DNA from: a virus
Reading direction: 5' to 3' (one strand)
IMG/VR virus record: IMGVR_UViG_3300034160_000048
Coordinates: 1 to 59,561 of that record
Length of the DNA: 59,561 nucleotides
Numbering within the stretch: position 1 is the first letter of the stretch; every line of letters starts with the position of its first letter. The position numbers and the translations under genes were made by a program. The notes under the pieces were generated by a model. The model was not told the origin of the DNA and made no database searches. It saw only the letters and a list, made by a program, of their open reading frames with translations. Below, one piece after another: positions 1 to 59,561 of this stretch.

Positions 1-2
1 GC

Positions 3-173
3 GATTCGCGAATCGAGAATGACATCTTCCAGCGAATCGAGGCGCGAAACCATGCGCTATGGGACGCGCTAGACACAACGAAGCCGGACGCCGAGCGGCG
101 GGCTGCGCTGGATCGCGCATTCAGCGATCAGCAGGAGCGCCCCACGTTCCACGTGGGAGAGGGGCGGAAGTGA
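3..173 (+). CDS. C-terminal fragment of an unknown early protein, cut by the window start
   Basis: Frame 3 is open from the first base to a TGA at 171-173 and gives 56 residues beginning DSRIENDIFQRIEARNHALW. The fragment is charged and probably helical. Its stop overlaps the GTG start of the next gene as GTGA, the arrangement used throughout this early operon, which supports it being real. No domain is recognisable. It may be the end of a gene lying before the window. Confidence 0.5.
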   Translation, partial: DSRIENDIFQRIEARNHALWDALDTTKPDAERRAALDRAFSDQQERPTFHVGEGRK

Positions 174-370
174 GCGAGTGGGGCGTGTTCAAAATCCTTG
201 ACTGCCACAGCGGCACGACATCGCTGCACATGATGCCGCGTGACGCGAAAGGTATGGTGCTGCGCCCGCATGTTGGCGCGGTAGATTGCTTCTGCAAACC
301 GACTCGCGACCCCGAGTGTCCCGAGAACTGGATTCACAACGACCGAGAACGCGGAGGAACAAACTCATGA
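170..370 (+). CDS. Small unknown early protein (GTG start)
   Basis: A 66-residue protein beginning VSEWGVFKILDCHSG. I chose the GTG at 170 because a purine-rich GGGGCGGAA stretch lies just upstream and it overlaps the preceding stop by 4 bases; the longer frame from 59 would run through the upstream gene. Three Cys and several His residues (HSG, FCKP, PECP) hint at metal binding, but no standard finger spacing is seen. Function unknown. Confidence 0.55.
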   Translation: MSEWGVFKILDCHSGTTSLHMMPRDAKGMVLRPHVGAVDCFCKPTRDPECPENWIHNDRERGGTNS

Positions 371-660
371 GATACTACCGATGCAAATGCGGGAATGCGA
401 CATCCTACGGCTCAATGCCCCCAAGCCCGTGCAGCGGCTGCGCAGTCTGCGGGAGCGACTTGGCAGAATCGCCCCAGTGGCATTCCGAGCCACGCCCTCA
501 CGATATGCAACCTACACAAGTATTGACGGACGATGGACTCGCGACGTTGCACCGTTGCTCGTGGTGCGGGAGAACTCAGGCTCAGATTGACGGTGATCGT
601 AGCGCAGACATCGCTAGAGCAGCAGGCCACGTATCTCCTGCTCTATCGGAGGGGAAATGA
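367..660 (+). CDS. Small Cys-rich putative zinc-binding protein
   Basis: A 97-residue protein starting MRYYRCKCGN at an ATG that overlaps the previous stop (ATGA). Cys pairs occur as CKC, CSGCAVCG and CSWCG, which resembles a zinc ribbon or rubredoxin-like knuckle pair. That suggests a nucleic-acid-binding or structural zinc site. Its position in a chain of short overlapping early genes suggests a host take-over role (inference). No family recognised. Confidence 0.6.
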   Translation: MRYYRCKCGNATSYGSMPPSPCSGCAVCGSDLAESPQWHSEPRPHDMQPTQVLTDDGLATLHRCSWCGRTQAQIDGDRSADIARAAGHVSPALSEGK

Positions 661-881
661 ACGCACCAGAAACGGCAGCCGAGATTCGCGCGACGCTAGA
701 TTGGAAGTTCGATCAGGTCAGACGCTTGCACGAGTACGAGCCGATGGGCGGGATTGGGTGGAAGGTTGTGAAGCTGGAAGCGTCGATGGACATCGCACTG
801 AGCGGCCTGCACATGGTGCTGGCGCTTCTGGAGAAGCGAGACGCAGGCCCCGCCTCCGATGCTCTACAGGAGAAGCCATGA
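657..881 (+). CDS. Small unknown early protein
   Basis: A 74-residue protein, MNAPETAAEIRATLDW at its start, joined to its upstream neighbour by an ATGA overlap and to the downstream gene by another. It is predicted mainly helical, with no Cys cluster, signal peptide or membrane segment. Function unknown. Confidence 0.55.
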   Translation: MNAPETAAEIRATLDWKFDQVRRLHEYEPMGGIGWKVVKLEASMDIALSGLHMVLALLEKRDAGPASDALQEKP

Positions 882-993
882 GCGACGTAGCAACGCGCCT
901 TCGCGCACTTGTGGCCACGATCCGTCGCACCCCGACGCCAATCAAGGACATCATCCCGCTGCTTGACGAGGCGGCGACGGAGGTCGAGCGGCT
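878..993 (+). repeat. 116-bp direct repeat, copy 1
   Basis: Base-for-base identical to 1258-1373. It starts exactly at the ATG of one gene and breaks down within a GCT Leu/Ala codon region. Confidence 0.9.
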
Positions 994-1261
994 GGCGAGG
1001 GAGCGGGATGAGGCCCTGCACGGCGTGACGCAGCACATGCAGGCGTCGGGAATCATGGCGCAGCGGGATGCGGCACTGGCCGACAACGCGGCGCTGCGGG
1101 CCGACGCGGAGCGGTATCGGTGGCTGCGAAAGCGGTCCTGGGTAGACATGGTGTATCACGCCGATTTCGGTCGCGGGGAAGTGTCCGAGAGAAAGCAACT
1201 GGATCGCGACGCAGCCATTGATGCTGCGCGAGCATCTGGTCAGCAGGAGCCAAAGTCATGA
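878..1261 (+). CDS. Unknown coiled-coil early protein, N-terminus duplicated in the next gene
   Basis: A 127-residue protein. Residues 1-39 (MSDVATRLRALVATI onward) are encoded by DNA identical to the start of the following gene. Residues about 38-80 form a charged helical stretch rich in Ala, Glu and Arg, likely a coiled coil. The tail contains YRWLRKRSW and DRDAAIDAARA; this pattern is common in small phage proteins of unknown role. Start chosen at the ATG overlapping the preceding stop (ATGA). Confidence 0.6.
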   Translation: MSDVATRLRALVATIRRTPTPIKDIIPLLDEAATEVERLARERDEALHGVTQHMQASGIMAQRDAALADNAALRADAERYRWLRKRSWVDMVYHADFGRGEVSERKQLDRDAAIDAARASGQQEPKS

Positions 1262-1373
1262 GCGACGTAGCAACGCGCCTTCGCGCACTTGTGGCCACGA
1301 TCCGTCGCACCCCGACGCCAATCAAGGACATCATCCCGCTGCTTGACGAGGCGGCGACGGAGGTCGAGCGGCT
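1258..1373 (+). repeat. 116-bp direct repeat, copy 2
   Basis: Identical to 878-993, offset by 380 bp. The perfect match including synonymous positions indicates a recent duplication or ongoing conversion. Confidence 0.9.
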
Positions 1374-1881
1374 TGCCGAACGCTACAACTCCGTGGTGCT
1401 AGCAGAAACCGAACATTGCAAGGATTGCTGCTGCGCCCGGTGCTGGAAGGCGCTAGGCATCACCGAGTACACCGGTAAGTCTATCCCAGAGCATATCGAC
1501 GCCCTGCGCGCCGAGGTCGAACACTGGCGCAAGGGGGCAAATGAGCATGTCTCACGCATGCTATACGACGCCCATACAGCGGAACTTCGCGCCGAGGTCG
1601 CGGCGCTGCACAACTCCCACGCATTGCACATAGACCTATCGACGGAACTGGCGCAGGAAAACGTGGCGCTGCGGGCGCGAGTCAAGCAGCTTGAGACGGG
1701 CTATGACGTTCTGCGAACAAGCAGCAACCGACAGATTGAGAGGCAGAGAGCGTCGTTAGAGGCGGCCCGCTGGCTGCTAGAACGCGCCGAACAGCTCGCG
1801 GTGAAGGATGCTCCACGGCTGGCTGAAGAAATTGCGGCATGGAGACTACCGTCTCAGAAGGACGCGAGTCTTCCGAAATGA
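1258..1881 (+). CDS. Unknown coiled-coil early protein, paralogous N-terminus
   Basis: A 207-residue protein sharing its first 39 residues exactly with the preceding gene. After the shared part comes a CKDCCCARCWKALG cluster (about residues 52-65), possibly a metal site, then long Ala/Glu/Leu/Arg-rich helices typical of a coiled coil. The shared N-terminus joined to unrelated C-terminal parts points to a recent partial duplication. ATGA overlaps on both sides place it in the same transcript. Function unknown. Confidence 0.6.
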   Translation: MSDVATRLRALVATIRRTPTPIKDIIPLLDEAATEVERLAERYNSVVLAETEHCKDCCCARCWKALGITEYTGKSIPEHIDALRAEVEHWRKGANEHVSRMLYDAHTAELRAEVAALHNSHALHIDLSTELAQENVALRARVKQLETGYDVLRTSSNRQIERQRASLEAARWLLERAEQLAVKDAPRLAEEIAAWRLPSQKDASLPK

Positions 1882-2222
1882 CCGAGGGCTCATGGGTGAG
1901 GTTGAAGGGCGGCAAGCGCCTTGCCCAGGTCGTGGTCATGCGGGAGGAGCGCGGCGCTATTGCCGGCGTTCGTCTTGACCGCCAGTTGGGTGGCCGCAGC
2001 CTACACCCGCAGTCGGCGCTCGAGGAAGTTGATGCCGACACGGCAGCCACAGCCTACCACGGGGAAGCGGTGCGCTCCGCAAAATTGAACGGGGACAAGG
2101 TGCGCGCGATACGGGCACTGAAAGGAACGATGACAGCAAGGGCGCTGGGGGCGATATACGGGGTTAGTGCCCAGACGATCAGCTCTATTCACGAAAGAAA
2201 AAGATGGAGACACGTAAAATGA
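1878..2222 (+). CDS. Putative DNA-binding protein with C-terminal helix-turn-helix
   Basis: A 114-residue protein starting MTEGSWVRLKGG, which looks like a small beta-barrel segment. Residues about 75-114 (NGDKVRAIRALKGTMTAR and ALGAIYGVSAQTISSI) match the pattern of a resolvase/NUMOD-like helix-turn-helix, often attached to phage HNH enzymes; no HNH motif is present here. It may be a small regulator. Start chosen at the ATGA overlap rather than the longer frame from 1839. Confidence 0.55.
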   Translation: MTEGSWVRLKGGKRLAQVVVMREERGAIAGVRLDRQLGGRSLHPQSALEEVDADTAATAYHGEAVRSAKLNGDKVRAIRALKGTMTARALGAIYGVSAQTISSIHERKRWRHVK

Positions 2223-2419
2223 CGACGTTAGCATTTGTGCCCTATGAATTGACTGCCGAGGGCACGTGGCTGCCGCGACCCGACCTACCGCCGTTCAACA
2301 CGGCTGACGAGGTGATGAATTTCATCGGGAGCCACGAGGGGTGGAAGCTGGTGGGCAAGATGGTGGAGTGGCGCGAAGAGGTGGTCGTAACCGCCGAGGA
2401 GGAGAAATGCCCGCACTAG
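2219..2419 (+). CDS. Small unknown early protein
   Basis: A 66-residue protein starting MTTLAFVPYELTAEG. The ATG at 2219 overlaps the preceding stop and has GGAGA about 8 bases upstream; an in-frame ATG at 2204 is possible but lies deep in the upstream gene. It contains Trp-rich segments (GTWLPRPD, EGWKLVG, VEWREE). No family recognised. Confidence 0.5.
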   Translation: MTTLAFVPYELTAEGTWLPRPDLPPFNTADEVMNFIGSHEGWKLVGKMVEWREEVVVTAEEEKCPH

Positions 2420-2859
2420 AGGCGTGGAAGGATCCGCAGCATGAGAAGTATTTCCATCACAGCCTCGAGTTGCGCGAGCCGTTGATGCTCGACCCCGAGG
2501 CCACGCAGGCGATCTTGGACAGCTACCGGGCACGGACGGCAAAGAAGCATCTGTACGTGATGCTGACCCCCGAGGGGGGTCTTCGGCCCGAACCGGAGGT
2601 CGACCCGGGCCGCGAGGGCTGGTGGGTGGACTCTTGGCCCGATGCTCTGAGGATGGCCGCCGTCGAGCGGCTCCTGATCTACAATGCAAGGTCCAAGAAG
2701 TGCAGCCGCCCGGTGTGGAGTTCCCTCACGGCCATCGCTGACCGCACCTTGGAATCAGCCACTTTCGAGCAGATCCACTGTATTCCCGCCGGCAAGGTCA
2801 TGGACCGGTGGATGCGTGGCCACAACAGCCGTTCAAATGCGAGGATTTTTGAGTTATGA
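2407..2859 (+). CDS. Unknown early protein
   Basis: A 150-residue protein starting MPALEAWKDPQHEKYF after a strong GAGGAGGAGAA ribosome-binding site that sits inside the end of the upstream gene. The overlap is 13 bases. The sequence is globular, with WWVDSWPDALRM and a Cys/His-containing C-terminal half (KKCSRPVW, EQIHCIPAGK). No domain recognised. Confidence 0.55.
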   Translation: MPALEAWKDPQHEKYFHHSLELREPLMLDPEATQAILDSYRARTAKKHLYVMLTPEGGLRPEPEVDPGREGWWVDSWPDALRMAAVERLLIYNARSKKCSRPVWSSLTAIADRTLESATFEQIHCIPAGKVMDRWMRGHNSRSNARIFEL

Positions 2860-3539
2860 AGGTATACCTGATCGACACCGAGACAACTGGCACCAAGGAG
2901 CCGGTGCCCGTGGAGTTGGCAATCCTGGAGTTGCCGGGGGAGTGCACGCTCAATGCCATGGCGGAGCCGCCGAAGGTGGTGTGCAATAGGCGATATAAGC
3001 CGGGCAAGCCCATCGATCTTGGGGCCCTGTGCACGCACCACATCCACGAAAAGGATCTGGTGGGCTGCTCCCCGTGGAGCCCGCCCCCGGAACTGGCCGA
3101 GGCCGATTATCTGATTGGCCACCAGATTGACTTCGATTGGGAGGCAGTGGGCCGCCCCGAGAAGCCGAAGCGTATCTGCACGCTGGCCCTGAGCCGGTAC
3201 TTATGGCCCGAGATCGACTCTCACAAGCTGGGGGCGATGACTTACATGGTCTGGGGCGAGGATTACGAGGAGGCCCGGACGAGGGCCCGGGGCGCACACG
3301 GGGCGTTGGCGGATGTGAATCTCACGCACACCCTCCTCGAAGTGATCCTCACCATGCTCCCGGAGGTAGACACGTGGGAGGCTCTCTGGGAGGCGTCGGA
3401 AGTGGCCCGTATCCCCCTGAAGATGACGTTCGGAAAGCACTTCGGGGAATACATCAAGGACATCCCGCCGAGCTATAAGCAGTGGCTTTTAAGGCAATCG
3501 GACGTAGATCCATATCTCCGCCGGGCTCTCGCTGACTAA
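2856..3539 (+). CDS. DEDDh 3'-5' exonuclease, exodeoxyribonuclease X-like
   Basis: A 227-residue protein with the three exonuclease motifs of the DnaQ/ExoX group: LIDTETTG (residues about 5-12, Asp and Glu metal ligands), LIGHQIDFDW (second Asp), and HGALADVNLT with the catalytic His and last Asp. The C-terminal part FGKHFGEYIKDIPPSYKQWL matches the small FGKH/PPSYL-type domain that follows the nuclease in ExoX-like proteins. It probably degrades DNA ends or trims single strands in the cytoplasm. It is the last gene of the first early chain (ATGA overlap with its neighbour). Confidence 0.8.
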   Translation: MKVYLIDTETTGTKEPVPVELAILELPGECTLNAMAEPPKVVCNRRYKPGKPIDLGALCTHHIHEKDLVGCSPWSPPPELAEADYLIGHQIDFDWEAVGRPEKPKRICTLALSRYLWPEIDSHKLGAMTYMVWGEDYEEARTRARGAHGALADVNLTHTLLEVILTMLPEVDTWEALWEASEVARIPLKMTFGKHFGEYIKDIPPSYKQWLLRQSDVDPYLRRALAD

Positions 3540-3543
3540 GCTC

Positions 3544-3573
3544 TTGACAGGGGGCATACGCCTGTGTTCAAAT
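3544..3573 (+). promoter_or_regulatory. Candidate sigma-70 promoter
   Basis: TTGACA at 3544-3549 is a perfect -35. A weak -10 (TTCAAA or TCAAAT) follows after 17-18 bases. It lies in the only gap between the first early chain and the gene at 3580. Confidence 0.4.
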
Positions 3574-3579
3574 ACACAC

Positions 3580-3789
3580 ATGGCCACGAACCGCATAGCG
3601 TATCTGAGCGAGGAGGACCGAGCAGCCGCCGGGGCGATCCCGGGCCTGCGCCGGTACGCCATTTACTGGGTGGACGAGGATGCCGGCCCGCAGCACTACG
3701 TGGTGCTGGCCCGCAGCCAAGGGGAAGCCCGCGAGTTGGCGATAATGGCGACAGGCAGGTCCGACCTGCTGGTGTCGAACGCCGCTTAA
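3580..3789 (+). CDS. Small unknown protein
   Basis: A 69-residue protein starting MATNRIAYLSEEDRAAAGAI. An in-frame TTG further upstream overlaps the putative -35, so the ATG at 3580 is preferred, although no clear ribosome-binding site precedes it. The C-terminal half (YAIYWVDEDAGPQHYVVLAR) looks like beta strands of a small alpha/beta fold. Its stop overlaps the next start as TAATG. Function unknown. Confidence 0.5.
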   Translation: MATNRIAYLSEEDRAAAGAIPGLRRYAIYWVDEDAGPQHYVVLARSQGEARELAIMATGRSDLLVSNAA

Positions 3790-4187
3790 TGGCTGAGTGG
3801 GACGACGAGACTAAATTCAATGCCAAACTGCGCAGGATCTTAAAGGCGCAGGGCTTTGGAGTCACCCACATCCGGGAGGCCGACGAGCAGGGGGTATTTG
3901 ACCTGCTGGTGTGGAAGGGACGGAGGATGGAAGCTTGGGTCGAGCTTAAGGTTCGATCCGAGCCCATGAGGGAGTCGCAGACGATCTGGGCACGCAAGCC
4001 CGAGTTGGCGGCGATTCCCTTGATGGTGGCCCGGGCCATTGGGCCGGAGCATCAGGTTGTAGTGCAGGTCGCCACGGATGGCGACTGGCACGAGTTGACG
4101 ATTGTGAAGGCCATCGACGACTATAGGACGGTCTGGTGGGCATCGGTGTTTGAAGAACAATGGGCCCGCATGGCGGGCTTTAAATAG
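3789..4187 (+). CDS. Small PD-(D/E)XK-type nuclease (VRR-NUC/resolvase-like)
   Basis: A 132-residue protein. The segment GVFDLLVWKGRRMEAWVELK (about residues 37-56) places an Asp before a hydrophobic strand and ends in the E-x-K signature of the PD-(D/E)XK fold, as in VRR-NUC and phage Holliday-junction-resolvase-like nucleases. Its size fits a stand-alone VRR-NUC domain. It could resolve branched replication DNA or cut host DNA. TAATG overlap with the gene before. Confidence 0.6.
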   Translation: MAEWDDETKFNAKLRRILKAQGFGVTHIREADEQGVFDLLVWKGRRMEAWVELKVRSEPMRESQTIWARKPELAAIPLMVARAIGPEHQVVVQVATDGDWHELTIVKAIDDYRTVWWASVFEEQWARMAGFK

Positions 4188-4199
4188 AGGAGAGATGAA

Positions 4200-4784
4200 G
4201 TGGAGTTGATCAAGCACATCAAGCGTAGCCAAATCGTGTCCGAGAACGATGATGGCACGGTGTCGTACATCACGGCAGCCGGGGAACTCGTGAGAGCGAA
4301 CCCGGACACGTTCGAAGTGATCGAGGATGCGGAGGAAGTGGAGGCACTCGGAGATGTTCCGACCCCCGACGTCCCCGCGAAGGCGAAGAGGGTCCGAGCC
4401 CCCCGCAAGGTGGCGAAGCCCAAGGAAGAGAAACCCAAGTCAGAGACAGGAGATAAGACGATGGCGAAGGCAAAGAAGAAGGCAGCGAAGAAGGCCGGAA
4501 ACGGCAGCGGCGCTGCGGTGCGGACGATCAGCGGCAAGACCGTTGATCTCAGCAAGTACGTGGCCGCGAAGGCCCCGGGCGGCGGCAAGTCGTTCAACAA
4601 CGGTGACGACGTCGCCACCAAGCTGGCGGGCAAGGACCTTGATTCGGTCTATTCGTACGCCGCGAAGACCCTCAAGGTCGAGGAGAAGGAACTCCGCTCG
4701 AAGTACAAGCACCTGAACCCGGGCATGCAGCGCATGAACCTGGGCAACCGGCTGCGCAAGGGCCTGAACGCCAAGGCGGCCTGA
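4200..4784 (+). CDS. Basic Lys/Ala-rich protein with a conserved C-terminal domain; candidate DNA-binding protein
   Basis: A 194-residue protein starting at GTG 4200 behind a GAGGAGA site. Residues 1-50 are acidic, about 60-100 are Lys/Ala/Pro-rich like histone H1 tails (MAKAKKKAAKKAGNG), and about 105-190 form a globular domain ending GMQRMNLGNRLRKG. The same domain ends the protein at 58709-59257, so they are paralogues. An in-frame ATG at 4461 with its own AGGAG site could yield a 107-residue short form lacking the acidic part. DNA or RNA binding is inferred from composition only. Confidence 0.65.
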   Translation: MELIKHIKRSQIVSENDDGTVSYITAAGELVRANPDTFEVIEDAEEVEALGDVPTPDVPAKAKRVRAPRKVAKPKEEKPKSETGDKTMAKAKKKAAKKAGNGSGAAVRTISGKTVDLSKYVAAKAPGGGKSFNNGDDVATKLAGKDLDSVYSYAAKTLKVEEKELRSKYKHLNPGMQRMNLGNRLRKGLNAKAA

Positions 4785-4803
4785 GCCGCGTGGCGTTTGA
4801 GCA

Positions 4804-4839
4804 GGGCCGGGGGTGCAATGCCCCCGGCCCCCGTTTTCT
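4804..4839 (+). terminator. Rho-independent terminator
   Basis: A perfect 10-bp stem, GGGCCGGGGG at 4804-4813 with CCCCCGGCCC at 4821-4830, a 7-base loop, then CCGTTTTCT. It sits directly after the basic-protein gene and separates the early block from the replication block. Confidence 0.85.
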
Positions 4840-4857
4840 AATAGAGGAGATAAGGGC

Positions 4858-5043
4858 ATGAAAGAGACGATCTACACGCGCGAAGGGCAGAAGATCTGGG
4901 AGAAGGGTGCCAACGATTCTTGGTATCTGCTCGAGCACTTCAAGTCGATCAACGCCGCCAAGCGCAAGTCGCGTGAGCTGCAGGGCGGTGCCGCCGGGCT
5001 GGGCTCCGGGATCCTGAGGGTGGGTAAGCCGGGAGAAGCATAA
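4858..5043 (+). CDS. Small unknown protein
   Basis: A 61-residue protein starting MKETIYTREGQKIWEKG behind a strong GAGGAGATAAGG site, just past the terminator. It is basic and likely helical in the middle (INAAKRKSRELQG). Its stop overlaps the primase-polymerase start (TAATG), so it is co-translated with replication genes. Function unknown. Confidence 0.6.
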   Translation: MKETIYTREGQKIWEKGANDSWYLLEHFKSINAAKRKSRELQGGAAGLGSGILRVGKPGEA

Positions 5044-6632
5044 TGGTGACCGAGGAGCAGGTCGAACAGTTCCTGTCCCTGTTCCAGGGCAACGGGCGCT
5101 CGTTCGGCCAGTGGAACCCCAATTCCAAGTCGAAGATGCTTACGGTCAAGTCTGAGTACACGACCGAGCACGCACGGGCGCACCTTGAGGGCGAAATCGG
5201 GCTGGGCATGGTGCCCATCCGCGACGACAATAAGTGCTTGTTTGCGGCTATCGACATCGACGTCCACGGCCCTAACGGCGGGCACGTGGACCTGATCGCA
5301 ATCGAGTCGCGGATTGCCAAGGCCGCGCTCCCCTTGATCGTGTGCCGTTCCAAGAGTGGCGGCGCACACTGCTACCTGTTCTTGAAGGAGCCCGAGGACG
5401 CGAACTCAGTACGGTTGATGCTGGGCCGCTGGGCTGCGGTCGTGGGGCACCCGACCGCCGAGATTTTCCCGAAGCAGGCCAAGCTGGACCCGCCCAAAGG
5501 CAGCACGGATCGCCCCCTTGGCAACTGGATCAACCTCCCGTACTTCATGGCCGAGGGCACGGATCGGTATGCGCTCGACGGCGGTAAGGAAGTCAACTTC
5601 GACTATTTCATAGAAATGGCCGAGGGCAAGCGTGCCTCGCTGTCCGACTATAGCACGGTCGCCTCTGAGGTGGACTATTCGAAGGGCCCGCCGTGCGTGG
5701 CCGAGATGGTGAGGAACAAGGTCGAGGAGGGCAACCGGAATCTGGCCGCCTTCCAGGCCGGCATCTTCCTGAAGCGCGCCTTCCCCGAGGACTGGCGCAC
5801 CCGGCTGGAGGAGTTCAATAAGCAGGCGTTCGTGTCGCCGCTCAACGTCCGCGAGATGCGCACCATCGGCGGCAGCATTTCGAAGAAGGACTACCAGTAC
5901 AAGTGCCGCGAGGAGCCTTGCAAGACGCTCTGCAATAAGGATCTATGCAAGACGCGTGAGTTCGGCATCAGCAAGGACGACAGCACCGCGAACGAGATCC
6001 CGATATTCGACGCCGTCGAGAAGGTGATCGCAACGCCAGTGCGCTGGGTGCTGCGGATCGGAAAGGACGAGATCGAGGTGACGACCCCGCAATTGTTCAA
6101 CTACGACATGGTGCGGCAGGCCGTGGGCGAGCGGCTGCACATCGTGCTGCCCCGGATCAAGAATCAAGAGTGGGACCAGTACCTGCGCGAGATCATGAGC
6201 AAGGTCCAGGTGCGGCGGGAAACCACCATCGAGGACATGATCTTCCAGAAGCTGTGCGAGTACCTGCGCCGGGTGCGAGTGGACAAGACGCGGCCCGAGG
6301 ACGACCGGCGCGAGGACCTGCGCCGGGGCCAGCCCGCCCTGATTTCGATCACCCGCATGACCTTCATCAACGGCAAGGCCGAGGCTGCCGGGGAATGCGA
6401 GTGGTACTTCGCGTTCCGTCTGTTTGATTTCGTGGACTACCTGACCCGCAAGAAGGCGCTGCCCGTGCCAGCGCACCAGATCGCAACGTGCCTGACCCGA
6501 GTGCTGGGCGAGGACGCGAAGCGGGACAAGATGCGCGTAGGGCCGCACCGTGTCACCAACGTGTGGTGTGTGCCCGAGAAGTCGGTCGAGGAAGAGAGCG
6601 TACCTGCGAAGACCTTTGAGCAGGAGTTCTAG
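5043..6632 (+). CDS. Primase-polymerase of the archaeo-eukaryotic primase superfamily
   Basis: A 529-residue protein. The N-terminal half has the AEP catalytic set: AAIDIDVHG (Asp71 and Asp73), SKSGGAHCYLF (His109), and EIFPKQ (Glu140), followed by GNWINLPYF, as in the TOTE-type primases of phages. A Cys cluster (CREEPCKTLCNKDLCK, about residues 285-300) probably binds zinc. The C-terminal third is a separate unknown domain. It should make primers and may also extend DNA. A primase-polymerase is also found in Z-genome phage S-2L. It begins the replication block and is followed after 2 bases by the SNF2 helicase. Confidence 0.8.
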   Translation: MVTEEQVEQFLSLFQGNGRSFGQWNPNSKSKMLTVKSEYTTEHARAHLEGEIGLGMVPIRDDNKCLFAAIDIDVHGPNGGHVDLIAIESRIAKAALPLIVCRSKSGGAHCYLFLKEPEDANSVRLMLGRWAAVVGHPTAEIFPKQAKLDPPKGSTDRPLGNWINLPYFMAEGTDRYALDGGKEVNFDYFIEMAEGKRASLSDYSTVASEVDYSKGPPCVAEMVRNKVEEGNRNLAAFQAGIFLKRAFPEDWRTRLEEFNKQAFVSPLNVREMRTIGGSISKKDYQYKCREEPCKTLCNKDLCKTREFGISKDDSTANEIPIFDAVEKVIATPVRWVLRIGKDEIEVTTPQLFNYDMVRQAVGERLHIVLPRIKNQEWDQYLREIMSKVQVRRETTIEDMIFQKLCEYLRRVRVDKTRPEDDRREDLRRGQPALISITRMTFINGKAEAAGECEWYFAFRLFDFVDYLTRKKALPVPAHQIATCLTRVLGEDAKRDKMRVGPHRVTNVWCVPEKSVEEESVPAKTFEQEF

Positions 6633-6634
6633 CT

Positions 6635-8347
6635 ATGGCCGACGTAAGAATCGACGAAGAGAAGCGCCGCTTCATTATCAAGGGCAACGGGCGCGACGAA
6701 ATGGGCGTGCTGTTCGGCCTGCCGTCCCGCAAGTGGATGCCGAGCATGGGCGTAATCATCGCCCCATTCACGCGGCTCAACGCCAAGCACCTCGCTGACA
6801 AGGCTTTCGCCGGCAAGGTGCAGCTGACCCCCGAAGTCCGCGACTATGTCGAGGCGCTGGCGGTGGCCCCGTCCTCCAACCGGACGTTCCCGTCATGGTA
6901 CGCCTACAAGACGCAGCCATTCTTCGACCAGCGGGCGGCGCTCAACAAGGTGTACGCTAACGACTTTGGCGCGCTCTTCATGAAGATGGGCGTTGGCAAG
7001 AGCAAAGTCGCCATCGACTTCATGTCGGCCAGCTACTACGAGCGCCGGATCGAGGCCGTGGTGCTGGTGTGCCCGCTGACGATCCACGCGGTGTGGGGCG
7101 GCCCAAACGGGGAGTTGGCGACCCACAGCCCCTGCCCGGTCAAGGTGGTGCAGGTGGACTCGAGTTTCGACGCCAGCTCGATAAAGCCGAGTCAGGACTA
7201 CCTGCTGTGGCTGCTGGTCGGGGTCGAGTCGCTGTCACAGGGGCGCACGTTCGACAAGTTGATGCCGTTCCTGCGCAACTACAAGTGCGGCGGGCTGGTG
7301 GACGAGGCCAGCCGGATCAAGAACCACGCGGCAATCCGGACCAAGCGAATGTTGGAGATGCGCAACCAGTTCAAGGTCCGGTTGATCTCGACCGGCACGC
7401 CCTCGACCCGCAGCCTGATGGACCTGTACTCGCAGTTCGAATTCCTGGACCCCAACATCATCGGGGTGGGCGACTACTACGCCTTCAGGAACCGGTACGC
7501 GGTGATGGGCGGATACAAGGGTAAGGAGATCGTAGGGTACCAGTACGTCGACGAATTGATGGGGCTGATCGAGCCCTATACGTACATCTGCGAGAAGCCG
7601 AAGGACCTGCCCCCGCAGCTCTTCACCAAGCGCACAGTGAAGATGACCGACGAGCAGCGCAAGATCTACGACGACATGCGCAAGGGCAAGATCGACGGCA
7701 ACGATGTCACCAACGTGCTGACCCGGGTCCTGCGGCTGCAGCAGGTGATCGGGGGGCACTATGCCTCCGACGACACCTTTGCCGTGGACCCGATATCGGG
7801 GCGCACCAAGCGAATCGCGGGCAAGGTGCACCGCATCCTGCCGCCCGACAAGAACCCAAAGATCAAGGCATTGCTTGAGGTAGTCGAGGAAGCAGGCGAC
7901 GAGCAAATCATCGTGTGGGCCAAGTTCCTGCCCGAGGTCGAGGACATCCGGTCGGTGCTGGCGGAGATTGGGCCAGTAGCGGTGTTCACCGGGGCGACAT
8001 CGGCAGCGGAGCGAATCGAACTCAAGGACGGCTTTCAGTCAGGCAAGTATCGGTTTTTCGTCGGCAACGCCCAGACGGGCGGGCTCGGGCTCACCCTGAC
8101 GGCAGGCAGTGTGATGGTATACTACTCAAACACGCACTCGCTGGAAGACCGGCTGCAGTCCGAGGACCGGGCGCACCGCCGGGGCCAAAAGGCGGACCGG
8201 GTGCTGTATGTGGACCTGTTCATGGAGAAGTCAGTAGATAAAATCATAGAGGAAAGCATCGTGGAGAAGAAAGACTTGGACGTTTACGTCCGCGAGAAGA
8301 TCAAGGCGGCGGGCAGCATGACCAAGGCATTCGGGGATGTACTGTGA
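6635..8347 (+). CDS. SNF2-type superfamily 2 helicase/translocase
   Basis: A 570-residue protein. Motif I is MGVGKSK, motif II is LVDEASRIKN (DEAS instead of DEAH/DEAQ), motif III is ISTGTP, motifs V-VI are GLGLTLTAGS and EDRAHRRGQK. The RAHRRGQ arginine-finger motif is diagnostic of the SNF2/Rad54 group. Phages commonly place such an enzyme beside primase genes, where it acts as a replicative or fork-remodelling translocase. Start is an ATG 3 bases after the primase stop. Confidence 0.85.
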   Translation: MADVRIDEEKRRFIIKGNGRDEMGVLFGLPSRKWMPSMGVIIAPFTRLNAKHLADKAFAGKVQLTPEVRDYVEALAVAPSSNRTFPSWYAYKTQPFFDQRAALNKVYANDFGALFMKMGVGKSKVAIDFMSASYYERRIEAVVLVCPLTIHAVWGGPNGELATHSPCPVKVVQVDSSFDASSIKPSQDYLLWLLVGVESLSQGRTFDKLMPFLRNYKCGGLVDEASRIKNHAAIRTKRMLEMRNQFKVRLISTGTPSTRSLMDLYSQFEFLDPNIIGVGDYYAFRNRYAVMGGYKGKEIVGYQYVDELMGLIEPYTYICEKPKDLPPQLFTKRTVKMTDEQRKIYDDMRKGKIDGNDVTNVLTRVLRLQQVIGGHYASDDTFAVDPISGRTKRIAGKVHRILPPDKNPKIKALLEVVEEAGDEQIIVWAKFLPEVEDIRSVLAEIGPVAVFTGATSAAERIELKDGFQSGKYRFFVGNAQTGGLGLTLTAGSVMVYYSNTHSLEDRLQSEDRAHRRGQKADRVLYVDLFMEKSVDKIIEESIVEKKDLDVYVREKIKAAGSMTKAFGDVL

Positions 8348-8874
8348 GTGGCTTTATCGACCCCCGCTGCCCCCGCTGCGGCGGAAAAATTGGGGGGCCG
8401 CGAGAATTACATGAGCACCAAGACGGGTGCCCGCTGGACACGCACCCCGGGCAAAAATTCTATGGCAAGAAGCCTCCCGATTGCCCGCATTGTGGCGGCC
8501 CCTACCACGGAGTAGGGCTGGTTTGCCCCGTGGTCAAGGCTGTCCGAACTCTACCCCCGAAGGACGACGCGGACAAGCCGCAGATCTGGCGCGGGGCCCT
8601 CGATTACTTCCCGCTCGCCCTGATCGCCGTGGCCCGGGTCTCGGAGGTCGGTACGCGTGCCCCCGGGCACGAGTGGGGCGGCTGGCGTGACGTCCCGGAC
8701 GGCGCGAGGCGCTATACGGAGGCCATGGTGCGGCATCTGATGGCGGAGTCCACCGAGGGCCCGTACGACCTCACCGACAACCAACTCCACGCCGCTAAGG
8801 TTGCCTGGGGAGCGTTGTGTCGGCTCGAGCTGATGCTACGTGAGAAACGGGTGGACGCGGCCCCCGGCGCGTGA
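8344..8874 (+). CDS. Unknown protein with two N-terminal zinc knuckles
   Basis: A 176-residue protein starting at a GTG that overlaps the helicase stop (GTGA). Residues about 8-35 contain CPRCGGKIGG with H-x-H and a third Cys, and about 48-65 contain CPHCGGPYHG and LVCP, so one or two zinc sites are likely. The rest contains RYTEAMVRHLMAE and a helical tail. Conserved-looking but unassigned; probably a replication accessory. Confidence 0.6.
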   Translation: MSGFIDPRCPRCGGKIGGPRELHEHQDGCPLDTHPGQKFYGKKPPDCPHCGGPYHGVGLVCPVVKAVRTLPPKDDADKPQIWRGALDYFPLALIAVARVSEVGTRAPGHEWGGWRDVPDGARRYTEAMVRHLMAESTEGPYDLTDNQLHAAKVAWGALCRLELMLREKRVDAAPGA

Positions 8875-8880
8875 TACACT
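8852..8880 (+). promoter_or_regulatory. Weak candidate sigma-70 promoter
   Basis: TGGACG at 8852-8857, 17 bases, then TACACT at 8875-8880 preceded by a TG extended -10. It stands ahead of the gene at 8902, in one of the few gaps between replication genes. Confidence 0.35.
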
Positions 8881-8901
8881 AGAGGTCTAGAGGATACACA
8901 T

Positions 8902-9252
8902 ATGAGCACGGTCGAGCAGGAAATCGGGCACAAGCCCCGGGTCTACATCATCGAGCAGCAGGCTTTCGACTACAGCCCTGCTACGGTGTTTGGCATCCCA
9001 TTCTTCATGAACTTCCAGCCACTGGCCCCTGCGGGGGGCGGAGCGCCGGAGTCGTGGAACCAGATCTCGATGCACCAAGCCCGCAAGGAGTTGGCCGAGT
9101 ACGTGCCGGGAATGGACTACATCGTCCCTACCGGCAAGCCTGCCAAGATGCTCGCCGTGGGCATGCTGCTGGCGGAGAAGGGCAAGCGGCACAGGGTCCT
9201 CGGCTGGGACGCGAGGACGCAGCGCTACTTGGAATTCATCATCAACGTCTGA
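8902..9252 (+). CDS. Unknown replication-region protein
   Basis: A 116-residue protein starting MSTVEQEIGHKPRVYI, with AGAGGATA upstream. No domain recognised. The C-terminal half (HRVLGWDARTQRYLEFIINV) looks like beta strands of a small globular fold. It sits with genes for DNA metabolism and is followed by a well-placed GAGGAG site for the next gene. Confidence 0.55.
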   Translation: MSTVEQEIGHKPRVYIIEQQAFDYSPATVFGIPFFMNFQPLAPAGGGAPESWNQISMHQARKELAEYVPGMDYIVPTGKPAKMLAVGMLLAEKGKRHRVLGWDARTQRYLEFIINV

Positions 9253-9266
9253 TAGAGGAGAACAGG

Positions 9267-9782
9267 ATGAATGAAAAGGCGAATGGCTATGGCCTCAAGG
9301 TCGGGCCGAAGCAGGTGGAAGCCGCACTGGCGACCCTCGAGGCTTACGTGGCGGAGCGGGCGGCGCTCGTCACCGACAAGGCCAAGATGGACTTGCTGGG
9401 ATCGATCAAGCTGATGGATGCCCTGTACAAGTTCAAGGACGAGGTCGCGGACCGGGTCAAGTCGCCCGCCGAGAAGGCTTATGACACACTCCGATTTGTC
9501 GTCGTCCCCGAGTGGATGGACGAAAAGGGCGTGCCGTCAATCACGGTCGAGGGCGTGGGGCGCTGCAACGTCACCGACGATGTGCAGGTGAAGGTCAACG
9601 CCAAGGGCGGGCTGTTCGAGTGGTTGACCAAGAACGAGTTCGAAGACATGATTCAGCAGAACGTCAACGCGCAAACGTTGGCGGCCTTTGTTCGCAAGCG
9701 GCTGAAGGCCGGGCTCCCTCTCCCTGACGCCGACGTCATGGAAGTGAAGCCCGTGACGCGGGCCGCAATTACACGTTCCTAA
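9267..9782 (+). CDS. Unknown conserved-type replication-region protein
   Basis: A 171-residue protein starting MNEKANGYGLKVGPKQVEAA behind GAGGAGAACAGG. It has helical N-terminal (LEAYVAERAALVTDKAK) and mixed C-terminal parts (SITVEGVGRCNVTDDVQVKV, VRKRLKAGLPLPD, VTRAAITRS). The tail pattern resembles proteins that phages carry beside single-strand-binding genes, but I cannot assign a family. Confidence 0.55.
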   Translation: MNEKANGYGLKVGPKQVEAALATLEAYVAERAALVTDKAKMDLLGSIKLMDALYKFKDEVADRVKSPAEKAYDTLRFVVVPEWMDEKGVPSITVEGVGRCNVTDDVQVKVNAKGGLFEWLTKNEFEDMIQQNVNAQTLAAFVRKRLKAGLPLPDADVMEVKPVTRAAITRS

Positions 9783-9798
9783 CAGGAGATCGACGATA

Positions 9799-10599
9799 AT
9801 GGCAACACAGCAGGCAAAGAAACCGCAGGCCCAGGCAGTTAAGCCCTCGGCCGCGAAGACGCCTACGCAGGCAGTGGCGGCGACGAAGCCGACCGCAGTA
9901 GCGACGGTGCCCGACTACATCAAGCAGGGGGCAGGCCGTGGTAATGAGAATGTGGAGATGTCGGATTACGTCATCCCCCGCATCGAGGTCGTGCAGGCGC
10001 TCTCCCCGTGCCTCAAATCCAACGACCCCTCGTACATCGAGGACGCGTCGCAGGGCGACCTCTACAACTCCGTCACCCGCGAGCTGTACGGCAACGCCGT
10101 TACGGTCATTCCGGTCGTCTTCCGCAAGGAATACCTCGTGTGGAAGGACCGCACCAAGGGCGGCGGGTTCCGGGGCGCGTACCCTTCGATGCAGGAGGCG
10201 CAGGCCCGGATCGACGGTGAGAAGGACGGAGCGGATCTCGTCACCAACGAAACCGCGCAGCAGTTCGTGCTTATCGTCCGCGAGGACGGCACGATGGACG
10301 AAGCCGTCGTGTCGATGTCCAAGACCAAGCTGAAGATCAGCCGTCAGTGGAACTCGCTGATCCGGATCAACGGCAACGACCGCTTCTCGCGTACCTACGT
10401 GTTGTCTTCGACCGAGGACAACAATGAGAAGGGCGACTTCTACAACTTCGCGGTGGCCAACGCCGGCTTCCCGACCGTTGAGCAGTACAAGCGGGCCGAG
10501 TCGCTGTTCGAAGCTATCGCTTCGGGCGCGCGTCGCGTGGTGGCGGACACCAGTGACGGTGACCTTGACGGGCAGGCGCAGGCCCGGGGCGAATACTGA
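9799..10599 (+). CDS. Putative single-stranded-DNA-binding or recombination-associated protein
   Basis: A 266-residue protein. Residues 1-35 are a disordered Gln/Lys/Ala/Pro stretch. The rest is a globular domain with many beta segments (VIPRIEVVQALSPCL, AVTVIPVVFRKEYLVW, QQFVLIVREDGTMDEAVVSM, SRTYVLSSTEDN) and an acidic end (DTSDGDLDGQAQARGEY). The beta-rich core with an acidic tail and the location between primase and helicase genes fit a phage SSB, but no family signature is certain. A GGAGATCGACGATA site precedes the ATG. Confidence 0.5.
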   Translation: MATQQAKKPQAQAVKPSAAKTPTQAVAATKPTAVATVPDYIKQGAGRGNENVEMSDYVIPRIEVVQALSPCLKSNDPSYIEDASQGDLYNSVTRELYGNAVTVIPVVFRKEYLVWKDRTKGGGFRGAYPSMQEAQARIDGEKDGADLVTNETAQQFVLIVREDGTMDEAVVSMSKTKLKISRQWNSLIRINGNDRFSRTYVLSSTEDNNEKGDFYNFAVANAGFPTVEQYKRAESLFEAIASGARRVVADTSDGDLDGQAQARGEY

Positions 10600-10762
10600 G
10601 GGATCGTCAAAACCGCGCCGTGTTGCGGTAGAGATCGTGCTGCGATCGGCACAACGGCAGCAAGCGGCCCTCAGATAGGGTGAGTTGAAGTCACAGCCCC
10701 GCCGCAAGGCAACGGACCGTCACCCGGGTCCGGGGGCTCTGGCGCTGCAATAGAGGATTGGA
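10600..10762 (+). other. Intergenic leader, no gene seen
   Basis: 163 bases between the beta-rich protein and the UvrD-like helicase. It contains a small hairpin, CGGACC at 10713-10718 with GGTCCG at 10727-10732, but no T-tract or clear promoter. It ends in an AGAGGATTGG ribosome-binding site for the helicase. Confidence 0.4.
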
Positions 10763-12163
10763 ATGAAGACCACAGTATACTACGGCCCTCCGGGAACCGG
10801 CAAAACCCGCACACTCATGGAGCGTCTGACAGCGCATATCCAAGGGGGCGGCCGGAGGGCCCTTTTTTGCAGCCATACCAAGGCGGCTGCTCGCACCGCG
10901 TTTGAGCGGTGGGGCGGGGCCAGTGCGGGTGTAGACATCCAGACCCTGCACTCTTTCTGCTTTAAGGCCCTCAAGTTGACCCGGTCCCAGACGGTGGACG
11001 AGGCCAAGCTTGAAATCCTTCTTCATGAATTCGGGCTCGACATCGATGACGGCGGGGAGGGCAAGGCGTATGTTGAAGTTATGTCGGTGGCTCGAGCGAC
11101 TGGCGACGGCATGCTCGAAACGTACGACCGGCTTGGGCAGCCTGGAACTCGCTCACACTTCCAAGCCTTCGTGGCTACCTACGACCGCTGGAAGACCCAG
11201 TTCGGCTACCGGGACTTTAGCGACATGCTGGACGATTATTCCCGGAGCAACGATGCTGGGGGCTACGACCTGCTCGTGGTCGACGAAGCGCAAGACCTGA
11301 CCCCGCTCCATTGGAAGGCCCTGAGCCGCTTCATGGAGTTGAACCCTGACGCCGACGTCGTAATCGGCGGGGACGACGACCAGTGCATCTATAGTTATGC
11401 CGGGGCCGACGCCCACGGCATGGACACATTCATAAACCGCTACGGCGGCAACATCCGGACGCTGTCGCAGTCCTACCGTATTCCCCGCGTGGTGCACACC
11501 CTCGCCAAGTCGATCATCACCCGGGTCGAGAAGCGGGTGAAGAAGGTGTACAAGCCCACGAAGGAGCAGGGGACTTTCATGCTGTGGCCCGACCCCAGCT
11601 ACATGAAGCTGGACCCGGCCCGGGACACCCTTGTCCTGTTTAGTGACAAATTCGGCCGTCGCGACATCGAGGACCAGTTGCGCGATTCCGCCACACCCTA
11701 TGAGGCGGTGTCGGGGCTGCCGGGCCCGCTGCAGACGCGCGCCGGGCGGGCAATCCGGATGGCACACACCATAAAGGAGTGGACCGATGAAGATAAGGCT
11801 CTATTTAAAAAAGGACTCTCAGGGAGGGGTGTTGATTTGGCCGGATCAGTCGGTGTGGAAGCGGTCGCAGAAAAGATCCGCGCAGGATACTTCGACTACA
11901 CTACCGCCCGGATCGACGATGTGGACTATTTGGCCCGGGTCGACCACAGCCAGCCATGCAATATTCGGATTGCCACCATCCATGGGGCGAAAGGGATGGA
12001 GGCAGACGATGTCCATTTGTTTGACACCCGCTCCCAAGCCGCAATCTCCGAGTCCTTGGTCAACCCCGACCATGCGCACCGACTGGCATACGTCGCCGTG
12101 ACCCGGCCCCGCCACAACCTCTACATTTACGAGGGTGTCAACGGCTACGGTGGCTGGCAATGA
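10763..12163 (+). CDS. UvrD/PcrA-like superfamily 1 DNA helicase
   Basis: A 466-residue protein with a full SF1A motif set: YYGPPGTGKTRTLM (motif I), LLVVDEAQDLTP (II), GGDDDQCIYSYAGAD (III), LSQSYRIPRVV (IV), IATIHGAKGMEADDVHLFD (V), and LAYVAVTRPRHNLYIY (VI). It is shorter than cellular UvrD (about 720), lacking much of the insertion domains. Likely 3'-5' unwinding in replication or repair. Its stop overlaps the polymerase start (ATGA), so helicase and polymerase are translationally coupled. Confidence 0.88.
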   Translation: MKTTVYYGPPGTGKTRTLMERLTAHIQGGGRRALFCSHTKAAARTAFERWGGASAGVDIQTLHSFCFKALKLTRSQTVDEAKLEILLHEFGLDIDDGGEGKAYVEVMSVARATGDGMLETYDRLGQPGTRSHFQAFVATYDRWKTQFGYRDFSDMLDDYSRSNDAGGYDLLVVDEAQDLTPLHWKALSRFMELNPDADVVIGGDDDQCIYSYAGADAHGMDTFINRYGGNIRTLSQSYRIPRVVHTLAKSIITRVEKRVKKVYKPTKEQGTFMLWPDPSYMKLDPARDTLVLFSDKFGRRDIEDQLRDSATPYEAVSGLPGPLQTRAGRAIRMAHTIKEWTDEDKALFKKGLSGRGVDLAGSVGVEAVAEKIRAGYFDYTTARIDDVDYLARVDHSQPCNIRIATIHGAKGMEADDVHLFDTRSQAAISESLVNPDHAHRLAYVAVTRPRHNLYIYEGVNGYGGWQ

Positions 12164-13995
12164 TGCCCTCGGTCGACTACCTGCTGTCGCTGCCCCGGCT
12201 GGCGCTCGACACGGAAACTACCGGCCTCGACTGGCAGCGCGACCGTGTATTTGGAATCGCGATGGCGTGGCGCGACACCGGGAAGATCGAGAGTATCTAC
12301 ATTGATCTGCGGGAAGGGCAGTGGCTGCGCTGGGCCCGGGACGTCCTGCCCCGGCTGCGGCATATCGTCAATCACAACATCAAGTTCGACTGGCACATGC
12401 TGCGGTCGATGAAGATCGAGCTGGCCCCCGGCGCGTGTGACTGCACGATGATCCGGGAGACGCTGATCGACGAGAACCAGTTCGAATACAACCTCGAGCG
12501 GGTGAGCCAGAAGTACCTGCACACCGGCAAGGTGAACATCTGGCAGGAACTTGCTGACCTATTCGGGGGAAAGCCGACCAAGGAGGCGCAGATAGGGAAC
12601 CTGTCGAAGGCCCCATCGGCACTCGTATCCAAGTACGCAACAGGGGACGCGGAGAATGCGCTACGCATCTGGGAACATCAGGAAGCACTACTTACAGCTG
12701 ACGATCTCGGAGTGGTTGCTGCCATGGAACGTAAGCTACTCCAGGTGGTTGCGGAGATGGAGCGGGGTGGCGTACGTGTTGATATGGACGCGGCTGAGCG
12801 AGCAGTATCCCTTATCGATGCGAACATGGCGACGGCTCAGAAAGCCTTGGATAGGGCCGCCGGTCGTCCCATCAACGCAAACTCCCCAGCGCAGGTTAAA
12901 GCGCTGCTCGGTGTGCATTGTGACGACAAAGGTGACTGGCGAACTCGTGACGGGTTACTTCTGGAGCCGACCGAGTCGGGCAAGAGCGGTGCGCTGCGTA
13001 CCGAAAAGCTCTATCAGTGCACCCTTCCTGAGGCGGCGCTTATCGCAGAACTACGAGGCGGCATTAAGGCGCGCGATGTCTTCCTGAAGAAGTACATCCT
13101 CCAGATGTCGGTCAATGGGTACGTGCACGCGAGCATCAACCAGACCAAGACCGAGGCGGGGGACGGCACCTACACCGGGCGGTTCTCGATCACGGAGCCC
13201 GCGCTGCAGCAGATCCACAAGCGCAATAAGAAGATGGCCGCAATCGTGCGGGCCTGTTTCCTGCCCGACGAGGGCTGCGAGTGGGGCTGCTGGGACTGGT
13301 CACAGAAGGACTTCCGGATCTTCGCGCACTATGTGAACGACCCCAAGATCAATTCCATCTACGAGAAAAACCCGCTCGCGGACTTTCACCGGGTGACCGC
13401 CGATTTGACCGGCCTGCCCCGGGACCCGGACCAGAAAACGGGCGGCGCGAACGCCAAGCAGATGAACCTTGGCCTCGTGTTCGGCATGGCCGCAGGGCGC
13501 ATGGCCAAGGAGATGAACCTGCCATTCACAACCGACGAGAGTGGGTACCTCAAGGCGGGCCCCGAGGCGGAGGCCCTGTTTGCCAAGTACCACAACAACA
13601 TCCCGGGCGTGCAGCAGCTCAAGAAGGCCGTGGGGTCCGTGGCCCGGAGCAGGGGACATATTGTAACCCAGCTTGGGCGGCGGCTTCACTTCCCGAACGG
13701 TGAGGGGGCATACAAGGCCGCCGGCATCCTGTTCCAGGCACAGGCGGCGGAGTCGATGAAGATCAAGATGTGCGAGATTTACGACATCATGCAGCAGCAG
13801 AAGGGGAGCCGGTTCCTGCTCCCGGTGCACGACGAGTTTGACTTTGCGCTGGGGCCCAACCGGGCCCCGACGTTTGACGCTGATATGACTGCGCTTTTGC
13901 AGAGGTTTGACGGGGACATCACCCCGCTCAAGTATCGAATTCCGATCCGCGCCGATTATGGCACGGGTCCTAACTGGTGGGAGGCGAGCAAGTGA
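12160..13995 (+). CDS. dpoZ: Family A DNA polymerase with 3'-5' exonuclease domain, DpoZ-type
   Basis: A 611-residue protein. The exonuclease domain has LALDTETTGLD (Asp17, Glu19), VNHNIKFDWHM and YATGDAENALRIW. The polymerase domain has motif A WDWSQKDFRIFAHY (Asp379), motif B NAKQMNLGLVFG (Lys433) and motif C VHDEFDFA (Asp558, Glu559), so both activities look intact. No 5' nuclease. Being fused into an overlapping operon with purZ, it is most likely the Z-DNA replicase DpoZ known from phage phiVC8. Relative to E. coli Pol I, the O-helix Phe762 and Tyr766 positions are Leu437 and Phe441 here, and motif A has Asp where Pol I has Glu710. Two adjacent ATG codons (12160, 12163) could start it. 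Confidence 0.85.
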   Translation: MMPSVDYLLSLPRLALDTETTGLDWQRDRVFGIAMAWRDTGKIESIYIDLREGQWLRWARDVLPRLRHIVNHNIKFDWHMLRSMKIELAPGACDCTMIRETLIDENQFEYNLERVSQKYLHTGKVNIWQELADLFGGKPTKEAQIGNLSKAPSALVSKYATGDAENALRIWEHQEALLTADDLGVVAAMERKLLQVVAEMERGGVRVDMDAAERAVSLIDANMATAQKALDRAAGRPINANSPAQVKALLGVHCDDKGDWRTRDGLLLEPTESGKSGALRTEKLYQCTLPEAALIAELRGGIKARDVFLKKYILQMSVNGYVHASINQTKTEAGDGTYTGRFSITEPALQQIHKRNKKMAAIVRACFLPDEGCEWGCWDWSQKDFRIFAHYVNDPKINSIYEKNPLADFHRVTADLTGLPRDPDQKTGGANAKQMNLGLVFGMAAGRMAKEMNLPFTTDESGYLKAGPEAEALFAKYHNNIPGVQQLKKAVGSVARSRGHIVTQLGRRLHFPNGEGAYKAAGILFQAQAAESMKIKMCEIYDIMQQQKGSRFLLPVHDEFDFALGPNRAPTFDADMTALLQRFDGDITPLKYRIPIRADYGTGPNWWEASK

Positions 13996-15098
13996 GAAGC
14001 AAGACAATTGTAACGGTACAGGACCTGCAGTTCGGCAGCACAGGAAAAGGGCTGATTGCGGGCAGTGTTGCGTGCGCATGGGAACCGGACACTGTAGTTA
14101 CGGCGTGGGGCCCGAACGCGGGGCACACTTTCCGCGACGGCGAGCTTAACATGATCACGACCATGTTGGCCAGCTCCTCGGTCGCCCCCAGCGTGCAGAA
14201 CATCCTCATTGGCCCCGGGTCGGTGGTCAACCTCGAGAATCTAGCGGCCGAGATCCGCGCCGTCGGGCCGTTGCTGTCGGGCAAGTGGTTGATTCTACAC
14301 CCACAGGCGGCGATCCTGCGGCCCGAGCACGCAATGGCGGAGAAGGCGTTGATCACCATCGGGTCCACCATGAAGGGGACTGCCGAAGCCGCGATCTCCA
14401 AGATGCGGCGCGGGACCAGTGCCACGGCGAAGCAGCTACAGCTCATGGTGCGCGAGCACTTGGAAGGCGTGCTCGATGAATTCGACGTCATGTTCAGCAT
14501 GGAAGAAAAGATGTATGACAAGTCCATCGACGTCAGCAGCCGTATGATTGTCGAGGGCGCGCAGGGCTTCTCGCTGGGCATCCACGGGCCGTTCTACCCT
14601 TATGGCACCAGCCGGGACATCAGCACCGCGCAGCTGTTTGCGGATTGCCGGATCCCGTTCCCGACGCAGGGCGAGAGGGTGGTCAATATTGGGTGCTGCC
14701 GCACTTACCCTATCCGCGTAGCTAACCGGTTCAACGACAAGGGCGAGATGGTCGGGACCAGCGGCGGGCACTACCCCGACCAAGACGAGCTTACATGGGA
14801 AGCCATCGGTCGCCCGGTGGAACTCACCACAGTTACGAAGCTCCCGCGCCGCGTGTTCAGCTTTTCAAATCTGCAGGTGGCGGAGGCGGCCCGGGTGATG
14901 GGCACGACCGAAATCGCGCTGACCTTCTGCGACTACATCGCGCCGAGGCCGGGCGAGGATCAGGGGTTGCCAAGGGCCGTCACGGCCTTCTCGGAGCGCA
15001 TCCGTCGAGCGACCGGCATCATGCCCTCCCTGTTCAGCTTCGGGCCCGACCGCGCCGACGTCATCGCCCGGACGGGCTCCGTGGCGCTGGGGGACTGA
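13992..15098 (+). CDS. purZ: PurZ, 2-aminoadenylosuccinate synthetase (PurA homologue)
   Basis: A 368-residue adenylosuccinate-synthetase relative. PurZ uses ATP or dATP to join aspartate to dGMP, and host PurB then gives dZMP. The N-terminal loop reads FGSTGKG, where PurA enzymes have GDEGKGK: the catalytic Asp is Ser16 here, which fits PurZ rather than housekeeping PurA. GPNAGHT keeps the conserved His region, and GTSGGHYPDQDELTW lies toward the C-terminus. Its length is below bacterial PurA (about 430), as in Z phages. GTG 13992 is chosen because GGGAGG lies 7 bases upstream and it overlaps the polymerase stop (GTGA). Confidence 0.9.
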   Translation: MRSKTIVTVQDLQFGSTGKGLIAGSVACAWEPDTVVTAWGPNAGHTFRDGELNMITTMLASSSVAPSVQNILIGPGSVVNLENLAAEIRAVGPLLSGKWLILHPQAAILRPEHAMAEKALITIGSTMKGTAEAAISKMRRGTSATAKQLQLMVREHLEGVLDEFDVMFSMEEKMYDKSIDVSSRMIVEGAQGFSLGIHGPFYPYGTSRDISTAQLFADCRIPFPTQGERVVNIGCCRTYPIRVANRFNDKGEMVGTSGGHYPDQDELTWEAIGRPVELTTVTKLPRRVFSFSNLQVAEAARVMGTTEIALTFCDYIAPRPGEDQGLPRAVTAFSERIRRATGIMPSLFSFGPDRADVIARTGSVALGD

Positions 15099-15099
15099 C

Positions 15100-15510
15100 A
15101 TGACGAGATTCTACGATCTTGACTGGAACAACATGCGCCGGGTGCAGCAGGCGATCACCGATTGGGCGGACTCGCAGTTCCCGGGCCGCACCGCCCAGCA
15201 CGCCCTGTCGAAACTGGTTCTCGAGGAAGTCCCGGAGCTGCTGCAGCACAAGAAGTTGCACGGCACCAAGGGGATCGACACGGAACTGGCCGACTGCTTC
15301 GTGTTGCTCATGGATCTGGCGTCGCTGTGGGGCGTGGATCTGCCCGCCGCGATCCGGGCCAAGATGATCATCAACGAGAAACGCGTCTGGAAGGTTGACC
15401 CCGACACAGGGCTCATGAACCACACCGACGGGGTGAAACCGCTGACGCGGGAAGAAATCCAGGAAGCGATTGTGCTGATCGAAGAAACTGAAGGAGGTTC
15501 CCATGACTAG
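15100..15510 (+). CDS. mazZ: MazZ, MazG-like (d)NTP pyrophosphohydrolase
   Basis: A 136-residue all-alpha protein with MazG-type metal ligands: LVLEEVPELLQ (EExxE) and TELADCFVLLMDLA (ExxD). In Z phages MazZ converts dGTP to dGMP, the substrate of PurZ, and can also attack dATP. The gene starts 1 base after purZ and overlaps datZ by 8 bases, and this gene order supports the MazZ assignment over a generic MazG protein. Confidence 0.85.
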   Translation: MTRFYDLDWNNMRRVQQAITDWADSQFPGRTAQHALSKLVLEEVPELLQHKKLHGTKGIDTELADCFVLLMDLASLWGVDLPAAIRAKMIINEKRVWKVDPDTGLMNHTDGVKPLTREEIQEAIVLIEETEGGSHD

Positions 15511-16099
15511 TCCCGAACTTAAGGCCCTGCTCAAACTGTCCACCGTCCCCCGCTGGGCGATTGTGGACATGAGCCGGCAGCAATCCGTGGCTGAGCACAG
15601 CTACCGGGTCTGGGCTATCGCCGCCGAGCTGTACAAGGTGTTGTACCCGGCGCCCCACAATCAGGTGGACGAAATGGCCACGGCCCGCTGGGCGCTGGTG
15701 CACGACGTCGAGGAGGCTTTCATGGGCGATACGCCCTCGACAGCCAAGGAAATCCTCGAAAGGGTGGCCCCCGGCGTGGGGCAGAAGTGGGTTGATGCGA
15801 TAATCCAAAAGGAGGTTCCAGGGGTCGCAGCGTTTGCCCGTGGCGTGAAAGGTTCGCCCCCGGGCCACGTGGTCAAGATCGCGGACATTCTGGAGGCCAT
15901 CCTGTTCACCTTTGACTACGCGGTGAACGCCGGGGAAAAGGTCCGGGTGCTCAATTTCCTGTACGCGCAGTTGGGCGCGGCCTGGAGAAAGGCGCAGGCC
16001 GACATGATTACAGCCGACTGGCTAGGGGCGGTCGATTTCCGAAACCAGCTGCTTGCGGCGGAGCCCGCCGTGGCTCGCATTGAGGTGGACTACCCATGA
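15503..16099 (+). CDS. datZ: DatZ, HD-domain dATP triphosphohydrolase
   Basis: A 198-residue HD phosphohydrolase of the YfbR type: SVAEHSYRV (His32), LVHDVEEAFMGD (His67-Asp68) and KIADILEAI (Asp128) supply the metal site. In Z phages DatZ destroys dATP, so adenine is kept out of the new DNA. An AAGGAGGTTCCC ribosome-binding site lies inside the end of mazZ. Together with purZ and dpoZ this completes the known Z-DNA set. Confidence 0.87.
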   Translation: MTSPELKALLKLSTVPRWAIVDMSRQQSVAEHSYRVWAIAAELYKVLYPAPHNQVDEMATARWALVHDVEEAFMGDTPSTAKEILERVAPGVGQKWVDAIIQKEVPGVAAFARGVKGSPPGHVVKIADILEAILFTFDYAVNAGEKVRVLNFLYAQLGAAWRKAQADMITADWLGAVDFRNQLLAAEPAVARIEVDYP

Positions 16100-16368
16100 T
16101 CGACCTGTCCAAAGTGCCGCCAAAGTTGATTCACAACCTAATCAACGAGATGGCGGAGTTCAGGGCCTCCGGATTTAGGCAACCGATGCGTATTGACTAT
16201 GCCCTTGAAATGGTGCTGGCCATAGCGGAGCCCGAATTTTTTACCGAGTGGCGGCCTGCGCCCCGTTTTCACCCAACAGCCCGCCTTGAGAAAACGCCCG
16301 ATCTTTCCTCCACGGAAGACGTTTGGGGTTTCCTAAGGTCGAGCGGAGTTTATGACTCTCAGGTATGA
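16096..16368 (+). CDS. Small unknown protein at the end of the Z-DNA operon
   Basis: A 90-residue protein starting MIDLSKVPPKLIHNLINEM and joined to datZ by an ATGA overlap. The first 50 residues look like real protein (helical, IDYALEMVLAIAEPEFF). The last 43 codons overlap, on the opposite strand, the end of the large late gene that ends at 16241, so the natural end may be uncertain. Position suggests a link to Z-nucleotide metabolism, but no family is recognised. Confidence 0.5.
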   Translation: MIDLSKVPPKLIHNLINEMAEFRASGFRQPMRIDYALEMVLAIAEPEFFTEWRPAPRFHPTARLEKTPDLSSTEDVWGFLRSSGVYDSQV

Positions 16369-18361
16369 CTTCGTCCACGCCCTTAAGCTTGTCGAGCATC
16401 GCCTGCAGGAACTCCTCGTGGTCGAGTCCGAAGTAAGGTGAGTTAGGGTGCGGGTCAAGATTGTAGCTGGGCTCGAAAGGGGCCCCGGCCTCGTCGATGA
16501 TATGAGTAGGTGTTTTGACAATGTCGTCCAGTAAGAATCCCAAAGCCCCCGACCGGTGCCGGCCATTGTGACCCACCACGCGCACATCAGTGGGCAAGTC
16601 ACCGAGGCTGGGATCACCGAAGGACATGTGGAGGAAGGGTGGTTCACGGAGCCCCCTGCCGTGCGCCCCCATACTCGTAGCGAGGTCGAGCATGCTCGTC
16701 ATGTCTTCGGATGGCGAATCAAGAACTTGAAATGGCCGTTTTTGCTTGAGCCACGGACCAAGACCGTCGTTGTTGTTGATGTTGTGATACGTGACGCCTT
16801 GCTGCTTGGGGAAAGGGTTCGCTAGGTCGTTAAACTCGCCCTGGTCAAGCAGCGCTATTGGATATTCGGTGCCCGCCAGCTTGTACAGACCCTCGTCGGA
16901 TAGGTATTTACGAAACAACGGCTCTTCATCAAGCAGCCGTACCCCCCGGTCCGCGAACCTCTTACCTTTTTCATTCTTGATACGCAGCAAGGTGCCGACC
17001 TTGCCGCCGTTGGCCTTCTTGGCAAAGGTGCCCCGGGCAGAGCCAAGTAACTGTTCGTACGAGTCGGGGATGGTGTAGCCCGAAGAGGGTAGTAGCAATT
17101 CGTCCTGTCCCGACAGCAAATTAGGAAGCGCCCGCATGAGTTTGTCGCGGTTGATCGTGAAGGACACACCGCCCGGAACCTCCGTAGGCCGGTGCTTCGC
17201 CAAGTACGGGGCGCTCTGGGCAAAGTCGTCGGCCTGCCCCCGGGAGGTGCTGGCCGAGGACAACGCGTGCGGGCCAATCGTTACGTTGCCCCGGTCGGGG
17301 AACAGCTTGTACAGGTCCTCGACCGTATCTCCGTAGTAAATCCCCCGGTGCAGCGGGGTGGAGGGCTTGACATCGATAGCGTATTTCGAAAAAAGCTTGT
17401 TAAGGTCGTTGTCGCTAACGTGGTCTACCCACTCTGACATGTCGGCCAGTCTCTCGAAGTCATCCGTTCCCACGGCCGGGTACACAAACCCGGGGTGATC
17501 AATGGCGTCGAGATACGAGGAGCTGTTATCGCCGTAGTCGCCTTTGAACCCCTCGTCGTCCAACATTTTCAGGACGTTCTTGAGGCCGCGGACCTTTGAT
17601 ATTTTCCCGCCGCCGGCCATCGCCGGGACATGGGGATTAAGCCGCTGAGGGTCGCTGGCTGAGTAACGGCGGACTAATTCCCGGAAACTAAGTTCGTCGT
17701 CGGGCGAGGGGGCACGAGGCTCCTCCCCGTCGCCCAGCGTTCCGAGCGCGCCGCCTGCAACGGCCCCTGTGAGGTAGCTAGAGGCTTTGCCGTCCACAGT
17801 CGGGCCCAGGTATTCCGCAATTGCCCGCACGGGGTTGGCCTTGATCAACTCCGACGCAGTCTTCACGCCCTTAGCCGGGAGCAGCGGGATCTGGCCCAGC
17901 ATCGTCCCGCCCGCTTCCTCCAGGTTTTGCAGGAACCCCTCGGGCTCCGACAACCCGGCGTCCGCATTGATCTTTGCGCCGAGGGCCTCCTGCCGCGCAG
18001 ACGCTTCCTCCGCGAACTGCGGGGTGTCCATGGTGCCAACCCTTTCGGCAAGGCCCGGGGACACGTAGCGGTCGGCCAACTCCACGAGCCCGTTCGACAG
18101 GGCGGGTACCAGCGCCGGCAGCGCCAGCGCCTCATTGATTACGCCGGGCAACCGCATCCGGGGCCCCCGGTCGCTGTCCTCAATTGCGAAAGGCGCGGCA
18201 ACATTGCCTTCCTTGTCGAGCGACAGAAGCTGTGACATCAGGGCGGAAGCTACGCGGGCCCGGTCCTCGCTCCACGACGGGATTCCTGCGGCCCGAGCCA
18301 GATTTGCGCCCCACGCGGCAATCGAGGTGGGGTCACCCTTTGGCTTACTATCGTCCGGCAC
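16241..18361 (-). CDS. Internal virion protein with ADP-ribosyltransferase-like motifs
   Basis: A 706-residue protein. GTG 18361 is chosen because GGAGG lies 6 bases upstream, and it overlaps the previous late gene by 14 bases. Residues about 330-430 carry an R-S-E type ART set: LHRGIYYGD (Arg339), SSASTSRGQADDF (STS 371-373) and SGQDELLLPSSGYT (QxE, Glu421). Residues about 591-622 (RVVGHNGRHRSGALGFLLDD) resemble a ParB/sulfiredoxin-like motif. GGGK and NGGKVG linkers match neighbouring internal virion proteins. By analogy with T4 Alt it could be packaged, injected and modify host proteins; this is inference. It is the last gene of the late operon. Confidence 0.6.
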   Translation of the reverse strand: MPDDSKPKGDPTSIAAWGANLARAAGIPSWSEDRARVASALMSQLLSLDKEGNVAAPFAIEDSDRGPRMRLPGVINEALALPALVPALSNGLVELADRYVSPGLAERVGTMDTPQFAEEASARQEALGAKINADAGLSEPEGFLQNLEEAGGTMLGQIPLLPAKGVKTASELIKANPVRAIAEYLGPTVDGKASSYLTGAVAGGALGTLGDGEEPRAPSPDDELSFRELVRRYSASDPQRLNPHVPAMAGGGKISKVRGLKNVLKMLDDEGFKGDYGDNSSSYLDAIDHPGFVYPAVGTDDFERLADMSEWVDHVSDNDLNKLFSKYAIDVKPSTPLHRGIYYGDTVEDLYKLFPDRGNVTIGPHALSSASTSRGQADDFAQSAPYLAKHRPTEVPGGVSFTINRDKLMRALPNLLSGQDELLLPSSGYTIPDSYEQLLGSARGTFAKKANGGKVGTLLRIKNEKGKRFADRGVRLLDEEPLFRKYLSDEGLYKLAGTEYPIALLDQGEFNDLANPFPKQQGVTYHNINNNDGLGPWLKQKRPFQVLDSPSEDMTSMLDLATSMGAHGRGLREPPFLHMSFGDPSLGDLPTDVRVVGHNGRHRSGALGFLLDDIVKTPTHIIDEAGAPFEPSYNLDPHPNSPYFGLDHEEFLQAMLDKLKGVDEVIPESHKLRSTLGNPKRLPWRKDRAFSQGGLLGENGAQAATR

Positions 18362-21300
18362 TTGCTGCCTCCATGATGGTCTGCTTGTTGTCCTCCAACA
18401 TGCGTTCCAACTCCTGATCCTCGATTGCGCCCCGGGGCGCGGGCTGCTGGGCAACCGCCGTCGCCCGGGTCCCGTGCTTCGCGATGGCCTGCCCCTGCCG
18501 CATGCGCTGCTCCACGCGCGCCGCTTCACTCCGCAGCCGGTTCACAGCGCCTGCTGCGGTTCCCGGGTCCCCGATCATGAGGTTGAGGGCCGCCTCGTCC
18601 GCCGTCTTGGTGGACATCGGGACGTAATCCTTGATCGCCCGCAACGTGTTCGCCAGCGCCCAATTACTGCTGCCCTCGCCGGGGTTGCCCATGAGCACGG
18701 CCTGCGAGGCGGCGTTGAGCCCGGCTTTCGCGGCCCGGGTCGCGGGGCTGCCGCCGAGAGCCTCGTTGGCGGAGTCCGCCCGTGCCGCGCCCGCCCGGGT
18801 GAGGACCTTGCGCGACTTCTCGAAGTTGACGAACTCCGTCTCCAGATTATGCACGAACGCCTCGTATTCCTTCGGCTTGTCAAACAGGGCCCGCAGCTTC
18901 TCCTGCCCCGCCGAATTCCCTATGAGGTTCTTCAGGGGATTCGCGCCCCGGGGCGCTTTCGACATCTGCGTGTAGAGGTACTCCGCGACGCCCGACCGCA
19001 ACGCGTCTTTCTCCGCGAACGACATTGTGTCGACGGCCCGCTGCAGCTCCTTCGGGCTCAGGCGGCTGTACTCTTCGCGGCCCATCTTGAGCGCGTCGCG
19101 CACTTCAAGGTCGCCTGCGAATTGGGCACGGGCCGTCTTGTACTCCGGGGCCGCAGCATCCAGTTCATCCCGTAGCCGGTTACGGACGCCCCGGATCACC
19201 TTACCGTAGCTGTTGGTGCCCGTGCGCTCCATCTTGGAAATGGTGTCGTCAAGGGCCCGCTTGATGGCGTCCGCTCCTTCCAGAGTGACATGACCCAACG
19301 ACCCGTCGGGACGGATTTTGCCAATAGTCCTGCCCTCGTGCTTCAGCATCTCCGAGGCGCGCTTGATGGCTTGCTTCCCGACCTTGGTGCCGGCCATCTC
19401 GTCGATGGCCGTGATCTTGAGTTTCGGGTACTTGGCGTATGCCTGCTCATACAACGGCTTCGCGTTCGCGTACAACGCGTCGGTGAGGTCGTCCATCTTC
19501 GTGTAATACTCGTCGGGCTTCAGCGCTTTGTTGATCGCACTGCCAACCCGATCGCCTGCCTGCCCCTGCCGCTGCTCCAGCAGGTCGGACAAGGCAATAG
19601 GACCCTTCCCGGGTTTCCCGGCCACAGCCCCGGCAAGAGCGTCGGTGTGCGACCCGCCGACGTCGGCCAGCACAGACGGAACTCCTGCGCGGTTGTCCTT
19701 CTGCAGGCGCTGCAGGATCTGGCCCAGATCAAGCCCGTCCCGGGACAGGGCTTCGAGGACTTTCCTGTCGCCGCCTGAGATCGCGTTGTTCGACATCCGG
19801 TCCCCGACGTAACGCACGAGCCCGGTGCCGTACTTGGCCGCGAGCCCGCCCAACGGAGCAAGCGTCCCGCCCAACAGGCCACCCTGCACGATGTCGGACG
19901 GCATTTCGCCCGGTTCCTGCGACGCGCCCGCGCCGCCGATAGCACCGGAGATCGCGCCCGCGCCGATAAGCTTGCCCGAGTTTGACTTCGGGATGGCCTT
20001 GCCGACCAGCGCCGCCACCTTACCCGCCTTTCCACCCTTCCGGCTCAGGGCCTTGAGGGCGGCTTCCGCTGCATACGTTCCCCCGATGCTAACGGGAAGA
20101 GCGCCCGCCGCCTGGGTAGCGAAATTGGAGATAGGGTAGTTGTTGGCCATCTGCTCGAGCGATGCGCGCTCGTCAGTCAGATTGTCTTTATAGGGCCCGG
20201 GCCTCGCTTTTGCCAACATTTCGTCGCTGAAGTTGAAGCTTGCCCCCTGCGCTGCGGCCCGGGCGAGATCCGCCATGTTCACCCTGTACGAGTCGTCCTT
20301 CTGGTTCTCGTCCTCGTCGTACAGTGCGTTGAGATCGATGCCCTTGACCGGGCCGCCCTCGGCCTTCTTTATTGGCGGCAGTCCTGCTGGGGGCCCCGGA
20401 TTCAAGTTCTCGCTGGTAACGGGCTTTGTGTTGCGGGCTCCCGGAGCTGAATAGATAGAGTTTAATTCGCTGTTGAGCCGCTTGACAGCTTGAGTATAGT
20501 CGCTGCCGCTGATGTTGCCCATTTCCAAGGCGCTATCAAGATAATCTCTTGCGTCCGAAGCCGAATCAGACCTGAGTGCCTCTTTTACAAGCCGGGCTAC
20601 TTTTCCGACCTTCCCGCCCTCGGCATAGCCCTCAACGACACCGCCGTTGGCCTTCGCCGGGACGTAGTCGTTGGGGTTATAGTTCGGGTCTTTCGTGTCC
20701 GGGGGCGCGGGCTCCGCGTCCGCTGCAGGCACATCCTCGGCGGGGGCCATCTGCGATCGGAAGTACTCCTCGGGAGTGATGAAATTCTCGTTGAGTTTGA
20801 TGCGCTCCTTCGCCGTGTCGGTGCTCTTGTCGAAGATCGGCACCGCGTCCACGTACTCGCGCCAGTAACGTTCAGAACCGTTGAGGTGGCCGTAGGTCGC
20901 CTTGTAGTTCTCAAGGTACCGCAGGTAATCGCGGTTGCGCTGGATACGGGCCCGCTGCGCCTTGGCAATTTTGGCGTTGGTGTCGTACCGCTTGTCGGTA
21001 GAAACCGTCGCCAGCCGGAACTGCTGGGCGTCGAAGTTCGACACGCTGCCCTCGCCCGTGCGCTTCTCGTCGCGGGCTTGGTGCGCTGTGATCGCTTCCA
21101 TCGTCTGCGCCGGCACACCCATCGACAGGAAGTCTTTGAGCACCGGGATCTTGTACAGGATGTTGGTCCCCAATTTCCGGTTGGCCTGCATGAAGGTCTG
21201 GTAATCCTGGTCGATCCGGTCCTGATCCGCCACCACGGTGCGGAGGGTCGACAGCTTGGCCTCCGCCGCCTTGTCCCAAGTCTGCAGCGTATTCTGGCGC

Positions 21301-22133
21301 TCCTTCACACTCTGGTGCTTCAGGATCGGATTGAACGGCACGAACGGCACGCCGTTCTCCTGCGCCATGATCATGTTGTCCTTGTCAGCCACATCATCGG
21401 GGGTGACATCGGTTCCAGACTTGGCGCGGTCGTCGGCGCGGTTGCGCTTGGAGGCAAAGGCAACGTAGTCCGAGAACTCTTTGGTCCCCGGGGTGAAGCC
21501 CCTGTCGGCAGCTTCCTTGCCCTCAGGACTCATGGGCTTACCGCCCTCGCCCGCAGTGCCCGTCGAACCTCTTGTTTCCTTACCGATGATCCCCAGCGTG
21601 TCCGACATCAGGCGGCTGCGTGAGGTGCGGCGCGACTTGTATAGGTCCATCTTGTTGCGGGCAAGATCCCTGTCGATCTGGCCAATCAACCCCGCGTACT
21701 CCAGGCCCTGCTTCTCGTCGCCCGCCTGCTCCATCCGCTTGTTGCGCAGTGGCGCGATCATCGAGCCGGTCACATTGCCGATGGTTTCGCCAAACCCACC
21801 CGTACGGGTCGGGGACGCGAACGCCGACGACATCGCCAACAGCATCTCGGCGTTGTTGTAGCGCTTATTCATCAGCTTCTCGCGGGCGGCCACCAGTGCG
21901 GCACGGGCCTCCTGTGTGCTCTTGGCAATGTCCCCGAGCGCACTATCCTCTTCCCCCTCGATCTGCGGGGACTTGTCGTACTGCTCGTTGAAGATCCGCG
22001 TTGCCAGCTTCTTAGCCTCCGGCGACGTATAGCTGCCCATCATCGCAAGGAGCGCGCCCTGCGGCGACTGCGACGAGTAGGGGGACTGCGGCTCGGGCGG
22101 CAGGATGTCATCACCTTCGTAATCGTTAGCCAT
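18348..22133 (-). CDS. Very large internal virion (ejection) protein
   Basis: A 1261-residue protein starting MANDYEGDDILPPEPQSPYS. It has long charged helices, Ala/Gly-rich hydrophobic patches (VSIGGTYAAEAALKALS, KLIGAGAISGAIGGAGAS) and repeated GG-containing linkers (KANGGVVEGYAEGGKVGK, KKAEGGPVKG). This is the look of podovirus proteins that leave the head and cross the envelope with the DNA. No transglycosylase motif is evident. The start follows the upstream stop by 2 bases; the longer frame from 22181 is rejected because it lies in the upstream gene. Confidence 0.65.
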   Translation of the reverse strand: MANDYEGDDILPPEPQSPYSSQSPQGALLAMMGSYTSPEAKKLATRIFNEQYDKSPQIEGEEDSALGDIAKSTQEARAALVAAREKLMNKRYNNAEMLLAMSSAFASPTRTGGFGETIGNVTGSMIAPLRNKRMEQAGDEKQGLEYAGLIGQIDRDLARNKMDLYKSRRTSRSRLMSDTLGIIGKETRGSTGTAGEGGKPMSPEGKEAADRGFTPGTKEFSDYVAFASKRNRADDRAKSGTDVTPDDVADKDNMIMAQENGVPFVPFNPILKHQSVKERQNTLQTWDKAAEAKLSTLRTVVADQDRIDQDYQTFMQANRKLGTNILYKIPVLKDFLSMGVPAQTMEAITAHQARDEKRTGEGSVSNFDAQQFRLATVSTDKRYDTNAKIAKAQRARIQRNRDYLRYLENYKATYGHLNGSERYWREYVDAVPIFDKSTDTAKERIKLNENFITPEEYFRSQMAPAEDVPAADAEPAPPDTKDPNYNPNDYVPAKANGGVVEGYAEGGKVGKVARLVKEALRSDSASDARDYLDSALEMGNISGSDYTQAVKRLNSELNSIYSAPGARNTKPVTSENLNPGPPAGLPPIKKAEGGPVKGIDLNALYDEDENQKDDSYRVNMADLARAAAQGASFNFSDEMLAKARPGPYKDNLTDERASLEQMANNYPISNFATQAAGALPVSIGGTYAAEAALKALSRKGGKAGKVAALVGKAIPKSNSGKLIGAGAISGAIGGAGASQEPGEMPSDIVQGGLLGGTLAPLGGLAAKYGTGLVRYVGDRMSNNAISGGDRKVLEALSRDGLDLGQILQRLQKDNRAGVPSVLADVGGSHTDALAGAVAGKPGKGPIALSDLLEQRQGQAGDRVGSAINKALKPDEYYTKMDDLTDALYANAKPLYEQAYAKYPKLKITAIDEMAGTKVGKQAIKRASEMLKHEGRTIGKIRPDGSLGHVTLEGADAIKRALDDTISKMERTGTNSYGKVIRGVRNRLRDELDAAAPEYKTARAQFAGDLEVRDALKMGREEYSRLSPKELQRAVDTMSFAEKDALRSGVAEYLYTQMSKAPRGANPLKNLIGNSAGQEKLRALFDKPKEYEAFVHNLETEFVNFEKSRKVLTRAGAARADSANEALGGSPATRAAKAGLNAASQAVLMGNPGEGSSNWALANTLRAIKDYVPMSTKTADEAALNLMIGDPGTAAGAVNRLRSEAARVEQRMRQGQAIAKHGTRATAVAQQPAPRGAIEDQELERMLEDNKQTIMEAASAGR

Positions 22134-22135
22134 TA

Positions 22136-23551
22136 TCAACCACCTCCCGTGCCGGTTCCGCCGCTCATCGCCTGTTGCCATCCCGCCATGCCCGTACCCA
22201 TCGCCGCCAGCGTCGCCAGCGGCGACGGCTGGTAAACGTTCGAGGGCCCGGTGGCCGTGGTAGTAGTCGCCTGCCCGACTGCGCTATTCGGGACGCCCCG
22301 GATGATGTTCGACAGCCAGTCAACCTGCTGCTGCGGGAAGGCCCGCTGGGCGAGGAAGTCCTGATAGGCCATCGTAAGGTTCTGCTGATCGAGGTTCTGT
22401 TGCCGGGTGCCGATGGCGTCGAGCGCCGCCGCATCGCGGGTGTTGGCCGAGCTGATGTTGGTGCCGACGTTGGCCAGCGTCTGCGCAGCATCGAGCCCGG
22501 TTTGCGTCTGCTGGTTCGCCGCGTTGCCCGCGTACTGCCCGAGGGCCCCGAGCTGCTGCGACCCCTGCAGGCGGTTGCCGGTATCGAGGTTCGCGAAGTT
22601 GCCCATCGTCGTGCCCATGTCCGCGAACTGACGGCCCGCGTTGATGATGTTCTGCACGTTCTGGTTGGCAAGATTGCCGGAGTACTGCCCCAGCGCCCCC
22701 ATTGCCGCGCCCGCGTCCACCGCGTTGCGCTGGGCGGCCACCTGATTGCTCTGGTCGGTACCCGCCGCATTGGCCGCCGTCGCGCCGATCCCCGCAATGC
22801 GGTTCATGTCGGCACCGAACTGCGTGCCGGCTGTATTCCAGGCGTCGGACAGGGCGGCATTGGCGTTGGTCTGCAGCCCCTCGGTGATGTCCCGGACTCC
22901 CTTATTCATGACCTCGGCCATACGCGACGAGCCGAACTGCCCCGCGTTGGTGAAGGTGTCGGTCATGCTAGGCATCAGCGACTCGTCGTAGAAGCGTCGC
23001 GCTTCCAGCTTCGACTTGTCGATGACGTTCTGCGTGTAGGGATTCAGGTAATCGCTGATGTTCCCCGGCAGTGTCTTGCTAGCCGAGGTCAGGTAGGGGG
23101 AGGCCGAGGCGAGGGCCCCGGGGCCCGACACGCCGCCACTTACACCACCGAGTGTGCCCGCCGCCTTGGTGAAGTAGTTAGATGCGGCGGCAGACCCCGA
23201 CAGCGCCGGATTGAGCGCCGAGCCCGTGACGTCGAAGCCGCTCTGCACATACGGGTTGGCAGCGGATGCCGCCGAGCGCCCGGGGGCCAGCGCGTCCATC
23301 ACACCGGCAGCGGAGGTGTTGAAGTACGGCTGCGAGGCGGTCAGGGCCCCGGGCCCGTTGGCTGCGTTTGTTGCAGCGGTCCCGGCTTGCTGGAGCCACG
23401 GCAAGGAGGAACCCGCATTGGAACGCACCATGTCGTTCGCGGTGTTGGTGTCCCCGGTCATGCCGGCAATGCGCGGCCCGCCGTAAGTCTCGTAGGGCTG
23501 TGCGGCTACCGCGTTGGCCCGCCCGAGCAGGCCCTGCGTGTAGTCGGACAT
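22136..23551 (-). CDS. Internal/structural virion protein, N-terminus uncertain
   Basis: At least 471 residues from ATG 23551 (MSDYTQGLLGRANAVAAQPY). The protein is Ala/Asn/Gln/Gly-rich and helical, ending in a Gly-rich tail, like podovirus internal proteins. The same frame stays open for 30 codons upstream to the stop of the HNH gene and reads LLDFLFEGKPPASVTTYGS, then NVPQW directly before the ATG, which looks like genuine coding sequence. There is no ATG, GTG or TTG in that extension; an ATC at 23638 follows GGGTGA. So the true start may be non-canonical or have been damaged by the HNH insertion. Confidence 0.65.
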   Translation of the reverse strand: MSDYTQGLLGRANAVAAQPYETYGGPRIAGMTGDTNTANDMVRSNAGSSLPWLQQAGTAATNAANGPGALTASQPYFNTSAAGVMDALAPGRSAASAANPYVQSGFDVTGSALNPALSGSAAASNYFTKAAGTLGGVSGGVSGPGALASASPYLTSASKTLPGNISDYLNPYTQNVIDKSKLEARRFYDESLMPSMTDTFTNAGQFGSSRMAEVMNKGVRDITEGLQTNANAALSDAWNTAGTQFGADMNRIAGIGATAANAAGTDQSNQVAAQRNAVDAGAAMGALGQYSGNLANQNVQNIINAGRQFADMGTTMGNFANLDTGNRLQGSQQLGALGQYAGNAANQQTQTGLDAAQTLANVGTNISSANTRDAAALDAIGTRQQNLDQQNLTMAYQDFLAQRAFPQQQVDWLSNIIRGVPNSAVGQATTTTATGPSNVYQPSPLATLAAMGTGMAGWQQAMSGGTGTGGG

Positions 23552-23641
23552 CCACTGCGGGACGTTGGTTACTGTGGATCCGTACGTGGTGACGGACGCC
23601 GGAGGTTTACCCTCGAAAAGGAAATCAAGTAGCGAGATAAA

Positions 23642-24172
23642 TCACCCGATATGCCGATTGCCCTTCGCCACATTTGCAGCTAGGGAAATGGTCCTAAGGT
23701 TATAAGGTACATGGAGTCCGGACACGTTTTTACCTTTTAAAGGTACTATGTGGTCTACAGTAAGACCGAGTTCGCGAGCACGTAAATATATCGAAACAAG
23801 TTTCCCACGGTCGGCCCAAGCGGGAGTAGCTTGCCTCTGGCGGGCGCGACGAGCCGCTCCCCGAGAAGCACGAGCTGCTTTAAACTCGGGGCGTTCTCTA
23901 AACAACTTCCTTGCTTCCTTGTACCCGGGTCGTGCCGACCGCTCAGCCTGCTTGGCGCGTTCCGTGGCCTTGAAAGCTTCGGACTCGAGCCGCTTGCGGG
24001 CCCTCTTGGCGATCATCTTTTCGCGATGGCAGCCAATACAGCGGCCGTTGGCAATATAGCGGACGCCCTTTTCCTTGGGGTGGTCGGCACAGACGTGGCC
24101 TTCGTACTTGCTAGTATCGCCAATGCGAGTTTTAGCGCGGTACTTCTTACCCGCTTCGGACTTTTTAGTCAC
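23642..24172 (-). CDS. HNH homing-type endonuclease
   Basis: A 176-residue protein. Residues about 28-50 have CADHPKEKGV and GRCIGCHREK (zinc knuckle), the middle is a long Arg/Lys/Ala helix, and the C-terminus has the HNH core VDHIVPLKGKNVSGLHVPYN ending in NVAKGNRHIG. Such genes are mobile and insert between phage genes. Its ATG overlaps the stop of the upstream structural gene (ATGA). Its insertion apparently displaced the start of the downstream gene. Confidence 0.8.
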   Translation of the reverse strand: MTKKSEAGKKYRAKTRIGDTSKYEGHVCADHPKEKGVRYIANGRCIGCHREKMIAKRARKRLESEAFKATERAKQAERSARPGYKEARKLFRERPEFKAARASRGAARRARQRQATPAWADRGKLVSIYLRARELGLTVDHIVPLKGKNVSGLHVPYNLRTISLAANVAKGNRHIG

Positions 24173-25755
24173 CGGGCGGCCTTCTTCATGTAGCTTTCGA
24201 CCGAAGGCTTTGCATTAGGACTGATCTTACCGCGTGCCAGCGCAGACCCCTTATGCTTACGCACGTTCGCACGGAAGGCGTCCAGTTTCTTTGCCCCCGC
24301 CTCGGGGCTGCCATCCCCCAGCAGTGCAAGGGTTTCGGCATCGACCACATACTCGTTTTCGGACAGTAGTGCAGGAATGTCATCTTTGCGACCCCCCGAG
24401 CCCGCGCCCGAACTTACGAAGTGTGCCGAGCGCCCGAGGCCCCCCGACGCGAAACCTGGGACCCCCTGCATGATAGTGCTGAGGTCGGGCGTAGGCGTCG
24501 TCGGCTGCTGGTTCTGGAACGGCGTATAGGTGGTGGGTCCGTAGAACGCGTGCTCCCCCTGCGGGCTCATGCCGTACGTGTAATAGTTGGTGGGATTCGC
24601 CAGCCGCTGGCGCTGGAGCTGCAGTTGCTGTAGCGGCGTGGTGAAGTTGCTGGGCAACTCAGGCGGGGCACCCGACTGCGAGGAGCCCGCGCCACCGCTT
24701 CCGGCCAGCGCTGCGAGGCCCCCGGCCACGAGCAGCGGATTCAGGCCGCTGCCCGAGGAGGCCGCCGGAGCCTCCGGGGCCGCGACGACGGGGGCTCCGT
24801 TCTGAGTATACGGCACCGAGGACGACGCCGAAGCGGGAGCCGACGAGGCCCCCGAGCCGTTGAGGATGGAAGACAGGCTCGCCCCGCCCATGACGTCGCT
24901 CATGCTGCCGGAACTCGTCGGGGCGGTAAGGCCGCTCAGGCCGCTATACCCGGACGGAGTGCTATTATGAGTATAGGGGACCGAAGAAGTTGTCGTATCG
25001 TAGTTGCTGAAACCGGTGTCCATGCCGAAGCTGGGCACGTTCATCGAGCCCGTGTTGCCGCCACCCGCCGCGCCGTCCCCAAGCCCCATGCGCTCGATGG
25101 AACCAGCGACGGCCTTGTTGATGTACGGCATCACGAGACTGTCGGCAGCGGAGCCTAGCGCGCCCTGCGCAAAGTCACCACCGGTCGCAGCATTAGCACC
25201 ACCAGCAATCACGGCGTTGCCTACCATGTCGGCGGTCTTGCCCGACAGGCCAACGGCGCTGCCAAGCTTGCCGCCAGCACCCGTCGCCCCAAGCCCGCCT
25301 GTCACCGCACCGATAAGTGCCCCCTTGCTGCCGCCGCTCATGGCGCCAGACAAAGCGCCCTTCACCGCCGCTGTCACGGCGGGAAGGGCCGAAGCGCCGA
25401 CGCCCATGGCGGAGAGACCCGCCGATAGCGCGGTGCCCACACCGGGGATGAAGTTCAGGGCAATGGGCAGCACGACCTTGGCCACCTTCTTGATCTTCTT
25501 CCAGAGTTTGGAGAAGAAGCCGTACTCCGGGAGCCCGGTGTGCGGGTTGATCGTGGGCTCGCCCCACAGCTCCTGCATCTGCTTGAATTCGTCCGGGTTT
25601 ACGTGGATCAGGATGTCGTCGCCCATCCGGCCCCGGCCCCGCACGGCTTCCGCCGCCTGGGCAAGGCCGCCAGTAGCGAAAGCCGGGAGTTCGGCCCGCT
25701 CGTACAGGCGGATCGTGATCTTACCGTCCGGGTTCGTCTTGTAAGTCGTGCTCAT
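24169..25755 (-). CDS. Membrane-active internal virion protein
   Basis: A 528-residue protein. After a basic helix (FSKLWKKIKKVAKVVLP) comes a long Ala/Gly hydrophobic region (residues about 95-200; IALNFIPGVGTALSAGLSAM and repeated GALSGAMSGG-like segments) that could insert in membranes. The middle is Ser/Thr/Gly/Pro-rich and disordered. The C-terminus contains DDIPALLSENEYVVDAETLA, a motif common in phage structural proteins next to tail genes. Likely part of the DNA-ejection apparatus. Confidence 0.6.
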   Translation of the reverse strand: MSTTYKTNPDGKITIRLYERAELPAFATGGLAQAAEAVRGRGRMGDDILIHVNPDEFKQMQELWGEPTINPHTGLPEYGFFSKLWKKIKKVAKVVLPIALNFIPGVGTALSAGLSAMGVGASALPAVTAAVKGALSGAMSGGSKGALIGAVTGGLGATGAGGKLGSAVGLSGKTADMVGNAVIAGGANAATGGDFAQGALGSAADSLVMPYINKAVAGSIERMGLGDGAAGGGNTGSMNVPSFGMDTGFSNYDTTTSSVPYTHNSTPSGYSGLSGLTAPTSSGSMSDVMGGASLSSILNGSGASSAPASASSSVPYTQNGAPVVAAPEAPAASSGSGLNPLLVAGGLAALAGSGGAGSSQSGAPPELPSNFTTPLQQLQLQRQRLANPTNYYTYGMSPQGEHAFYGPTTYTPFQNQQPTTPTPDLSTIMQGVPGFASGGLGRSAHFVSSGAGSGGRKDDIPALLSENEYVVDAETLALLGDGSPEAGAKKLDAFRANVRKHKGSALARGKISPNAKPSVESYMKKAAR

Positions 25756-25759
25756 AAGG

Positions 25760-25996
25760 TCAGGCTCCCGTGGTGACCGCGTCAGTAAAGTACGTGGCCC
25801 ACTCCTCGAAGTTTTCGAATTGGTCAGGATTGGGCGGCTGCTGATCGGCCACCCCCGGAAGAGTCAGAACGGCTCGCGCCCACTCCTTCCAATCTTCATC
25901 GCGGCTCATGCGGGGAACCGGCCCAAACTGCCACAGGCCGAGGGCCATACGGTCGGCCCACTCAGTTGGGCGCATGCGGGTCGGGTTGATGATCAC
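25760..25996 (-). CDS. Small virion-region protein
   Basis: A 78-residue protein starting MIINPTRMRPTEWADRMALG, joined to the upstream gene by an ATGA overlap. It is Trp- and Pro-rich (RDEDWKEWARAVLTLPG, NPDQFENFEEWATYF). Short proteins of this kind often sit between tail-stabilisation and internal protein genes in podoviruses. Function unknown. Confidence 0.6.
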   Translation of the reverse strand: MIINPTRMRPTEWADRMALGLWQFGPVPRMSRDEDWKEWARAVLTLPGVADQQPPNPDQFENFEEWATYFTDAVTTGA

Positions 25997-27507
25997 GACG
26001 TAACCCTTCCATCCGCCGGCTCAACATGTGCAATCGTCTGCCCCATCTGGTAATCGCCACCAACGGTGTTGGAATCGAACCGGAAACTCATGAGGCGGCG
26101 CACCGCCTTGAGGGGCACGGTTTCATTCTCCGGGCCCGTCGCGGTGTCCGGGATCGTAAACGCCTCGCTGCTCACCTCGGTCGAGCGCGCGTTGGGACGG
26201 CCCAACACAACTACTTGCAGGTCCCCGGACTGTACGAAGTCGGGCTCGAGCCGCGCCACCCGCAGCGACTTGTCAGCGCTTTCCTGTTGGGTGAGCATCG
26301 AGATCTCGGCGGTCTGGAACCACGACCGCACCGGCTGCGTGTCAGTGCCGGTGGCCTGATCGACTCCATTTTCGTGATCCCACATCGTATAACCGGAGGT
26401 GGTCAGCGTCGCGTCGATCATCAAGTCCAGGTCCGCGATGCCGTTGTGGACTCCGACCGTGCGGGTAGTCGGGAGTTCGGTATCGTACCAGATGTTTTCA
26501 CGAACGTTGTAAATGATGGCATGAGAGCATTCGGTGTTGGAGCCCCGGGGGTAACACCACCAGATCTCGCCCCACCGGGGGAACTTCATCGCAAACACTT
26601 TCTGGCGGTACGCCATGTTGATGTTGTCGAAGAAGTCGTTGAAGTTCATCTGGTTGTCGATCTCACGAACGATACCATTAAACATCAGGAACCGGTCGGT
26701 GCCGATCCAGTAATAGATCGAGTCGTGCTCGATGATGCATTGTGAGGACATCACGGAGCTGTTGGTGGAAACAGTGTCGAAGGCCCAGATCGCGGTGCCG
26801 CCTACGTAGTTGGCGCGCAGCAGGGAGTCGAGCGACCACAACAGGGCCGCTGCGCCCGAGCCGCCGCCCCGCATCGGGATACCCCTCACGATCTTCTGGC
26901 CAGTAATATAAGCGTCTCCGGACCCGGCATTGGTGAAATCCGCAGGCTTATTCGCGACCGACCACGCGACGTGCCCGTTACTCCCGAATTTTAGCAGATA
27001 CGGAGCCGCGACGCAAATCCCCCCACTTTCCTCGGCCACGGCGGTATCGGTCAGGACCGCCCCGGCGGTCGTGACCCCGTAGAAGATCTTCCCGGTGGTC
27101 GTGTTGTCGATATTGGTCAGGTTAGGTGGCCCGTGGGCGATCAGTCGGCTCGAAGCACTAACTGAATCATACATCACCTCAAATTGCCACAGGTTATCGG
27201 TCGAGGACACGATGGCGGCAGGGGTGCGGTCGGTAAGCGCCGACAGGGAGGTGCCCGATAGGGTGTACTGCGTGATCTTGTTCTCGCTGCCGGTATGGAC
27301 GTAAGTCATACCGTTGGCGGTCATACAATTGATGCCCCGGGCCAATTGGGGCACCTCATCCGTGATCGACCGGAAGCCGCCCATCTTGCGGGGCAGGCCC
27401 CGTTGAAACCGGCACCACTGAGAGTCGATGTAAAATTCGCCCTCGAACACCGTGCCGTCACGCTTGACGCCCGGGCCCGACCGGATCAGGATAGGCTTAG
27501 TTGCCAT
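25993..27507 (-). CDS. Tail/neck stabilisation protein (P22 gp10-like)
   Basis: A 504-residue beta-rich protein starting MATKPILIRSGPGVKRDGTV. The repeated strand pattern (GTDRFLMFNGIVREI, ECSHAIIYNVRENIWYDTEL, HNGIADLDLMID) resembles the beta-propeller of P22 gp10-type head-closure proteins. Its start overlaps the spanin gene end by 11 bases. It would sit below the adaptor ring and retain packaged DNA. Assignment is by pattern and context. Confidence 0.55.
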   Translation of the reverse strand: MATKPILIRSGPGVKRDGTVFEGEFYIDSQWCRFQRGLPRKMGGFRSITDEVPQLARGINCMTANGMTYVHTGSENKITQYTLSGTSLSALTDRTPAAIVSSTDNLWQFEVMYDSVSASSRLIAHGPPNLTNIDNTTTGKIFYGVTTAGAVLTDTAVAEESGGICVAAPYLLKFGSNGHVAWSVANKPADFTNAGSGDAYITGQKIVRGIPMRGGGSGAAALLWSLDSLLRANYVGGTAIWAFDTVSTNSSVMSSQCIIEHDSIYYWIGTDRFLMFNGIVREIDNQMNFNDFFDNINMAYRQKVFAMKFPRWGEIWWCYPRGSNTECSHAIIYNVRENIWYDTELPTTRTVGVHNGIADLDLMIDATLTTSGYTMWDHENGVDQATGTDTQPVRSWFQTAEISMLTQQESADKSLRVARLEPDFVQSGDLQVVVLGRPNARSTEVSSEAFTIPDTATGPENETVPLKAVRRLMSFRFDSNTVGGDYQMGQTIAHVEPADGRVTS

Positions 27508-27991
27508 CGGTCGGCTTCCCGTACTTCTTCATGTAGGCTTCCCACACGGCCCGCTGCTGCCGGAAGTGCGCAACTAGCGCGTCGGCGCGGTCGGCTTCGG
27601 AGTAGAGGTCTGGTCCAATATCTCGTCCAGCCTTTTGCGGAAGCTCCCCGGCGGGGGTAGGGGGGCCTTCAGGATCTCCGGCATTTCGGGGGGCGGCGGG
27701 CACCGGGTCGGCTGGGACGCACACCCGCACAATACGCACAGGCAGAGCGAGGCTAGCAATACGGAGATTTTCGAGTTCATTTGCGAGTCCTTTCTGGGCT
27801 TCAGCACTGGTTGACTTCTGAAATTCGTAGTCCGCGATCTTGTCGTTGTATTCCTTGGCCCTGTTCGCGAAGTCATTCTTGGCAGCCTCAAGGGCCCGCG
27901 AGTCCTCTCGCCAGCTCTGGACCGTGTAGAACAGCCCGCCGACGAGGGCCACAAAGGCTACGACCGCCGCGATTCGAAAGTACGTGATCAC
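27497..27991 (-). CDS. Rz: Inner-membrane spanin (Rz-like)
   Basis: A 164-residue protein with an N-terminal transmembrane helix (YFRIAAVVAFVALVGGLFYT), a charged coiled coil (residues about 28-80) and a Pro-rich C-terminal part, the usual i-spanin plan. It follows the lysis genes with an ATGA overlap and contains the o-spanin gene in another frame. With Rz1 it would fuse the inner and outer membranes at lysis. Confidence 0.8.
   Translation of the reverse strand: MITYFRIAAVVAFVALVGGLFYTVQSWREDSRALEAAKNDFANRAKEYNDKIADYEFQKSTSAEAQKGLANELENLRIASLALPVRIVRVCVPADPVPAAPRNAGDPEGPPTPAGELPQKAGRDIGPDLYSEADRADALVAHFRQQRAVWEAYMKKYGKPTDGN
27574..27780 (-). CDS. Rz1: Outer-membrane spanin lipoprotein (Rz1-like), nested in Rz
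   Basis: A 68-residue protein embedded out of frame within Rz. MNSKISVLLASLCLCVLCGC gives a signal sequence with an LCGC lipobox; the mature part is Pro-rich (RCPPPPEMPEILKAPLPPPG), as in lambda Rz1. GAAAGGACTCGCAA upstream supplies a start signal. The nested arrangement is classical and supports both calls. Confidence 0.82.
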   Translation of the reverse strand: MNSKISVLLASLCLCVLCGCASQPTRCPPPPEMPEILKAPLPPPGSFRKRLDEILDQTSTPKPTAPTR

Positions 27992-28329
27992 TGCTCGACC
28001 TTACGGACCAGATTGGCGATCTTGTACATCATGGAGTCCGCCATGTAACCGATCGTGAGTGCGCCAAGATTGGCAACAGCGGTGGCGGTGGCCCCCGGGA
28101 GGGTCGCCATGTTGAGGCCAATCAGGGGCAGGAGCCCGGGGCCGACCACGTACAGGGCAGCGGTGGCGATCACAGAGAACCAGAACGCCGGAACGTTGCT
28201 ATAATAATAGTCCTTGAGGCTGGCCTTGTTCAGCCGCCACTGCTCGCCCCACGACGAGAGCCAGTGGGTAGCCCACCCGGCGAAGCACAGGAAAAGAGTG
28301 ACGTAGCTCCACGACAGTTCGTTAGTCAT
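27988..28329 (-). CDS. Putative holin, three-helix membrane protein
   Basis: A 113-residue protein with three hydrophobic stretches: YVTLFLCFAGWATHWL, FWFSVIATAALYVVGPGLLP and a weaker ATAVANLGALTIGYMAD. It lies between endolysin and spanin genes with ATGA overlaps on both sides. Size, topology and location fit a class I holin, though no family is certain. Confidence 0.6.
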   Translation of the reverse strand: MTNELSWSYVTLFLCFAGWATHWLSSWGEQWRLNKASLKDYYYSNVPAFWFSVIATAALYVVGPGLLPLIGLNMATLPGATATAVANLGALTIGYMADSMMYKIANLVRKVEQ

Positions 28330-28796
28330 TTGGTTGCCTCCAGAGCGGTTCGGATCAGACGGCGCATCCAGCCGCGCCCGTTACGTTTGAACGTCTTCGC
28401 CTCGACATACAGAAGCGCGCGCTCCGCCTGGAAAGCCACGAGGAAGGGCTGGGAGCTGGTAGACACCTTATCTAAAATGCTCAGGGCCGCCCCAACGCCC
28501 TGATTAACTGCACAATCGAAGAGACAAATAGCAGCACCATAGGGACGAACGTCAAGACGGATACGATCCCAATAATCACGCTTGTAAATTTCCTTAGCTT
28601 GGGCGAGAGTGAGGTTTCGGATGTCGAGGGTCGGGTACGATTTTGCGCTGATCCCATACTTGGTCCCCTTGAATTCGCCTTGCCCCACCCCGTCGACGAT
28701 ACCTCCCGTCCAGTTGCCGGGGTCGGTAGGGTCGTCCGAATAGACCCCCTCCGCCCCGACGACGTAATTAAAGGCCCTGTCAAAGTTGTCGCTCAT
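28326..28796 (-). CDS. Endolysin, glycoside hydrolase family 108-type muramidase
   Basis: A 156-residue enzyme. GAEGVYSDDPTDPGNWTGGI near residue 14 is the family signature with the catalytic Glu, followed by TKYGISAKSYP and the helix LTLAQAKEIYKRDYWDRIRL. The C-terminal part (AICLFDCAVNQGVGAALSIL) matches the peptidoglycan-binding half of these enzymes. No signal peptide, so it needs the holin for export. It cleaves the glycan backbone of peptidoglycan at lysis. Confidence 0.82.
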   Translation of the reverse strand: MSDNFDRAFNYVVGAEGVYSDDPTDPGNWTGGIVDGVGQGEFKGTKYGISAKSYPTLDIRNLTLAQAKEIYKRDYWDRIRLDVRPYGAAICLFDCAVNQGVGAALSILDKVSTSSQPFLVAFQAERALLYVEAKTFKRNGRGWMRRLIRTALEATK

Positions 28797-29047
28797 TAAT
28801 TGCCCTTGAACACGAAGGGCAGGGCCTTAAGAGCGAGAGTGGCTACGGCGGCCCCTATCGCACCTGCTGACATCAAGGCGCGGACTCCGCCCTTGGTTGT
28901 GGCCAACAGCAGCTTGATATCCGCTACGTCCTTCTTGACATCACGGAAGTCTTCTTTCAAATCCTGTACATCGGACTTGATGCTTTCTATCGCCGCATCA
29001 TGAACGCCCAACGTGTACCTCCCAGAATCTCCTGTGTCTGTCATCAT
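28796..29047 (-). CDS. XhlA-like small membrane protein of the lysis cassette
   Basis: An 83-residue protein with a charged helix repeating DV/DI and Lys (SIKSDVQDLKEDFRDVKKDV) and one C-terminal transmembrane segment (AGAIGAAVATLALKALPFVF). This layout matches haemolysin XhlA-type holin helpers. It is directly upstream of the endolysin with a 1-base TAATG-type overlap. It may be a second holin or antiholin. Confidence 0.6.
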   Translation of the reverse strand: MMTDTGDSGRYTLGVHDAAIESIKSDVQDLKEDFRDVKKDVADIKLLLATTKGGVRALMSAGAIGAAVATLALKALPFVFKGN

Positions 29048-29052
29048 CTCTC

Positions 29053-30030
29053 CTACCGAATAACATTGCGAGTACGGTCCGTCGCGATGTTATACTTCGC
29101 GAACAATCCGGGGCCGAACTCGTCGTCCTCGGATATGAAGTTCGTGGTACCGTTGATAGCAATGGCACCCTTGGGGATTGTTGAGTCGAGTTTGTCGGGG
29201 ATTCGCTCGTAGTAGTTACGGCGCGACACAACAAGACCGGCGGAGGCGGAGTAGATGCCGCAAGAGCGGGCACCCAGCACCTCAGAATCCTCGACGACCA
29301 ACGTGGGCCACACCGGCCCACTTACGGGCTCGTTGTAGGCCAAGAAGGCATAAGCCCCGGCATCCCACCCGACCAGCGGGCTCATGCCGACGTTGCGCGC
29401 AGTCGTCCTGCGCACCACTCCATTGCAGCCCGACCACACAGACACCATCTGCTTAGCGTGGGTAAGCTCCCCATCGCTGTCCTCGACGGTCAAGCGACCC
29501 GAGCCATACAGGGAGAAGATAGTGCTGACATATTGCGTGAGCCCTTCACCCTGCGGACCGCACAAGTTTCCCTCGCGCGTGATCACTTGGCAGAACCTCG
29601 CGTAGACATCGCCGTCGTTGGCGTTGACCCAGTACGAGGCGCAGAAATCATCGAGGGTAACCCTCTCGAGCAGAGCGTCGCCCCGCCCCGTGAGTGCCAT
29701 GCCGGTAGCGTAAGGGATACCGTTAGCGTTGGCACCAAGAAGGGTCAGGTCGGACAGGGTGATGGGCCCGTCGTAGCGAATGAGGTTGGCCAGCGGGTCC
29801 TGCAGCACAAGGAACGTCTTCCCCCGCCCCGCGCCCCGGATGGTCGTGCCGGGGGCCGCATAGTCATTCTTTAAGTACCACGTGCCCTCGGGCAGCGTGA
29901 TCGTGCCGCCGGCCCGCATGACTTCCACAAGCTTAGGCAGTGGGTTGGGCAAAACCGTGGGGCGCGCGTTGTCACAGGCAGCAACCACCACAGAAGCACC
30001 GACGAGAGCAAGGGCAACACGACGACGCAT
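29053..30030 (-). CDS. Putative lipoprotein with a right-handed beta-helix fold
   Basis: A 325-residue protein. MRRRVALALVGASVVVAACD is a signal peptide with a plausible lipobox (VAAC). After it come GTITLPEGTWYLKND, TTIRGAGRGKTFLVL and repeated short strands (LSDLTLLGANANGI, LTVEDSDGELTHAK, PTLVVEDSEVLGARSC), typical of pectin-lyase-like helices. A signal-bearing phage beta-helix protein is unusual; it may be surface displayed in the infected cell or the Cys-containing N-terminus may be a false signal. Start chosen at 30030, where ATG overlaps the upstream TGA. It adjoins the lysis genes. Confidence 0.6.
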   Translation of the reverse strand: MRRRVALALVGASVVVAACDNARPTVLPNPLPKLVEVMRAGGTITLPEGTWYLKNDYAAPGTTIRGAGRGKTFLVLQDPLANLIRYDGPITLSDLTLLGANANGIPYATGMALTGRGDALLERVTLDDFCASYWVNANDGDVYARFCQVITREGNLCGPQGEGLTQYVSTIFSLYGSGRLTVEDSDGELTHAKQMVSVWSGCNGVVRRTTARNVGMSPLVGWDAGAYAFLAYNEPVSGPVWPTLVVEDSEVLGARSCGIYSASAGLVVSRRNYYERIPDKLDSTIPKGAIAINGTTNFISEDDEFGPGLFAKYNIATDRTRNVIR

Positions 30031-30839
30031 CAGCCAGTCCTCGTGCCATAGCGATTGCCGGCGGCAATCCAGGTAACGTTGCTGTCGCCCTGAACACAAA
30101 TGCCGGCTGACCCGCCAGTCCCACCCGAGCCCGTCTGGCCCCACACACCATTTTGTCCAGTGTCGCCCGCCGTGCCCAAGCCGCCACCGTTCCCGCCGCT
30201 GCCGGCTTGGCAAACTCCAGGGGAGGCGTTTCCGCCCGCCCCGCCATTACCGTTAGCAGTAGCAGAACCCGCCACACCTTGGGTTCCGTTGGCCAAAGTT
30301 CCAGAGCCGCTGCACGAGCCGCCCGTGCCAAAAGTGCTATTATACCCCGCGCCACCGCCGCCGCCACCGCCACCGGATGCAAGAGGGCCCGTCGCCCACC
30401 GGGAGCCACCGCCGCCACCGCCACCGCCACCGCCACCGCCAATGGTGCCACTACCATTGTTAATTGAAGTAGCGCGTTGGATCAGCATGGCGGGCCCGCC
30501 GGAAGAACCGTTTCCTCCCGACCCCGACAATATTGCTCCTGAGTCAACATTCTGGCCATTGGCCCCGTCACCAGCCTTACCAACAATGCTGCCATTGTTA
30601 ATAATAGTAACGGTGTCGGCAGCGTTGAACGAGCTAGAGACGGTGAAGGCATAGGCCCCAGACGAGGTAGCCCCTACTACGATTCCCGCGTTGATGGTGA
30701 CCGTAATATCCGACTTGCCAGCTACATATGTCCCGCCCTTGTTGGCATAAACATCATATTCCGTAGTGCCGGCGGAAATAGTCAGAGCGATGGCGATACG
30801 GTCGGTGCCGGCGCTCTGGCGCATGCGGTTAGCCAACAT
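30030..30839 (-). CDS. Glycine-rich tail adhesin candidate
   Basis: A 269-residue protein. N-terminal part MLANRMRQSAGTDRIAIALT and beta strands (TVTINAGIVVGATSSGAYAF, TVTIINNGSIVGKAGDGANG) are followed by a long Gly-rich region with several polyGly runs. Gly-rich tails with INNGxIxG motifs occur at receptor-binding ends of phage fibres (for example the polyglycine sandwich of T-even gp38 adhesins). It overlaps the preceding fibre gene by one base (TGATG). Confidence 0.55.
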   Translation of the reverse strand: MLANRMRQSAGTDRIAIALTISAGTTEYDVYANKGGTYVAGKSDITVTINAGIVVGATSSGAYAFTVSSSFNAADTVTIINNGSIVGKAGDGANGQNVDSGAILSGSGGNGSSGGPAMLIQRATSINNGSGTIGGGGGGGGGGGGSRWATGPLASGGGGGGGGAGYNSTFGTGGSCSGSGTLANGTQGVAGSATANGNGGAGGNASPGVCQAGSGGNGGGLGTAGDTGQNGVWGQTGSGGTGGSAGICVQGDSNVTWIAAGNRYGTRTG

Positions 30840-32365
30840 CAGAAGTTCTTCCCTGACGTGAAGCCGTACCAATTGGTACCGGCATCGACCGTCATGAAGC
30901 TGAAGATGTCCTTCTTACCGTTGGTACTAGTGAGCGTCGGAGTCGTACCGCCCGCCCACTTGACCGCGCCGGGCCAAGCCACCGTGCGCCCGGTGCCATC
31001 GGCAGTAAAGATCAAGGTGAAGCTGCAAGCTTTACCGGTCGGGGAGGGGTTATTAAAGTTGAGCGTCGTGATGTTGGCGTTGAGGGCCACTTCAAAAACG
31101 TTACCGTTCGTCAGGTCGAGAGTCAGGACGCCAGCAGCAATCGTGGGCGCTGTCTTCGTTTCGCTGTAGTCCTTCAGCTCGGGGCGCTGCACAACATAAT
31201 CGGCGTGGTTCACATCGCCGGACATCGTGCCACCCGCGAAGGGCAGGTACTTGGCATCCGCGCCAAGATTGGTAAGCGCCCCGGGCGCAGTCGAGGACCC
31301 CGTGCCGCCGAGCGACACCGCCACCGGGTAAGTGGCCGCCGAGGTGTCAGCCGCCTTGACGTCGGTACCGTCGCAGTACAGAATGGCCCGCTGGCTCTGC
31401 GTGACCTCGATGCCGGGGGCCGCCTGTGCCACCGTCTTCAAGTACAGCGAGAATGCGCCCGTGGTGCTGTTGTCAACCCAGTACTCGTTAAGGGTAGCGG
31501 GCACGATAATCGTGCGGGTGCCGGTCAGAATGCCGGTGAACTTGTAGGAAATCCGGCTGAGTTCGGCACCCGCCAGCGTGTAGTTACCAGTACCGGCGAC
31601 CGCAATGGCGAGGTAGTCGAAAGAGCTGGACGACGCCGTCAGGCCATAGCCGATGGTAAAGTAGTTAGTGCCATCCGAAGCCACAATAGCAGAACTGGTC
31701 GTAGCCATGTTCTTGGTGGCCGACCCGTCGATAGTGCCCGAAGGTGGCACAACGCTGAGGGTGCCAGTACCGCCGTTGCGAATCACAATAAACCAGTCGG
31801 AGCCCACGGTAGCAGCGGACGGCAGGTTGAAGGTGCCCGCGCCGCCGGTCCAGACGATAAGCTTGCCGCGATCCGCATCAACAAACGTCGAGGGGGTCGT
31901 TGAGGTCGACGTTACCGGCATGCTCTGGTTGAGCGTCGTCGAGATAGCCTTGATGCCATACCCAGCAAGCGCTGCGGCGTTGGCGGTCGAGGTACCCGCG
32001 CCATATTGGAAGGTCTTCCAAGTGCCGGCTGCAGTGCTGTTGTCCGACAGGTACAGCTGCCATGCCGTACCGTTGGTCAGTGATACTAACACGGTGCCGG
32101 TGCTATTCTTGATGCTGACCGTATTCGAGCCGACGTTGTTGAAAAGGGCGGTAAAGCCGGTGGACACCTGCCGAGCATCCGGCAGGGTGATCGAAAGGCT
32201 GCCAGCCGAAGCGTTGACCTCGATGATGTCCGCTACGACGTTACCGCTAACTTGCTGCTCGATGGGCCACACCAGAGTCTGGTCTGTGGACATCGCGAGG
32301 GATAAGAAAGTCTGCTTCGACGGGTAGATCGTCGTGCTGCCGAAAACCTGGGTATAGCCGGTCAT
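30839..32365 (-). CDS. Tail fibre-like structural protein
   Basis: A 508-residue beta-rich protein starting MTGYTQVFGSTTIYPSKQTF. It has repeated Ser/Thr/Gly segments (LPSAATVGSDWFIVIRNGGT, SLGGTGSSTAPGALTNLGAD) and a C-terminal domain (LDLTNGNVFEVALNANITTL to AGTNWYGFTSGKNF) seen widely in phage fibres. Its place after the adaptor and before the Gly-rich adhesin suggests a fibre shaft carrying that adhesin. Confidence 0.65.
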   Translation of the reverse strand: MTGYTQVFGSTTIYPSKQTFLSLAMSTDQTLVWPIEQQVSGNVVADIIEVNASAGSLSITLPDARQVSTGFTALFNNVGSNTVSIKNSTGTVLVSLTNGTAWQLYLSDNSTAAGTWKTFQYGAGTSTANAAALAGYGIKAISTTLNQSMPVTSTSTTPSTFVDADRGKLIVWTGGAGTFNLPSAATVGSDWFIVIRNGGTGTLSVVPPSGTIDGSATKNMATTSSAIVASDGTNYFTIGYGLTASSSSFDYLAIAVAGTGNYTLAGAELSRISYKFTGILTGTRTIIVPATLNEYWVDNSTTGAFSLYLKTVAQAAPGIEVTQSQRAILYCDGTDVKAADTSAATYPVAVSLGGTGSSTAPGALTNLGADAKYLPFAGGTMSGDVNHADYVVQRPELKDYSETKTAPTIAAGVLTLDLTNGNVFEVALNANITTLNFNNPSPTGKACSFTLIFTADGTGRTVAWPGAVKWAGGTTPTLTSTNGKKDIFSFMTVDAGTNWYGFTSGKNF

Positions 32366-32368
32366 GTC

Positions 32369-33007
32369 TTATGCCCCCTGCCGAGTGGAACTGCGGTCGA
32401 CCATCTTCTTGATGTCCTCGGTGTTGGCGGAAGCTACGGCTTCTTGGTATAGATTTTGCCACACCCCCATCCGGCTGTCATCCTTAAGGAAGGGCGAAGC
32501 TTCGAGCAGGGTGCGGTACAGGAGGGCCTGCGGCAGATAGTCAGTGAGCCAGTTGGTCTGGTTCGTCGTGTCGAGGAACGGCGGCTGCTCGTAGTACATG
32601 ACCTCGAAATGGTACACCGCGTCCGGGGTCGGCGCGATTAGCCAGTAATCGTAGTTGTAGTCCGCGTAAAACTGCGGAGTGCCGGTGAGCGACGAGTCGG
32701 GCCAGAACGACCGGCAATACTCGTACGAACGGGCAAACAGCGGCAAACGGTAGTTGGTCGTCGCAAAGTTGATGCTGATCGTCTGCCGCCAACGGTCCGG
32801 CTTCTGGTACACCGAGGTGCCCGACGCAAAGTCGGCGGTAACAGTATTAATGAAGCCCTGGATCTTGAGAGCCTTCGCAATCGAGCGCTCCGCAAGGTTA
32901 ATAAGCCTCGGGATCTGGTCGTACACTGTGGTGTCGACCGCAGCACCACGCTCCAGATACGCGACGACGTCGGATTGAAGGGAGGTAAAGGTGGTTGCTG
33001 TGGGCAT
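32369..33007 (-). CDS. Tail adaptor/tubular protein (T7 gp11-like)
   Basis: A 212-residue protein. The N-terminus TSLQSDVVAYLERGAAVDTT with helix IPRLINLAERSIAKALKIQG and the beta-strand middle (YDYWLIAPTPDAVYHFEVMY, YLPQALLYRTLLEASPFLKD) fit the head-to-tail adaptor family of short-tailed phages. It would bind below the portal. Confidence 0.65.
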   Translation of the reverse strand: MPTATTFTSLQSDVVAYLERGAAVDTTVYDQIPRLINLAERSIAKALKIQGFINTVTADFASGTSVYQKPDRWRQTISINFATTNYRLPLFARSYEYCRSFWPDSSLTGTPQFYADYNYDYWLIAPTPDAVYHFEVMYYEQPPFLDTTNQTNWLTDYLPQALLYRTLLEASPFLKDDSRMGVWQNLYQEAVASANTEDIKKMVDRSSTRQGA

Positions 33008-33008
33008 C

Positions 33009-33236
33009 TTATACCTCTACCGATTCGTCGGGACGGACGAAGGGAAGGTGAATGTTGTCAGCACGACGGACGGGCAGGCGATATGGGTCGTACAGGTCGG
33101 AGTCGTCCTTGCAGACACGGAGCCCGGGCAAATTACCGTCTGGGATAAGCTGAGCCAGCGGGAACTTGCGACGGCAACGGTCGCAAATGCCAATGCCTAA
33201 GGTAGGCTCGCCGGTCGTGTCGAGGAAGATACTCAT
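33009..33236 (-). CDS. Small zinc-binding virion-region protein
   Basis: A 75-residue protein starting MSIFLDTTGEPTLGIGICDR. Residues about 18-24 form CDRCRRK and a later RVCKDD completes a possible C4/C3 metal site. The ATG at 33236 overlaps the upstream stop (ATGA); the longer frame from 33299 is inside the upstream gene. Similar small Cys proteins often sit beside adaptor genes in podoviruses. Function unknown. Confidence 0.6.
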   Translation of the reverse strand: MSIFLDTTGEPTLGIGICDRCRRKFPLAQLIPDGNLPGLRVCKDDSDLYDPYRLPVRRADNIHLPFVRPDESVEV

Positions 33237-34291
33237 CGCGTGTACATCGAAATGTTGGGGCTGAGCATCGTCGGGGACTTGTCGCGCTCTTCCGCCCAAG
33301 CTTCTGCGAGGGCTTCCTTAGCATCGGCACGGATGCTGGGAAGCAAGTCGGCATTAGCCTCCGGGGTGACGCGGATAAGATCGGCAGCGAGCCCCAGCAC
33401 CACGGCGCGATACCAGCGCTGCGGAATCTCGAGCGACTGACCCAGCGTACCTACGTCCATGATGTGGCGGTGCGTCAGGACGATCAATTGCTTGAAAGTC
33501 GAGGAGCTGTCAGGCGCGGGCCAGATGTTGAGGTTGATGACGTTGTACTGACGGTCGAGCCAGTATTGAACGGGCGATCCCTGCAAGGTCTTGTTGGGCA
33601 GGTAAAAATAGTCGTCCTTGTTCAGACGCGCAATCGGGATCTCCGTTGGATTATACCCAATCACGAACTCGCGGACGCTAAGCGTGGTCGCAGCCCCCGC
33701 CTGGATTTTCCAGTACACTGCGGAGGGCAAGGAAGCGACGTCAACCCAAAACCACTCCGAATCCACGGCCGCCAGAGTAGTGTTGGCATACGCGGTCGTG
33801 TAAGTGATATCGTCGTCCGAGTACTGGATTGCGATGTCCCAAGTACCGGTCGCTCCGGGGAGGATACCAAACGACGTTGGCTGGACGCCATCGACAAAGA
33901 CCCCCTTAATGTAGCCCGCTACACCGCTGTTGGTCGTGGCGGTCGACAAGTCACCATCGAAAGCGTAGTCAGCGTCGTTACCCGACGAGAACGTGTAGAC
34001 ACCACTAGCCCGCTGCAACGTACGAATGTTGGCGTTGAGGACATCAACCGCGCCGACATCACACGGGATGACCGGGTTGCCCTGATACAACGGCAGGATG
34101 TCCCGGGTCTGGCACCACAGCGGGGCACCCTTGTTGGCCAGCGACGACAGGAGCAAGTACAACTTGTCCTTCGCTACGTCGATCATCTCCGCCCCGAGCG
34201 ACTGCGGGGGCATCCGGCACTCACGATAAGCGTGATCAATCACCTTCATCGTGTTGAAAGCGGTCGCCCCAACTGTGCCCGAGACAGCCAC
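33233..34291 (-). CDS. Head-tail connector protein with inserted carbohydrate-binding-like domain
   Basis: A 352-residue protein. Residues 1-80 and about 215-352 resemble podovirus tail-adaptor proteins (FNTMKVIDHAYRECRMPPQS, PVQYWLDRQYNVINLNIWPA, PQRWYRAVVLGLAADLIRVT). Between them a beta-sandwich segment (DADYAFDGDLSTATTNSGVA, GTWDIAIQYSDDDITYTTAY) looks like an F5/8-type discoidin domain. So it may be a neck protein exposing a sugar-binding domain. Confidence 0.6.
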   Translation of the reverse strand: MAVSGTVGATAFNTMKVIDHAYRECRMPPQSLGAEMIDVAKDKLYLLLSSLANKGAPLWCQTRDILPLYQGNPVIPCDVGAVDVLNANIRTLQRASGVYTFSSGNDADYAFDGDLSTATTNSGVAGYIKGVFVDGVQPTSFGILPGATGTWDIAIQYSDDDITYTTAYANTTLAAVDSEWFWVDVASLPSAVYWKIQAGAATTLSVREFVIGYNPTEIPIARLNKDDYFYLPNKTLQGSPVQYWLDRQYNVINLNIWPAPDSSSTFKQLIVLTHRHIMDVGTLGQSLEIPQRWYRAVVLGLAADLIRVTPEANADLLPSIRADAKEALAEAWAEERDKSPTMLSPNISMYTR

Positions 34292-34648
34292 TTAGCAGTC
34301 CTTCTTGCCAAACATCGGAGCCTTGCTGAAGGCCCGGCCGCCCTTTTTCATCGTGGTGCTGGCCATCATCGGAAGGTTGGGACCACGGCGGGGAGCCATC
34401 CGAGCCATGGCAGCCAGCGGCGAAGCCGCAGCCGCGTTTGGCATCGCCGGGGGCGGCATCGAGTCCACAATCTGGTCAACAACCCTCTTGAGGGGGACCC
34501 GGGGACGGCGGGCCATACCCCCCGCGCCCTTCTTGATAGGCAACCCCCGGGTATGCGCCGTCACGCTCGTGACCTTGCCGGTACTGCCGGTAAAGCCAAA
34601 CTCAGGCGGAAAAGTGTGGCTGGGACGAGCGTGGTAGGGTTTCTTCAT
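34292..34648 (-). CDS. Small basic Pro/Met-rich virion-region protein
   Basis: A 118-residue protein, basic and low-complexity: GFTGSTGKVTSVTAHTRG, then ARRPRVPLKRVVDQIVDSMP and MKKGGRAFSKAPMFGKK. It overlaps the methyltransferase stop (ATGA). Composition suggests a disordered structural or nucleic-acid-contacting protein. Unassigned. Confidence 0.55.
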   Translation of the reverse strand: MKKPYHARPSHTFPPEFGFTGSTGKVTSVTAHTRGLPIKKGAGGMARRPRVPLKRVVDQIVDSMPPPAMPNAAAASPLAAMARMAPRRGPNLPMMASTTMKKGGRAFSKAPMFGKKDC

Positions 34649-35163
34649 GCCGGAGCCCTCTTGATTAATGCCGCGTGAATGTCCTGCGTCACATTCATGT
34701 AGTGAGTGGAGGCGAACACCTGCGCATCGTAAGCCCGCTGCGCCCAGCCGCCGCCGATGGTGCCCGTGACCTGATGGTCAAAGTCACACTTCAGGGCGTA
34801 ATGGCCGTGCGTCAGCTTGTTAACCTCGCGCCAAGCCTTGTTGAAGTACCAGAACGAGTCGGCGCACACCGGGGGAAACACGTGCGTGAAGTCCTGGACA
34901 GCACGAGAGGAATTATAGGCGGGGACGATAAACGTGGCCTTCGCCCCGACCGCCATCACGCGGTAGACCTCGTCCATGAACTTTCCGCGCTCGAGCCCCG
35001 GGATGTGCTCCAGCACGTGGGAGCAATGCAGCTCCTCTACCTCGCCATCCTTGATAGGCCACGGAAAAACCATGAGGTCGTGAACGATGTCCGAGCCTTC
35101 AAACAGGTCCATCCCCGTGAAGCCCTCGCGCTTGTTCTGGCCAGCACCTACGTCGAGCTTCAT
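34645..35163 (-). CDS. SAM-dependent methyltransferase, class I
   Basis: A 172-residue protein. MKLDVGAGQNKREGFTGMDL gives the SAM-binding glycine loop and acidic residue after strand 2, and ELHCSHVLEHIPGLERGKFM is the post-motif region of the Methyltransf_11/12 type often found with sugar-pathway genes. ATGA overlaps join it to the dehydratase upstream and the basic protein downstream. Substrate unknown; a sugar or glycan is likely from context. Confidence 0.75.
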   Translation of the reverse strand: MKLDVGAGQNKREGFTGMDLFEGSDIVHDLMVFPWPIKDGEVEELHCSHVLEHIPGLERGKFMDEVYRVMAVGAKATFIVPAYNSSRAVQDFTHVFPPVCADSFWYFNKAWREVNKLTHGHYALKCDFDHQVTGTIGGGWAQRAYDAQVFASTHYMNVTQDIHAALIKRAPA

Positions 35164-36170
35164 GACACCAACCTCAGTTCACGATTCAGCAGCCAATGGG
35201 GGTTCCCGAGCGTCCATTTTACCACGGAGGCGATATCGTCTTCAATGGTAGCGCCATGAGTGTACCCCATCTTCTTCAACTTCTCTCCCGACAGCGCGTA
35301 GCGCAGATCGTGCCCGGGCCGCGACGAGTGGAAGTCGACCATTTCATAGAACAGGGGCTTACCGACGCTGGCGGCAATCAACTGCGCCAGCTGAAGGTTG
35401 TCAAGCTCGCGCTCGCCCACAACGTTGTATTTCTCCCCGAACCGCCCGTGTTCCATCACGAACGTGACCGCCTCGGCTACCCGCCGCGCGTGGATGTAGA
35501 ACCGGGAGCCCGCCTTGGTCTTCGAGGCGTTGGCGTGGATCGTGACGACGTCACCCCGGTTGACCTTGTCGATGGTCATCGGTACGAACTTCTCAGGATG
35601 CTGGCGCTCCCCGATTACGTTCATCGTGTGCGTAATCATGATCGGCATCTTGTAAGTGTTGGCGAAGGCCACCGCGAGTTCCTCGCCACCTGCCTTGGCG
35701 GCAGCGTAGGGGTTGCCGCTGTTGTAGCGCGCGTTCTCGTCGTACGCGACGCCTTCGGGGGCAGGGCCGAACACCTCGTCGGTCGAGAAGTACAGGAACT
35801 TGCCGCACCCGACATGGCGGGCATAATTAAGCAAGTTGCAGGACGCCACGACGTTTTCCTGGACTGCGAGCATCGGGTCCTCGATGCTGCGGTCGACATG
35901 GGTGAGCGCCGCAAGATGGTAAATCTCGTCGAACTCCCCAAGCTGGGCCGCGAGCTGCCCATTGATCTCGGCGCGCAGGTCGTGAAAGATCACCTTGATG
36001 CGGTTGTTGACCGGAAGGACGTCCATGACTTCGTGCAGCCGGTTAAGGTTGCCTGAGGTATCCAGACGGTCGATCAGCGTCAGGTGGCTGTCGGTCGTGC
36101 GCAGCAGGTGGTCGACAAGGTGGTGCCCGATAAATCCTGCACCGCCGGTAATTAGAACTCTCTTCTTCAT
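35160..36170 (-). CDS. NAD-dependent sugar epimerase/dehydratase, dTDP-glucose 4,6-dehydratase-like
   Basis: A 336-residue short-chain dehydratase. MKKRVLITGGAGFIGHHLVD holds the GGxGFIG NAD-binding loop, YFSTDEVFG contains the Thr/Asp/Glu active-site region of RmlB-type dehydratases, and YNSGNPYAAAKAGGEE has the YxxxK pair. It likely makes a 4-keto-6-deoxy sugar or related product. It forms a group with a glycosyltransferase and a methyltransferase. The TDE triad favours dehydratase over epimerase. Confidence 0.82.
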   Translation of the reverse strand: MKKRVLITGGAGFIGHHLVDHLLRTTDSHLTLIDRLDTSGNLNRLHEVMDVLPVNNRIKVIFHDLRAEINGQLAAQLGEFDEIYHLAALTHVDRSIEDPMLAVQENVVASCNLLNYARHVGCGKFLYFSTDEVFGPAPEGVAYDENARYNSGNPYAAAKAGGEELAVAFANTYKMPIMITHTMNVIGERQHPEKFVPMTIDKVNRGDVVTIHANASKTKAGSRFYIHARRVAEAVTFVMEHGRFGEKYNVVGERELDNLQLAQLIAASVGKPLFYEMVDFHSSRPGHDLRYALSGEKLKKMGYTHGATIEDDIASVVKWTLGNPHWLLNRELRLVS

Positions 36171-36198
36171 ACATCCTCTCTAAGTTTACGGCACGCCG

Positions 36199-36921
36199 CT
36201 ACCACAGGATATCCGTGGTGTGGTCGTAGTGCCCGGCTTTGACGCGAGTATCGCAACAAAACTTGAATCCTTCCTTGCCGGCCCTCTCGTAGAAATAGAG
36301 GTCCTGCGTGTAGACTTTGGAGCCGCTCGCCGGGTCCCAGCGCTGTTCGGTGACGAACCACGGCTTGGCAACCTTCTTGAACATCTCCATCTTGAAGAGG
36401 TTGAACCCCATCCCGAGCCCGTACGTCGGATGGAAAGTGTTATCCATCGGGGGCTGCGGGCGGAAGTTAACGACCTTGTCGTTGATGTCGCCGTAGATCA
36501 TCGGCTGACCCAATTCACCCTTGGTCCAGTATAGGGCCCCGGCGACATCATACTGCCCCATTGCCTCGTACAGCTTCAGCAGGCCGTCGGGCGGGGGGAT
36601 AACGTCGTCCTCCCATGTGAGCATGTACTTGTAGTCGGGGAGGTTGGTGAGGATCCAGTCGACTGCCCAATTGTAGGCCGCCCCTACTTCCATGCCCGCC
36701 GCGAAAATCGGGCCCACCACCCGGTTGTTCATCGGGCGAATCACGGACTGCAGCGAGTTGACGAAGCGGGGAGTCAGGCACGGCCCGCCCCGGGTTGGCA
36801 CCACGATCACAGTGGACAGATCTTTGTAGATCTGCCCCGCTTCCAGCCTCGCGACCGAGGCCGCGATGTTGGAGTTGTTGCGCCCTTCGACGTTTTCAGG
36901 GAAAAGAACTTGGGGATTCAC
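36199..36921 (-). CDS. Glycosyltransferase, GT-A fold
   Basis: A 240-residue protein. DLSTVIVVPTRGGPC starts the nucleotide-binding fold, YMLTWEDDVIPPPDGLLKLY contains the acidic metal-binding motif (EDD in place of DxD), and GHYDH near the C-terminus offers a second metal site. It probably transfers a sugar made with help of the adjacent dehydratase, to host surface glycan or to a virion protein. No membrane segment. Confidence 0.72.
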   Translation of the reverse strand: MNPQVLFPENVEGRNNSNIAASVARLEAGQIYKDLSTVIVVPTRGGPCLTPRFVNSLQSVIRPMNNRVVGPIFAAGMEVGAAYNWAVDWILTNLPDYKYMLTWEDDVIPPPDGLLKLYEAMGQYDVAGALYWTKGELGQPMIYGDINDKVVNFRPQPPMDNTFHPTYGLGMGFNLFKMEMFKKVAKPWFVTEQRWDPASGSKVYTQDLYFYERAGKEGFKFCCDTRVKAGHYDHTTDILW

Positions 36922-36933
36922 AAAATACCTCTT

Positions 36934-37638
36934 TTAAGCTTGTATCCAGGCAATTGAAATGCCGCTGCTACTAGGACCTTCTAGCACCAATATCGCGCCA
37001 ATTGTGTCGTGAATCGCAGGATCATTTACTACCCACGTAGCCGTGAACGCCCCACCAGACCCTAATAGTCGATGGCATGCCTGCGTCGGCAGGTTGACCG
37101 AGCCGTTCGTGTACTGGCCGTCATCAGTAAACCCTGATGGTACTGTCGAGAAGATAGTCGTTGAGCCAACTGTGTTCTCATGCGAACGAATTGCAAATGC
37201 TGCATCGCCAGAAACAGGGGCAGACGGAGAAGTACCAGACGACAACGAAAGAGTGGTTGACGAAGAGATCTGCTGGACTTTCGCAGTTGTCCTTGTAGCT
37301 GGAGTAGCAGGACCGCCCGAGTACTTCCAGATGTACAGAAGCCCGTCTGTTCCACCCGTGACAGTCGGGGGCGTAATGACATGGGACCCACCAGCGCAAT
37401 TCTTCTGCACATAGAAGCCGCCATAGCAGCTACTGCTATCTGAATACGCTACAAACGAGTTTGTTTCTTTGGTGAACGTACCTGCCGAGTCTGTCATCGC
37501 GCTGAGATCGGAGAAATTGATTCCCGTGAACGCAGCTATCAACGTGTCCCCAGCGGCAATTGTATTCGTTAGGGACCCAGTGATCGTGTTCCACGATCCG
37601 GTGCTTTCACCGAAGTACAGCAGTGTGACGGTCGCCAC
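36934..37638 (-). CDS. Beta-rich virion surface protein, unassigned
   Basis: A 234-residue protein starting MATVTLLYFGESTGSWNTIT. It is Ser/Thr/Gly-rich with regular strands (IAAGDTLIAAFTGINFSDLS, GLLYIWKYSGG, AVSGDAAFAIRS-like segments) ending DTIGAILVLEGP. The pattern is that of a jelly-roll or Ig-like fold on phage fibres. The DNA is clearly lower in GC than the flanking genes, suggesting transfer. It overlaps the tailspike stop by one base. Confidence 0.5.
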   Translation of the reverse strand: MATVTLLYFGESTGSWNTITGSLTNTIAAGDTLIAAFTGINFSDLSAMTDSAGTFTKETNSFVAYSDSSSCYGGFYVQKNCAGGSHVITPPTVTGGTDGLLYIWKYSGGPATPATRTTAKVQQISSSTTLSLSSGTSPSAPVSGDAAFAIRSHENTVGSTTIFSTVPSGFTDDGQYTNGSVNLPTQACHRLLGSGGAFTATWVVNDPAIHDTIGAILVLEGPSSSGISIAWIQA

Positions 37639-39518
37639 TACGTTGTCCTCTCGTATGCGCCGCGATCATGGGTTGAGTTCACGGGCGCTGCATTCAGCGC
37701 GAACCCGTAGCTACGCGTGACGCCTGACGGGCTGCTGCCCGTATCCACGCAGGGACTGGCAAGCTGCAACGTGAAGTCGCCGGTTGCGGCATTCGTGAAC
37801 AGCGGATTGCCGTAGGCGCCCGCGCTGTCGCCTGCGGGCTTCGTGGTCAACCGACCGTCGGGGTCGTACCACTGGTTATCGTTAAGGACTTCGCCACCAG
37901 CGAGTGAATCGAAGTCGTAGCCGTTGGCCGAGTGAGACGGCGTTTGCATGAAGATGTTGTTTTCGATGCGGACGCGGCCACTCGTGACCGTCGCCTCGTT
38001 GCGGACAGCGAATTGCCCACTCACCCGGCCCCACCCGTAGATGGTGTTGTTCGTCACCGTGATTTCATTCGCCACTGTAGGCGCAATGCTCTGCATGTGA
38101 ATGCCGTCAACGCCCGCGTCCTCGATGACGTTGTTGTACGCCACGACGCCTTGCGTGTTGTTCGAGATATTCAGCCCGTGCTTGCTTGTCGTCTTGATCC
38201 AGTTATAGGCCACGGTGTTGTTGCGCATCCCGGCACCGTTCGCGCCGTCGTAGAACTGGATGCCGTTGCCGAAGGTCATGTTGTAGATGTAGTTGAACGC
38301 GAGAATGTTCCCGTTCGCGACGTTCCCGCTGCCGGTATCGAACCCATCCATGTAGAACCCGTGCTGGGTGTCAGCCTCTGACCCCGCGCCGTAGATGTCG
38401 TGGATGTAGTTGCCGTAGAAACGGCCATTGACGGGGCTTCCTTCAATCCCCGCCGAACGTCCCTGACTCGTGGTGCTGACCGTACTCGGCCAAGTCGCCT
38501 CGCAATTGATGATGCGCCAATACTGCCCGTGGTTCTGCGTGTTGAACGGCGCTCGGTCGCTGCCCGCAGCCGCCGCAGGGTTCACTTTCAGATTGCTGAT
38601 CTGAATGTACTGGCACCATCCAATAGTCCCGCCGCCGCCATAGGCGGTAACCGACGCTGTCGCGTTGTTGCCGTCGTTGCCGTTGAACCCGCCGTTGTCA
38701 CCAGACCCGACCCACGCCACAACCTCGGGGGAGTTCGCGCCCGCTGCGCCGGGGTAGCTCGTGACGACAATCGGCCCACGATCTGTTGCGCCGGTCGCGG
38801 GCCTGCCGGTGATCTTGTAAAGATCCACCCACCGATTGTTCAGCCCGGTCGCGCTGTAGGTGCCGGCGCGCAAGATGACATGCGTGCCCGGCTTCGCGCC
38901 ATCCTCGCCCGCATTGTCGCTGACATTTGCGCCATTCCACGGCAACGCGCCGCTCTTGCCGCCGCTGTTCTGGAGTTCCAGCTTCGGAGAAGTGATCGTA
39001 CCCGCGTTCGCGTTATTCGCCGTGCCGCCGATGCTGTCCTTGTCCACGAAGATGATGCTGCCGGGCTGCGGCGTGAACGTGATCACCTCTGCGAACAGAT
39101 CCACGTACTTGCCGCTACTGGTGCTGTTACCCGGACTCGTTCCGCCGACCGTCACGCTGACTGCGTAGGCAGTGCCAGCGCTCAGTCCAGTAAGCGCACC
39201 GACCTGCACGGTCAGCCTCTTGACGCCCAAGGCATTGAGCTTCGCGTTGACCGTATTCGTCAAGCAGCGATAGTTATCAACGTTCACACCGCCGATGGTC
39301 ACGAAGTTCGTCGTGCCGTAGTCGCTGAAGTTGCCGAAGTTGGTGCCGTAGATCGAGAGATAACAGCCCTTGCTGTTCTCGCCCCCGGTCACCGGGCCGG
39401 CTGTGATGTCGGTGTACAGGATGAACGGCGCAGATCCGCCGCCCCCACCGCTCGCGCTCGACCACACCCCGCCGCCGGCCTTGCCGAGCACGTTGCCGCC
39501 TAATAGGTAAATACCCAT
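37638..39518 (-). CDS. Tailspike with right-handed beta-helix; candidate polysaccharide depolymerase
   Basis: A 626-residue protein. Residues about 40-140 look like an IPT/TIG-type beta-sandwich (CYLSIYGTNFGNFSDYGTTN). From about 155 (IIFVDKDSIGGTANNANAGT) to the end the sequence is a parallel beta-helix with regular coils (ILAFNYIYNMTFGNGIQFYD, NTVAYNWIKTTSKHGLNISN, GVVAYNNVIEDAGVDGIHMQ). Pectate-lyase-like spikes of this kind bind and cut O-antigen or capsule. It closes with DRGAYE, a frequent end of such helices. Confidence 0.78.
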   Translation of the reverse strand: MGIYLLGGNVLGKAGGGVWSSASGGGGGSAPFILYTDITAGPVTGGENSKGCYLSIYGTNFGNFSDYGTTNFVTIGGVNVDNYRCLTNTVNAKLNALGVKRLTVQVGALTGLSAGTAYAVSVTVGGTSPGNSTSSGKYVDLFAEVITFTPQPGSIIFVDKDSIGGTANNANAGTITSPKLELQNSGGKSGALPWNGANVSDNAGEDGAKPGTHVILRAGTYSATGLNNRWVDLYKITGRPATGATDRGPIVVTSYPGAAGANSPEVVAWVGSGDNGGFNGNDGNNATASVTAYGGGGTIGWCQYIQISNLKVNPAAAAGSDRAPFNTQNHGQYWRIINCEATWPSTVSTTSQGRSAGIEGSPVNGRFYGNYIHDIYGAGSEADTQHGFYMDGFDTGSGNVANGNILAFNYIYNMTFGNGIQFYDGANGAGMRNNTVAYNWIKTTSKHGLNISNNTQGVVAYNNVIEDAGVDGIHMQSIAPTVANEITVTNNTIYGWGRVSGQFAVRNEATVTSGRVRIENNIFMQTPSHSANGYDFDSLAGGEVLNDNQWYDPDGRLTTKPAGDSAGAYGNPLFTNAATGDFTLQLASPCVDTGSSPSGVTRSYGFALNAAPVNSTHDRGAYERTT

Positions 39519-39524
39519 CGTCGA

Positions 39525-39644
39525 TCAGCCGAACGCGACGACGGCCATCAGGACCACGACGAGGACGAGGATGGCAATGGCGGCCTCGCGGACATGCGCT
39601 CCGACGTAGGTGGCGACCTTGTCGATGATTTCTCTACCGGTCAT
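39525..39644 (-). CDS. Small single-pass membrane protein
   Basis: A 39-residue protein: MTGREIIDKVATYVGAHVRE followed by an Ala/Ile/Leu/Val helix ending AVVAFG. The start has an excellent TAGAGGAGATGTAAA leader, and it fills the gap between the giant fibre gene and the tailspike gene. One C-terminal transmembrane helix is clear. Role unknown; a lysis or envelope effect is possible. Confidence 0.65.
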   Translation of the reverse strand: MTGREIIDKVATYVGAHVREAAIAILVLVVVLMAVVAFG

Positions 39645-39656
39645 TTTACATCTCCT

Positions 39657-42600
39657 CTAGTAATCAAAATTAAGCCAAGGGCGAGCGCGGCTGACCTGCA
39701 GCGACGCCTGGGAAACTGCATAACTTGCCATCATGCCGCCAGTGGTGGCCGAGTAGTAGCGGGCATCCTGATCCTCGATGACCGAAACGTTAGACGCAAA
39801 AATTGTGCTTACAAAAACACGACCCCATGACAGATTTGACTGGTTGGTCATCACAAGGAAAGACTGCCTGAACGCACCAGTATTGCCAACCGAAGCGGTG
39901 CTGACCCTGAAGCCAACGTGGTATTTGGAGCCGGCATGTAGAGTGGTCGCGAAGGGCAAATAAAAGTGCTTCTGACCCGTCAGGGACGAGATGAAGCCAG
40001 TGCCGGCGGAACTCACTGTGTAGCTGCCAGTGCCCTGCGAGATCGTAAGACCTCCGCTAAGGTTACTCGAAAACGAAGCCTGTATGACCATCTGCGAAGT
40101 TGAAATAGACTCGTACTGCGTACTGCTCGCGCCTGCGCCTGCCTTATATAGGCCATACTGGATTGTCTGACCAACTGAATGACTAACGCTGGACGACGCG
40201 TTGTTGAAGCTGCAAGCCATTTCGATAGCTGACACGGCCGCGTTGTCCGGGGGGAACACGGGGAAGTAATACATCGTGTTATGGCCGTAGCTAGAGTAAG
40301 CAGTATTATTGCCTAGCGGCCACGGCTCCCACACACTAGCGACGGGCTCGGCGTATCCAATACTAATGGTGGAGCCATTAGTACTAATCGAAAGATCGCC
40401 CGTGGCCGACAAGGAGGAAGAAGCTGGGGCGCTAAAATTAATGACGCTGCCATTCGTGCCTGACAAGGTGACGTTGATGCCACTATAGCCGATGGTCGAA
40501 CCGCTGGCCGTTGTGTTGCCGGCAGTGTTGGCCCCAAGGAGGTTAATCCAGTTGTTTTCGGCAGCAGCACCGGGGGCCGCGACCGACGCCGTGATTATGC
40601 CACCAACGCTGGTTCCGAATGTGACATTATTGGCGTTGCTGAATCCAAGGGTTGTGAAACTGAAAGAACCGTTGGATGCCGACGCTACTGGGGTTACACC
40701 GCCCCCGCCGGCCCCAGCGCTGATATCAATCCGAATACCGGCAGTGTTGTGGGTGATCGACCCCGACACGTTCGTGCCGTTGAAGGTCGTCGCCGTATTG
40801 CTGAAATACTGCGTAACGGTCGGGACGGTGTAGGACAGGCCCACGCTGCCTGCGGTGTTCGTGAACGTCGCACCGTTGCCGTTATTGAACGCCAGCGTCT
40901 GGAAGGCGCTCGAGCCTCCCGACGCGCTAAACGCCTGATTACTTTGGGTGGCCGACAGGAGGAGCGAGCCGCCCGACAGGCCAACCGACACAATGCCCTG
41001 ACCAACAACCGACATCGACCGGATGTCGTAACTGCTAGACGAAGACTGCCCCGTGGTCTGGCTACTTGCATACAGGCCACCCGGCTGGACCCCCATCGAA
41101 ATTGTTGAGCCGTTGGCGCTGATCGAAAGAGCACCCGTGACCGACAAAGATGAAGTCGCAGGGGCCCCGATTGAAAGCGTCATTGACCCCGCATTGGTCG
41201 AGCCTGATAGGGTGATATTAGCACCGCCCGCCAGAATGAGGCGACCAGTGACAGCACCAGTATCACCAGAAGTATTGCCGCCGGTCGAGACACCCGCTGT
41301 ATAACCCGCGCCGCCGCCCGCGCCGCCTGAAATGATGTAGGTGCCGCCACTGAGGCCGACCGACACTCCGCCCGCGCCCGAGAAAGTGATCGACCGGGCG
41401 TCAACCGTGGACGACGAGGATTGGCCGGTCGTATTACCGACACCATACAGACCTACGGTCTGGACTGTCTGCGGCGTGGTGGTCTGGCCACTAATAAGGT
41501 ACGAGCCGCCCGACAAGCCGACAGAAACACCACCGGAGCCCACAAAAGTGAGCGATCGGGCGTCAATGGTGGAACTGGACGACTGGCCATAAGTTTGGGA
41601 AGAGCCGTACAAGCCCAGCGACTGCGCCGACTGTGCAGGCACTGTATACGACGCCGTGATCTGATTTGATCCCGACATGCCGAAGCTGATGCCGTTGGAG
41701 TTGGCAAAAGCTACGGTGCCGGTTGACACACTCTGCGTGCCCGCCGAAAGTCCGACCCCACCGCCAGCTCCCGGGGCGGCGACACTGATCGCAAGACCAT
41801 TGCTATTGAGAGTGATACTCGCATTGGTGGCACTAGTGCCAACGCCTGCGTAATTTCGGGCATCGAGACTGATGCCAGCACTATTGACGGTCCAAGTAAC
41901 GTTTGACTGCGCGGTAGCAAGACCAACCGCATCCGTCGAGGCGCGGGCCGTGGTCAGTCCGTTATGGCTCGCCGTAATGACCGAACTGTTGGACATCCCG
42001 AACGTGATGCCGTTCGCATTGTTGAATAGGACTGTACCAGTCGTCGCCGCAGTTTGTGTGCCCGCCGCAAGAATATTGTACCCATCCGCCCCACCGCCAC
42101 TGGGGGCGACCGACAACGACAACGACAGACCCTGCGAATTATGGGTCATCGAGCCAGATACGTTGGCCCCTGTGAAACCCGTAGCGGTGCCCGCATAACC
42201 GCGTGCATCGATGCTGATTCCGGAACTATTGGCGGTCCAAGTGACGTTCGACTGAGCCGTGTTCAGGCCGATAGCGTCAGTGGAAGCACGTGCCGTCGTG
42301 ATCCCGTTGTGCGAGGCCGTGATGATGCCCGCACTTGCACCCGTGCCCAACCCGAAGCTGATCCCGTTAGAATTACTAAAAGTAACCGTCTGGAAGGTGT
42401 TAGAGACGGTACCCGCTGAAATCCCGATCGGAGCTGCCGCAACCGAAGCACCGATAATGCTAATTGTGCTGCCAGCGGTCGATACCGTAATGTTTGCGCC
42501 CGCCACAAGACTCGAAGTCGCGGGGGCGTTAATCGAAATGGTGGCGTTGCTACCACTACTCGACTGGCTCAGGCTGATCGGACCACTGCCGACCAGCACC

Positions 42601-45167
42601 ACATTACCGGTAGACACCATGCCGGTCGTACCAGCGGTGTTGCCCATCGTGGAGAGGCCAATCCCAACTCCGCCACCCCCGCCGCCAACGACAGACGCCG
42701 TGATCGTTGAACCGTTGAGGCCGAACGACACGCCGTTAGAATTGCTGAGTACCAGCGACCCGAGCGACGCCGAGTTGGCGCCAGCAGAGAACACCGGGTT
42801 GCCCGCACCTGCGCCGCCACTGACCGTGATGGTCATGCTGTTGCCGTTGGTGCTACCACTCAAGGTGATGTTTGCGCCGCCCGCTAACACGAACTGGCCC
42901 GTGGCAAGCCCGGTATTGCCCGCCGTGTTGCCGTTGGTCGACATACCGACCGATAACTGCGTGAACACGGTGGGGTCGGGCGTACTGAGCAGCAAGGAGC
43001 CGTTCGATGTTCCGATCGAAAGAATGCCGTAACCACGCATCTGGACCGATGATAGCGGGAAAGTACCGCTGCTATTTACAGTCGTGTTGCCTGCTGCGTA
43101 AATTGTCTCAGTAGCTACTCCGCCACCGGCTCCGACCGACATCGAGAGAGCGAGGCCAGCGGTGTTGTGTGTGATCGAGGCGCTGATGTTTGCGCCAGTA
43201 AAACCGCTGGTCGTACCCGCGTACCCGGCGGCATTGAAGCTCAACCCGGCGCTATTCACCGTCCAGGTAACGTTTGTCTGGGCCGTGTTGAGTCCGATCG
43301 CGTCGGTCGAGGCCCGCGCCGTCGTGATGCCGTTGTGCGAGCCCGTGATAATACCAGCACTCGCGCCCGTGCCCAGCCCGAAGCTAATGCCGTTGGAGTT
43401 GCTGAACGTAACGGTCTGGAACGTGTTGGAGACGGTACCCGCCGAGATACCAACAGGCGCGGCGGCAACCGACGCACCAATGATCGAGATGGTGCTGCCG
43501 GCGGTTGAAACCGTGATGTTTGCGCCCGCGACAAGACTCGACGTAGCGGGAGCGTTAATCGAAATCGTGGCGTTGCTACCGCTGCTCGACTGGCTGAGGC
43601 TGATGGGGCCAGTGCCTACAAACACCACGTTACCGGTACTAACCGTGCCGGTTGTGCCTGCCGTGTTGCCCATAGAGGACACACCAACACCGACGCCGCC
43701 GCCTCCGCCACCCGCACCGCCGACAACCGAAATCGTCATCGACCCCGCGTTGGTACTGCCGCTCAGGGTAATGTTTGCGCCGCCCGCCAGCACCAATTGA
43801 CCAGTAGCAAGACCAGTGGTACCCGCCGTGTTGCCACCAGTGGACATACCGACCGACAGCTGCGTAAACACAGTCGGGTCGGGAGTAGACAAGAGCAGGG
43901 AGCCGTTGGAGGTGCCCAGCGACAGAATGCCATACCCGCGCATGACCACCGACGACAGCGGGATAGTGCCGCTGCTGTTGACCGTCGTATTGCCGGTCGC
44001 GTAGATAGTCTCGGTCGCCGCGCCCGGGGCCCCCACGCTGATGGCCAGCCCGGCACTATTCAGGGTAATGCTGGCATTGGTCGCACTAGTGCCGGTACCC
44101 GCGTAGCCAGCGGCATTGAGGCTCAGTCCCGAACTGTTAACCGTCCAGGTAACATTCGTCTGCGCGGTGTTGAGCCCAACTGCATCAGTCGAAGCACGAG
44201 CCGTAGTCAGGGCGTTGTGGCTCGCCGTCATGATCGAGCCATTGACGGCATCTAGTCCGAAGCTGACTCCGTTGAGGTTCGAAAATAAGACAACACTATT
44301 ACTGCCCGCTGTCCTTGTGCCAGCTGCAAGCGTATTGCCGCCATCGCCAGCTCCGCCCCCGGAGGGTACGGAGATAATAACTTCTCCGGCACTAAGCCCG
44401 ACGGAAGCCACGCCCATGCCACGGAAAGTAAGCGACCGTGCGTCGACAGTAGACGAAGAAGATTGGCCGGTGGTGTTGCTGGATCCATAAATGCCAACGG
44501 TCTGAGCCGACTGAGTGGGGACCGTATAGCTGGCAGTTATCGTCGAAGCGTTGCCACCGAAGGTGATGCCGTTGCTGTTGGCAAAACTTATGGCGCCCGT
44601 GCTGCCCTGCACGGACACGGTGTTTTGAGTCTGCACGGACTGAGCGGGATACGAGGCAGAACCCGTAACAACACCCGCAGCGAGCCCGAAGCTAACGTTG
44701 TTCGAATTCGAAAATGTGACGGCGGATAGGGCCGCAGTGGTCGTGCCCGCCGACAGGGCGATGGCTGAGATCAGGCCAACAATAGAAGGAACTGTGTAGC
44801 TTGCGGTAACTTGCGAGCTGCCCGACATGCCGAAGCTGATGCCGTTGGAGTCCGCAAACTTGACCGTACCGGTCGAAACACTCTGCGTGCCCGCCGACAT
44901 CGCGACGCCGCCCGCGCCGGCTGCGGCGCTGGCAGTAATGGTGTTGCCGGCTATGCCGAACGACACCCCGTTGGAATTCGAGAAAACGATCTGCGGGCCG
45001 GTAGCTGTACCCGCGCCCGCACTAAGCGATACGATGCCACCGCCCGCTCCACCGGGGGGCGACCACGAAGCCGCGTAATCATCCGTGGCGGTTTTCGCCA
45101 GCACGTAGCCGACGTCGCCACCCGGAGGAAGGAAAACCTCAACGATTCCGCCGGAGCCGATTGCCAT
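39657..45167 (-). CDS. Giant repetitive fibre protein (1836 residues)
   Basis: The N-terminal 55 residues (MAIGSGGIVEVFLPPGGDVG to YAASWSPPGG) resemble phage fibre attachment segments. Residues about 60-1560 are a Ser/Gly/Asn/Thr-rich chain of short beta repeats of the type SNSNGISFGLG followed by ITASHN-like strands, and GNTAGTTG-type units. Large blocks are duplicated within it. The C-terminal 270 residues form a different globular domain (SVWEPWPLGNNTAYSSYGHN to RARPWLNFDY), likely the receptor-binding or trimerising end. It would make a very long side or tail fibre. Confidence 0.72.
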   Translation of the reverse strand: MAIGSGGIVEVFLPPGGDVGYVLAKTATDDYAASWSPPGGAGGGIVSLSAGAGTATGPQIVFSNSNGVSFGIAGNTITASAAAGAGGVAMSAGTQSVSTGTVKFADSNGISFGMSGSSQVTASYTVPSIVGLISAIALSAGTTTAALSAVTFSNSNNVSFGLAAGVVTGSASYPAQSVQTQNTVSVQGSTGAISFANSNGITFGGNASTITASYTVPTQSAQTVGIYGSSNTTGQSSSSTVDARSLTFRGMGVASVGLSAGEVIISVPSGGGAGDGGNTLAAGTRTAGSNSVVLFSNLNGVSFGLDAVNGSIMTASHNALTTARASTDAVGLNTAQTNVTWTVNSSGLSLNAAGYAGTGTSATNASITLNSAGLAISVGAPGAATETIYATGNTTVNSSGTIPLSSVVMRGYGILSLGTSNGSLLLSTPDPTVFTQLSVGMSTGGNTAGTTGLATGQLVLAGGANITLSGSTNAGSMTISVVGGAGGGGGGVGVGVSSMGNTAGTTGTVSTGNVVFVGTGPISLSQSSSGSNATISINAPATSSLVAGANITVSTAGSTISIIGASVAAAPVGISAGTVSNTFQTVTFSNSNGISFGLGTGASAGIITGSHNGITTARASTDAIGLNTAQTNVTWTVNSAGLSFNAAGYAGTTSGFTGANISASITHNTAGLALSMSVGAGGGVATETIYAAGNTTVNSSGTFPLSSVQMRGYGILSIGTSNGSLLLSTPDPTVFTQLSVGMSTNGNTAGNTGLATGQFVLAGGANITLSGSTNGNSMTITVSGGAGAGNPVFSAGANSASLGSLVLSNSNGVSFGLNGSTITASVVGGGGGGVGIGLSTMGNTAGTTGMVSTGNVVLVGSGPISLSQSSSGSNATISINAPATSSLVAGANITVSTAGSTISIIGASVAAAPIGISAGTVSNTFQTVTFSNSNGISFGLGTGASAGIITASHNGITTARASTDAIGLNTAQSNVTWTANSSGISIDARGYAGTATGFTGANVSGSMTHNSQGLSLSLSVAPSGGGADGYNILAAGTQTAATTGTVLFNNANGITFGMSNSSVITASHNGLTTARASTDAVGLATAQSNVTWTVNSAGISLDARNYAGVGTSATNASITLNSNGLAISVAAPGAGGGVGLSAGTQSVSTGTVAFANSNGISFGMSGSNQITASYTVPAQSAQSLGLYGSSQTYGQSSSSTIDARSLTFVGSGGVSVGLSGGSYLISGQTTTPQTVQTVGLYGVGNTTGQSSSSTVDARSITFSGAGGVSVGLSGGTYIISGGAGGGAGYTAGVSTGGNTSGDTGAVTGRLILAGGANITLSGSTNAGSMTLSIGAPATSSLSVTGALSISANGSTISMGVQPGGLYASSQTTGQSSSSSYDIRSMSVVGQGIVSVGLSGGSLLLSATQSNQAFSASGGSSAFQTLAFNNGNGATFTNTAGSVGLSYTVPTVTQYFSNTATTFNGTNVSGSITHNTAGIRIDISAGAGGGGVTPVASASNGSFSFTTLGFSNANNVTFGTSVGGIITASVAAPGAAAENNWINLLGANTAGNTTASGSTIGYSGINVTLSGTNGSVINFSAPASSSLSATGDLSISTNGSTISIGYAEPVASVWEPWPLGNNTAYSSYGHNTMYYFPVFPPDNAAVSAIEMACSFNNASSSVSHSVGQTIQYGLYKAGAGASSTQYESISTSQMVIQASFSSNLSGGLTISQGTGSYTVSSAGTGFISSLTGQKHFYLPFATTLHAGSKYHVGFRVSTASVGNTGAFRQSFLVMTNQSNLSWGRVFVSTIFASNVSVIEDQDARYYSATTGGMMASYAVSQASLQVSRARPWLNFDY

Positions 45168-45173
45168 AGCGGG

Positions 45174-45731
45174 TTAACCTAGGACTGCGCGGAACTGTTC
45201 CTCGGCAGCGCGAAGTGCAGCAACGCGCTCGTTGAGAATTGACTGCTGGGCCAGCAAGTCGGCCAACTGGCCTTTAAGCTTGTCTTCCCAGACCCTAAGG
45301 TTGACTTCCTGATTGGCCACCTCAGCCAACCGCTTGTCAGCACCATCCTTTACCGCCGACGCCGCCGCCAGCCTGCGGTCAGCTTCCGCAAGGATGGCTG
45401 CTGCATCGACACGAGCCGAATTCGAGCGCTGGGCAGCGTTCTCGGTAGTTTGAGCAGCTTGCGCAAGAGCGGAAGCTACGATTGAGTCGCGCTCCTCCTT
45501 GGCCTTGCGATGCTCAGCCTTAGCCGACTCCAACTCGGAATCGATTGACGCCCGGATCTGAAGGATCTCGGACGCGGGGCCGGCGAGAGCGATGACGGCC
45601 TGAGCCTGCGCCTTCTTGTCCTCAAGCTCCTTGTACAAGGCCTGGAGGCGGCCGGAATCGGCCAACAAAGCGGCAACGGCGAGGAAATCGCCGGAACCGC
45701 CACCCGAACCATCTGGACCGACGAGGCTCAT
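45174..45731 (-). CDS. Coiled-coil structural protein, possibly fibre-associated
   Basis: A 185-residue protein. After a Gly-rich start (MSLVGPDGSGGGSGDFLAVA) almost all of it is charged Ala/Glu/Lys/Gln helix (LYKELEDKKAQAQAVIALAG, DSELESAKAEHRKAKEERDS, GADKRLAEVANQEVNLRVWE). Expressed directly before the giant fibre gene, it may be a trimeric stalk or fibre assembly factor. No family recognised. Confidence 0.6.
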   Translation of the reverse strand: MSLVGPDGSGGGSGDFLAVAALLADSGRLQALYKELEDKKAQAQAVIALAGPASEILQIRASIDSELESAKAEHRKAKEERDSIVASALAQAAQTTENAAQRSNSARVDAAAILAEADRRLAAASAVKDGADKRLAEVANQEVNLRVWEDKLKGQLADLLAQQSILNERVAALRAAEEQFRAVLG

Positions 45732-46054
45732 ACAATGCCCGCCTGATTCACGGTGAGTGAAACGTTGCCACCCGAGCTGATGCTGACATTAAGTCGGCAG
45801 GCACGGGGCGGATACGCATAGTTGCTGTCCGAATTAACCACCTTGCCCACGAGGGTGGGGTGATCAAACCAGACGGCAGTGGCGGGGTTGAAGGTCGGGG
45901 CGAAGACGTCGTCGAAAGTGTGCTCCACTTTGTAAGTCGCAGTCCCGCTGTCGATGGTCGCGCCAAGGGCAGCAGTGGACGGCGACTGGTAATGGTCAAA
46001 AGGAATAGGGGCGCTAACCCCCACTCCCGTTACGGTGACCTTCACCGGGCGCAT
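45728..46054 (-). CDS. Small virion-region protein
   Basis: A 108-residue beta-rich protein starting MRPVKVTVTGVGVSAPIPFD, ending SISSGGNVSLTVNQAGIV. It overlaps the coiled-coil gene start (ATGA). Position between head and fibre genes suggests a small structural or head-completion protein. Unassigned. Confidence 0.6.
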   Translation of the reverse strand: MRPVKVTVTGVGVSAPIPFDHYQSPSTAALGATIDSGTATYKVEHTFDDVFAPTFNPATAVWFDHPTLVGKVVNSDSNYAYPPRACRLNVSISSGGNVSLTVNQAGIV

Positions 46055-46058
46055 GGTC

Positions 46059-46757
46059 TTACCGCGCCTTCGCTACGAGGATGTAATCGACCGTGAGGGT
46101 ACGGGCGGCAGCAGTGCCGTTCGCAACCGACAGGGTGATGGTCAGATCCTCGTCGTCGCACAGGTTGGTGCTGGGCGTGATGTAGCCCACGACCGCGTCG
46201 CCAAACATGTACCAGATGCGGTCGATGCCGTCGAAGTACAGGCCGACCGTCGTGTACGTGTCGCTCGCCATCGTACCGGCAACAGCCGACGTCGAGGTGT
46301 TGTTCTTCTCAGCAAACACCGAGATGGAGGTGGTGGCAGCGGCCTTGTAGAAGTACAGGCCATCAGTGACGTCGAGCGGGGTGGTGTCGGTGATGCACAG
46401 GCCCACGACCACAGCGGCGTTGGTGGCATCGTCCACCTTGAAACGAGCCTTCATGAAAGTACGCTTGCCCAGCTCCAGCCGGAAGCCTTCAAACGCCTTC
46501 TGAATCGAGTTGAGGTCGTTGTTGGCGGCCGAGTTGACCAGCGCCAGCACGCCGCCATCGCCGTCGATCAGGGCCTGGGTTGCGCCAGCCTGCGTCTCCG
46601 TGACCGTCCAGTCACCGGCAGTGTACAAGTCGAAATCGTTGAAATAGGTATGGTATTTCGTCGGGTCGGGCATGCCGAACGACGAAAAGATGTTGTTGAC
46701 GTTCTGCGTCGAGAGGCCGCCCGGCAGGCGGGTTACGTCGAGTTCATTCAGGGGCAT
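46059..46757 (-). CDS. Beta-sandwich virion protein, possibly a capsid decoration or lectin-like protein
   Basis: A 232-residue protein starting MPLNELDVTRLPGGLSTQNV. From about residue 35 it reads as a concanavalin/LamG-like jelly roll (YFNDFDLYTAGDWTVTETQA, KARFKVDDATNAAVVVGLCI, RIWYMFGDAVVGYITPS). It is the first gene after the capsid-gene hairpin, so is probably made at lower level than the capsid protein. Structural role inferred. Confidence 0.55.
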   Translation of the reverse strand: MPLNELDVTRLPGGLSTQNVNNIFSSFGMPDPTKYHTYFNDFDLYTAGDWTVTETQAGATQALIDGDGGVLALVNSAANNDLNSIQKAFEGFRLELGKRTFMKARFKVDDATNAAVVVGLCITDTTPLDVTDGLYFYKAAATTSISVFAEKNNTSTSAVAGTMASDTYTTVGLYFDGIDRIWYMFGDAVVGYITPSTNLCDDEDLTITLSVANGTAAARTLTVDYILVAKAR

Positions 46758-46788
46758 TGTCGTTGTCTCCGTTTAGTTTCGGGGAAGA

Positions 46789-46816
46789 GGGCGACCCGTT
46801 TAGGTCCGGGCCGCCC
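46789..46816 (-). terminator. Hairpin after the major capsid gene
   Basis: On the minus strand GGGCGGCCCG (46816-46807) pairs with CGGGTCGCCC (46798-46789): 10 pairs including one G-T, loop of 8, then TCTTCCCC. The T-tract is poor, so it may terminate only partly and reduce read-through from the capsid gene. Confidence 0.55.
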
Positions 46817-46841
46817 TTTGCTCTACTGTACGAGCAGTACC

Positions 46842-47756
46842 TTACAGGCCGGCGGTGCCGAACAGGGCGCGCGGATCGGTCCAGCCCGGAATGTAACGTT
46901 CCGTGGCCTTGTAGCGCATGCTGTCCGTATCGAAGTCACCTTCCATCGAGCGGTCGAGAGCCCGGCGCGTCAACAGCTTGAGGCCGTTGGGCGTGTCGGT
47001 CTGCACAAACCACGCAGTGGTGGAGGTGATACGCGAGATGTTCGCCTGACCCTTCGACAGCATCCCCATCGACTTGACGGGGTTGATGTCGTTGTTCGCC
47101 GTGCCCGTGCGCAGGGTGCTCTTGAGGAGAACCTCCGCCTGGAACACATTCGACGGGCCGGTAACGATCTGCGTCGGGGTGAGCCGGATACGCTTGTTGT
47201 TGTTGTCAACAGCATTGCGGATCTGGATCAGGATCTGCTCCAGCGACGTCTGCGACAGGGCCGCAGCAGTCGTCAGCGTGTTGCTGAACGTGCTACCCAC
47301 GATCGGATGGGAAGCGGAGCAGAGCGAAACGCCATCGCCACCGAGGTACGAACCGTTGAAAGCACGGTTCAGGATGTTGGCGGTCAGCGTCTCCTTCGTT
47401 TCGATCAGCGACTGAGCGAGGTGCTCAGCGTAGGTCGACCCGATCTTGATGTGGTCGCCATCCTCCACGAGGACCTTGGTGAGCGCGAACGCAAGGCCGA
47501 AGACCTTGTAGACGTAGCGCTGGATGAACAGAACACCACCTGACTGGTAGGTGACTGCAGTGCCGTCCGGGAGTTCCGGAGCCGCACCAAACCCGTAGAG
47601 AACGGGCTCTTCCTGATAGGAACGAGCGATGCCCTTGGACTGCTTGAAGACCTGCTTCCACTCGTCCGCACGCTGGTCGTAGACGCCATCGAAGACTTCG
47701 TTCAGGATCGGCTCGACAACCGATCGGAAGTCTGTACTGCGCATTGGATTTGCCAT
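46842..47756 (-). CDS. Major capsid protein
   Basis: A 304-residue protein. LNEVFDGVYDQRADEWKQVF and FIQRYVYKVFGLAFALTKVL near the N-terminus, KETLTANILNRAFNGSYLGG in the middle and GLKLLTRRALDRSMEGDFDT with ATERYIPGWTDPRALFG at the end match the T4/HK97-fold capsid subunits of Mu-like and podovirus groups. Position after the scaffold and decoration-like genes and the following hairpin are as expected for the most abundant protein. Confidence 0.75.
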   Translation of the reverse strand: MANPMRSTDFRSVVEPILNEVFDGVYDQRADEWKQVFKQSKGIARSYQEEPVLYGFGAAPELPDGTAVTYQSGGVLFIQRYVYKVFGLAFALTKVLVEDGDHIKIGSTYAEHLAQSLIETKETLTANILNRAFNGSYLGGDGVSLCSASHPIVGSTFSNTLTTAAALSQTSLEQILIQIRNAVDNNNKRIRLTPTQIVTGPSNVFQAEVLLKSTLRTGTANNDINPVKSMGMLSKGQANISRITSTTAWFVQTDTPNGLKLLTRRALDRSMEGDFDTDSMRYKATERYIPGWTDPRALFGTAGL

Positions 47757-47770
47757 TTCTAGTTACTCCC

Positions 47771-48343
47771 TTAGATCTGCGCGATGGTCGCGACGTACTG
47801 GTGCTCGCTCAACTGGACATAGACGTTGACGTAGGTGTCACCCCACGCATTGTCGATATCCGGGACGAGGCCCAGCACGCGGAGGCCCGCGTTGGCGGCG
47901 TTGGAGGCCGCATTGAGGGAGACGTTCGAAAGGCCGGTCGTGGTGCTGCCCGCACTGGTGTCGTTGGTCGACCAGTCATACTGCGCGCCCACCGCCGTCT
48001 GCGCCATCGTGGCCGACGTCTGGACCGCATACACGATTGCCGGGTCGCTGGTGATGTAGGCAACGATTTCGGTTGCCGACGTCGAGGCAGGCCAGTAGTT
48101 CGACACGCGACGGCGACCATCGGTGCCGGTGTACTCGACACCCTGGAATGCACCAACCGCTCCGGTGACACCCGTGCCGCCGGCGGCAGACAGGGCAATG
48201 GAGCCGTCAGCAATGAAGCCGACAGGCGAACCCTGATAGATGTTCGAACCGTAGGCGGTCGTGATTGTGGAAGCCACCGGGCGAATGTTGCCCGACGGAT
48301 GGTATGCGGGCCGGAGCCCGAAAGGCGAAGCCACTGAGGGCAT
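47771..48343 (-). CDS. Putative capsid decoration or minor head protein
   Basis: A 190-residue protein starting MPSVASPFGLRPAYHPSGNI. It has small-residue beta strands (GSPVGFIADGSIALSAAGGT, GAVGAFQGVEYTGTDGRRRV) and ends YVQLSEHQYVATIAQI. Such proteins regularly precede the capsid gene in this type of head module and may cement the shell. No firm family. Confidence 0.6.
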   Translation of the reverse strand: MPSVASPFGLRPAYHPSGNIRPVASTITTAYGSNIYQGSPVGFIADGSIALSAAGGTGVTGAVGAFQGVEYTGTDGRRRVSNYWPASTSATEIVAYITSDPAIVYAVQTSATMAQTAVGAQYDWSTNDTSAGSTTTGLSNVSLNAASNAANAGLRVLGLVPDIDNAWGDTYVNVYVQLSEHQYVATIAQI

Positions 48344-48403
48344 TGTTACTACTCCTTAAAGAGGGTTGAGAATCAGTTGGTTAACCCCCACGCACCGGCA
48401 GCC

Positions 48404-48961
48404 TCAGGCGTCAACGCCTTCGAACTTGCCAACACGCGGGCCTCGACCCAGCTCTGCGGAACCATCACCCACTTCCACATCAGCGCCCTTGGACTTCGCC
48501 TCGTTGGCGATAACCTCGAGTACTGATCGCAGCTTGCCTTCTTCCTCATTCGGCTGTACATGATGTGCTTCATTCATGTACATCTGGTAGAGGTGAATCG
48601 GCAGCTTGAAGGCCACCATCTCGTTGACGCCGATATAACCACTCCAGTCGCCACCCTTGAGAGCTGCGTGATCCCAGCCTTGGATTTCCGTAGCCTTGAT
48701 CGGCTCGTATCCGAGGCGCACACGCGCGTGAATCGGGTCGCGGGGGTTGGTCGTTGTCAGCCAACAGACATGGTACCCGGGAATCGGGGGAAGGTCGGGC
48801 AGGGCCGACGAGAAAAACGAGTTTCTGAATGCATCCAGACGACTCTGATCATTGGCTACCCGATTCTCAGTTGCAGGGCGATCAGTCGCCTCCCTGCCCT
48901 GTTTGCTATCGGACTGGCCACGGTTGCTGAGTCTGTCATCACGATCATTCGGGGTTGCCAT
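48404..48961 (-). CDS. Unknown head-module protein
   Basis: A 185-residue protein. The first 45 residues are polar and disordered (MATPNDRDDRLSNRGQSDSK). The core (IPGYHVCWLTTTNPRDPIHA, GWDHAALKGGDWSGYIGVNE, LYQMYMNEAHHVQPNEEEGK) is a compact domain seen next to scaffold genes in related phages, then an acidic end. A head-assembly role is inferred from position. Confidence 0.55.
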   Translation of the reverse strand: MATPNDRDDRLSNRGQSDSKQGREATDRPATENRVANDQSRLDAFRNSFFSSALPDLPPIPGYHVCWLTTTNPRDPIHARVRLGYEPIKATEIQGWDHAALKGGDWSGYIGVNEMVAFKLPIHLYQMYMNEAHHVQPNEEEGKLRSVLEVIANEAKSKGADVEVGDGSAELGRGPRVGKFEGVDA

Positions 48962-48967
48962 AACTGC

Positions 48968-49456
48968 TCACTCCACTTTAATGCGAGCTGTTGAATCTGC
49001 GTGCGCTACGACGGCACGCGCCATTTCGATCATCTGTTCATCAGATCCGGTCAATTTGAAGGAATTAACTGCCCAACAAAGAAGCCGGACGTTGTCCTTC
49101 GTGTACCCTTTCTTGGGGTTGATGCGGTCGACAGAAATGTTAGTCGGGCCGGAGCCTACCCAGGTCATGGGGAGCCCGGACAGAGCGCATTTGCCTTCTT
49201 GCCTGTGCCACAAAGTCAATAAGAAGGAAGCATCGATGTTTGACCCTACTTTGCTTCCGGATATACGCTTCATTTTCAGCTTGAACGAGCTGTAAGGGGT
49301 CTTGGCCCTTACAGCAGTTATTCTAATCTTATCACAAGTCTTGCAGCAGTACCGCGACCTTTTCAGGCGCGAGGGGTAGAAACCCTTATGCGGAAGCATC
49401 TTGTCGCATTTGATGCAACGGATCAACGGCCTATCCTTTATGGTGGCGTACGTCAC
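48968..49456 (-). CDS. HNH homing-type endonuclease
   Basis: A 162-residue protein. CIKCDKMLPHKGF and CCKTCDKIR are zinc knuckles; GKCALSGLPMTW followed by ISVDRINPKKGYTKDNVRLL and WAVNSFK is the HNH core of the phage GVE2-like group. It sits between the scaffold gene (ATGA overlap) and the next head gene. Mobile element inference. Unlike the second HNH gene, the downstream gene here keeps a good start. Confidence 0.82.
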   Translation of the reverse strand: MTYATIKDRPLIRCIKCDKMLPHKGFYPSRLKRSRYCCKTCDKIRITAVRAKTPYSSFKLKMKRISGSKVGSNIDASFLLTLWHRQEGKCALSGLPMTWVGSGPTNISVDRINPKKGYTKDNVRLLCWAVNSFKLTGSDEQMIEMARAVVAHADSTARIKVE

Positions 49457-50481
49457 TGCCTGCGACTCCGCCCCGCATTGTCAGCATCCCACTGGGCGTA
49501 CTTGCTGATATACTTTTTCCGAAGCACGGGGTCATCCCACACTCCAGCGTCCACCAGAGCCTGCTTGCGCTCCGGCGAAATGTAAAACTTGGTGCCGCCG
49601 TTGACGCCACCAGTGCCGTTGCCGCCAGTCGGAAGCCGGGGGCCGCCATTGCGACGCGGAGCGGGAGTTACCTCCTCCTCTTCCTCGTCGTCATCGTCGT
49701 CCTCGGTTTCCCGGTCGGACTGAGTATCGGCGGCCTTGAAGCGATCGGGCAGCCGCTTGGCGGCGCGCTTGCGCAACTCGTCCCAGTATTCGTCGGACGT
49801 CGGGTTGTAACCGTCCCGGGCCAAGCCAGCGTCGATTGCGAGAACCACGGCGGACTCTTCGTTACGCCCGTACGGGTCGTACCAGTCCTTGTTCTCTTCC
49901 GCGAACTGCTGGGCCCGGGCGACGATTGCCGCATCGACCTTGGGGGCCTGCTGCTGGGGCTGCGCCTCTTTCTGCTTGGTGTTCTTGAAATTCTTGAGCT
50001 GGTCCAGGTTACTTCTGAGATTGTCGCGGATCTTCTGCGCCTTGACGACATCCGCGCCGTTATTGGCCGTAACGGCGGCGGCGATTACTTCGTCTGCGAG
50101 TTCGATCTGCTGCTCGACCTGCCCGATGCGCGAATCGACCGTCGCGATCTCGGTTCCTTGGGTCCGCTGCTCGACCGCCATCAGGCGGCGCTCCAGCGCC
50201 TCATTCTGAGTGCGCAGGTAGTTGAGTTCAACTTTGTCGCGCCCGATTGCTTTCTTCTGACGGTCCCGCTTCAGGCGGCGCTCGGCTCGGCGGCGCTCCC
50301 GGATCTCCTCCCGTTCAGGCGAGTCGTCGTCGCCGGCCTCGTCGTCGCCCTCCGGGGCGGCCTCACGGGCACCGACGCGCTCGTCATCACCATCCTCTGC
50401 CGCCGGGGCCTTCTCGCCCGGCTTGAGTTCCACAACTTCGACGTCTTGGTCGAGGTCCTTATCTTTCTCTTCGAGTGCCAC
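49453..50481 (-). CDS. Scaffold protein
   Basis: A 342-residue acidic, helical protein. Residues 1-60 are strongly acidic, about 60-165 form coiled coil (RAERRLKRDRQKKAIGRDKV, LERRLMAVEQRTQGTEIATV), then QEAQPQQQ-like linkers, a run of Asp/Glu, and a C-terminal segment TKFYISPERKQALVDAGVWD and KKYISKYAQWD that probably binds the capsid subunit. Size, composition and place between portal and capsid genes fit a scaffold. Confidence 0.72.
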   Translation of the reverse strand: MALEEKDKDLDQDVEVVELKPGEKAPAAEDGDDERVGAREAAPEGDDEAGDDDSPEREEIRERRRAERRLKRDRQKKAIGRDKVELNYLRTQNEALERRLMAVEQRTQGTEIATVDSRIGQVEQQIELADEVIAAAVTANNGADVVKAQKIRDNLRSNLDQLKNFKNTKQKEAQPQQQAPKVDAAIVARAQQFAEENKDWYDPYGRNEESAVVLAIDAGLARDGYNPTSDEYWDELRKRAAKRLPDRFKAADTQSDRETEDDDDDEEEEEVTPAPRRNGGPRLPTGGNGTGGVNGGTKFYISPERKQALVDAGVWDDPVLRKKYISKYAQWDADNAGRSRRQ

Positions 50482-50498
50482 TGTCTAGCTCCTTGCAG

Positions 50499-50936
50499 TT
50501 AGACGAAAGCGATGACTTCCAGCGGATCGCAGGTTACTGCACCGAGGATGTCAAGGTCATTGAACAGCGCAAAAAGCGCCACCGCGCCCTCAGCCTTCGG
50601 GCCATGAGGGACTTCGAACTTGTCGCCACCGAATTTCGGGATACGAACGTAGTCGCCTTCCTTGCACCATGCGCCCTCGGGCCATGGGGTCATCTTCTCG
50701 CGGTTGTGGAAAGCCAGCGGCCCCAGCCCTACGACCTTGGCCACCTGCGTATTCCATGCCACGGTTTCCTGTGTCTCGGACGACAGGATGATGCCACCCT
50801 TAGTCTTTTTCTTGGCGCTGCGAATCTGGACCAGAACCCTCGAGCCGTAAGGCCGGAGTCCGGGATCGACAGCGGGGAACGCCTCTTCGAGGCTCATATC
50901 AAACTTTACAGCCGGTGCGAAGTTAACTGAACTCAT
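50499..50936 (-). CDS. GroES-like co-chaperonin
   Basis: A 145-residue protein. GLRPYGSRVLVQIRSAKKKT corresponds to the GroES N-terminal strands, KTKGGIILSSETQETVAW to the mobile loop with hydrophobic IIL at 49-51 that docks on GroEL, and QVAKVVGLGPLAF, GAWCKEGDYVRIPKFGGDKF to the following barrel strands. It is longer than GroES (97). Phages such as T4 (gp31) replace GroES to fold a large capsid protein; the head-module location suggests the same. Confidence 0.75.
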   Translation of the reverse strand: MSSVNFAPAVKFDMSLEEAFPAVDPGLRPYGSRVLVQIRSAKKKTKGGIILSSETQETVAWNTQVAKVVGLGPLAFHNREKMTPWPEGAWCKEGDYVRIPKFGGDKFEVPHGPKAEGAVALFALFNDLDILGAVTCDPLEVIAFV

Positions 50937-51145
50937 TCTTCATCCTGCTTCTCGCGTACATCCTGGGCTTCAAGTAAAGCAGCGATTTCACGCGCCACCA
51001 GATCTATACCCCCGTATACGCCGCAAGCCCTCCCGTAGTGGAATCCATCCTGCCCCGCCGGCCGGGTCAACGCATTAATTGCGTATTCATCCCGCATGGC
51101 AAGGACCCTTCGGAGTATGTCTTCGGCGCTCAGCCTTCGCATCAT
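50933..51145 (-). CDS. Small unknown protein between portal and co-chaperonin
   Basis: A 70-residue protein starting MMRRLSAEDILRRVLAMRDE, mostly helical, ending EAQDVREKQDEE. ATGA overlap with the co-chaperonin start. No domain seen. Confidence 0.5.
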   Translation of the reverse strand: MMRRLSAEDILRRVLAMRDEYAINALTRPAGQDGFHYGRACGVYGGIDLVAREIAALLEAQDVREKQDEE

Positions 51146-51199
51146 GCCTCAGATACTCCCGTCCGAAGTGTACCACATCTGCGGTCTTCCCACAAGATA

Positions 51200-53869
51200 C
51201 TAGCTCCCGGGGTTGAGGCCAGTCCCCTTACTCACAGCCACCTTCTCGCCGCTCTCGATTTCCGCCGAGGCGATCTCCATCGCCGTCGTGTTGTCCTGCG
51301 TGTTGATCCGCTCCTTGGACTCGATCTGGGCTTGTGCAAGCACCGCTTCCTGCTGTAGGGCCTGCTGGTCATGCTGCAGCCGGGCGGCGGATTCCATACC
51401 CTTGTCGGCGGCCCGCTTGTCCTCGGCCCGCTGCCGGATCGCCTCGAGCTGCATTTCGTCCTGCGACTTCTTGCCACCCTCGACCAGCCGCAGCTGCATC
51501 TCGGATTCCTTCTCTTGCCTCCGCATCTGCGCTTCCTGATTGCGCTGAGCGAGTTCCGCCTGCTTGAGCTGCCCCTGCTGCTCGATGCTCTTCTGACGCA
51601 CCTGCATGTCGCCCTGATTCCGCTCGCGCTGGACCTGTGCCATGATCTCGGTGGACTTGGTCTGCGGGTCCTGACCCTGCGGCTGGTACTGCTGGACGAT
51701 CTGGATCGCGCTCTGGATGATGGGCGGCAGCTTGCCGAACATCTTGCCCGCCGACGCCACGATGTCGGTGGACGCCGTCGCGATCAACCTCTCGATCTCG
51801 TTCTTCGTATCCTTGTCCTCGATCTCCATGTATTTCTCGAGCGGCTTGCCCACAGCCTCCGAAGTGACACGATACACCTCGGTAACGTACCACATTACCA
51901 TGTGTTCCTTCAGGTGGTCGAGCGCCCGGGGCAGGAACGTCGGCGCGATGATGGGCAACTGACCCAGCATCGGGCTCGTTACGAAGTCAAGCAACGTCTG
52001 GATGTGCGCCAGATGGTCCTGCTCGGGGAATGCCGTTACCGGGCGGCCCAGCGCCATGGCGGCGTTTTCGTTCGCCGCGTTCATCTCCTTGGGCTCCGGG
52101 ACCGGGATCAACAGATCCTCAGGGTTTGCAACCCGCATCCGCTCGAGGAACATCTTCTCGACCTTGCGCAGATCGTAAATCTGCGGCAGCAGCGTTGAAC
52201 GCTGCAGGATGCTCTGCGTCTGCGCGAAGCGATGGGCATCGGACGGGATGCTTGGGTCGGACACCGGGATAACGTCGAGCGGCCCTTCCAGGTCCGACCG
52301 CTTGATCAGCAACTCGCCGGCTTCATCAAGGATTTCCTGTTCCTCGATGTACATCCGGTCAATGCGGTGCAGCACTCGCAGCGTCTGTGCCATGCTGTGA
52401 TGCATGCGGCCCATGATGTTCGAAATCACGGTCAGGCCCTGCTCGATCAGCGCCATCGTGGTGCCCACGGGCTGTGCCGGGTTACTGCCATCGGTGGCCA
52501 TGCTGTCGAAGGTGGTGCGTACCACATCGTCGGCTTCCCCGATCAGGAAGCCCATCAACTGGTACAGGACCGGGGACGGCGGATTGTACGGGAGCTGCAT
52601 CACAAGCTTCCGGATGTCGTCCGCCCCGACGCCGCCGTCCAGTTCCACGATCTCGGTCGGATTGAGCGTCTTGCTCTGGCCGCCGCTCGCCGCACCTTTC
52701 AGCTTCACCGCAGTGGGGAAGTTGTTGATGTGCGCGGAGTCCAACAGCGCCCGCAGCGACCCTGTGGTGCCCGCCGACAGGCCTCCGATCAACTGCACGA
52801 ACCCGAGGCGCGTTGCACCTTCCCACGGGACGAACGGCCATTCGATCAACCAGTGCATGCGCTCCTGCTTCTCGTCGATCTCCTCCCAATTGCGGATCAC
52901 CGACATGACTGAGTGGCTGGCCTCGTCAATACAGACGATGAACGGCAGCGGGCCTTCCTGCCCCTTCTCAACCTTGTCCAGATAGGTGTTAATCTCGTAC
53001 GTGCGCCGCAGCCCGTCCTCATTATACTGGTTCGAGGTCTTACCCGACACCTTATCCATCTGCTCGCCGGTCTTCGACTGCTCCGGGACCATCGACGGGG
53101 CCTGCAGGTCGACGTCGAGGTACAACCCGGACACGACGCGCTCGCGGTATTCGAACTCCGTGATGTCGTCGAGGAACGTGATGCGCTCGGCGGTGTAAAA
53201 ACTCGTGCAGGCATGGGGCAGCAACACCCGGTCCTCGGTGATCGAGCGACACGACGGACGCTTGAACCGGCCATTCCACACAATGCGCAGGTACGCAGCA
53301 CCGGCCAGTGATGTCTGCGTCAACACCTGTTCCAGCTCGTCGCGGAATTCCTGGATCTGATGCGTCAACTGCCAGTTGAAGAATCGTGCCTTGCGCTCGG
53401 ACTTTTCCAGTCGTGCCTTGGTGACACGACCCGGTATGAATGACTTCGCGGGCCCCATAGCCGGGAACACTTCCTTCATCGCCCGGGACTCGAAATCAAT
53501 AGCCGCCTTGGACAACATCGGGTGCACGACCTTGGAGGACCCGGTAAACGATGCGCCGCCGGGGGCGTCGTCCGACAGCCCGGTGCGCCGGATGCCTTCC
53601 GCGTAGCGCTCGTCACGCTTCTTGCGCGCCGCTTCGTCAAACTTCACTTTCTCGATCAGGTCGTTGGCGATCTTGTCCAACTTGGCCTGATCGAGCGTCA
53701 TAGCGAGGTTGTCGTAAAACCCCGAGTCCGCTGCGTTGGGCTCGCTGCCCTCCTCCGCCTCGTCCAGATCCACGACCGCGCCGCCGTCCTCTGTGTCCTC
53801 GGGCTCCGCTGCTGCCGGATTTTCGAGATCTTCCATGTTCTCGTCCAGATCGTCTTCCTTACGCGGCAT
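51200..53869 (-). CDS. Portal protein (P22-type, with long C-terminal coiled coil)
   Basis: An 889-residue protein. The core has SKVVHPMLSKAAIDFESRAM, QEFRDELEQVLTQTSLAGAA, GRFKRPSCRSITEDRVLLPH and RMHWLIEWPFVPWEGATRLG, typical of the large podovirus portal family. The last 170 residues (ERNQGDMQVRQKSIEQQGQL onward) are an uninterrupted Gln/Glu/Lys coiled coil comparable to the P22 portal barrel. Twelve copies would form the DNA entry ring. Its start overlaps the terminase end by 11 bases. Confidence 0.82.
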   Translation of the reverse strand: MPRKEDDLDENMEDLENPAAAEPEDTEDGGAVVDLDEAEEGSEPNAADSGFYDNLAMTLDQAKLDKIANDLIEKVKFDEAARKKRDERYAEGIRRTGLSDDAPGGASFTGSSKVVHPMLSKAAIDFESRAMKEVFPAMGPAKSFIPGRVTKARLEKSERKARFFNWQLTHQIQEFRDELEQVLTQTSLAGAAYLRIVWNGRFKRPSCRSITEDRVLLPHACTSFYTAERITFLDDITEFEYRERVVSGLYLDVDLQAPSMVPEQSKTGEQMDKVSGKTSNQYNEDGLRRTYEINTYLDKVEKGQEGPLPFIVCIDEASHSVMSVIRNWEEIDEKQERMHWLIEWPFVPWEGATRLGFVQLIGGLSAGTTGSLRALLDSAHINNFPTAVKLKGAASGGQSKTLNPTEIVELDGGVGADDIRKLVMQLPYNPPSPVLYQLMGFLIGEADDVVRTTFDSMATDGSNPAQPVGTTMALIEQGLTVISNIMGRMHHSMAQTLRVLHRIDRMYIEEQEILDEAGELLIKRSDLEGPLDVIPVSDPSIPSDAHRFAQTQSILQRSTLLPQIYDLRKVEKMFLERMRVANPEDLLIPVPEPKEMNAANENAAMALGRPVTAFPEQDHLAHIQTLLDFVTSPMLGQLPIIAPTFLPRALDHLKEHMVMWYVTEVYRVTSEAVGKPLEKYMEIEDKDTKNEIERLIATASTDIVASAGKMFGKLPPIIQSAIQIVQQYQPQGQDPQTKSTEIMAQVQRERNQGDMQVRQKSIEQQGQLKQAELAQRNQEAQMRRQEKESEMQLRLVEGGKKSQDEMQLEAIRQRAEDKRAADKGMESAARLQHDQQALQQEAVLAQAQIESKERINTQDNTTAMEIASAEIESGEKVAVSKGTGLNPGS

Positions 53870-55349
53870 ACGGATTTCCTCTCGGTCTTAATGTTTCTTC
53901 CTCGCGCCCCTTGAGATCGAGTTCGATCTGCTCGTCCTCAGTCGGCTTCGAGAATGTGGTGATGAATCGGCGCATGAAATAGTTGAGTGCCTGCGAGCAC
54001 GTATCAACGTAGTCGTCGTTCTCGGTCGTACCGGGGCCGAAGAAGGAGCAGATCTGGCCGATTGCCTTGTCTGCCCATGACCGGAACTCGCCCGGTCGCT
54101 TGTCCGACTCGACTGCCCAAACCCGGCCGTGGGAGAACATCGGTGTTATAGCGTGTAAACGTGCGAGTTTGTCCGCACGGCCGGGGTTGTACTTTTCCAT
54201 CAGGACGTTTTCCATCTGCATCATCTGGCGCAAGCTGATGCCGGAACCCTTGTCCTCGACCAGAATCAAATCGATTGCCTTGCCTGTCTGCACCCCGTAC
54301 TCCGCTGAGCTGTACGGGCTCGGGATCAGGGCAGAATTGATCAGGGGGCGGTCCGCTTCGCCGTAGGTTACGACCCGCTCCTCTCGCACCCGTTTCATCA
54401 GGGCGGGCAGGGCCAAATAGTCGTCCCACGCGTCGAGCATCATCACGTGAAGCTGCTTGCCAACCTGGAACAGCCCCCACACCTCACACGCCGTGGGGTC
54501 CGCTTCATGCGTCTTCTTGTCGAACGTCTTCTCGGTGTACGCGGTGTCCAGCGACATAATAATGTGGATAAACCGGGGCAACGGCTTCTTCGCCGGCCAC
54601 AGTTTCCACTGCGAGCGCTTGACAATTCCACCTTCCTCGGGGTCGATCAGGATTCCCTCGAGTTCCTGCCGCCCGATCTTGGTACCTTCGTACTTGGCTA
54701 TATCGTCGTAGAAGCTCTGTGCGAGGTTCGCCTTATTCTCGTACGTAGTTCCGTACGTAACAAGTGTCTTCTTGCCGTCCGCTGCGTCCACCAGTTCCCG
54801 GATCAGCGGCAACGGCTTCGGGGTCGTGGTCCACACGAATTGGGGGTTGGGCCCGAGGCGCAGGCCGAATTTCATCATGTCGTAGGTCATACGCATGTTT
54901 TGCCATGCTGCGACCTCGTCGCCCCACACCCGCGAATGCTGCGGACCGCGCAGCCGCTCGGGGCGCTCGGAACCGAACCCGCGAATCACCGCGCCGTTGG
55001 TCAAGTATATGATCAGCGCCGACTTGTTGTAGTCAGCAACCAGATTGTCTGGGAGGTATGCCAGCAGCCCGGTGGTGCCCTCAAAGCACGTGTAACGGAC
55101 GTCATCCAGCGTGGGGGCAATAACTGCGTTGAATGACCCGGGATCCGAGGCCGCCGCTATGCCCAGCCAGTTGGAGCCCGTGACGGTCTTGCCGAATCCT
55201 CGGCCTGCCATAATGCCCCAAGTCGACCAGCTGCCGACCGGGGCCTTCTGCTTGGGCCTCGCAGTCTTGTTCCAGGCAAGCTTCCAACGCAGCAGCGCCA
55301 GCTCTTCGGGCGAGAGCTGCGCTAACTGCTCTGCGAGTTCAGCGGTCAT
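53859..55349 (-). CDS. Terminase large subunit
   Basis: A 496-residue packaging motor. WGIMAGRGFGKTVTGSNWLG is the Walker A region (residues about 44-63), RVWGDEVAAW the Walker B with catalytic Glu, and IIMSLDTAYTEKTFDKK begins the RNase-H-like nuclease domain; later EDKGSGISLRQMMQ and CSFFGPGTTENDDYVDTCSQ fit its remaining acidic residues. It powers DNA packaging through the portal encoded next. ATGA overlap with the gene before. Confidence 0.88.
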   Translation of the reverse strand: MTAELAEQLAQLSPEELALLRWKLAWNKTARPKQKAPVGSWSTWGIMAGRGFGKTVTGSNWLGIAAASDPGSFNAVIAPTLDDVRYTCFEGTTGLLAYLPDNLVADYNKSALIIYLTNGAVIRGFGSERPERLRGPQHSRVWGDEVAAWQNMRMTYDMMKFGLRLGPNPQFVWTTTPKPLPLIRELVDAADGKKTLVTYGTTYENKANLAQSFYDDIAKYEGTKIGRQELEGILIDPEEGGIVKRSQWKLWPAKKPLPRFIHIIMSLDTAYTEKTFDKKTHEADPTACEVWGLFQVGKQLHVMMLDAWDDYLALPALMKRVREERVVTYGEADRPLINSALIPSPYSSAEYGVQTGKAIDLILVEDKGSGISLRQMMQMENVLMEKYNPGRADKLARLHAITPMFSHGRVWAVESDKRPGEFRSWADKAIGQICSFFGPGTTENDDYVDTCSQALNYFMRRFITTFSKPTEDEQIELDLKGREEETLRPRGNPYAA

Positions 55350-56215
55350 GCCCGGAAGTAATAAGCTGCGATGGGGAAAGTCGTTGTGAAGCTACCAGTC
55401 AAAACGCCCGAATTGCCGCCGCTGCGATGGACAATTGCATATCCGTAAGTCGCCCCCGAAGAAAGGCCGGTTGCGGAAACTGAGGGCGAGGTTGTGCTGA
55501 CCGCATTGTTGAAGTTGAACGCCGCCGCCGCGCCGCTCGCTTTCAGTCCAGCGACCACTTGCAGGTCGGTGACACCAGAGAGGTTGGCGACCGTATCAAC
55601 GACAACATAAATCGTGCCGGTGTTCTGGCCCGTCGTGCAGCCAATGGTTGCAGCGGAGGCCGTGATGCCCGTGACCGTGCCGGCGCTAGCGGTGGGGAAG
55701 CTGCCGGTCTCGAAGTCGTCAAATACCGCTGTTGTGCCGGTACTCGACATCCCGGAAACTTGTGAGACGTTGTAGGTCGCATCCGTAACGGAGGCGCGCA
55801 CGACGCCGTTGACAAGGGCGCGGAAAGAAGTCCCGCGTACCTCCAGCCGCAGCGTGTCGCCCGCAGCGACCGCCGACGACAGAGTGGCAATAACCGTGCT
55901 CGCTCCTGCGTCGAGGCGCAGAATTCGCGTATTGCCGGATGGAGCGTTGTGTCCGACCCCGTACCCGTTCAGTGTCCCCGTGTTAACGCGAAGTAGGATT
56001 CCCGCCTCATCCGAGCCTGTCGGCAGCGTGACGACTTTTACTTCGGCATAACAATCAGCGGGAGGCGGGCCTCCGTTCCAGACCGAAGCATTGCTTGCTG
56101 AGGCAGGGACAGCCTGATTGCTTGCGACCGACCAGCCCGCAACTACATCGGTCCAACTGGCTCCGAGCGTCCCGGAATTAGCGCGGTTGAAGTTGTCTGT
56201 GAATAAAACGGACAT
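55346..56215 (-). CDS. Lectin-like surface protein inserted between the terminase genes
   Basis: A 289-residue protein. Residues 1-170 read as a concanavalin/LamG-like sandwich (LFTDNFNRANSGTLGASWTD, GILLRVNTGTLNGYGVGHNA, DTLRLEVRGTSFRALVNGVV), and the rest as an Ig/FN3-like domain (PSVSATGLSSGATYGYAIVH). It is probably displayed on the particle and binds sugar. Its place between the small and large terminase genes is unusual and suggests a late acquisition, yet it is coupled to TerL by ATGA. Confidence 0.6.
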   Translation of the reverse strand: MSVLFTDNFNRANSGTLGASWTDVVAGWSVASNQAVPASASNASVWNGGPPPADCYAEVKVVTLPTGSDEAGILLRVNTGTLNGYGVGHNAPSGNTRILRLDAGASTVIATLSSAVAAGDTLRLEVRGTSFRALVNGVVRASVTDATYNVSQVSGMSSTGTTAVFDDFETGSFPTASAGTVTGITASAATIGCTTGQNTGTIYVVVDTVANLSGVTDLQVVAGLKASGAAAAFNFNNAVSTTSPSVSATGLSSGATYGYAIVHRSGGNSGVLTGSFTTTFPIAAYYFRA

Positions 56216-56228
56216 GCCCTATCAGCTC

Positions 56229-56651
56229 TTAATTGACTGAAGTGCTGCCCGGGGCCTGCATCGGAGGCTTCTCACCCGTGGCCACCATTTCCAGGATCTC
56301 GTTGATGACCTTCTGCTTCTCTGCCATCTCGATCGGACCACCGTTCTTGCCGGTGACTTCGATATTCTGGGCAGGGACCCACTTGGCACGGGCCTGTAGC
56401 CAGAACTTGGCCGCGTTCACATCACCCTTGAGGGCCTGCTTGAGCAGGGACCCACCGACCTTGGCGTTGGTCAGGGCGAGCCCATGCTTCAGTTCATTGA
56501 CATACGTCATCTTCACCGTGCCGGGGTCGGTCTTGAGTACGTACGCAATCTCCACTTCATCCAGCCCACAGGCGGCCATGCCTTCCACCATGTGCCGCGT
56601 CTTTGAAGTCGGTACGTGCGGGGCCACTTCGATGATTTCATGGCGGGACAT
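56229..56651 (-). CDS. Terminase small subunit
   Basis: A 140-residue protein. The N-terminal half has a helix-turn-helix-like region (TRHMVEGMAACGLDEVEIAY, LKTDPGTVKMTYVNELKHGL) and the second half AKFWLQARAKWVPAQNIEVT then GKNGGPIEMAEKQ, as in many phage TerS proteins. It would recognise the packaging site and recruit TerL. Position ahead of TerL supports the call. Confidence 0.72.
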   Translation of the reverse strand: MSRHEIIEVAPHVPTSKTRHMVEGMAACGLDEVEIAYVLKTDPGTVKMTYVNELKHGLALTNAKVGGSLLKQALKGDVNAAKFWLQARAKWVPAQNIEVTGKNGGPIEMAEKQKVINEILEMVATGEKPPMQAPGSTSVN

Positions 56652-56652
56652 A

Positions 56653-57018
56653 CTATGCCTCGTACGGGGTGAGGGGGACGGAATCGGCGGGGGCGCAATT
56701 CACGGAAGCATTGTAAAAGGGGCTCGGGGCGAGGGAAGTGTGAAACCCGACCCCAGACGGGTTGGACATCGACATCACCACAGTGGGAACATCCAGACGA
56801 CCCGTGGCACACGTGAACGGACTCACCCAAGGGGCTACAGGGGAGATGGGGGCAGCCGGGGGATAGGGCCAGTTCGGAACAAGGGGCGGGATGACCGGCT
56901 CTGTCTGCATGCTGCGGGCGCGCTCCAAAATCGCGGCGGCGTGCTGCTTGGTGATCGGCTGCTGACCGATGCCCTCGATTAACCCCTCGAGCCATGCGAC
57001 GTATTGCAGTGGAGTCAT
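56653..57018 (-). CDS. Unknown protein upstream of the terminase
   Basis: A 121-residue protein. Residues 1-40 look helical (MTPLQYVAWLEGLIEGIGQQ, QHAAAILERARSM), the rest is Pro-rich and disordered. It overlaps the previous gene (ATGA) and ends 2 bases before TerS. No family recognised. Confidence 0.5.
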   Translation of the reverse strand: MTPLQYVAWLEGLIEGIGQQPITKQHAAAILERARSMQTEPVIPPLVPNWPYPPAAPISPVAPWVSPFTCATGRLDVPTVVMSMSNPSGVGFHTSLAPSPFYNASVNCAPADSVPLTPYEA

Positions 57019-57194
57019 GGCGTGGGACCCAAGTCGGTGTACGGCTGCTCGATGACAATACGCGAGGAACAGACGTCACACGTAAAGATTGTGGAGATGG
57101 AGGTGGGGGGACCCGGGGCAACTTCGGCTGAAGTTGGCTTCATGTCGAAAGCCCCGTCCCAGCCATGGGAGATGATGCACGTGGGACACTTCAT
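57015..57194 (-). CDS. Small zinc-ribbon protein, first gene of the late operon
   Basis: A 59-residue protein starting MKCPTCIISHGWDGAFDMKP, with a second Cys pair in TCDVCSSR, giving a CxxC...CxxC ribbon. GAGGAA lies 6 bases before the ATG. A longer form from an ATG at 57269 would add a hydrophobic leader ending in Cys, but its start signal is poor. First gene downstream of the minus-strand TTGGCACG element. Confidence 0.55.
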   Translation of the reverse strand: MKCPTCIISHGWDGAFDMKPTSAEVAPGPPTSISTIFTCDVCSSRIVIEQPYTDLGPTP

Positions 57195-57430
57195 GTCAAA
57201 TTCCTCAAAGCGACATGTGCCGGGGGACCCAAGAAGGACCGCGAAAGCCAAGGTTACAGGTCGAATACTCATGGCCCTCGGTAGCCCCCCCAGCGATGGG
57301 ACCCGGCGGTCGTCGCTCGTTTTCGGTTGTGCAGTTTCTTTAACGCTCCTCGGCATCTTACCACAGCGTGGCCCTCGGCACAAGTCCTTCCTCCCCCGAT
57401 GACCGACCTGTGGTTACTCCCCTCCATCGG

Positions 57431-57446
57431 GCAACCCCCGTGCCAA
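57431..57446 (-). promoter_or_regulatory. Sigma-54-like promoter element facing the late genes
   Basis: On the minus strand TTGGCACG-GGGG-TTGC, then C: an exact match to the sigma-54 consensus TGGCACG-N4-TTGC. It would start a transcript about 225 bases before the first late gene. Confidence 0.55.
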
Positions 57447-57562
57447 ATCGTCGATTGTGCAACGCACAACCCACGACCACGGCCACGGGTCGGTTGTTGC
57501 CGGGTTACCACAAGGGTTGTGGTAAGAGGGCAACGCAACCACGACCACAGGGCGGGCGTTGC

Positions 57563-57578
57563 TTGGCACGCGTCTTGC
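57563..57578 (+). promoter_or_regulatory. Sigma-54-like element 1
   Basis: TTGGCACG-CGTC-TTGC on the plus strand, exact core match. No gene follows for more than 1.1 kb. Confidence 0.5.
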
Positions 57579-57674
57579 CCCCCACGACCGACGTACACGA
57601 CCGAAGGACGGACGCCCCGGGGCACGGGCCTTGCCGCCCCCTCCCCACGTGCCTTGCCGCAGGACGGACAACCC

Positions 57675-57690
57675 TTGGCACGGGGCTTGC
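57675..57690 (+). promoter_or_regulatory. Sigma-54-like element 2
   Basis: TTGGCACG-GGGC-TTGC on the plus strand. A weaker copy (GGCACG-GGCC-TTGC) lies between elements 1 and 2 at 57621-57634, giving about 56-bp spacing. Confidence 0.5.
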
Positions 57691-57795
57691 CACAACCGAC
57701 CGGGGGCAGGGAGAGGGCTCTTGGTGCACCGCAACACGGACCGAGGGCCGGGCGTTGCACAGGAACGAGGGGGTACGAGGGGGAACACGGGGCAC

Positions 57796-57811
57796 TTGGC
57801 ACGTAGCTTGC
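57796..57811 (+). promoter_or_regulatory. Sigma-54-like element 3
   Basis: TTGGCACG-TAGC-TTGC on the plus strand, again followed by C. Confidence 0.5.
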
Positions 57812-58266
57812 CGGGTTGTGAGTGTCTCGTGGTGCCTCCCGTACCCCCACGGGGGGGGGGTCGCCACCTGCAGGGGAGGTCGTGAAGGAGACTCTCCCCC
57901 CCAGCAGCCAGCGTGTCTTCGTCCCCTCCCCCCCTCCCGGGGGTGTCCGGGGTACCCGTCGTGTCTCACACCGGTCCCCGTCGTGTCGCACGTGTTCCCC
58001 TGCTCGTCCCACTCGGCAGGGGGGGTCCGGCACGTGTGCCCCCTCGTACCTCGCGTTCCCCTCGGACGACTCTGCAGGGGAGGGTGGAGTACAGCCGGAG
58101 GGGAACGAGGGGGTACGGGCCGGGAACGGCTGGGGGTGAGTACACCGCGACCCCTCCACGCGTTCCCTCACAACCTACTTGACACCGGGCCCTCGGCGTG
58201 CCTCCCCCTCTCGGGCCTCTCCTCGAATACTTGACGCCGCCCTCAGGTTGTGCGTACCCCTCTCGG

Positions 58267-58285
58267 ACGACCGCAGGATGGTCGT
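58267..58285. repeat. 19-bp dyad element, copy 1
   Basis: ACGACC-GCAGGAT-GGTCGT: perfect 6-bp inverted arms around a 7-base centre. Confidence 0.65.
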
Positions 58286-58386
58286 TCTCCCGTGCCTCCG
58301 GTTGTCACGGGCGGACTGGCCCGCTACTACTGTGGGGATCCCCCTGCAGCCCTCTCCCGCGGCCTCCGGTTGTCTTCGAGAACCTG

Positions 58387-58405
58387 ATGACCGCACGATG
58401 GTCGT
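58387..58405. repeat. 19-bp dyad element, copy 2
   Basis: ATGACC-GCACGAT-GGTCGT: arms match in five of six pairs. Confidence 0.6.
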
Positions 58406-58423
58406 TCCCGCATCCTACACTTG

Positions 58424-58442
58424 ACAACCGCAGGACGGTTGT
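58424..58442. repeat. 19-bp dyad element, copy 3, overlapping a TTGACA
   Basis: ACAACC-GCAGGAC-GGTTGT: perfect arms. The left arm shares bases with TTGACA at 58421-58426, as an operator over a -35 box would. Confidence 0.65.
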
Positions 58443-58578
58443 ACGCACCGCACACAGCTCGGCCTGTGCCCGCTGGCACGCTGTGTGCCAAGCCTACCGC
58501 TCGTCGGCTGGCGCTTGACAGCCTGTACAGTCTGTGCTACGCGTGCGCGCGCTCCTTCTCTGTGCGCGTCCCCGGGCC

Positions 58579-58597
58579 CTGTCCGCAGGACGGTTGT
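58579..58597. repeat. 19-bp dyad element, copy 4 (degenerate left arm)
   Basis: CTGTCC-GCAGGAC-GGTTGT: centre and right arm identical to copy 3. A further GCAGGACGG core occurs at 57659-57667. Confidence 0.5.
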
Positions 58598-58622
58598 GCC
58601 CGCTGCCACCGCCCGAAACTAC

Positions 58623-58651
58623 TTGACCCCCACCCCAGCCCGTGGTACAAT
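58623..58651 (+). promoter_or_regulatory. Near-consensus sigma-70 promoter
   Basis: TTGACC, 17-base spacer, TACAAT, with a TGG extended -10. It stands about 50 bases upstream of the basic-protein gene and is the last of five plus-strand TTGAC hexamers (58179, 58231, 58421, 58515, 58623). Confidence 0.78.
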
Positions 58652-58708
58652 GGTCGTGTTGGGGGGCGCAGTGCTCCCCGTGCCGACCAACCAATAGAGG
58701 ATAGCCAA

Positions 58709-59257
58709 GTGAACGCAACCCAGACCCAGACCACGCCCGTTGCGACCCCGGCTGCAGCCGTCGTCGCTGCCGCCCTCAACGCCAAGCCCGCTGCCCGCGC
58801 CGCGCAGTCCCCGGCCGAGCGCAAGATCGCGAAGGCCGCGAAGGCCCTTGAGCGCGCCGAGGCCAAGGCCCGCATCTCGGCCCGCAAGGCCGCCGACAAG
58901 GCCGCCCGTGCCGCCCGGAAGGCCGCCGCGAAGGCCGCGAAGCCTGCCCATGCCCCCAAGGCCAAGCGCGACCCCAACGCGCCACTGATCAAGCGGATCG
59001 GGGACACGCGCCACGACCTCAGCCGCTACCAGTCAGCCAAGTCGGCCTCCGGCAACGCGTCGCTCGACTGCGGCGACAGCCTCGCGGTCAAGCTGCGCGG
59101 CCTCAGCCTCGACGACGTCTACAAGCTGGCGTCCAAGGAACTGCGCGAGCCGCAGACCGCCCTGCGTGCCAAGTACGCCCACCTGAACGTGGGAATGCAG
59201 CGCATGAACCTCGGCAACCGCATCCGTGGCGCGATGGCCGAGGGCACCGAGGAGTAA
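58709..59257 (+). CDS. Histone H1-like Lys/Ala-rich protein, paralogue of the 4.2-kb gene
   Basis: A 182-residue protein starting at GTG 58709 behind TAGAGGATA. Residues about 30-95 are an Ala/Lys/Arg-rich tail (KAARAARKAAAKAAKPAHAP) like bacterial or eukaryotic H1, and about 95-182 carry the domain DLSRYQ to KYAHLNVGMQRMNLGNRIRG shared with the protein at 4200-4784. It is under a strong promoter, so is probably abundant and early. It may bind DNA, RNA or compact the genome; this is inference. Confidence 0.68.
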   Translation: MNATQTQTTPVATPAAAVVAAALNAKPAARAAQSPAERKIAKAAKALERAEAKARISARKAADKAARAARKAAAKAAKPAHAPKAKRDPNAPLIKRIGDTRHDLSRYQSAKSASGNASLDCGDSLAVKLRGLSLDDVYKLASKELREPQTALRAKYAHLNVGMQRMNLGNRIRGAMAEGTEE

Positions 59258-59274
59258 GCACCAGCAGGCCGAAA

Positions 59275-59299
59275 CTCCCGCCCGCCCTCGGGGCGGGAG
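59275..59299 (+). terminator. Hairpin downstream of the H1-like gene
   Basis: CTCCCGCCC at 59275-59283 pairs perfectly with GGGCGGGAG at 59291-59299 across a 7-base loop. There is no T-tract, so it may stabilise the transcript end rather than terminate on its own. Confidence 0.45.
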
Positions 59300-59366
59300 T
59301 CCGCAGGTGAGTTCCTGCGCTGACGAGGACAGCGAAGAGCTGTTCGCCTCTTACTAGGAGCAAGAC

Positions 59367-59561
59367 ATGACCCCCATCAACAAGCAATACACGCAGGAGT
59401 TCCTCGATGCCCTGCGCCGCGTCTGCCACCAGTACGGGCACACCGAGCACGAGGTGCGCTTCATTCTCGGTGCCGAGGCGCTGATCGAGGAGAACGCAGC
59501 AGTAAACGAGGAGGACGACGACCCCGAGTCGCTGGCCTGCTCGACTTTCACGCAGATGGAC
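59367..59561 (+). CDS. N-terminal part of an unknown early protein, cut by the window end
   Basis: Open from ATG 59367 (after CTAGGAGCAAGAC) to the last base, 65 codons: MTPINKQYTQEFLDALRRVC and an acidic stretch NEEDDDPES. Helical and acidic, no domain recognised. Confidence 0.55.
   Translation, partial: MTPINKQYTQEFLDALRRVCHQYGHTEHEVRFILGAEALIEENAAVNEEDDDPESLACSTFTQMD

Follow-up and report, generated by a model that had tools for sequence, protein, structure and literature searches.

A divergent but complete gene set for 2-aminoadenine (Z) DNA, carried by an uncultivated phage with Caulobacter phage RW-like virion genes

Does the uncultivated phage represented by IMG/VR record IMGVR_UViG_3300034160_000048 carry the machinery to build its genome from 2-aminoadenine (Z) instead of adenine, and in what kind of phage does that machinery reside? 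The window (the whole 59,561-nucleotide stretch that we analyzed) contains genes for DpoZ, PurZ, MazZ and DatZ, the full known Z gene set, in a rightward operon:

12160..13995, + strand: DpoZ (DpoZ-2 type), a family A DNA polymerase with an intact 3'-5' exonuclease
13992..15098, + strand: PurZ, a predicted dGMP-dependent succino-2-aminodeoxyadenylate synthetase
15100..15510, + strand: MazZ (MazZ-1 type, stand-alone), a predicted MazG-like (d)GTP pyrophosphohydrolase
15503..16099, + strand: DatZ, a predicted HD-domain dATP triphosphohydrolase
16096..16368, + strand: a 90-amino-acid open reading frame at the end of DatZ, the last gene of the operon

The original prediction described the four genes as joined by overlaps or a 1-base gap, and the open reading frames and junctions read from the sequence confirmed this. 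The stop codon of an upstream UvrD-like helicase gene overlaps the start of DpoZ by four bases (ATGA, 12160-12163), the stop of DpoZ overlaps a GTG start of PurZ by four (GTGA, 13992-13995), a single base (15099) lies between PurZ and MazZ, and MazZ overlaps DatZ by eight bases (15503-15510). DatZ in turn overlaps the 90-amino-acid frame by four bases (16096-16099); that frame had no match in Pfam, NCBIfam or PHROG and no homologue in related loci. For PurZ we prefer the GTG at 13992, the mechanically called start at 13977 being less likely.

Family scores, specificity residues, trees and predicted structures all support the reading of the locus as a Z cassette. The residues that set the specificity of Z enzymes are known (PMC8065100, PMC8342488, PMC8599892); when the window's proteins were aligned to known Z enzymes, the catalytic residues were kept in all four and the specificity residues in nearly every case. 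The best PDB match of PurZ, of MazZ and of DpoZ is in each case a Z-phage enzyme, and a single IMG/VR contig, L012, is the window's sister in the PurZ, DpoZ and DatZ trees alike. Four neighboring matches of such strength are far beyond chance. PADLOC returned generic polymerase and exonuclease matches only.

The polymerase was recognized as a family A enzyme with an exonuclease domain, as predicted (Pfam DNA_pol_A, 4.9e-45; 3'-5' exonuclease, 2.3e-9). It scores 664.9 bits (1.1e-199) against the NCBIfam model DpoZ_1, above the curated cut-off of 500, and matches phiVC8 DpoZ (7pbk) at 7.6e-114. With phiVC8 positions D26/E28 (exonuclease), R440, L455/F459 (O-helix) and G548 as references, the window keeps exonuclease D17/E19, R341, R421, O-helix L437/F441, G522 and the HD pair at 557-558; one glycine ahead of motif A is replaced by tyrosine. 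Insertions 1 and 2 of the phiVC8 type align in the window's protein, and insertion 3 is shorter by some 8 residues. In the DpoZ tree, from which we disregarded a partial, wrong-frame Microbacterium polymerase row, the window's protein belongs to a clade made up of polymerases from PurZ loci (99/98), as sister of L012 (100/99), with non-Z phage polymerases outside. Among the larger open reading frames searched in the window there was no other replicative polymerase.

The window's PurZ is divergent in sequence. It scores 264.8 bits (8.7e-79) against the NCBIfam PurZ model, below the curated cut-off of 300, which S-2L (350), phiVC8 (397) and SH-Ab 15497 (422) all exceed. Relatives that have a full cassette also fall below it, however (OH phage, 241; G058, 282; G069, 286), and hence we treat the cut-off as one for annotation rather than for function. 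The purA model gives the window's synthetase 81.6 bits, against a cut-off of 395.55. The predicted FGSTGKG motif was found, with Ser16 in place of the catalytic Asp of PurA (Asp13). As a sign of PurZ this substitution is not diagnostic by itself, because synthetases with GSTGKG occur in bacterial metagenome-assembled genomes, apparently on chromosomes and without other Z genes, and for that reason we rejected it as sole support for the Z claim. The other S-2L PurZ positions S23, N49, A50, T132, Q190, V241 and TTVT (273-276) are kept; Gln308 is Asp in the window and Asn in most relatives. In the PDB the best match is phiVC8 PurZ (6fm1, 1.5e-60), followed by S-2L PurZ (7odx, 5.7e-53), and the predicted structure (pLDDT 88; top folds 6fko and 7odx) is nearest the solved phiVC8 and S-2L PurZ, every PurA being more distant from it.

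The phylogeny gave a weak test of whether the synthetase groups with PurZ or with PurA. The window's protein is placed as sister of that of cassette-bearing L012 (100/97) and of that of G058 (100/98), and PurA separates from them at 100/100. The position of the root in the PurZ tree is uncertain, however, and an approximately unbiased (AU) test did not reject attachment of PurA to the window's branch (p 0.24), nor a grouping of the window with PurZ0. We take neither unrejected grouping as a sign of kinship: both reflect, in our reading, a root weakly placed because the outgroup branch is very long.

The predicted MazG-like gene was verified through the solved S-2L MazZ (7ody, 1.3e-11); the protein had no match in Pfam or NCBIfam and is 43% identical, over aligned columns, to the SH-Ab MazZ protein. 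Against the MazZ-1 reference positions (metal ligands E35, E38, E50 and D53; guanine-reading D60 and I56), it keeps the metal ligands as E43, E46, E62 and D65 and the guanine-reading residues D72 and R95, and I56 is conservatively replaced by Val68. The HD hydrolase likewise matched as expected, to S-2L DatZ (6zpa, 5e-8) and to phrog_7076 (2.5e-19), a family annotated "dATP triphosphohydrolase." Because the tree of DatZ and YfbR lacks resolution over most of its extent, we judged this protein by residues and fold. The HD metal ligands and the S-2L positions R19, W20, I22, Q29, A32, K81 and K116 were all kept (R17, W18, I20, Q27, A30, H32, H67, D68, E71, K82, K125 and D128 in the window), and P79 is replaced by Thr80. 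Gln27 and Ala30 are as in DatZ, whereas Glu and Ser occupy these positions in YfbR of E. coli. By sequence, S-2L DatZ shares first place in the PDB with archaeal HD proteins; by predicted structure, 6zpa is the best fold match and YfbR the second.

The cassette does not stand alone. Upstream of it lie further genes of a replication module:

5043..6632, + strand: primase (AEP/PrimPol-like; phrog_21866 primase, 7.2e-98), which many relatives have at this position too
6635..8347, + strand: SNF2/superfamily II helicase (Pfam SNF2-rel_dom, 3.2e-13)
8344..8874, + strand: stand-alone DUF5664 protein (PF18909, 8e-14, above the gathering score)
9799..10599, + strand: Pam3_Gp34-like protein, a conserved module member (PF23977, 3.6e-67)
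10763..12163, + strand: UvrD/PcrA-like helicase, translationally coupled to DpoZ (Pfam UvrD-helicase, 4.4e-18)

The module is collinear with those of SH-Ab 15497 and PMBT28, which have the UvrD/PcrA-like helicase at the same place; the SNF2 helicase is collinear in these two and in L012, G058 and G069, and almost every cassette locus on a contig that continues upstream has the Pam3_Gp34-like gene. Indeed, most of 80 IMG/VR PurZ loci, as well as isolated phages, show the order primase-SNF2-Pam34-UvrD-DpoZ-PurZ-MazZ-DatZ. (A pattern scan with the window's DpoZ alone recovered one locus, its peptide patterns being too narrow, and the PurZ scan missed G058 and G069 because their motifs are GSEAKG and GSCGKG, respectively.) The cassette is co-inherited with, and part of, a whole replication module running from primase to DatZ. 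The DUF5664 gene probably belongs to the Z set as well: phrog_801 has its N-terminal half in this protein and its C-terminal half in MazZ, the two domains are fused in SH-Ab 15497, PMBT28, PSA28 and others, and G058 carries a homologue at the same place. By analogy with the DUF5664 protein of Wayne (PMC12884076), it may be an extra dATP/dGTP diphosphohydrolase.

We conclude, with a probability of about 0.92, that the phage has a working Z-genome cassette belonging to the PurZ/DpoZ-2 kind. Judging from characterized homologues of the four proteins, MazZ would convert dGTP to dGMP, PurZ would join dGMP to aspartate with ATP or dATP, and host PurB and nucleotide kinases would complete dZTP. Meanwhile DatZ, perhaps with the DUF5664 protein, would destroy dATP, and DpoZ, preferring dZTP, would copy the genome with Z opposite T. 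We infer Z in the virion DNA of a phage known here from a metagenome contig alone; replacement of A would probably be complete, and the DNA would be expected to resist enzymes that read A.

The enzymes could instead work but replace A incompletely, such that virion DNA is a mixture of Z and A and the cassette only tunes the nucleotide pool. PurZ and MazZ do diverge from characterized members, and in E. coli carrying the S-2L triad a significant share of A, though not the whole, was converted (PMC8342488). Still, we hold this to be unlikely, as the window has both a dATP remover and a DpoZ-type polymerase, a pair that in isolated phages has been linked with complete replacement (PMC12884076). 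Much less probable is that no Z is made, the synthetase being PurA-like (IMP to AMP, in host takeover) and the HD protein a YfbR-like dNMP nucleotidase. The sub-threshold PurZ score, the weak root and the second-place YfbR fold would fit, but Ser16 and the PurZ pocket are kept, the purA score is far under its cut-off, the synthetase model resembles PurZ more than it does any PurA, Gln27 and Ala30 are DatZ-like, and DpoZ and MazZ would go unexplained. That the cassette is a decaying relic, as the divergent PurZ and shortened DpoZ insertion might hint, is scarcely credible given four open frames, coupled starts, intact catalytic residues and the lack of a second replicative polymerase among the larger frames searched.

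The cassette sits on a virion chassis related to Caulobacter phage RW, a kinship that we traced by protein because a near-DNA search of the window's first 25 kb against known phages gave no match:

22136..55349, - strand: late structural and packaging module, related to RW
46842-47756, - strand: capsid gene, 78% identical to RW
51200-53869, - strand: stretch collinear with RW, 45% identical
53859-55349, - strand: large terminase gene, 51% identical to RW

Contigs with an RW-type capsid carry PurZ proteins of roughly three distinct lineages, and for the first three members of this chassis tested, one common Z clade was rejected; together these point to repeated exchange of Z replication modules. 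It is likely that whole Z modules (primase to DatZ) entered the RW-type virion lineage of Caulobacter phages at least twice, probably three times. If so, there would be close virion pairs (capsids 73-84% identical) with and without a Z cassette. The capsid also suggests a host among the Caulobacterales. Since the cassette sits in a Caulobacter-phage-like body, whose isolated relatives lack the Z set, the replication kit may well pass from virus to virus as a whole. Published work had already inferred that Z machinery is transferred horizontally (PMC12884076), and our analysis adds a concrete virion pair and an apparent moving unit, the whole replication module. Because RW, to which the virion genes are close, is cultivable and has no Z genes, one can ask what effects, if any, a switch from A to Z has on packaging, capsid and transcription.

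How does the window compare with known systems? RW has the same late gene order and genome layout but an unrelated replication module (RepA/primase, DUF2800, DUF2815 and a 960-residue polymerase) and no PurZ, MazZ, DatZ or DpoZ. The original prediction ascribed the cassette set to S-2L, phiVC8 and SH-Ab 15497; all three carry Z genes, but the sets are not identical, those of S-2L and phiVC8 differing. The cyanophage S-2L shares the PurZ-MazZ-DatZ order, a stand-alone MazZ-1 and the same pocket residues, but has PrimPol in place of DpoZ (PMC8342488) and a different virion module. The Vibrio phage phiVC8 shares DpoZ, PurZ and DatZ and provides the nearest solved PurZ and DpoZ structures, but has an 86-residue MazZ-2 for MazZ-1 (PMC8342488), and its DpoZ and PurZ genes are separated by another gene of 2.3 kb. 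SH-Ab 15497 (Acinetobacter), PMBT28 (Salmonella), PSA28 (Pseudomonas) and VLCpiS6a (Klebsiella) have the same helicases-UvrD-DpoZ-PurZ-MazZ-DatZ order; in the SH-Ab 15497/PMBT28 group (PurZ about 41-43% and DpoZ about 41% identical to the window's), a small single-stranded-DNA-binding-protein gene separates DpoZ from PurZ and MazZ is fused to DUF5664, whereas in the window the former pair share an overlap with nothing between them and DUF5664 has a gene of its own, features that bear on how Z pathways are assembled. Phages of the Wayne and Ghobes kind (PurZ0/DpoZ-1) also combine dZTP synthesis with dATP removal, but with DutZ/DmtZ for DatZ/MazZ (PMC12884076), and their PurZ0 and DpoZ-1 clades are separate from the window's in our trees. 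The closest cassettes are those of the IMG/VR contigs G058 (L240, L241; DpoZ about 59-63%, PurZ 51-53% identical) and L012 (50% and 48%). G058 differs in its GSEAKG motif (GSTGKG in the window) and in that its DpoZ and PurZ genes are set apart by a gap; L012 is a 72-kb contig without an RW-type capsid. The gene set itself is of a known kind, and the window's cassette is a divergent but complete example of it.

The putative 2-aminoadenine (Z) cassette of this linear virus record of 59,561 bases lies within a rightward run of genes:

From 5.0 kb, rightward: primase, SNF2 helicase, DUF5664 protein, two small proteins, Pam3_Gp34-like protein, UvrD helicase
12160-13995, rightward: DpoZ
13992-15098, rightward: PurZ
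15100-15510, rightward: MazZ
15503-16099, rightward: DatZ
Next, rightward: 90-aa ORF

From UvrD to the 90-aa ORF neighboring genes overlap by 4-8 bases or stand 1 base apart, confirming the original prediction that DpoZ, PurZ, MazZ, and DatZ form a coupled operon. The most likely PurZ start is the GTG at 13992, its final bases being shared with the DpoZ stop codon. Besides the exonuclease of the polymerase, the window encodes another as a separate gene, DnaQ/DEDDh-like (2856-3539; phrog_192, 5e-44), and contig G058 has one too.

DpoZ scored 664.9 bits against an NCBI cut-off of 500 and matched the phiVC8 DpoZ structure at 7.6e-114, with E. coli Pol I far behind (4.7e-32). By alignment, the acidic residues of its exonuclease are conserved, as are Leu455, Phe459, and Gly548, which mark the clade (PMC8599892); insertion 3 is shorter. 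In the tree it falls within a clade (99/98) of 30 rows taken from PurZ loci, one of them in the wrong frame and disregarded; the nearest non-Z phage polymerases fall outside this clade.

PurZ was weaker by profile (264.8 bits, cut-off 300; characterized PurZ proteins score 350-422 and E. coli PurA 127), and several relatives with a full cassette likewise score below 300. Its predicted structure (pLDDT 88, pTM 0.89) is nearest to the phiVC8 and S-2L PurZ structures (4e-34 to 2e-31), followed by archaeal PurA (4e-24), the PurZ0 of Wayne-type phages (2.5e-21), and then ordinary PurA. Among positions tied to function by published S-2L structures (PMC8342488), alignment shows Ser23, Asn49, Ala50, Thr132, Gln190, Val241, and the TTVT loop retained, with Gln308 replaced by Asp. 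Forcing the window together with PurA cost 12.7 log units (p 0.24), the PurA root being weakly placed. Full cassettes also include PurZ proteins whose P-loop keeps the Ser with the remainder altered, and which motif-based scans overlook: GSEAKG, as in PurZ0, in G058 (L240, 16675-17829) and GSCGKG in contig G069 (L242, 5683-6765). A synthetase of Flavobacterium phage MaF61 (L104, 1953-3296; annotated adenylosuccinate synthetase, GSSGKG), on a very long branch of the PurZ tree, is neither clearly PurA nor clearly PurZ.

MazZ matched the solved S-2L MazZ (1.3e-11). In alignment its four acidic ligands are retained, as is the Asp recognizing the 2-amino group of guanine (PMC8342488), with Ile56 changed to Val. 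By sequence, S-2L DatZ and archaeal HD proteins were roughly equal matches to DatZ; its model (pLDDT 92) ranked S-2L DatZ first (1.6e-8) and YfbR behind (8e-6). Aligned with S-2L, it retains the metal ligands, Arg19, Trp20 and Ile22 (which bar ribose and the 2-amino group, respectively; PMC8065100), Gln29 and Ala32 (Glu and Ser in E. coli YfbR), Lys81, and Lys116, with Pro79 changed to Thr.

By homology, MazZ would convert dGTP to dGMP, PurZ would form succino-2-amino-dAMP, and host PurB and kinases would yield dZTP, which DpoZ would prefer, while DatZ would remove dATP. Full replacement of A by Z would be the likely outcome. The original Z-cassette interpretation is supported; its account of which named phages carry which genes has been corrected.

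The virion genes have a different kinship. Some 15-20 late proteins (22-55 kb) are collinear with those of Caulobacter phage RW, and most also with those of a Manatee Spring siphophage (capsid identity, 78% with RW and 73% with the siphophage; large terminase identity, 51% and 41%, respectively). Caulobacterales is a tentative host, suggested by the capsid. Within the papers searched, we found no report naming a Caulobacter phage together with 2-aminoadenine. Neither RW nor the siphophage record has a PurZ, DpoZ, MazZ, or DatZ match, and RW instead carries RepA/primase, DUF2800, DUF2815, and a 960-aa polymerase. Also within the late module are a nucleotide-sugar epimerase (35160-36170) and a glycosyltransferase-like gene (36199-36921), neither with an RW match.

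The sister of the window in the DpoZ (100/99) and PurZ (100/97) trees, and its partner in the otherwise poorly resolved DatZ tree (100/81), is L012; from this agreement we conclude that the module has moved together. The 72-kb L012 contig lacks the capsid and large terminase of the window. Relatives of the window capsid are encoded in at least 578 IMG/VR stretches. Two of 22 longer such contigs (G058 and G069) have PurZ and DpoZ and five an RW-type polymerase; the rest could be assigned to neither group and may be fragments. With G058 added, it becomes the PurZ sister of the window (100/98), then L012 (100/99), while G069 pairs with L083 (100/100) elsewhere. A single clade of window, G058, and G069 was rejected for PurZ (p 0.004) and for capsid (p 0.0275, with three or more state changes), and three contigs from a further PurZ clade (G080, G081, and G087; loci L060, L030, and L088) also carry a 74-75% capsid. 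Early gain of the Z module with later replacement or loss is an alternative; our reading is that whole replication modules have been exchanged repeatedly on a single virion chassis.

Finally, we note PurZ-like synthetases with QFGSTGKG in two Pseudomonadota MAGs (L096, 7950-8993; L095, 7959-8993), one on a 994-kb contig. The genes sit between cmk and an RdgB/HAM1-like gene, close to rpsA, with no DatZ, MazZ, or DpoZ nearby. A TIGR00184 search of both genomes found no PurA above cut-off, and of the 41 genomes covered by a search around G004, no others gave a strong match. The Ser-type synthetase may have a cellular role.

Z cassettes of this kind are already published (PMC8065100, PMC8342488, PMC8599892, PMC12884076), and the replication module of the window is collinear with those of SH-Ab 15497, PMBT28, and L012. 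Among the loci scored, within the limits set by contig ends, 12 have a MazZ-DUF5664 fusion, 63 a stand-alone MazZ without detected DUF5664, and seven, including the window, both as separate genes. Five others (L064, L080, L081, L086, and L089) have PurZ, DatZ, and a DUF5664 gene, with neither MazZ nor DpoZ detectable within ~8 kb; there DUF5664 may stand in place of MazZ. The Wayne DUF5664 enzyme hydrolyzes dATP and dGTP, preferring dATP (PMC12884076). SH-Ab 15497 has this domain as part of its MazZ protein, whereas the window encodes it separately; by analogy with both, the separate protein may contribute dATP/dGTP hydrolysis.

Follow-up and report, generated by a model that had tools for sequence, protein, structure and literature searches.

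Clustered sigma-54-like sites upstream of the terminase operon of a tailed phage, possibly a decoy for host regulators

The window analysed here, a whole virus record of 59,561 nucleotides (IMG/VR IMGVR_UViG_3300034160_000048), carries upstream of its terminase operon a noncoding array of four exact sites of sigma-54 type; similar clusters, for sigma-54 or other host regulators, were found in about 240 other viral sequences. The window array would be one member of a set of binding-site islands lying upstream of the terminase operon in a broad group of tailed phages. That these islands are decoys titrating host regulators, sigma-54 in the present case, is a reading that we hold with as much doubt as confidence.

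Results

The array of the window

The motif TTGGCACG-N4-TTGCC occurs in four exact copies, all within 57430-57812 and none elsewhere in the genome, where the remaining matches all carry two mismatches (Table 1). The GG-N10-GC core and TGGCACG-N4-TTGC are present at all four sites; for the latter, a first-order Markov model predicts 0.00125 occurrences over the 1.5 kb of the gap and 0.065 over the window. Position -11 is a C, and not the A or T of the consensus TGGCAYR-N4-TTGCW. A sequence-only reading had previously described three plus-strand sites and one minus-strand site, all with an N4 spacer, and had equated their fixed part with the -24/-12 element of sigma-54: the four sites were all found again, and the position-matrix scan that it called for, with 42 E. 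coli sigma-54 ChIP-seq sites, ranks them as the four best matches of the window. The degenerate copy at 57619 lies midway between the sites at 57563 and 57675, so that three sites are exactly 56 bp apart. One site points left, toward the terminase and late operon, and three point right, toward the operon starting at 58709.

The gap separating these two operons has 67% G+C and many repeats; its open reading frames (e.g. 57015-57383 and 57269-58171 on the minus strand, 57822-58139 on the plus strand) lack homologues in the syntenic relatives. Several near-consensus sites are clustered in noncoding DNA, as in decoy arrays. A sigma-70-type promoter stands between the array and the rightward operon, 0.1 promoter-like site being expected by chance in the region scanned, and such promoters occupy the same place in the loci read by eye. 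We found no NtrC, Fur or DnaA site in the window: where a sigma-54 promoter would have its enhancer, about 80-200 bp upstream of the start, there is no NtrC dyad, although the distance would suit the perfect dyad at 57505-57525. Another dyad, ACGACCGCAGGATGGTCGT, follows the pattern ACRACC-N7-GGTYGT, sits near the sigma-54 sites and TTGACA-like boxes, and is nearly unique to the window phage among the loci searched.

Table 1. Features of the window
Feature	Position	Strand	Remarks
PurZ-like synthetase (phrog_1211)	13977-15098	+	Ser replacing the usual PurA Asp (QFGSTGKG)
dATP triphosphohydrolase/DatZ-like HD protein (phrog_7076)	15503-16099	+	
Phage co-chaperonin GroES-like protein	50499-50936	-	Inside the structural operon
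Terminase large subunit (phrog_38)	53859-55349	-	
Terminase small subunit (phrog_309)	56229-56651	-	
Array-bearing gap	57019-58708		Between leftward late operon and rightward operon
Sigma-54 -24/-12 site TTGGCACGGGGGTTGCC	57430-57446	-	Faces terminase/late operon; exact match and E. coli matrix
Perfect 21-bp dyad TTACCACAAGGGTTGTGGTAA	57505-57525		Spaced like an enhancer from each of the two divergent sigma-54 sites (57431 -, 57563 +)
Sigma-54 site TTGGCACGCGTCTTGCC	57563-57579	+	Exact match and E. coli matrix
Degenerate copy GGGGCACGGGCCTTGCC (= GGGGCACG-N4-TTGCC)	57619-57635	+	56-bp register
Sigma-54 site TTGGCACGGGGCTTGCC	57675-57691	+	Exact match and E. coli matrix
Sigma-54 site TTGGCACGTAGCTTGCC	57796-57812	+	Exact match and E. 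coli matrix
Operator-like dyad ACGACCGCAGGATGGTCGT	58267-58285		Copies 58387-58405, 58424-58442; imperfect 57541-57559
Sigma-70-type promoter TTGACC-17-TACAAT	58623-58651	+	Ahead of rightward operon
First gene of rightward operon (phrog_8941)	58709-59257	+	GTG start; N-terminus rich in Lys/Ala; syntenic homologue in L152 and L204

Specificity of the sites

The searches being built on the sigma-54 consensus, it is the positions left free by them that carry information. We gathered 292 exact sites in 75 non-redundant loci; array sites are rich in C or T at -27 and in A or T at -11. Those with one mismatch are changed at -21 (58 sites, all C to T), at -20 (21 sites, mostly G to A), in few cases at -26 and -15, and never at -25, -24 and -13. 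This positional tolerance follows that of the 42 E. coli sigma-54 ChIP-seq sites (PMC4591121), with a rank correlation of 0.82 (p=0.002). Of the 42 E. coli intergenic sites just one matches perfectly. In the phage arrays about 142 sites are exact versus 103 with one mismatch, once the two selected sites per locus are discounted. Such an abundance of perfect sites suggests a selection for affinity, and sigma-54 specificity is well supported. The alternative of a phage factor binding the GGCA/TGCC dyad loses ground: the motif is asymmetric, and after TTGC, at -11, 81% of the array sites have A or T instead of the C of the dyad, so that we rejected the palindromic reading.

A class of viral arrays

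Dense arrays are nearly restricted to viral sequences. The three-site pattern matched 50 viral stretches, versus five in 84,980 bacterial and archaeal genomes; four of these five are simple tandem repeats with near-identical spacers, and the single convincing match, a diverged dense array on a Dadabacteria MAG contig (L238, 4015-4086), may lie on a phage contig that was assigned to the genome in binning. In viral contigs, two exact consensus sites 85-115 bp apart were found in 117 stretches, against two for the reversed pattern, and the scans for convergent and divergent pairs returned 108 and 64 stretches. Taken together, these scans amount to 185 non-redundant loci, and in 91 of these a stretch of 400 bp holds four or more sites, with a maximum of 11; the loci were picked by consensus patterns, so that prevalence is not estimable from them, and related ones were thinned by shared k-mers only, so that as counts of independent origins the numbers are upper bounds. 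In 50 array-bearing records, many array records being fragments, the sites are locally clustered and matches to reversed patterns are nearly absent.

Neighbouring sites on the same strand are at least 17 bp apart, preferentially 24-28 bp; convergent pairs are mostly separated by 18-22 bp, with 3-8 bp between the -12 elements, and divergent pairs by 20-25 bp. Sites lie on both strands in 49 of the first 99 non-redundant loci. At 17-22 bp the sites are packed more closely than a pair of sigma-54 holoenzymes is expected to allow, so that holoenzyme would seem unable to occupy all of them at once, and ordinary promoters at such distances would interfere with each other. The N4 spacers of convergent pairs are not complementary beyond chance: we thus rejected inverted repeats or hairpins and take the pairs for protein sites. 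A simple 10-bp helical phasing was also discarded, the spacings showing no convincing period.

The nearest named relatives are the Caulobacter phages RW, KcrB, RLK and GB2A, whose TerL is about 50% identical. No named relative with an array and no cultured carrier was found, and neither RW nor GB2A, the two scanned, contains a matching site; sigma-54 sites are also absent from 42 of 44 close capsid relatives. In the gap of RW syntenic to the window array (L006, 2820-2880) there are two copies of TTTTGGCACT-N5-(G/A)TGCC(G/A)TAA, repeated in the terminal redundancy, which keep the GG-N10-GC spacing and are also palindromes; being imperfect dyads, they were not counted as an array. The identifiers of two contigs, L540 (IMGVR_UViG_2713897315) and L372 (2547132079), may be those of isolate genomes, which would then provide a host for an NtrC or a sigma-54 island.

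Position, orientation and synteny

Of the 39 loci that have a related TerL within 6 kb, 36 carry the array on its upstream side. The two closest relatives, L152 and L204 (TerL 65% and 61% identical), keep the order TerS, array, early gene, despite a diverged gap sequence. In a separate clade of 38 loci, with arrays of 3 to 12 sites, conservation is 0.65 at motif positions versus 0.47 for the rest of the gap. The phrog_8941 gene adjoins the array in the window, L152, L204, L165, L143 and L216; the window has two paralogues (58709-59257 and 4200-4784) with a conserved HLNxGxxxMNxxN core, the Lys/Ala-rich N-terminus belonging to the first.

Near TerL, 143 sites point away from it versus 51 toward it; counted by locus outside the best-sampled clade, the ratio is 17:6 (p=0.035). 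While the sigma-54 specificity proposed by the sequence-only reading stands, the control of late genes by sigma-54 that it considered is not favoured: three of the four window sites face away from the late operon, like 143 of the 194 sites in arrays upstream of TerL, both strands are used in the two syntenic arrays, of 6 and 13 sites, and the convergent -12 elements so frequent in the class are unlike promoters.

NtrC, Fur and other dyads

With the sigma-54 sites masked, the top dyad of an unsupervised search around the arrays is TGCACCA-N3-TGGTGCA (26 near arrays, 0.4 expected), which we take to be the NtrC enhancer from its match to the well-known consensus, as we do for Fur boxes (16 versus 0.7 expected). 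Also enriched are AGTGAG-N2-CTCACT, GTAAG-N2-CTTAC and GTCAC-N3-GTGAC. When only noncoding DNA is compared, NtrC and these three dyads are still enriched, Fur more weakly. Sites for sigma-54, NtrC and Fur are interleaved in L172, L099 and L154, and NtrC dyads are also present in the sister phages L152 and L204. They keep no fixed distance to the sigma-54 sites, show no preference for -80 to -200 and often overlap the predicted start.

Reciprocally, a pattern of two NtrC dyads matched 108 viral stretches, 59 of them non-redundant, with up to 14 dyads. These NtrC arrays are upstream of TerL in all 43 loci where a TerL of the same family was detected: the NtrC motif takes the equivalent slot instead of sigma-54, beside the same TerL family. 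Strict sigma-54 sites are absent from 50 of the 59 and present in nine; around NtrC arrays sigma-54 sites are enriched 25-fold and Fur 9-19-fold. In L499 (8540-8760), L510 (1710-1960) and L539 (3925-4060) the NtrC dyads alternate with AGTRAG-NN-CTYACT dyads. We make no claim for DnaA boxes: near sigma-54 arrays they are enriched, but so is the reversed control, which near NtrC arrays exceeds the DnaA count.

Search for a phage-encoded reader

No enhancer-binding activator had been seen in the window, and indeed it encodes neither PF00158 nor RpoN (PF04552). In 50 array records the PF00158 AAA+ domain is not found above cut-off, and in 50 the sigma-54 DNA-binding domain PF04552 is not found, so that a phage-encoded activator or RpoN was rejected. 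No protein family is general among 25 array genomes, and a shared phage reader was set aside: the widest is the PolA-type polymerase (19/25), followed by TerL and PurZ (9/25 each). The phrog_8941 protein was also rejected (8 of 45 array phages, 1 of 33 without arrays, not significant). The window TerS detects only those of L204/L205, L152, L321 and L077, and 38 other array loci have a different TerS.

Other genes of the window

The window also encodes a Mu gpT-like major capsid protein, a PolA-type DNA polymerase, a primase and helicases. Its PurZ-like and DatZ-like genes suggest that this is probably a phage with a 2-aminoadenine (Z) genome. PurZ/PurA-like genes are commoner in array phages (12 of 50) than in those that have no array (1 of 38; Fisher p=0.005). 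As Z:T pairs are harder to melt, a link between the Z genome and the ATP-driven melting by sigma-54 is conceivable.

Discussion

The window sites are probably recognition sites for the host sigma-54 (RpoN) RNA polymerase, in islands whose content would vary: sigma-54 in the window, sigma-54 and NtrC in its sister phages, NtrC, Fur and other dyads elsewhere. Replication of the phage DNA would set hundreds of sites in competition with host promoters; the sigma-54 holoenzyme might then be held in closed complexes, silent because no activator is supplied, and the host sigma-54 regulon be damped. Arrays for different regulators, exchangeable in the same slot and deprived of activators and of a consistent promoter geometry, are most readily accounted for by decoys; binding, titration and a benefit to the phage are inferred. 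The wider proposal, that exchangeable "regulator sponges" for sigma-54, NtrC, Fur and others stand upstream of the terminase in many tailed phages and reprogram host physiology, is more tentative, and we lean slightly against it. Several observations count against decoys. The packing looks too tight for full simultaneous occupancy by holoenzyme; decoys should be independent of orientation, and half of the loci examined have sites on both strands, yet there is a bias away from TerL for which a pure decoy would have no use. The window is without NtrC, Fur and DnaA sites, nearly all capsid relatives are without sites, and no cultured carrier was found.

The sites might instead be sigma-54 promoters in actual use, triggered by a host activator such as NtrC and letting the phage sense the nitrogen state of the host, which would drive mainly the rightward operon. 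NtrC is a classical activator of sigma-54, and its dyads are enriched near arrays, including those of both sister phages; the sites match sigma-54 and in majority face the operon opposite to the terminase. Such promoters would hardly be placed on both strands in half of the loci, nor with -12 elements 3-8 bp apart; the NtrC dyad is missing from the window and elsewhere often overlaps the predicted start, most NtrC arrays (50/59) have no strict sigma-54 site, and sigma-70 promoters are present downstream of the arrays. We regard this explanation as rather unlikely. Less probable still would be sites for a phage protein, either TerS in a packaging region of cos/pac type or a regulator mimicking sigma-54 specificity. 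The location just upstream of terS is the one expected, and the tight spacing suits a protein smaller than RNA polymerase; a packaging repeat should follow the TerS family, whereas one motif here accompanies mutually undetectable TerS proteins. No protein family is general in the array phages, none of the 50 records has an RpoN domain, the tolerance profile tracks that of sigma-54, and NtrC dyads occupy the equivalent place in other phages, so that such a protein would have to reproduce the specificity of host regulators. Finally, a GC-rich gap with many repeats could generate motifs by chance or composition, but four sites were observed where about a thousandth of one is expected, two sister phages have syntenic arrays and reversed patterns are nearly empty: the controls already refute this possibility, to which we give practically no credit.

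If the decoy reading is true, phages reprogram their host not by proteins alone but also by DNA decoys directed against the global regulators of nitrogen and iron and against an alternative RNA polymerase; the islands, which can be found by pattern, would then report the host regulators relevant to infection in uncultured communities. If the sites are promoters, the nitrogen control of the host would extend to a large group of phages, and of this too we found no description.

Comparison with known systems

Bacterial sigma-54 promoters, such as the E. coli set (PMC4591121), share with the arrays the consensus YTGGCAYR-N4-TTGCW and its positional tolerance. They are normally solitary, imperfect, oriented toward one gene and paired with an enhancer, whereas the phage arrays contain many near-perfect copies, on both strands and down to 17 bp apart. 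Some phages disable the sigma-54 RNA polymerase with proteins, P7 of Xp10 (PMC5053324) and Ocr of T7 (PMC7064336). The host sigma-54 holoenzyme would be the common target; these proteins act at the sigma-core interface, while the agent of the arrays would be DNA sites. The cosB of lambda and pac sites are repeats bound by terminase. They resemble the arrays as repeated sites just upstream of terS; the motif of the arrays, however, is independent of which TerS family is present and is identical to sites of host sigma-54 or NtrC. The chromosomal datA locus titrates DnaA. Decoy arrays for transcription factors have also been synthesised in E. coli (PMC7826281). In both cases, as in the phage islands, several high-affinity sites gathered in a small noncoding segment could titrate a regulator; in the open-access papers covered we found no report of a natural phage decoy element of this kind. 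The regulator-site islands described here differ from these two in being phage-borne, multi-regulator and fixed upstream of the terminase.
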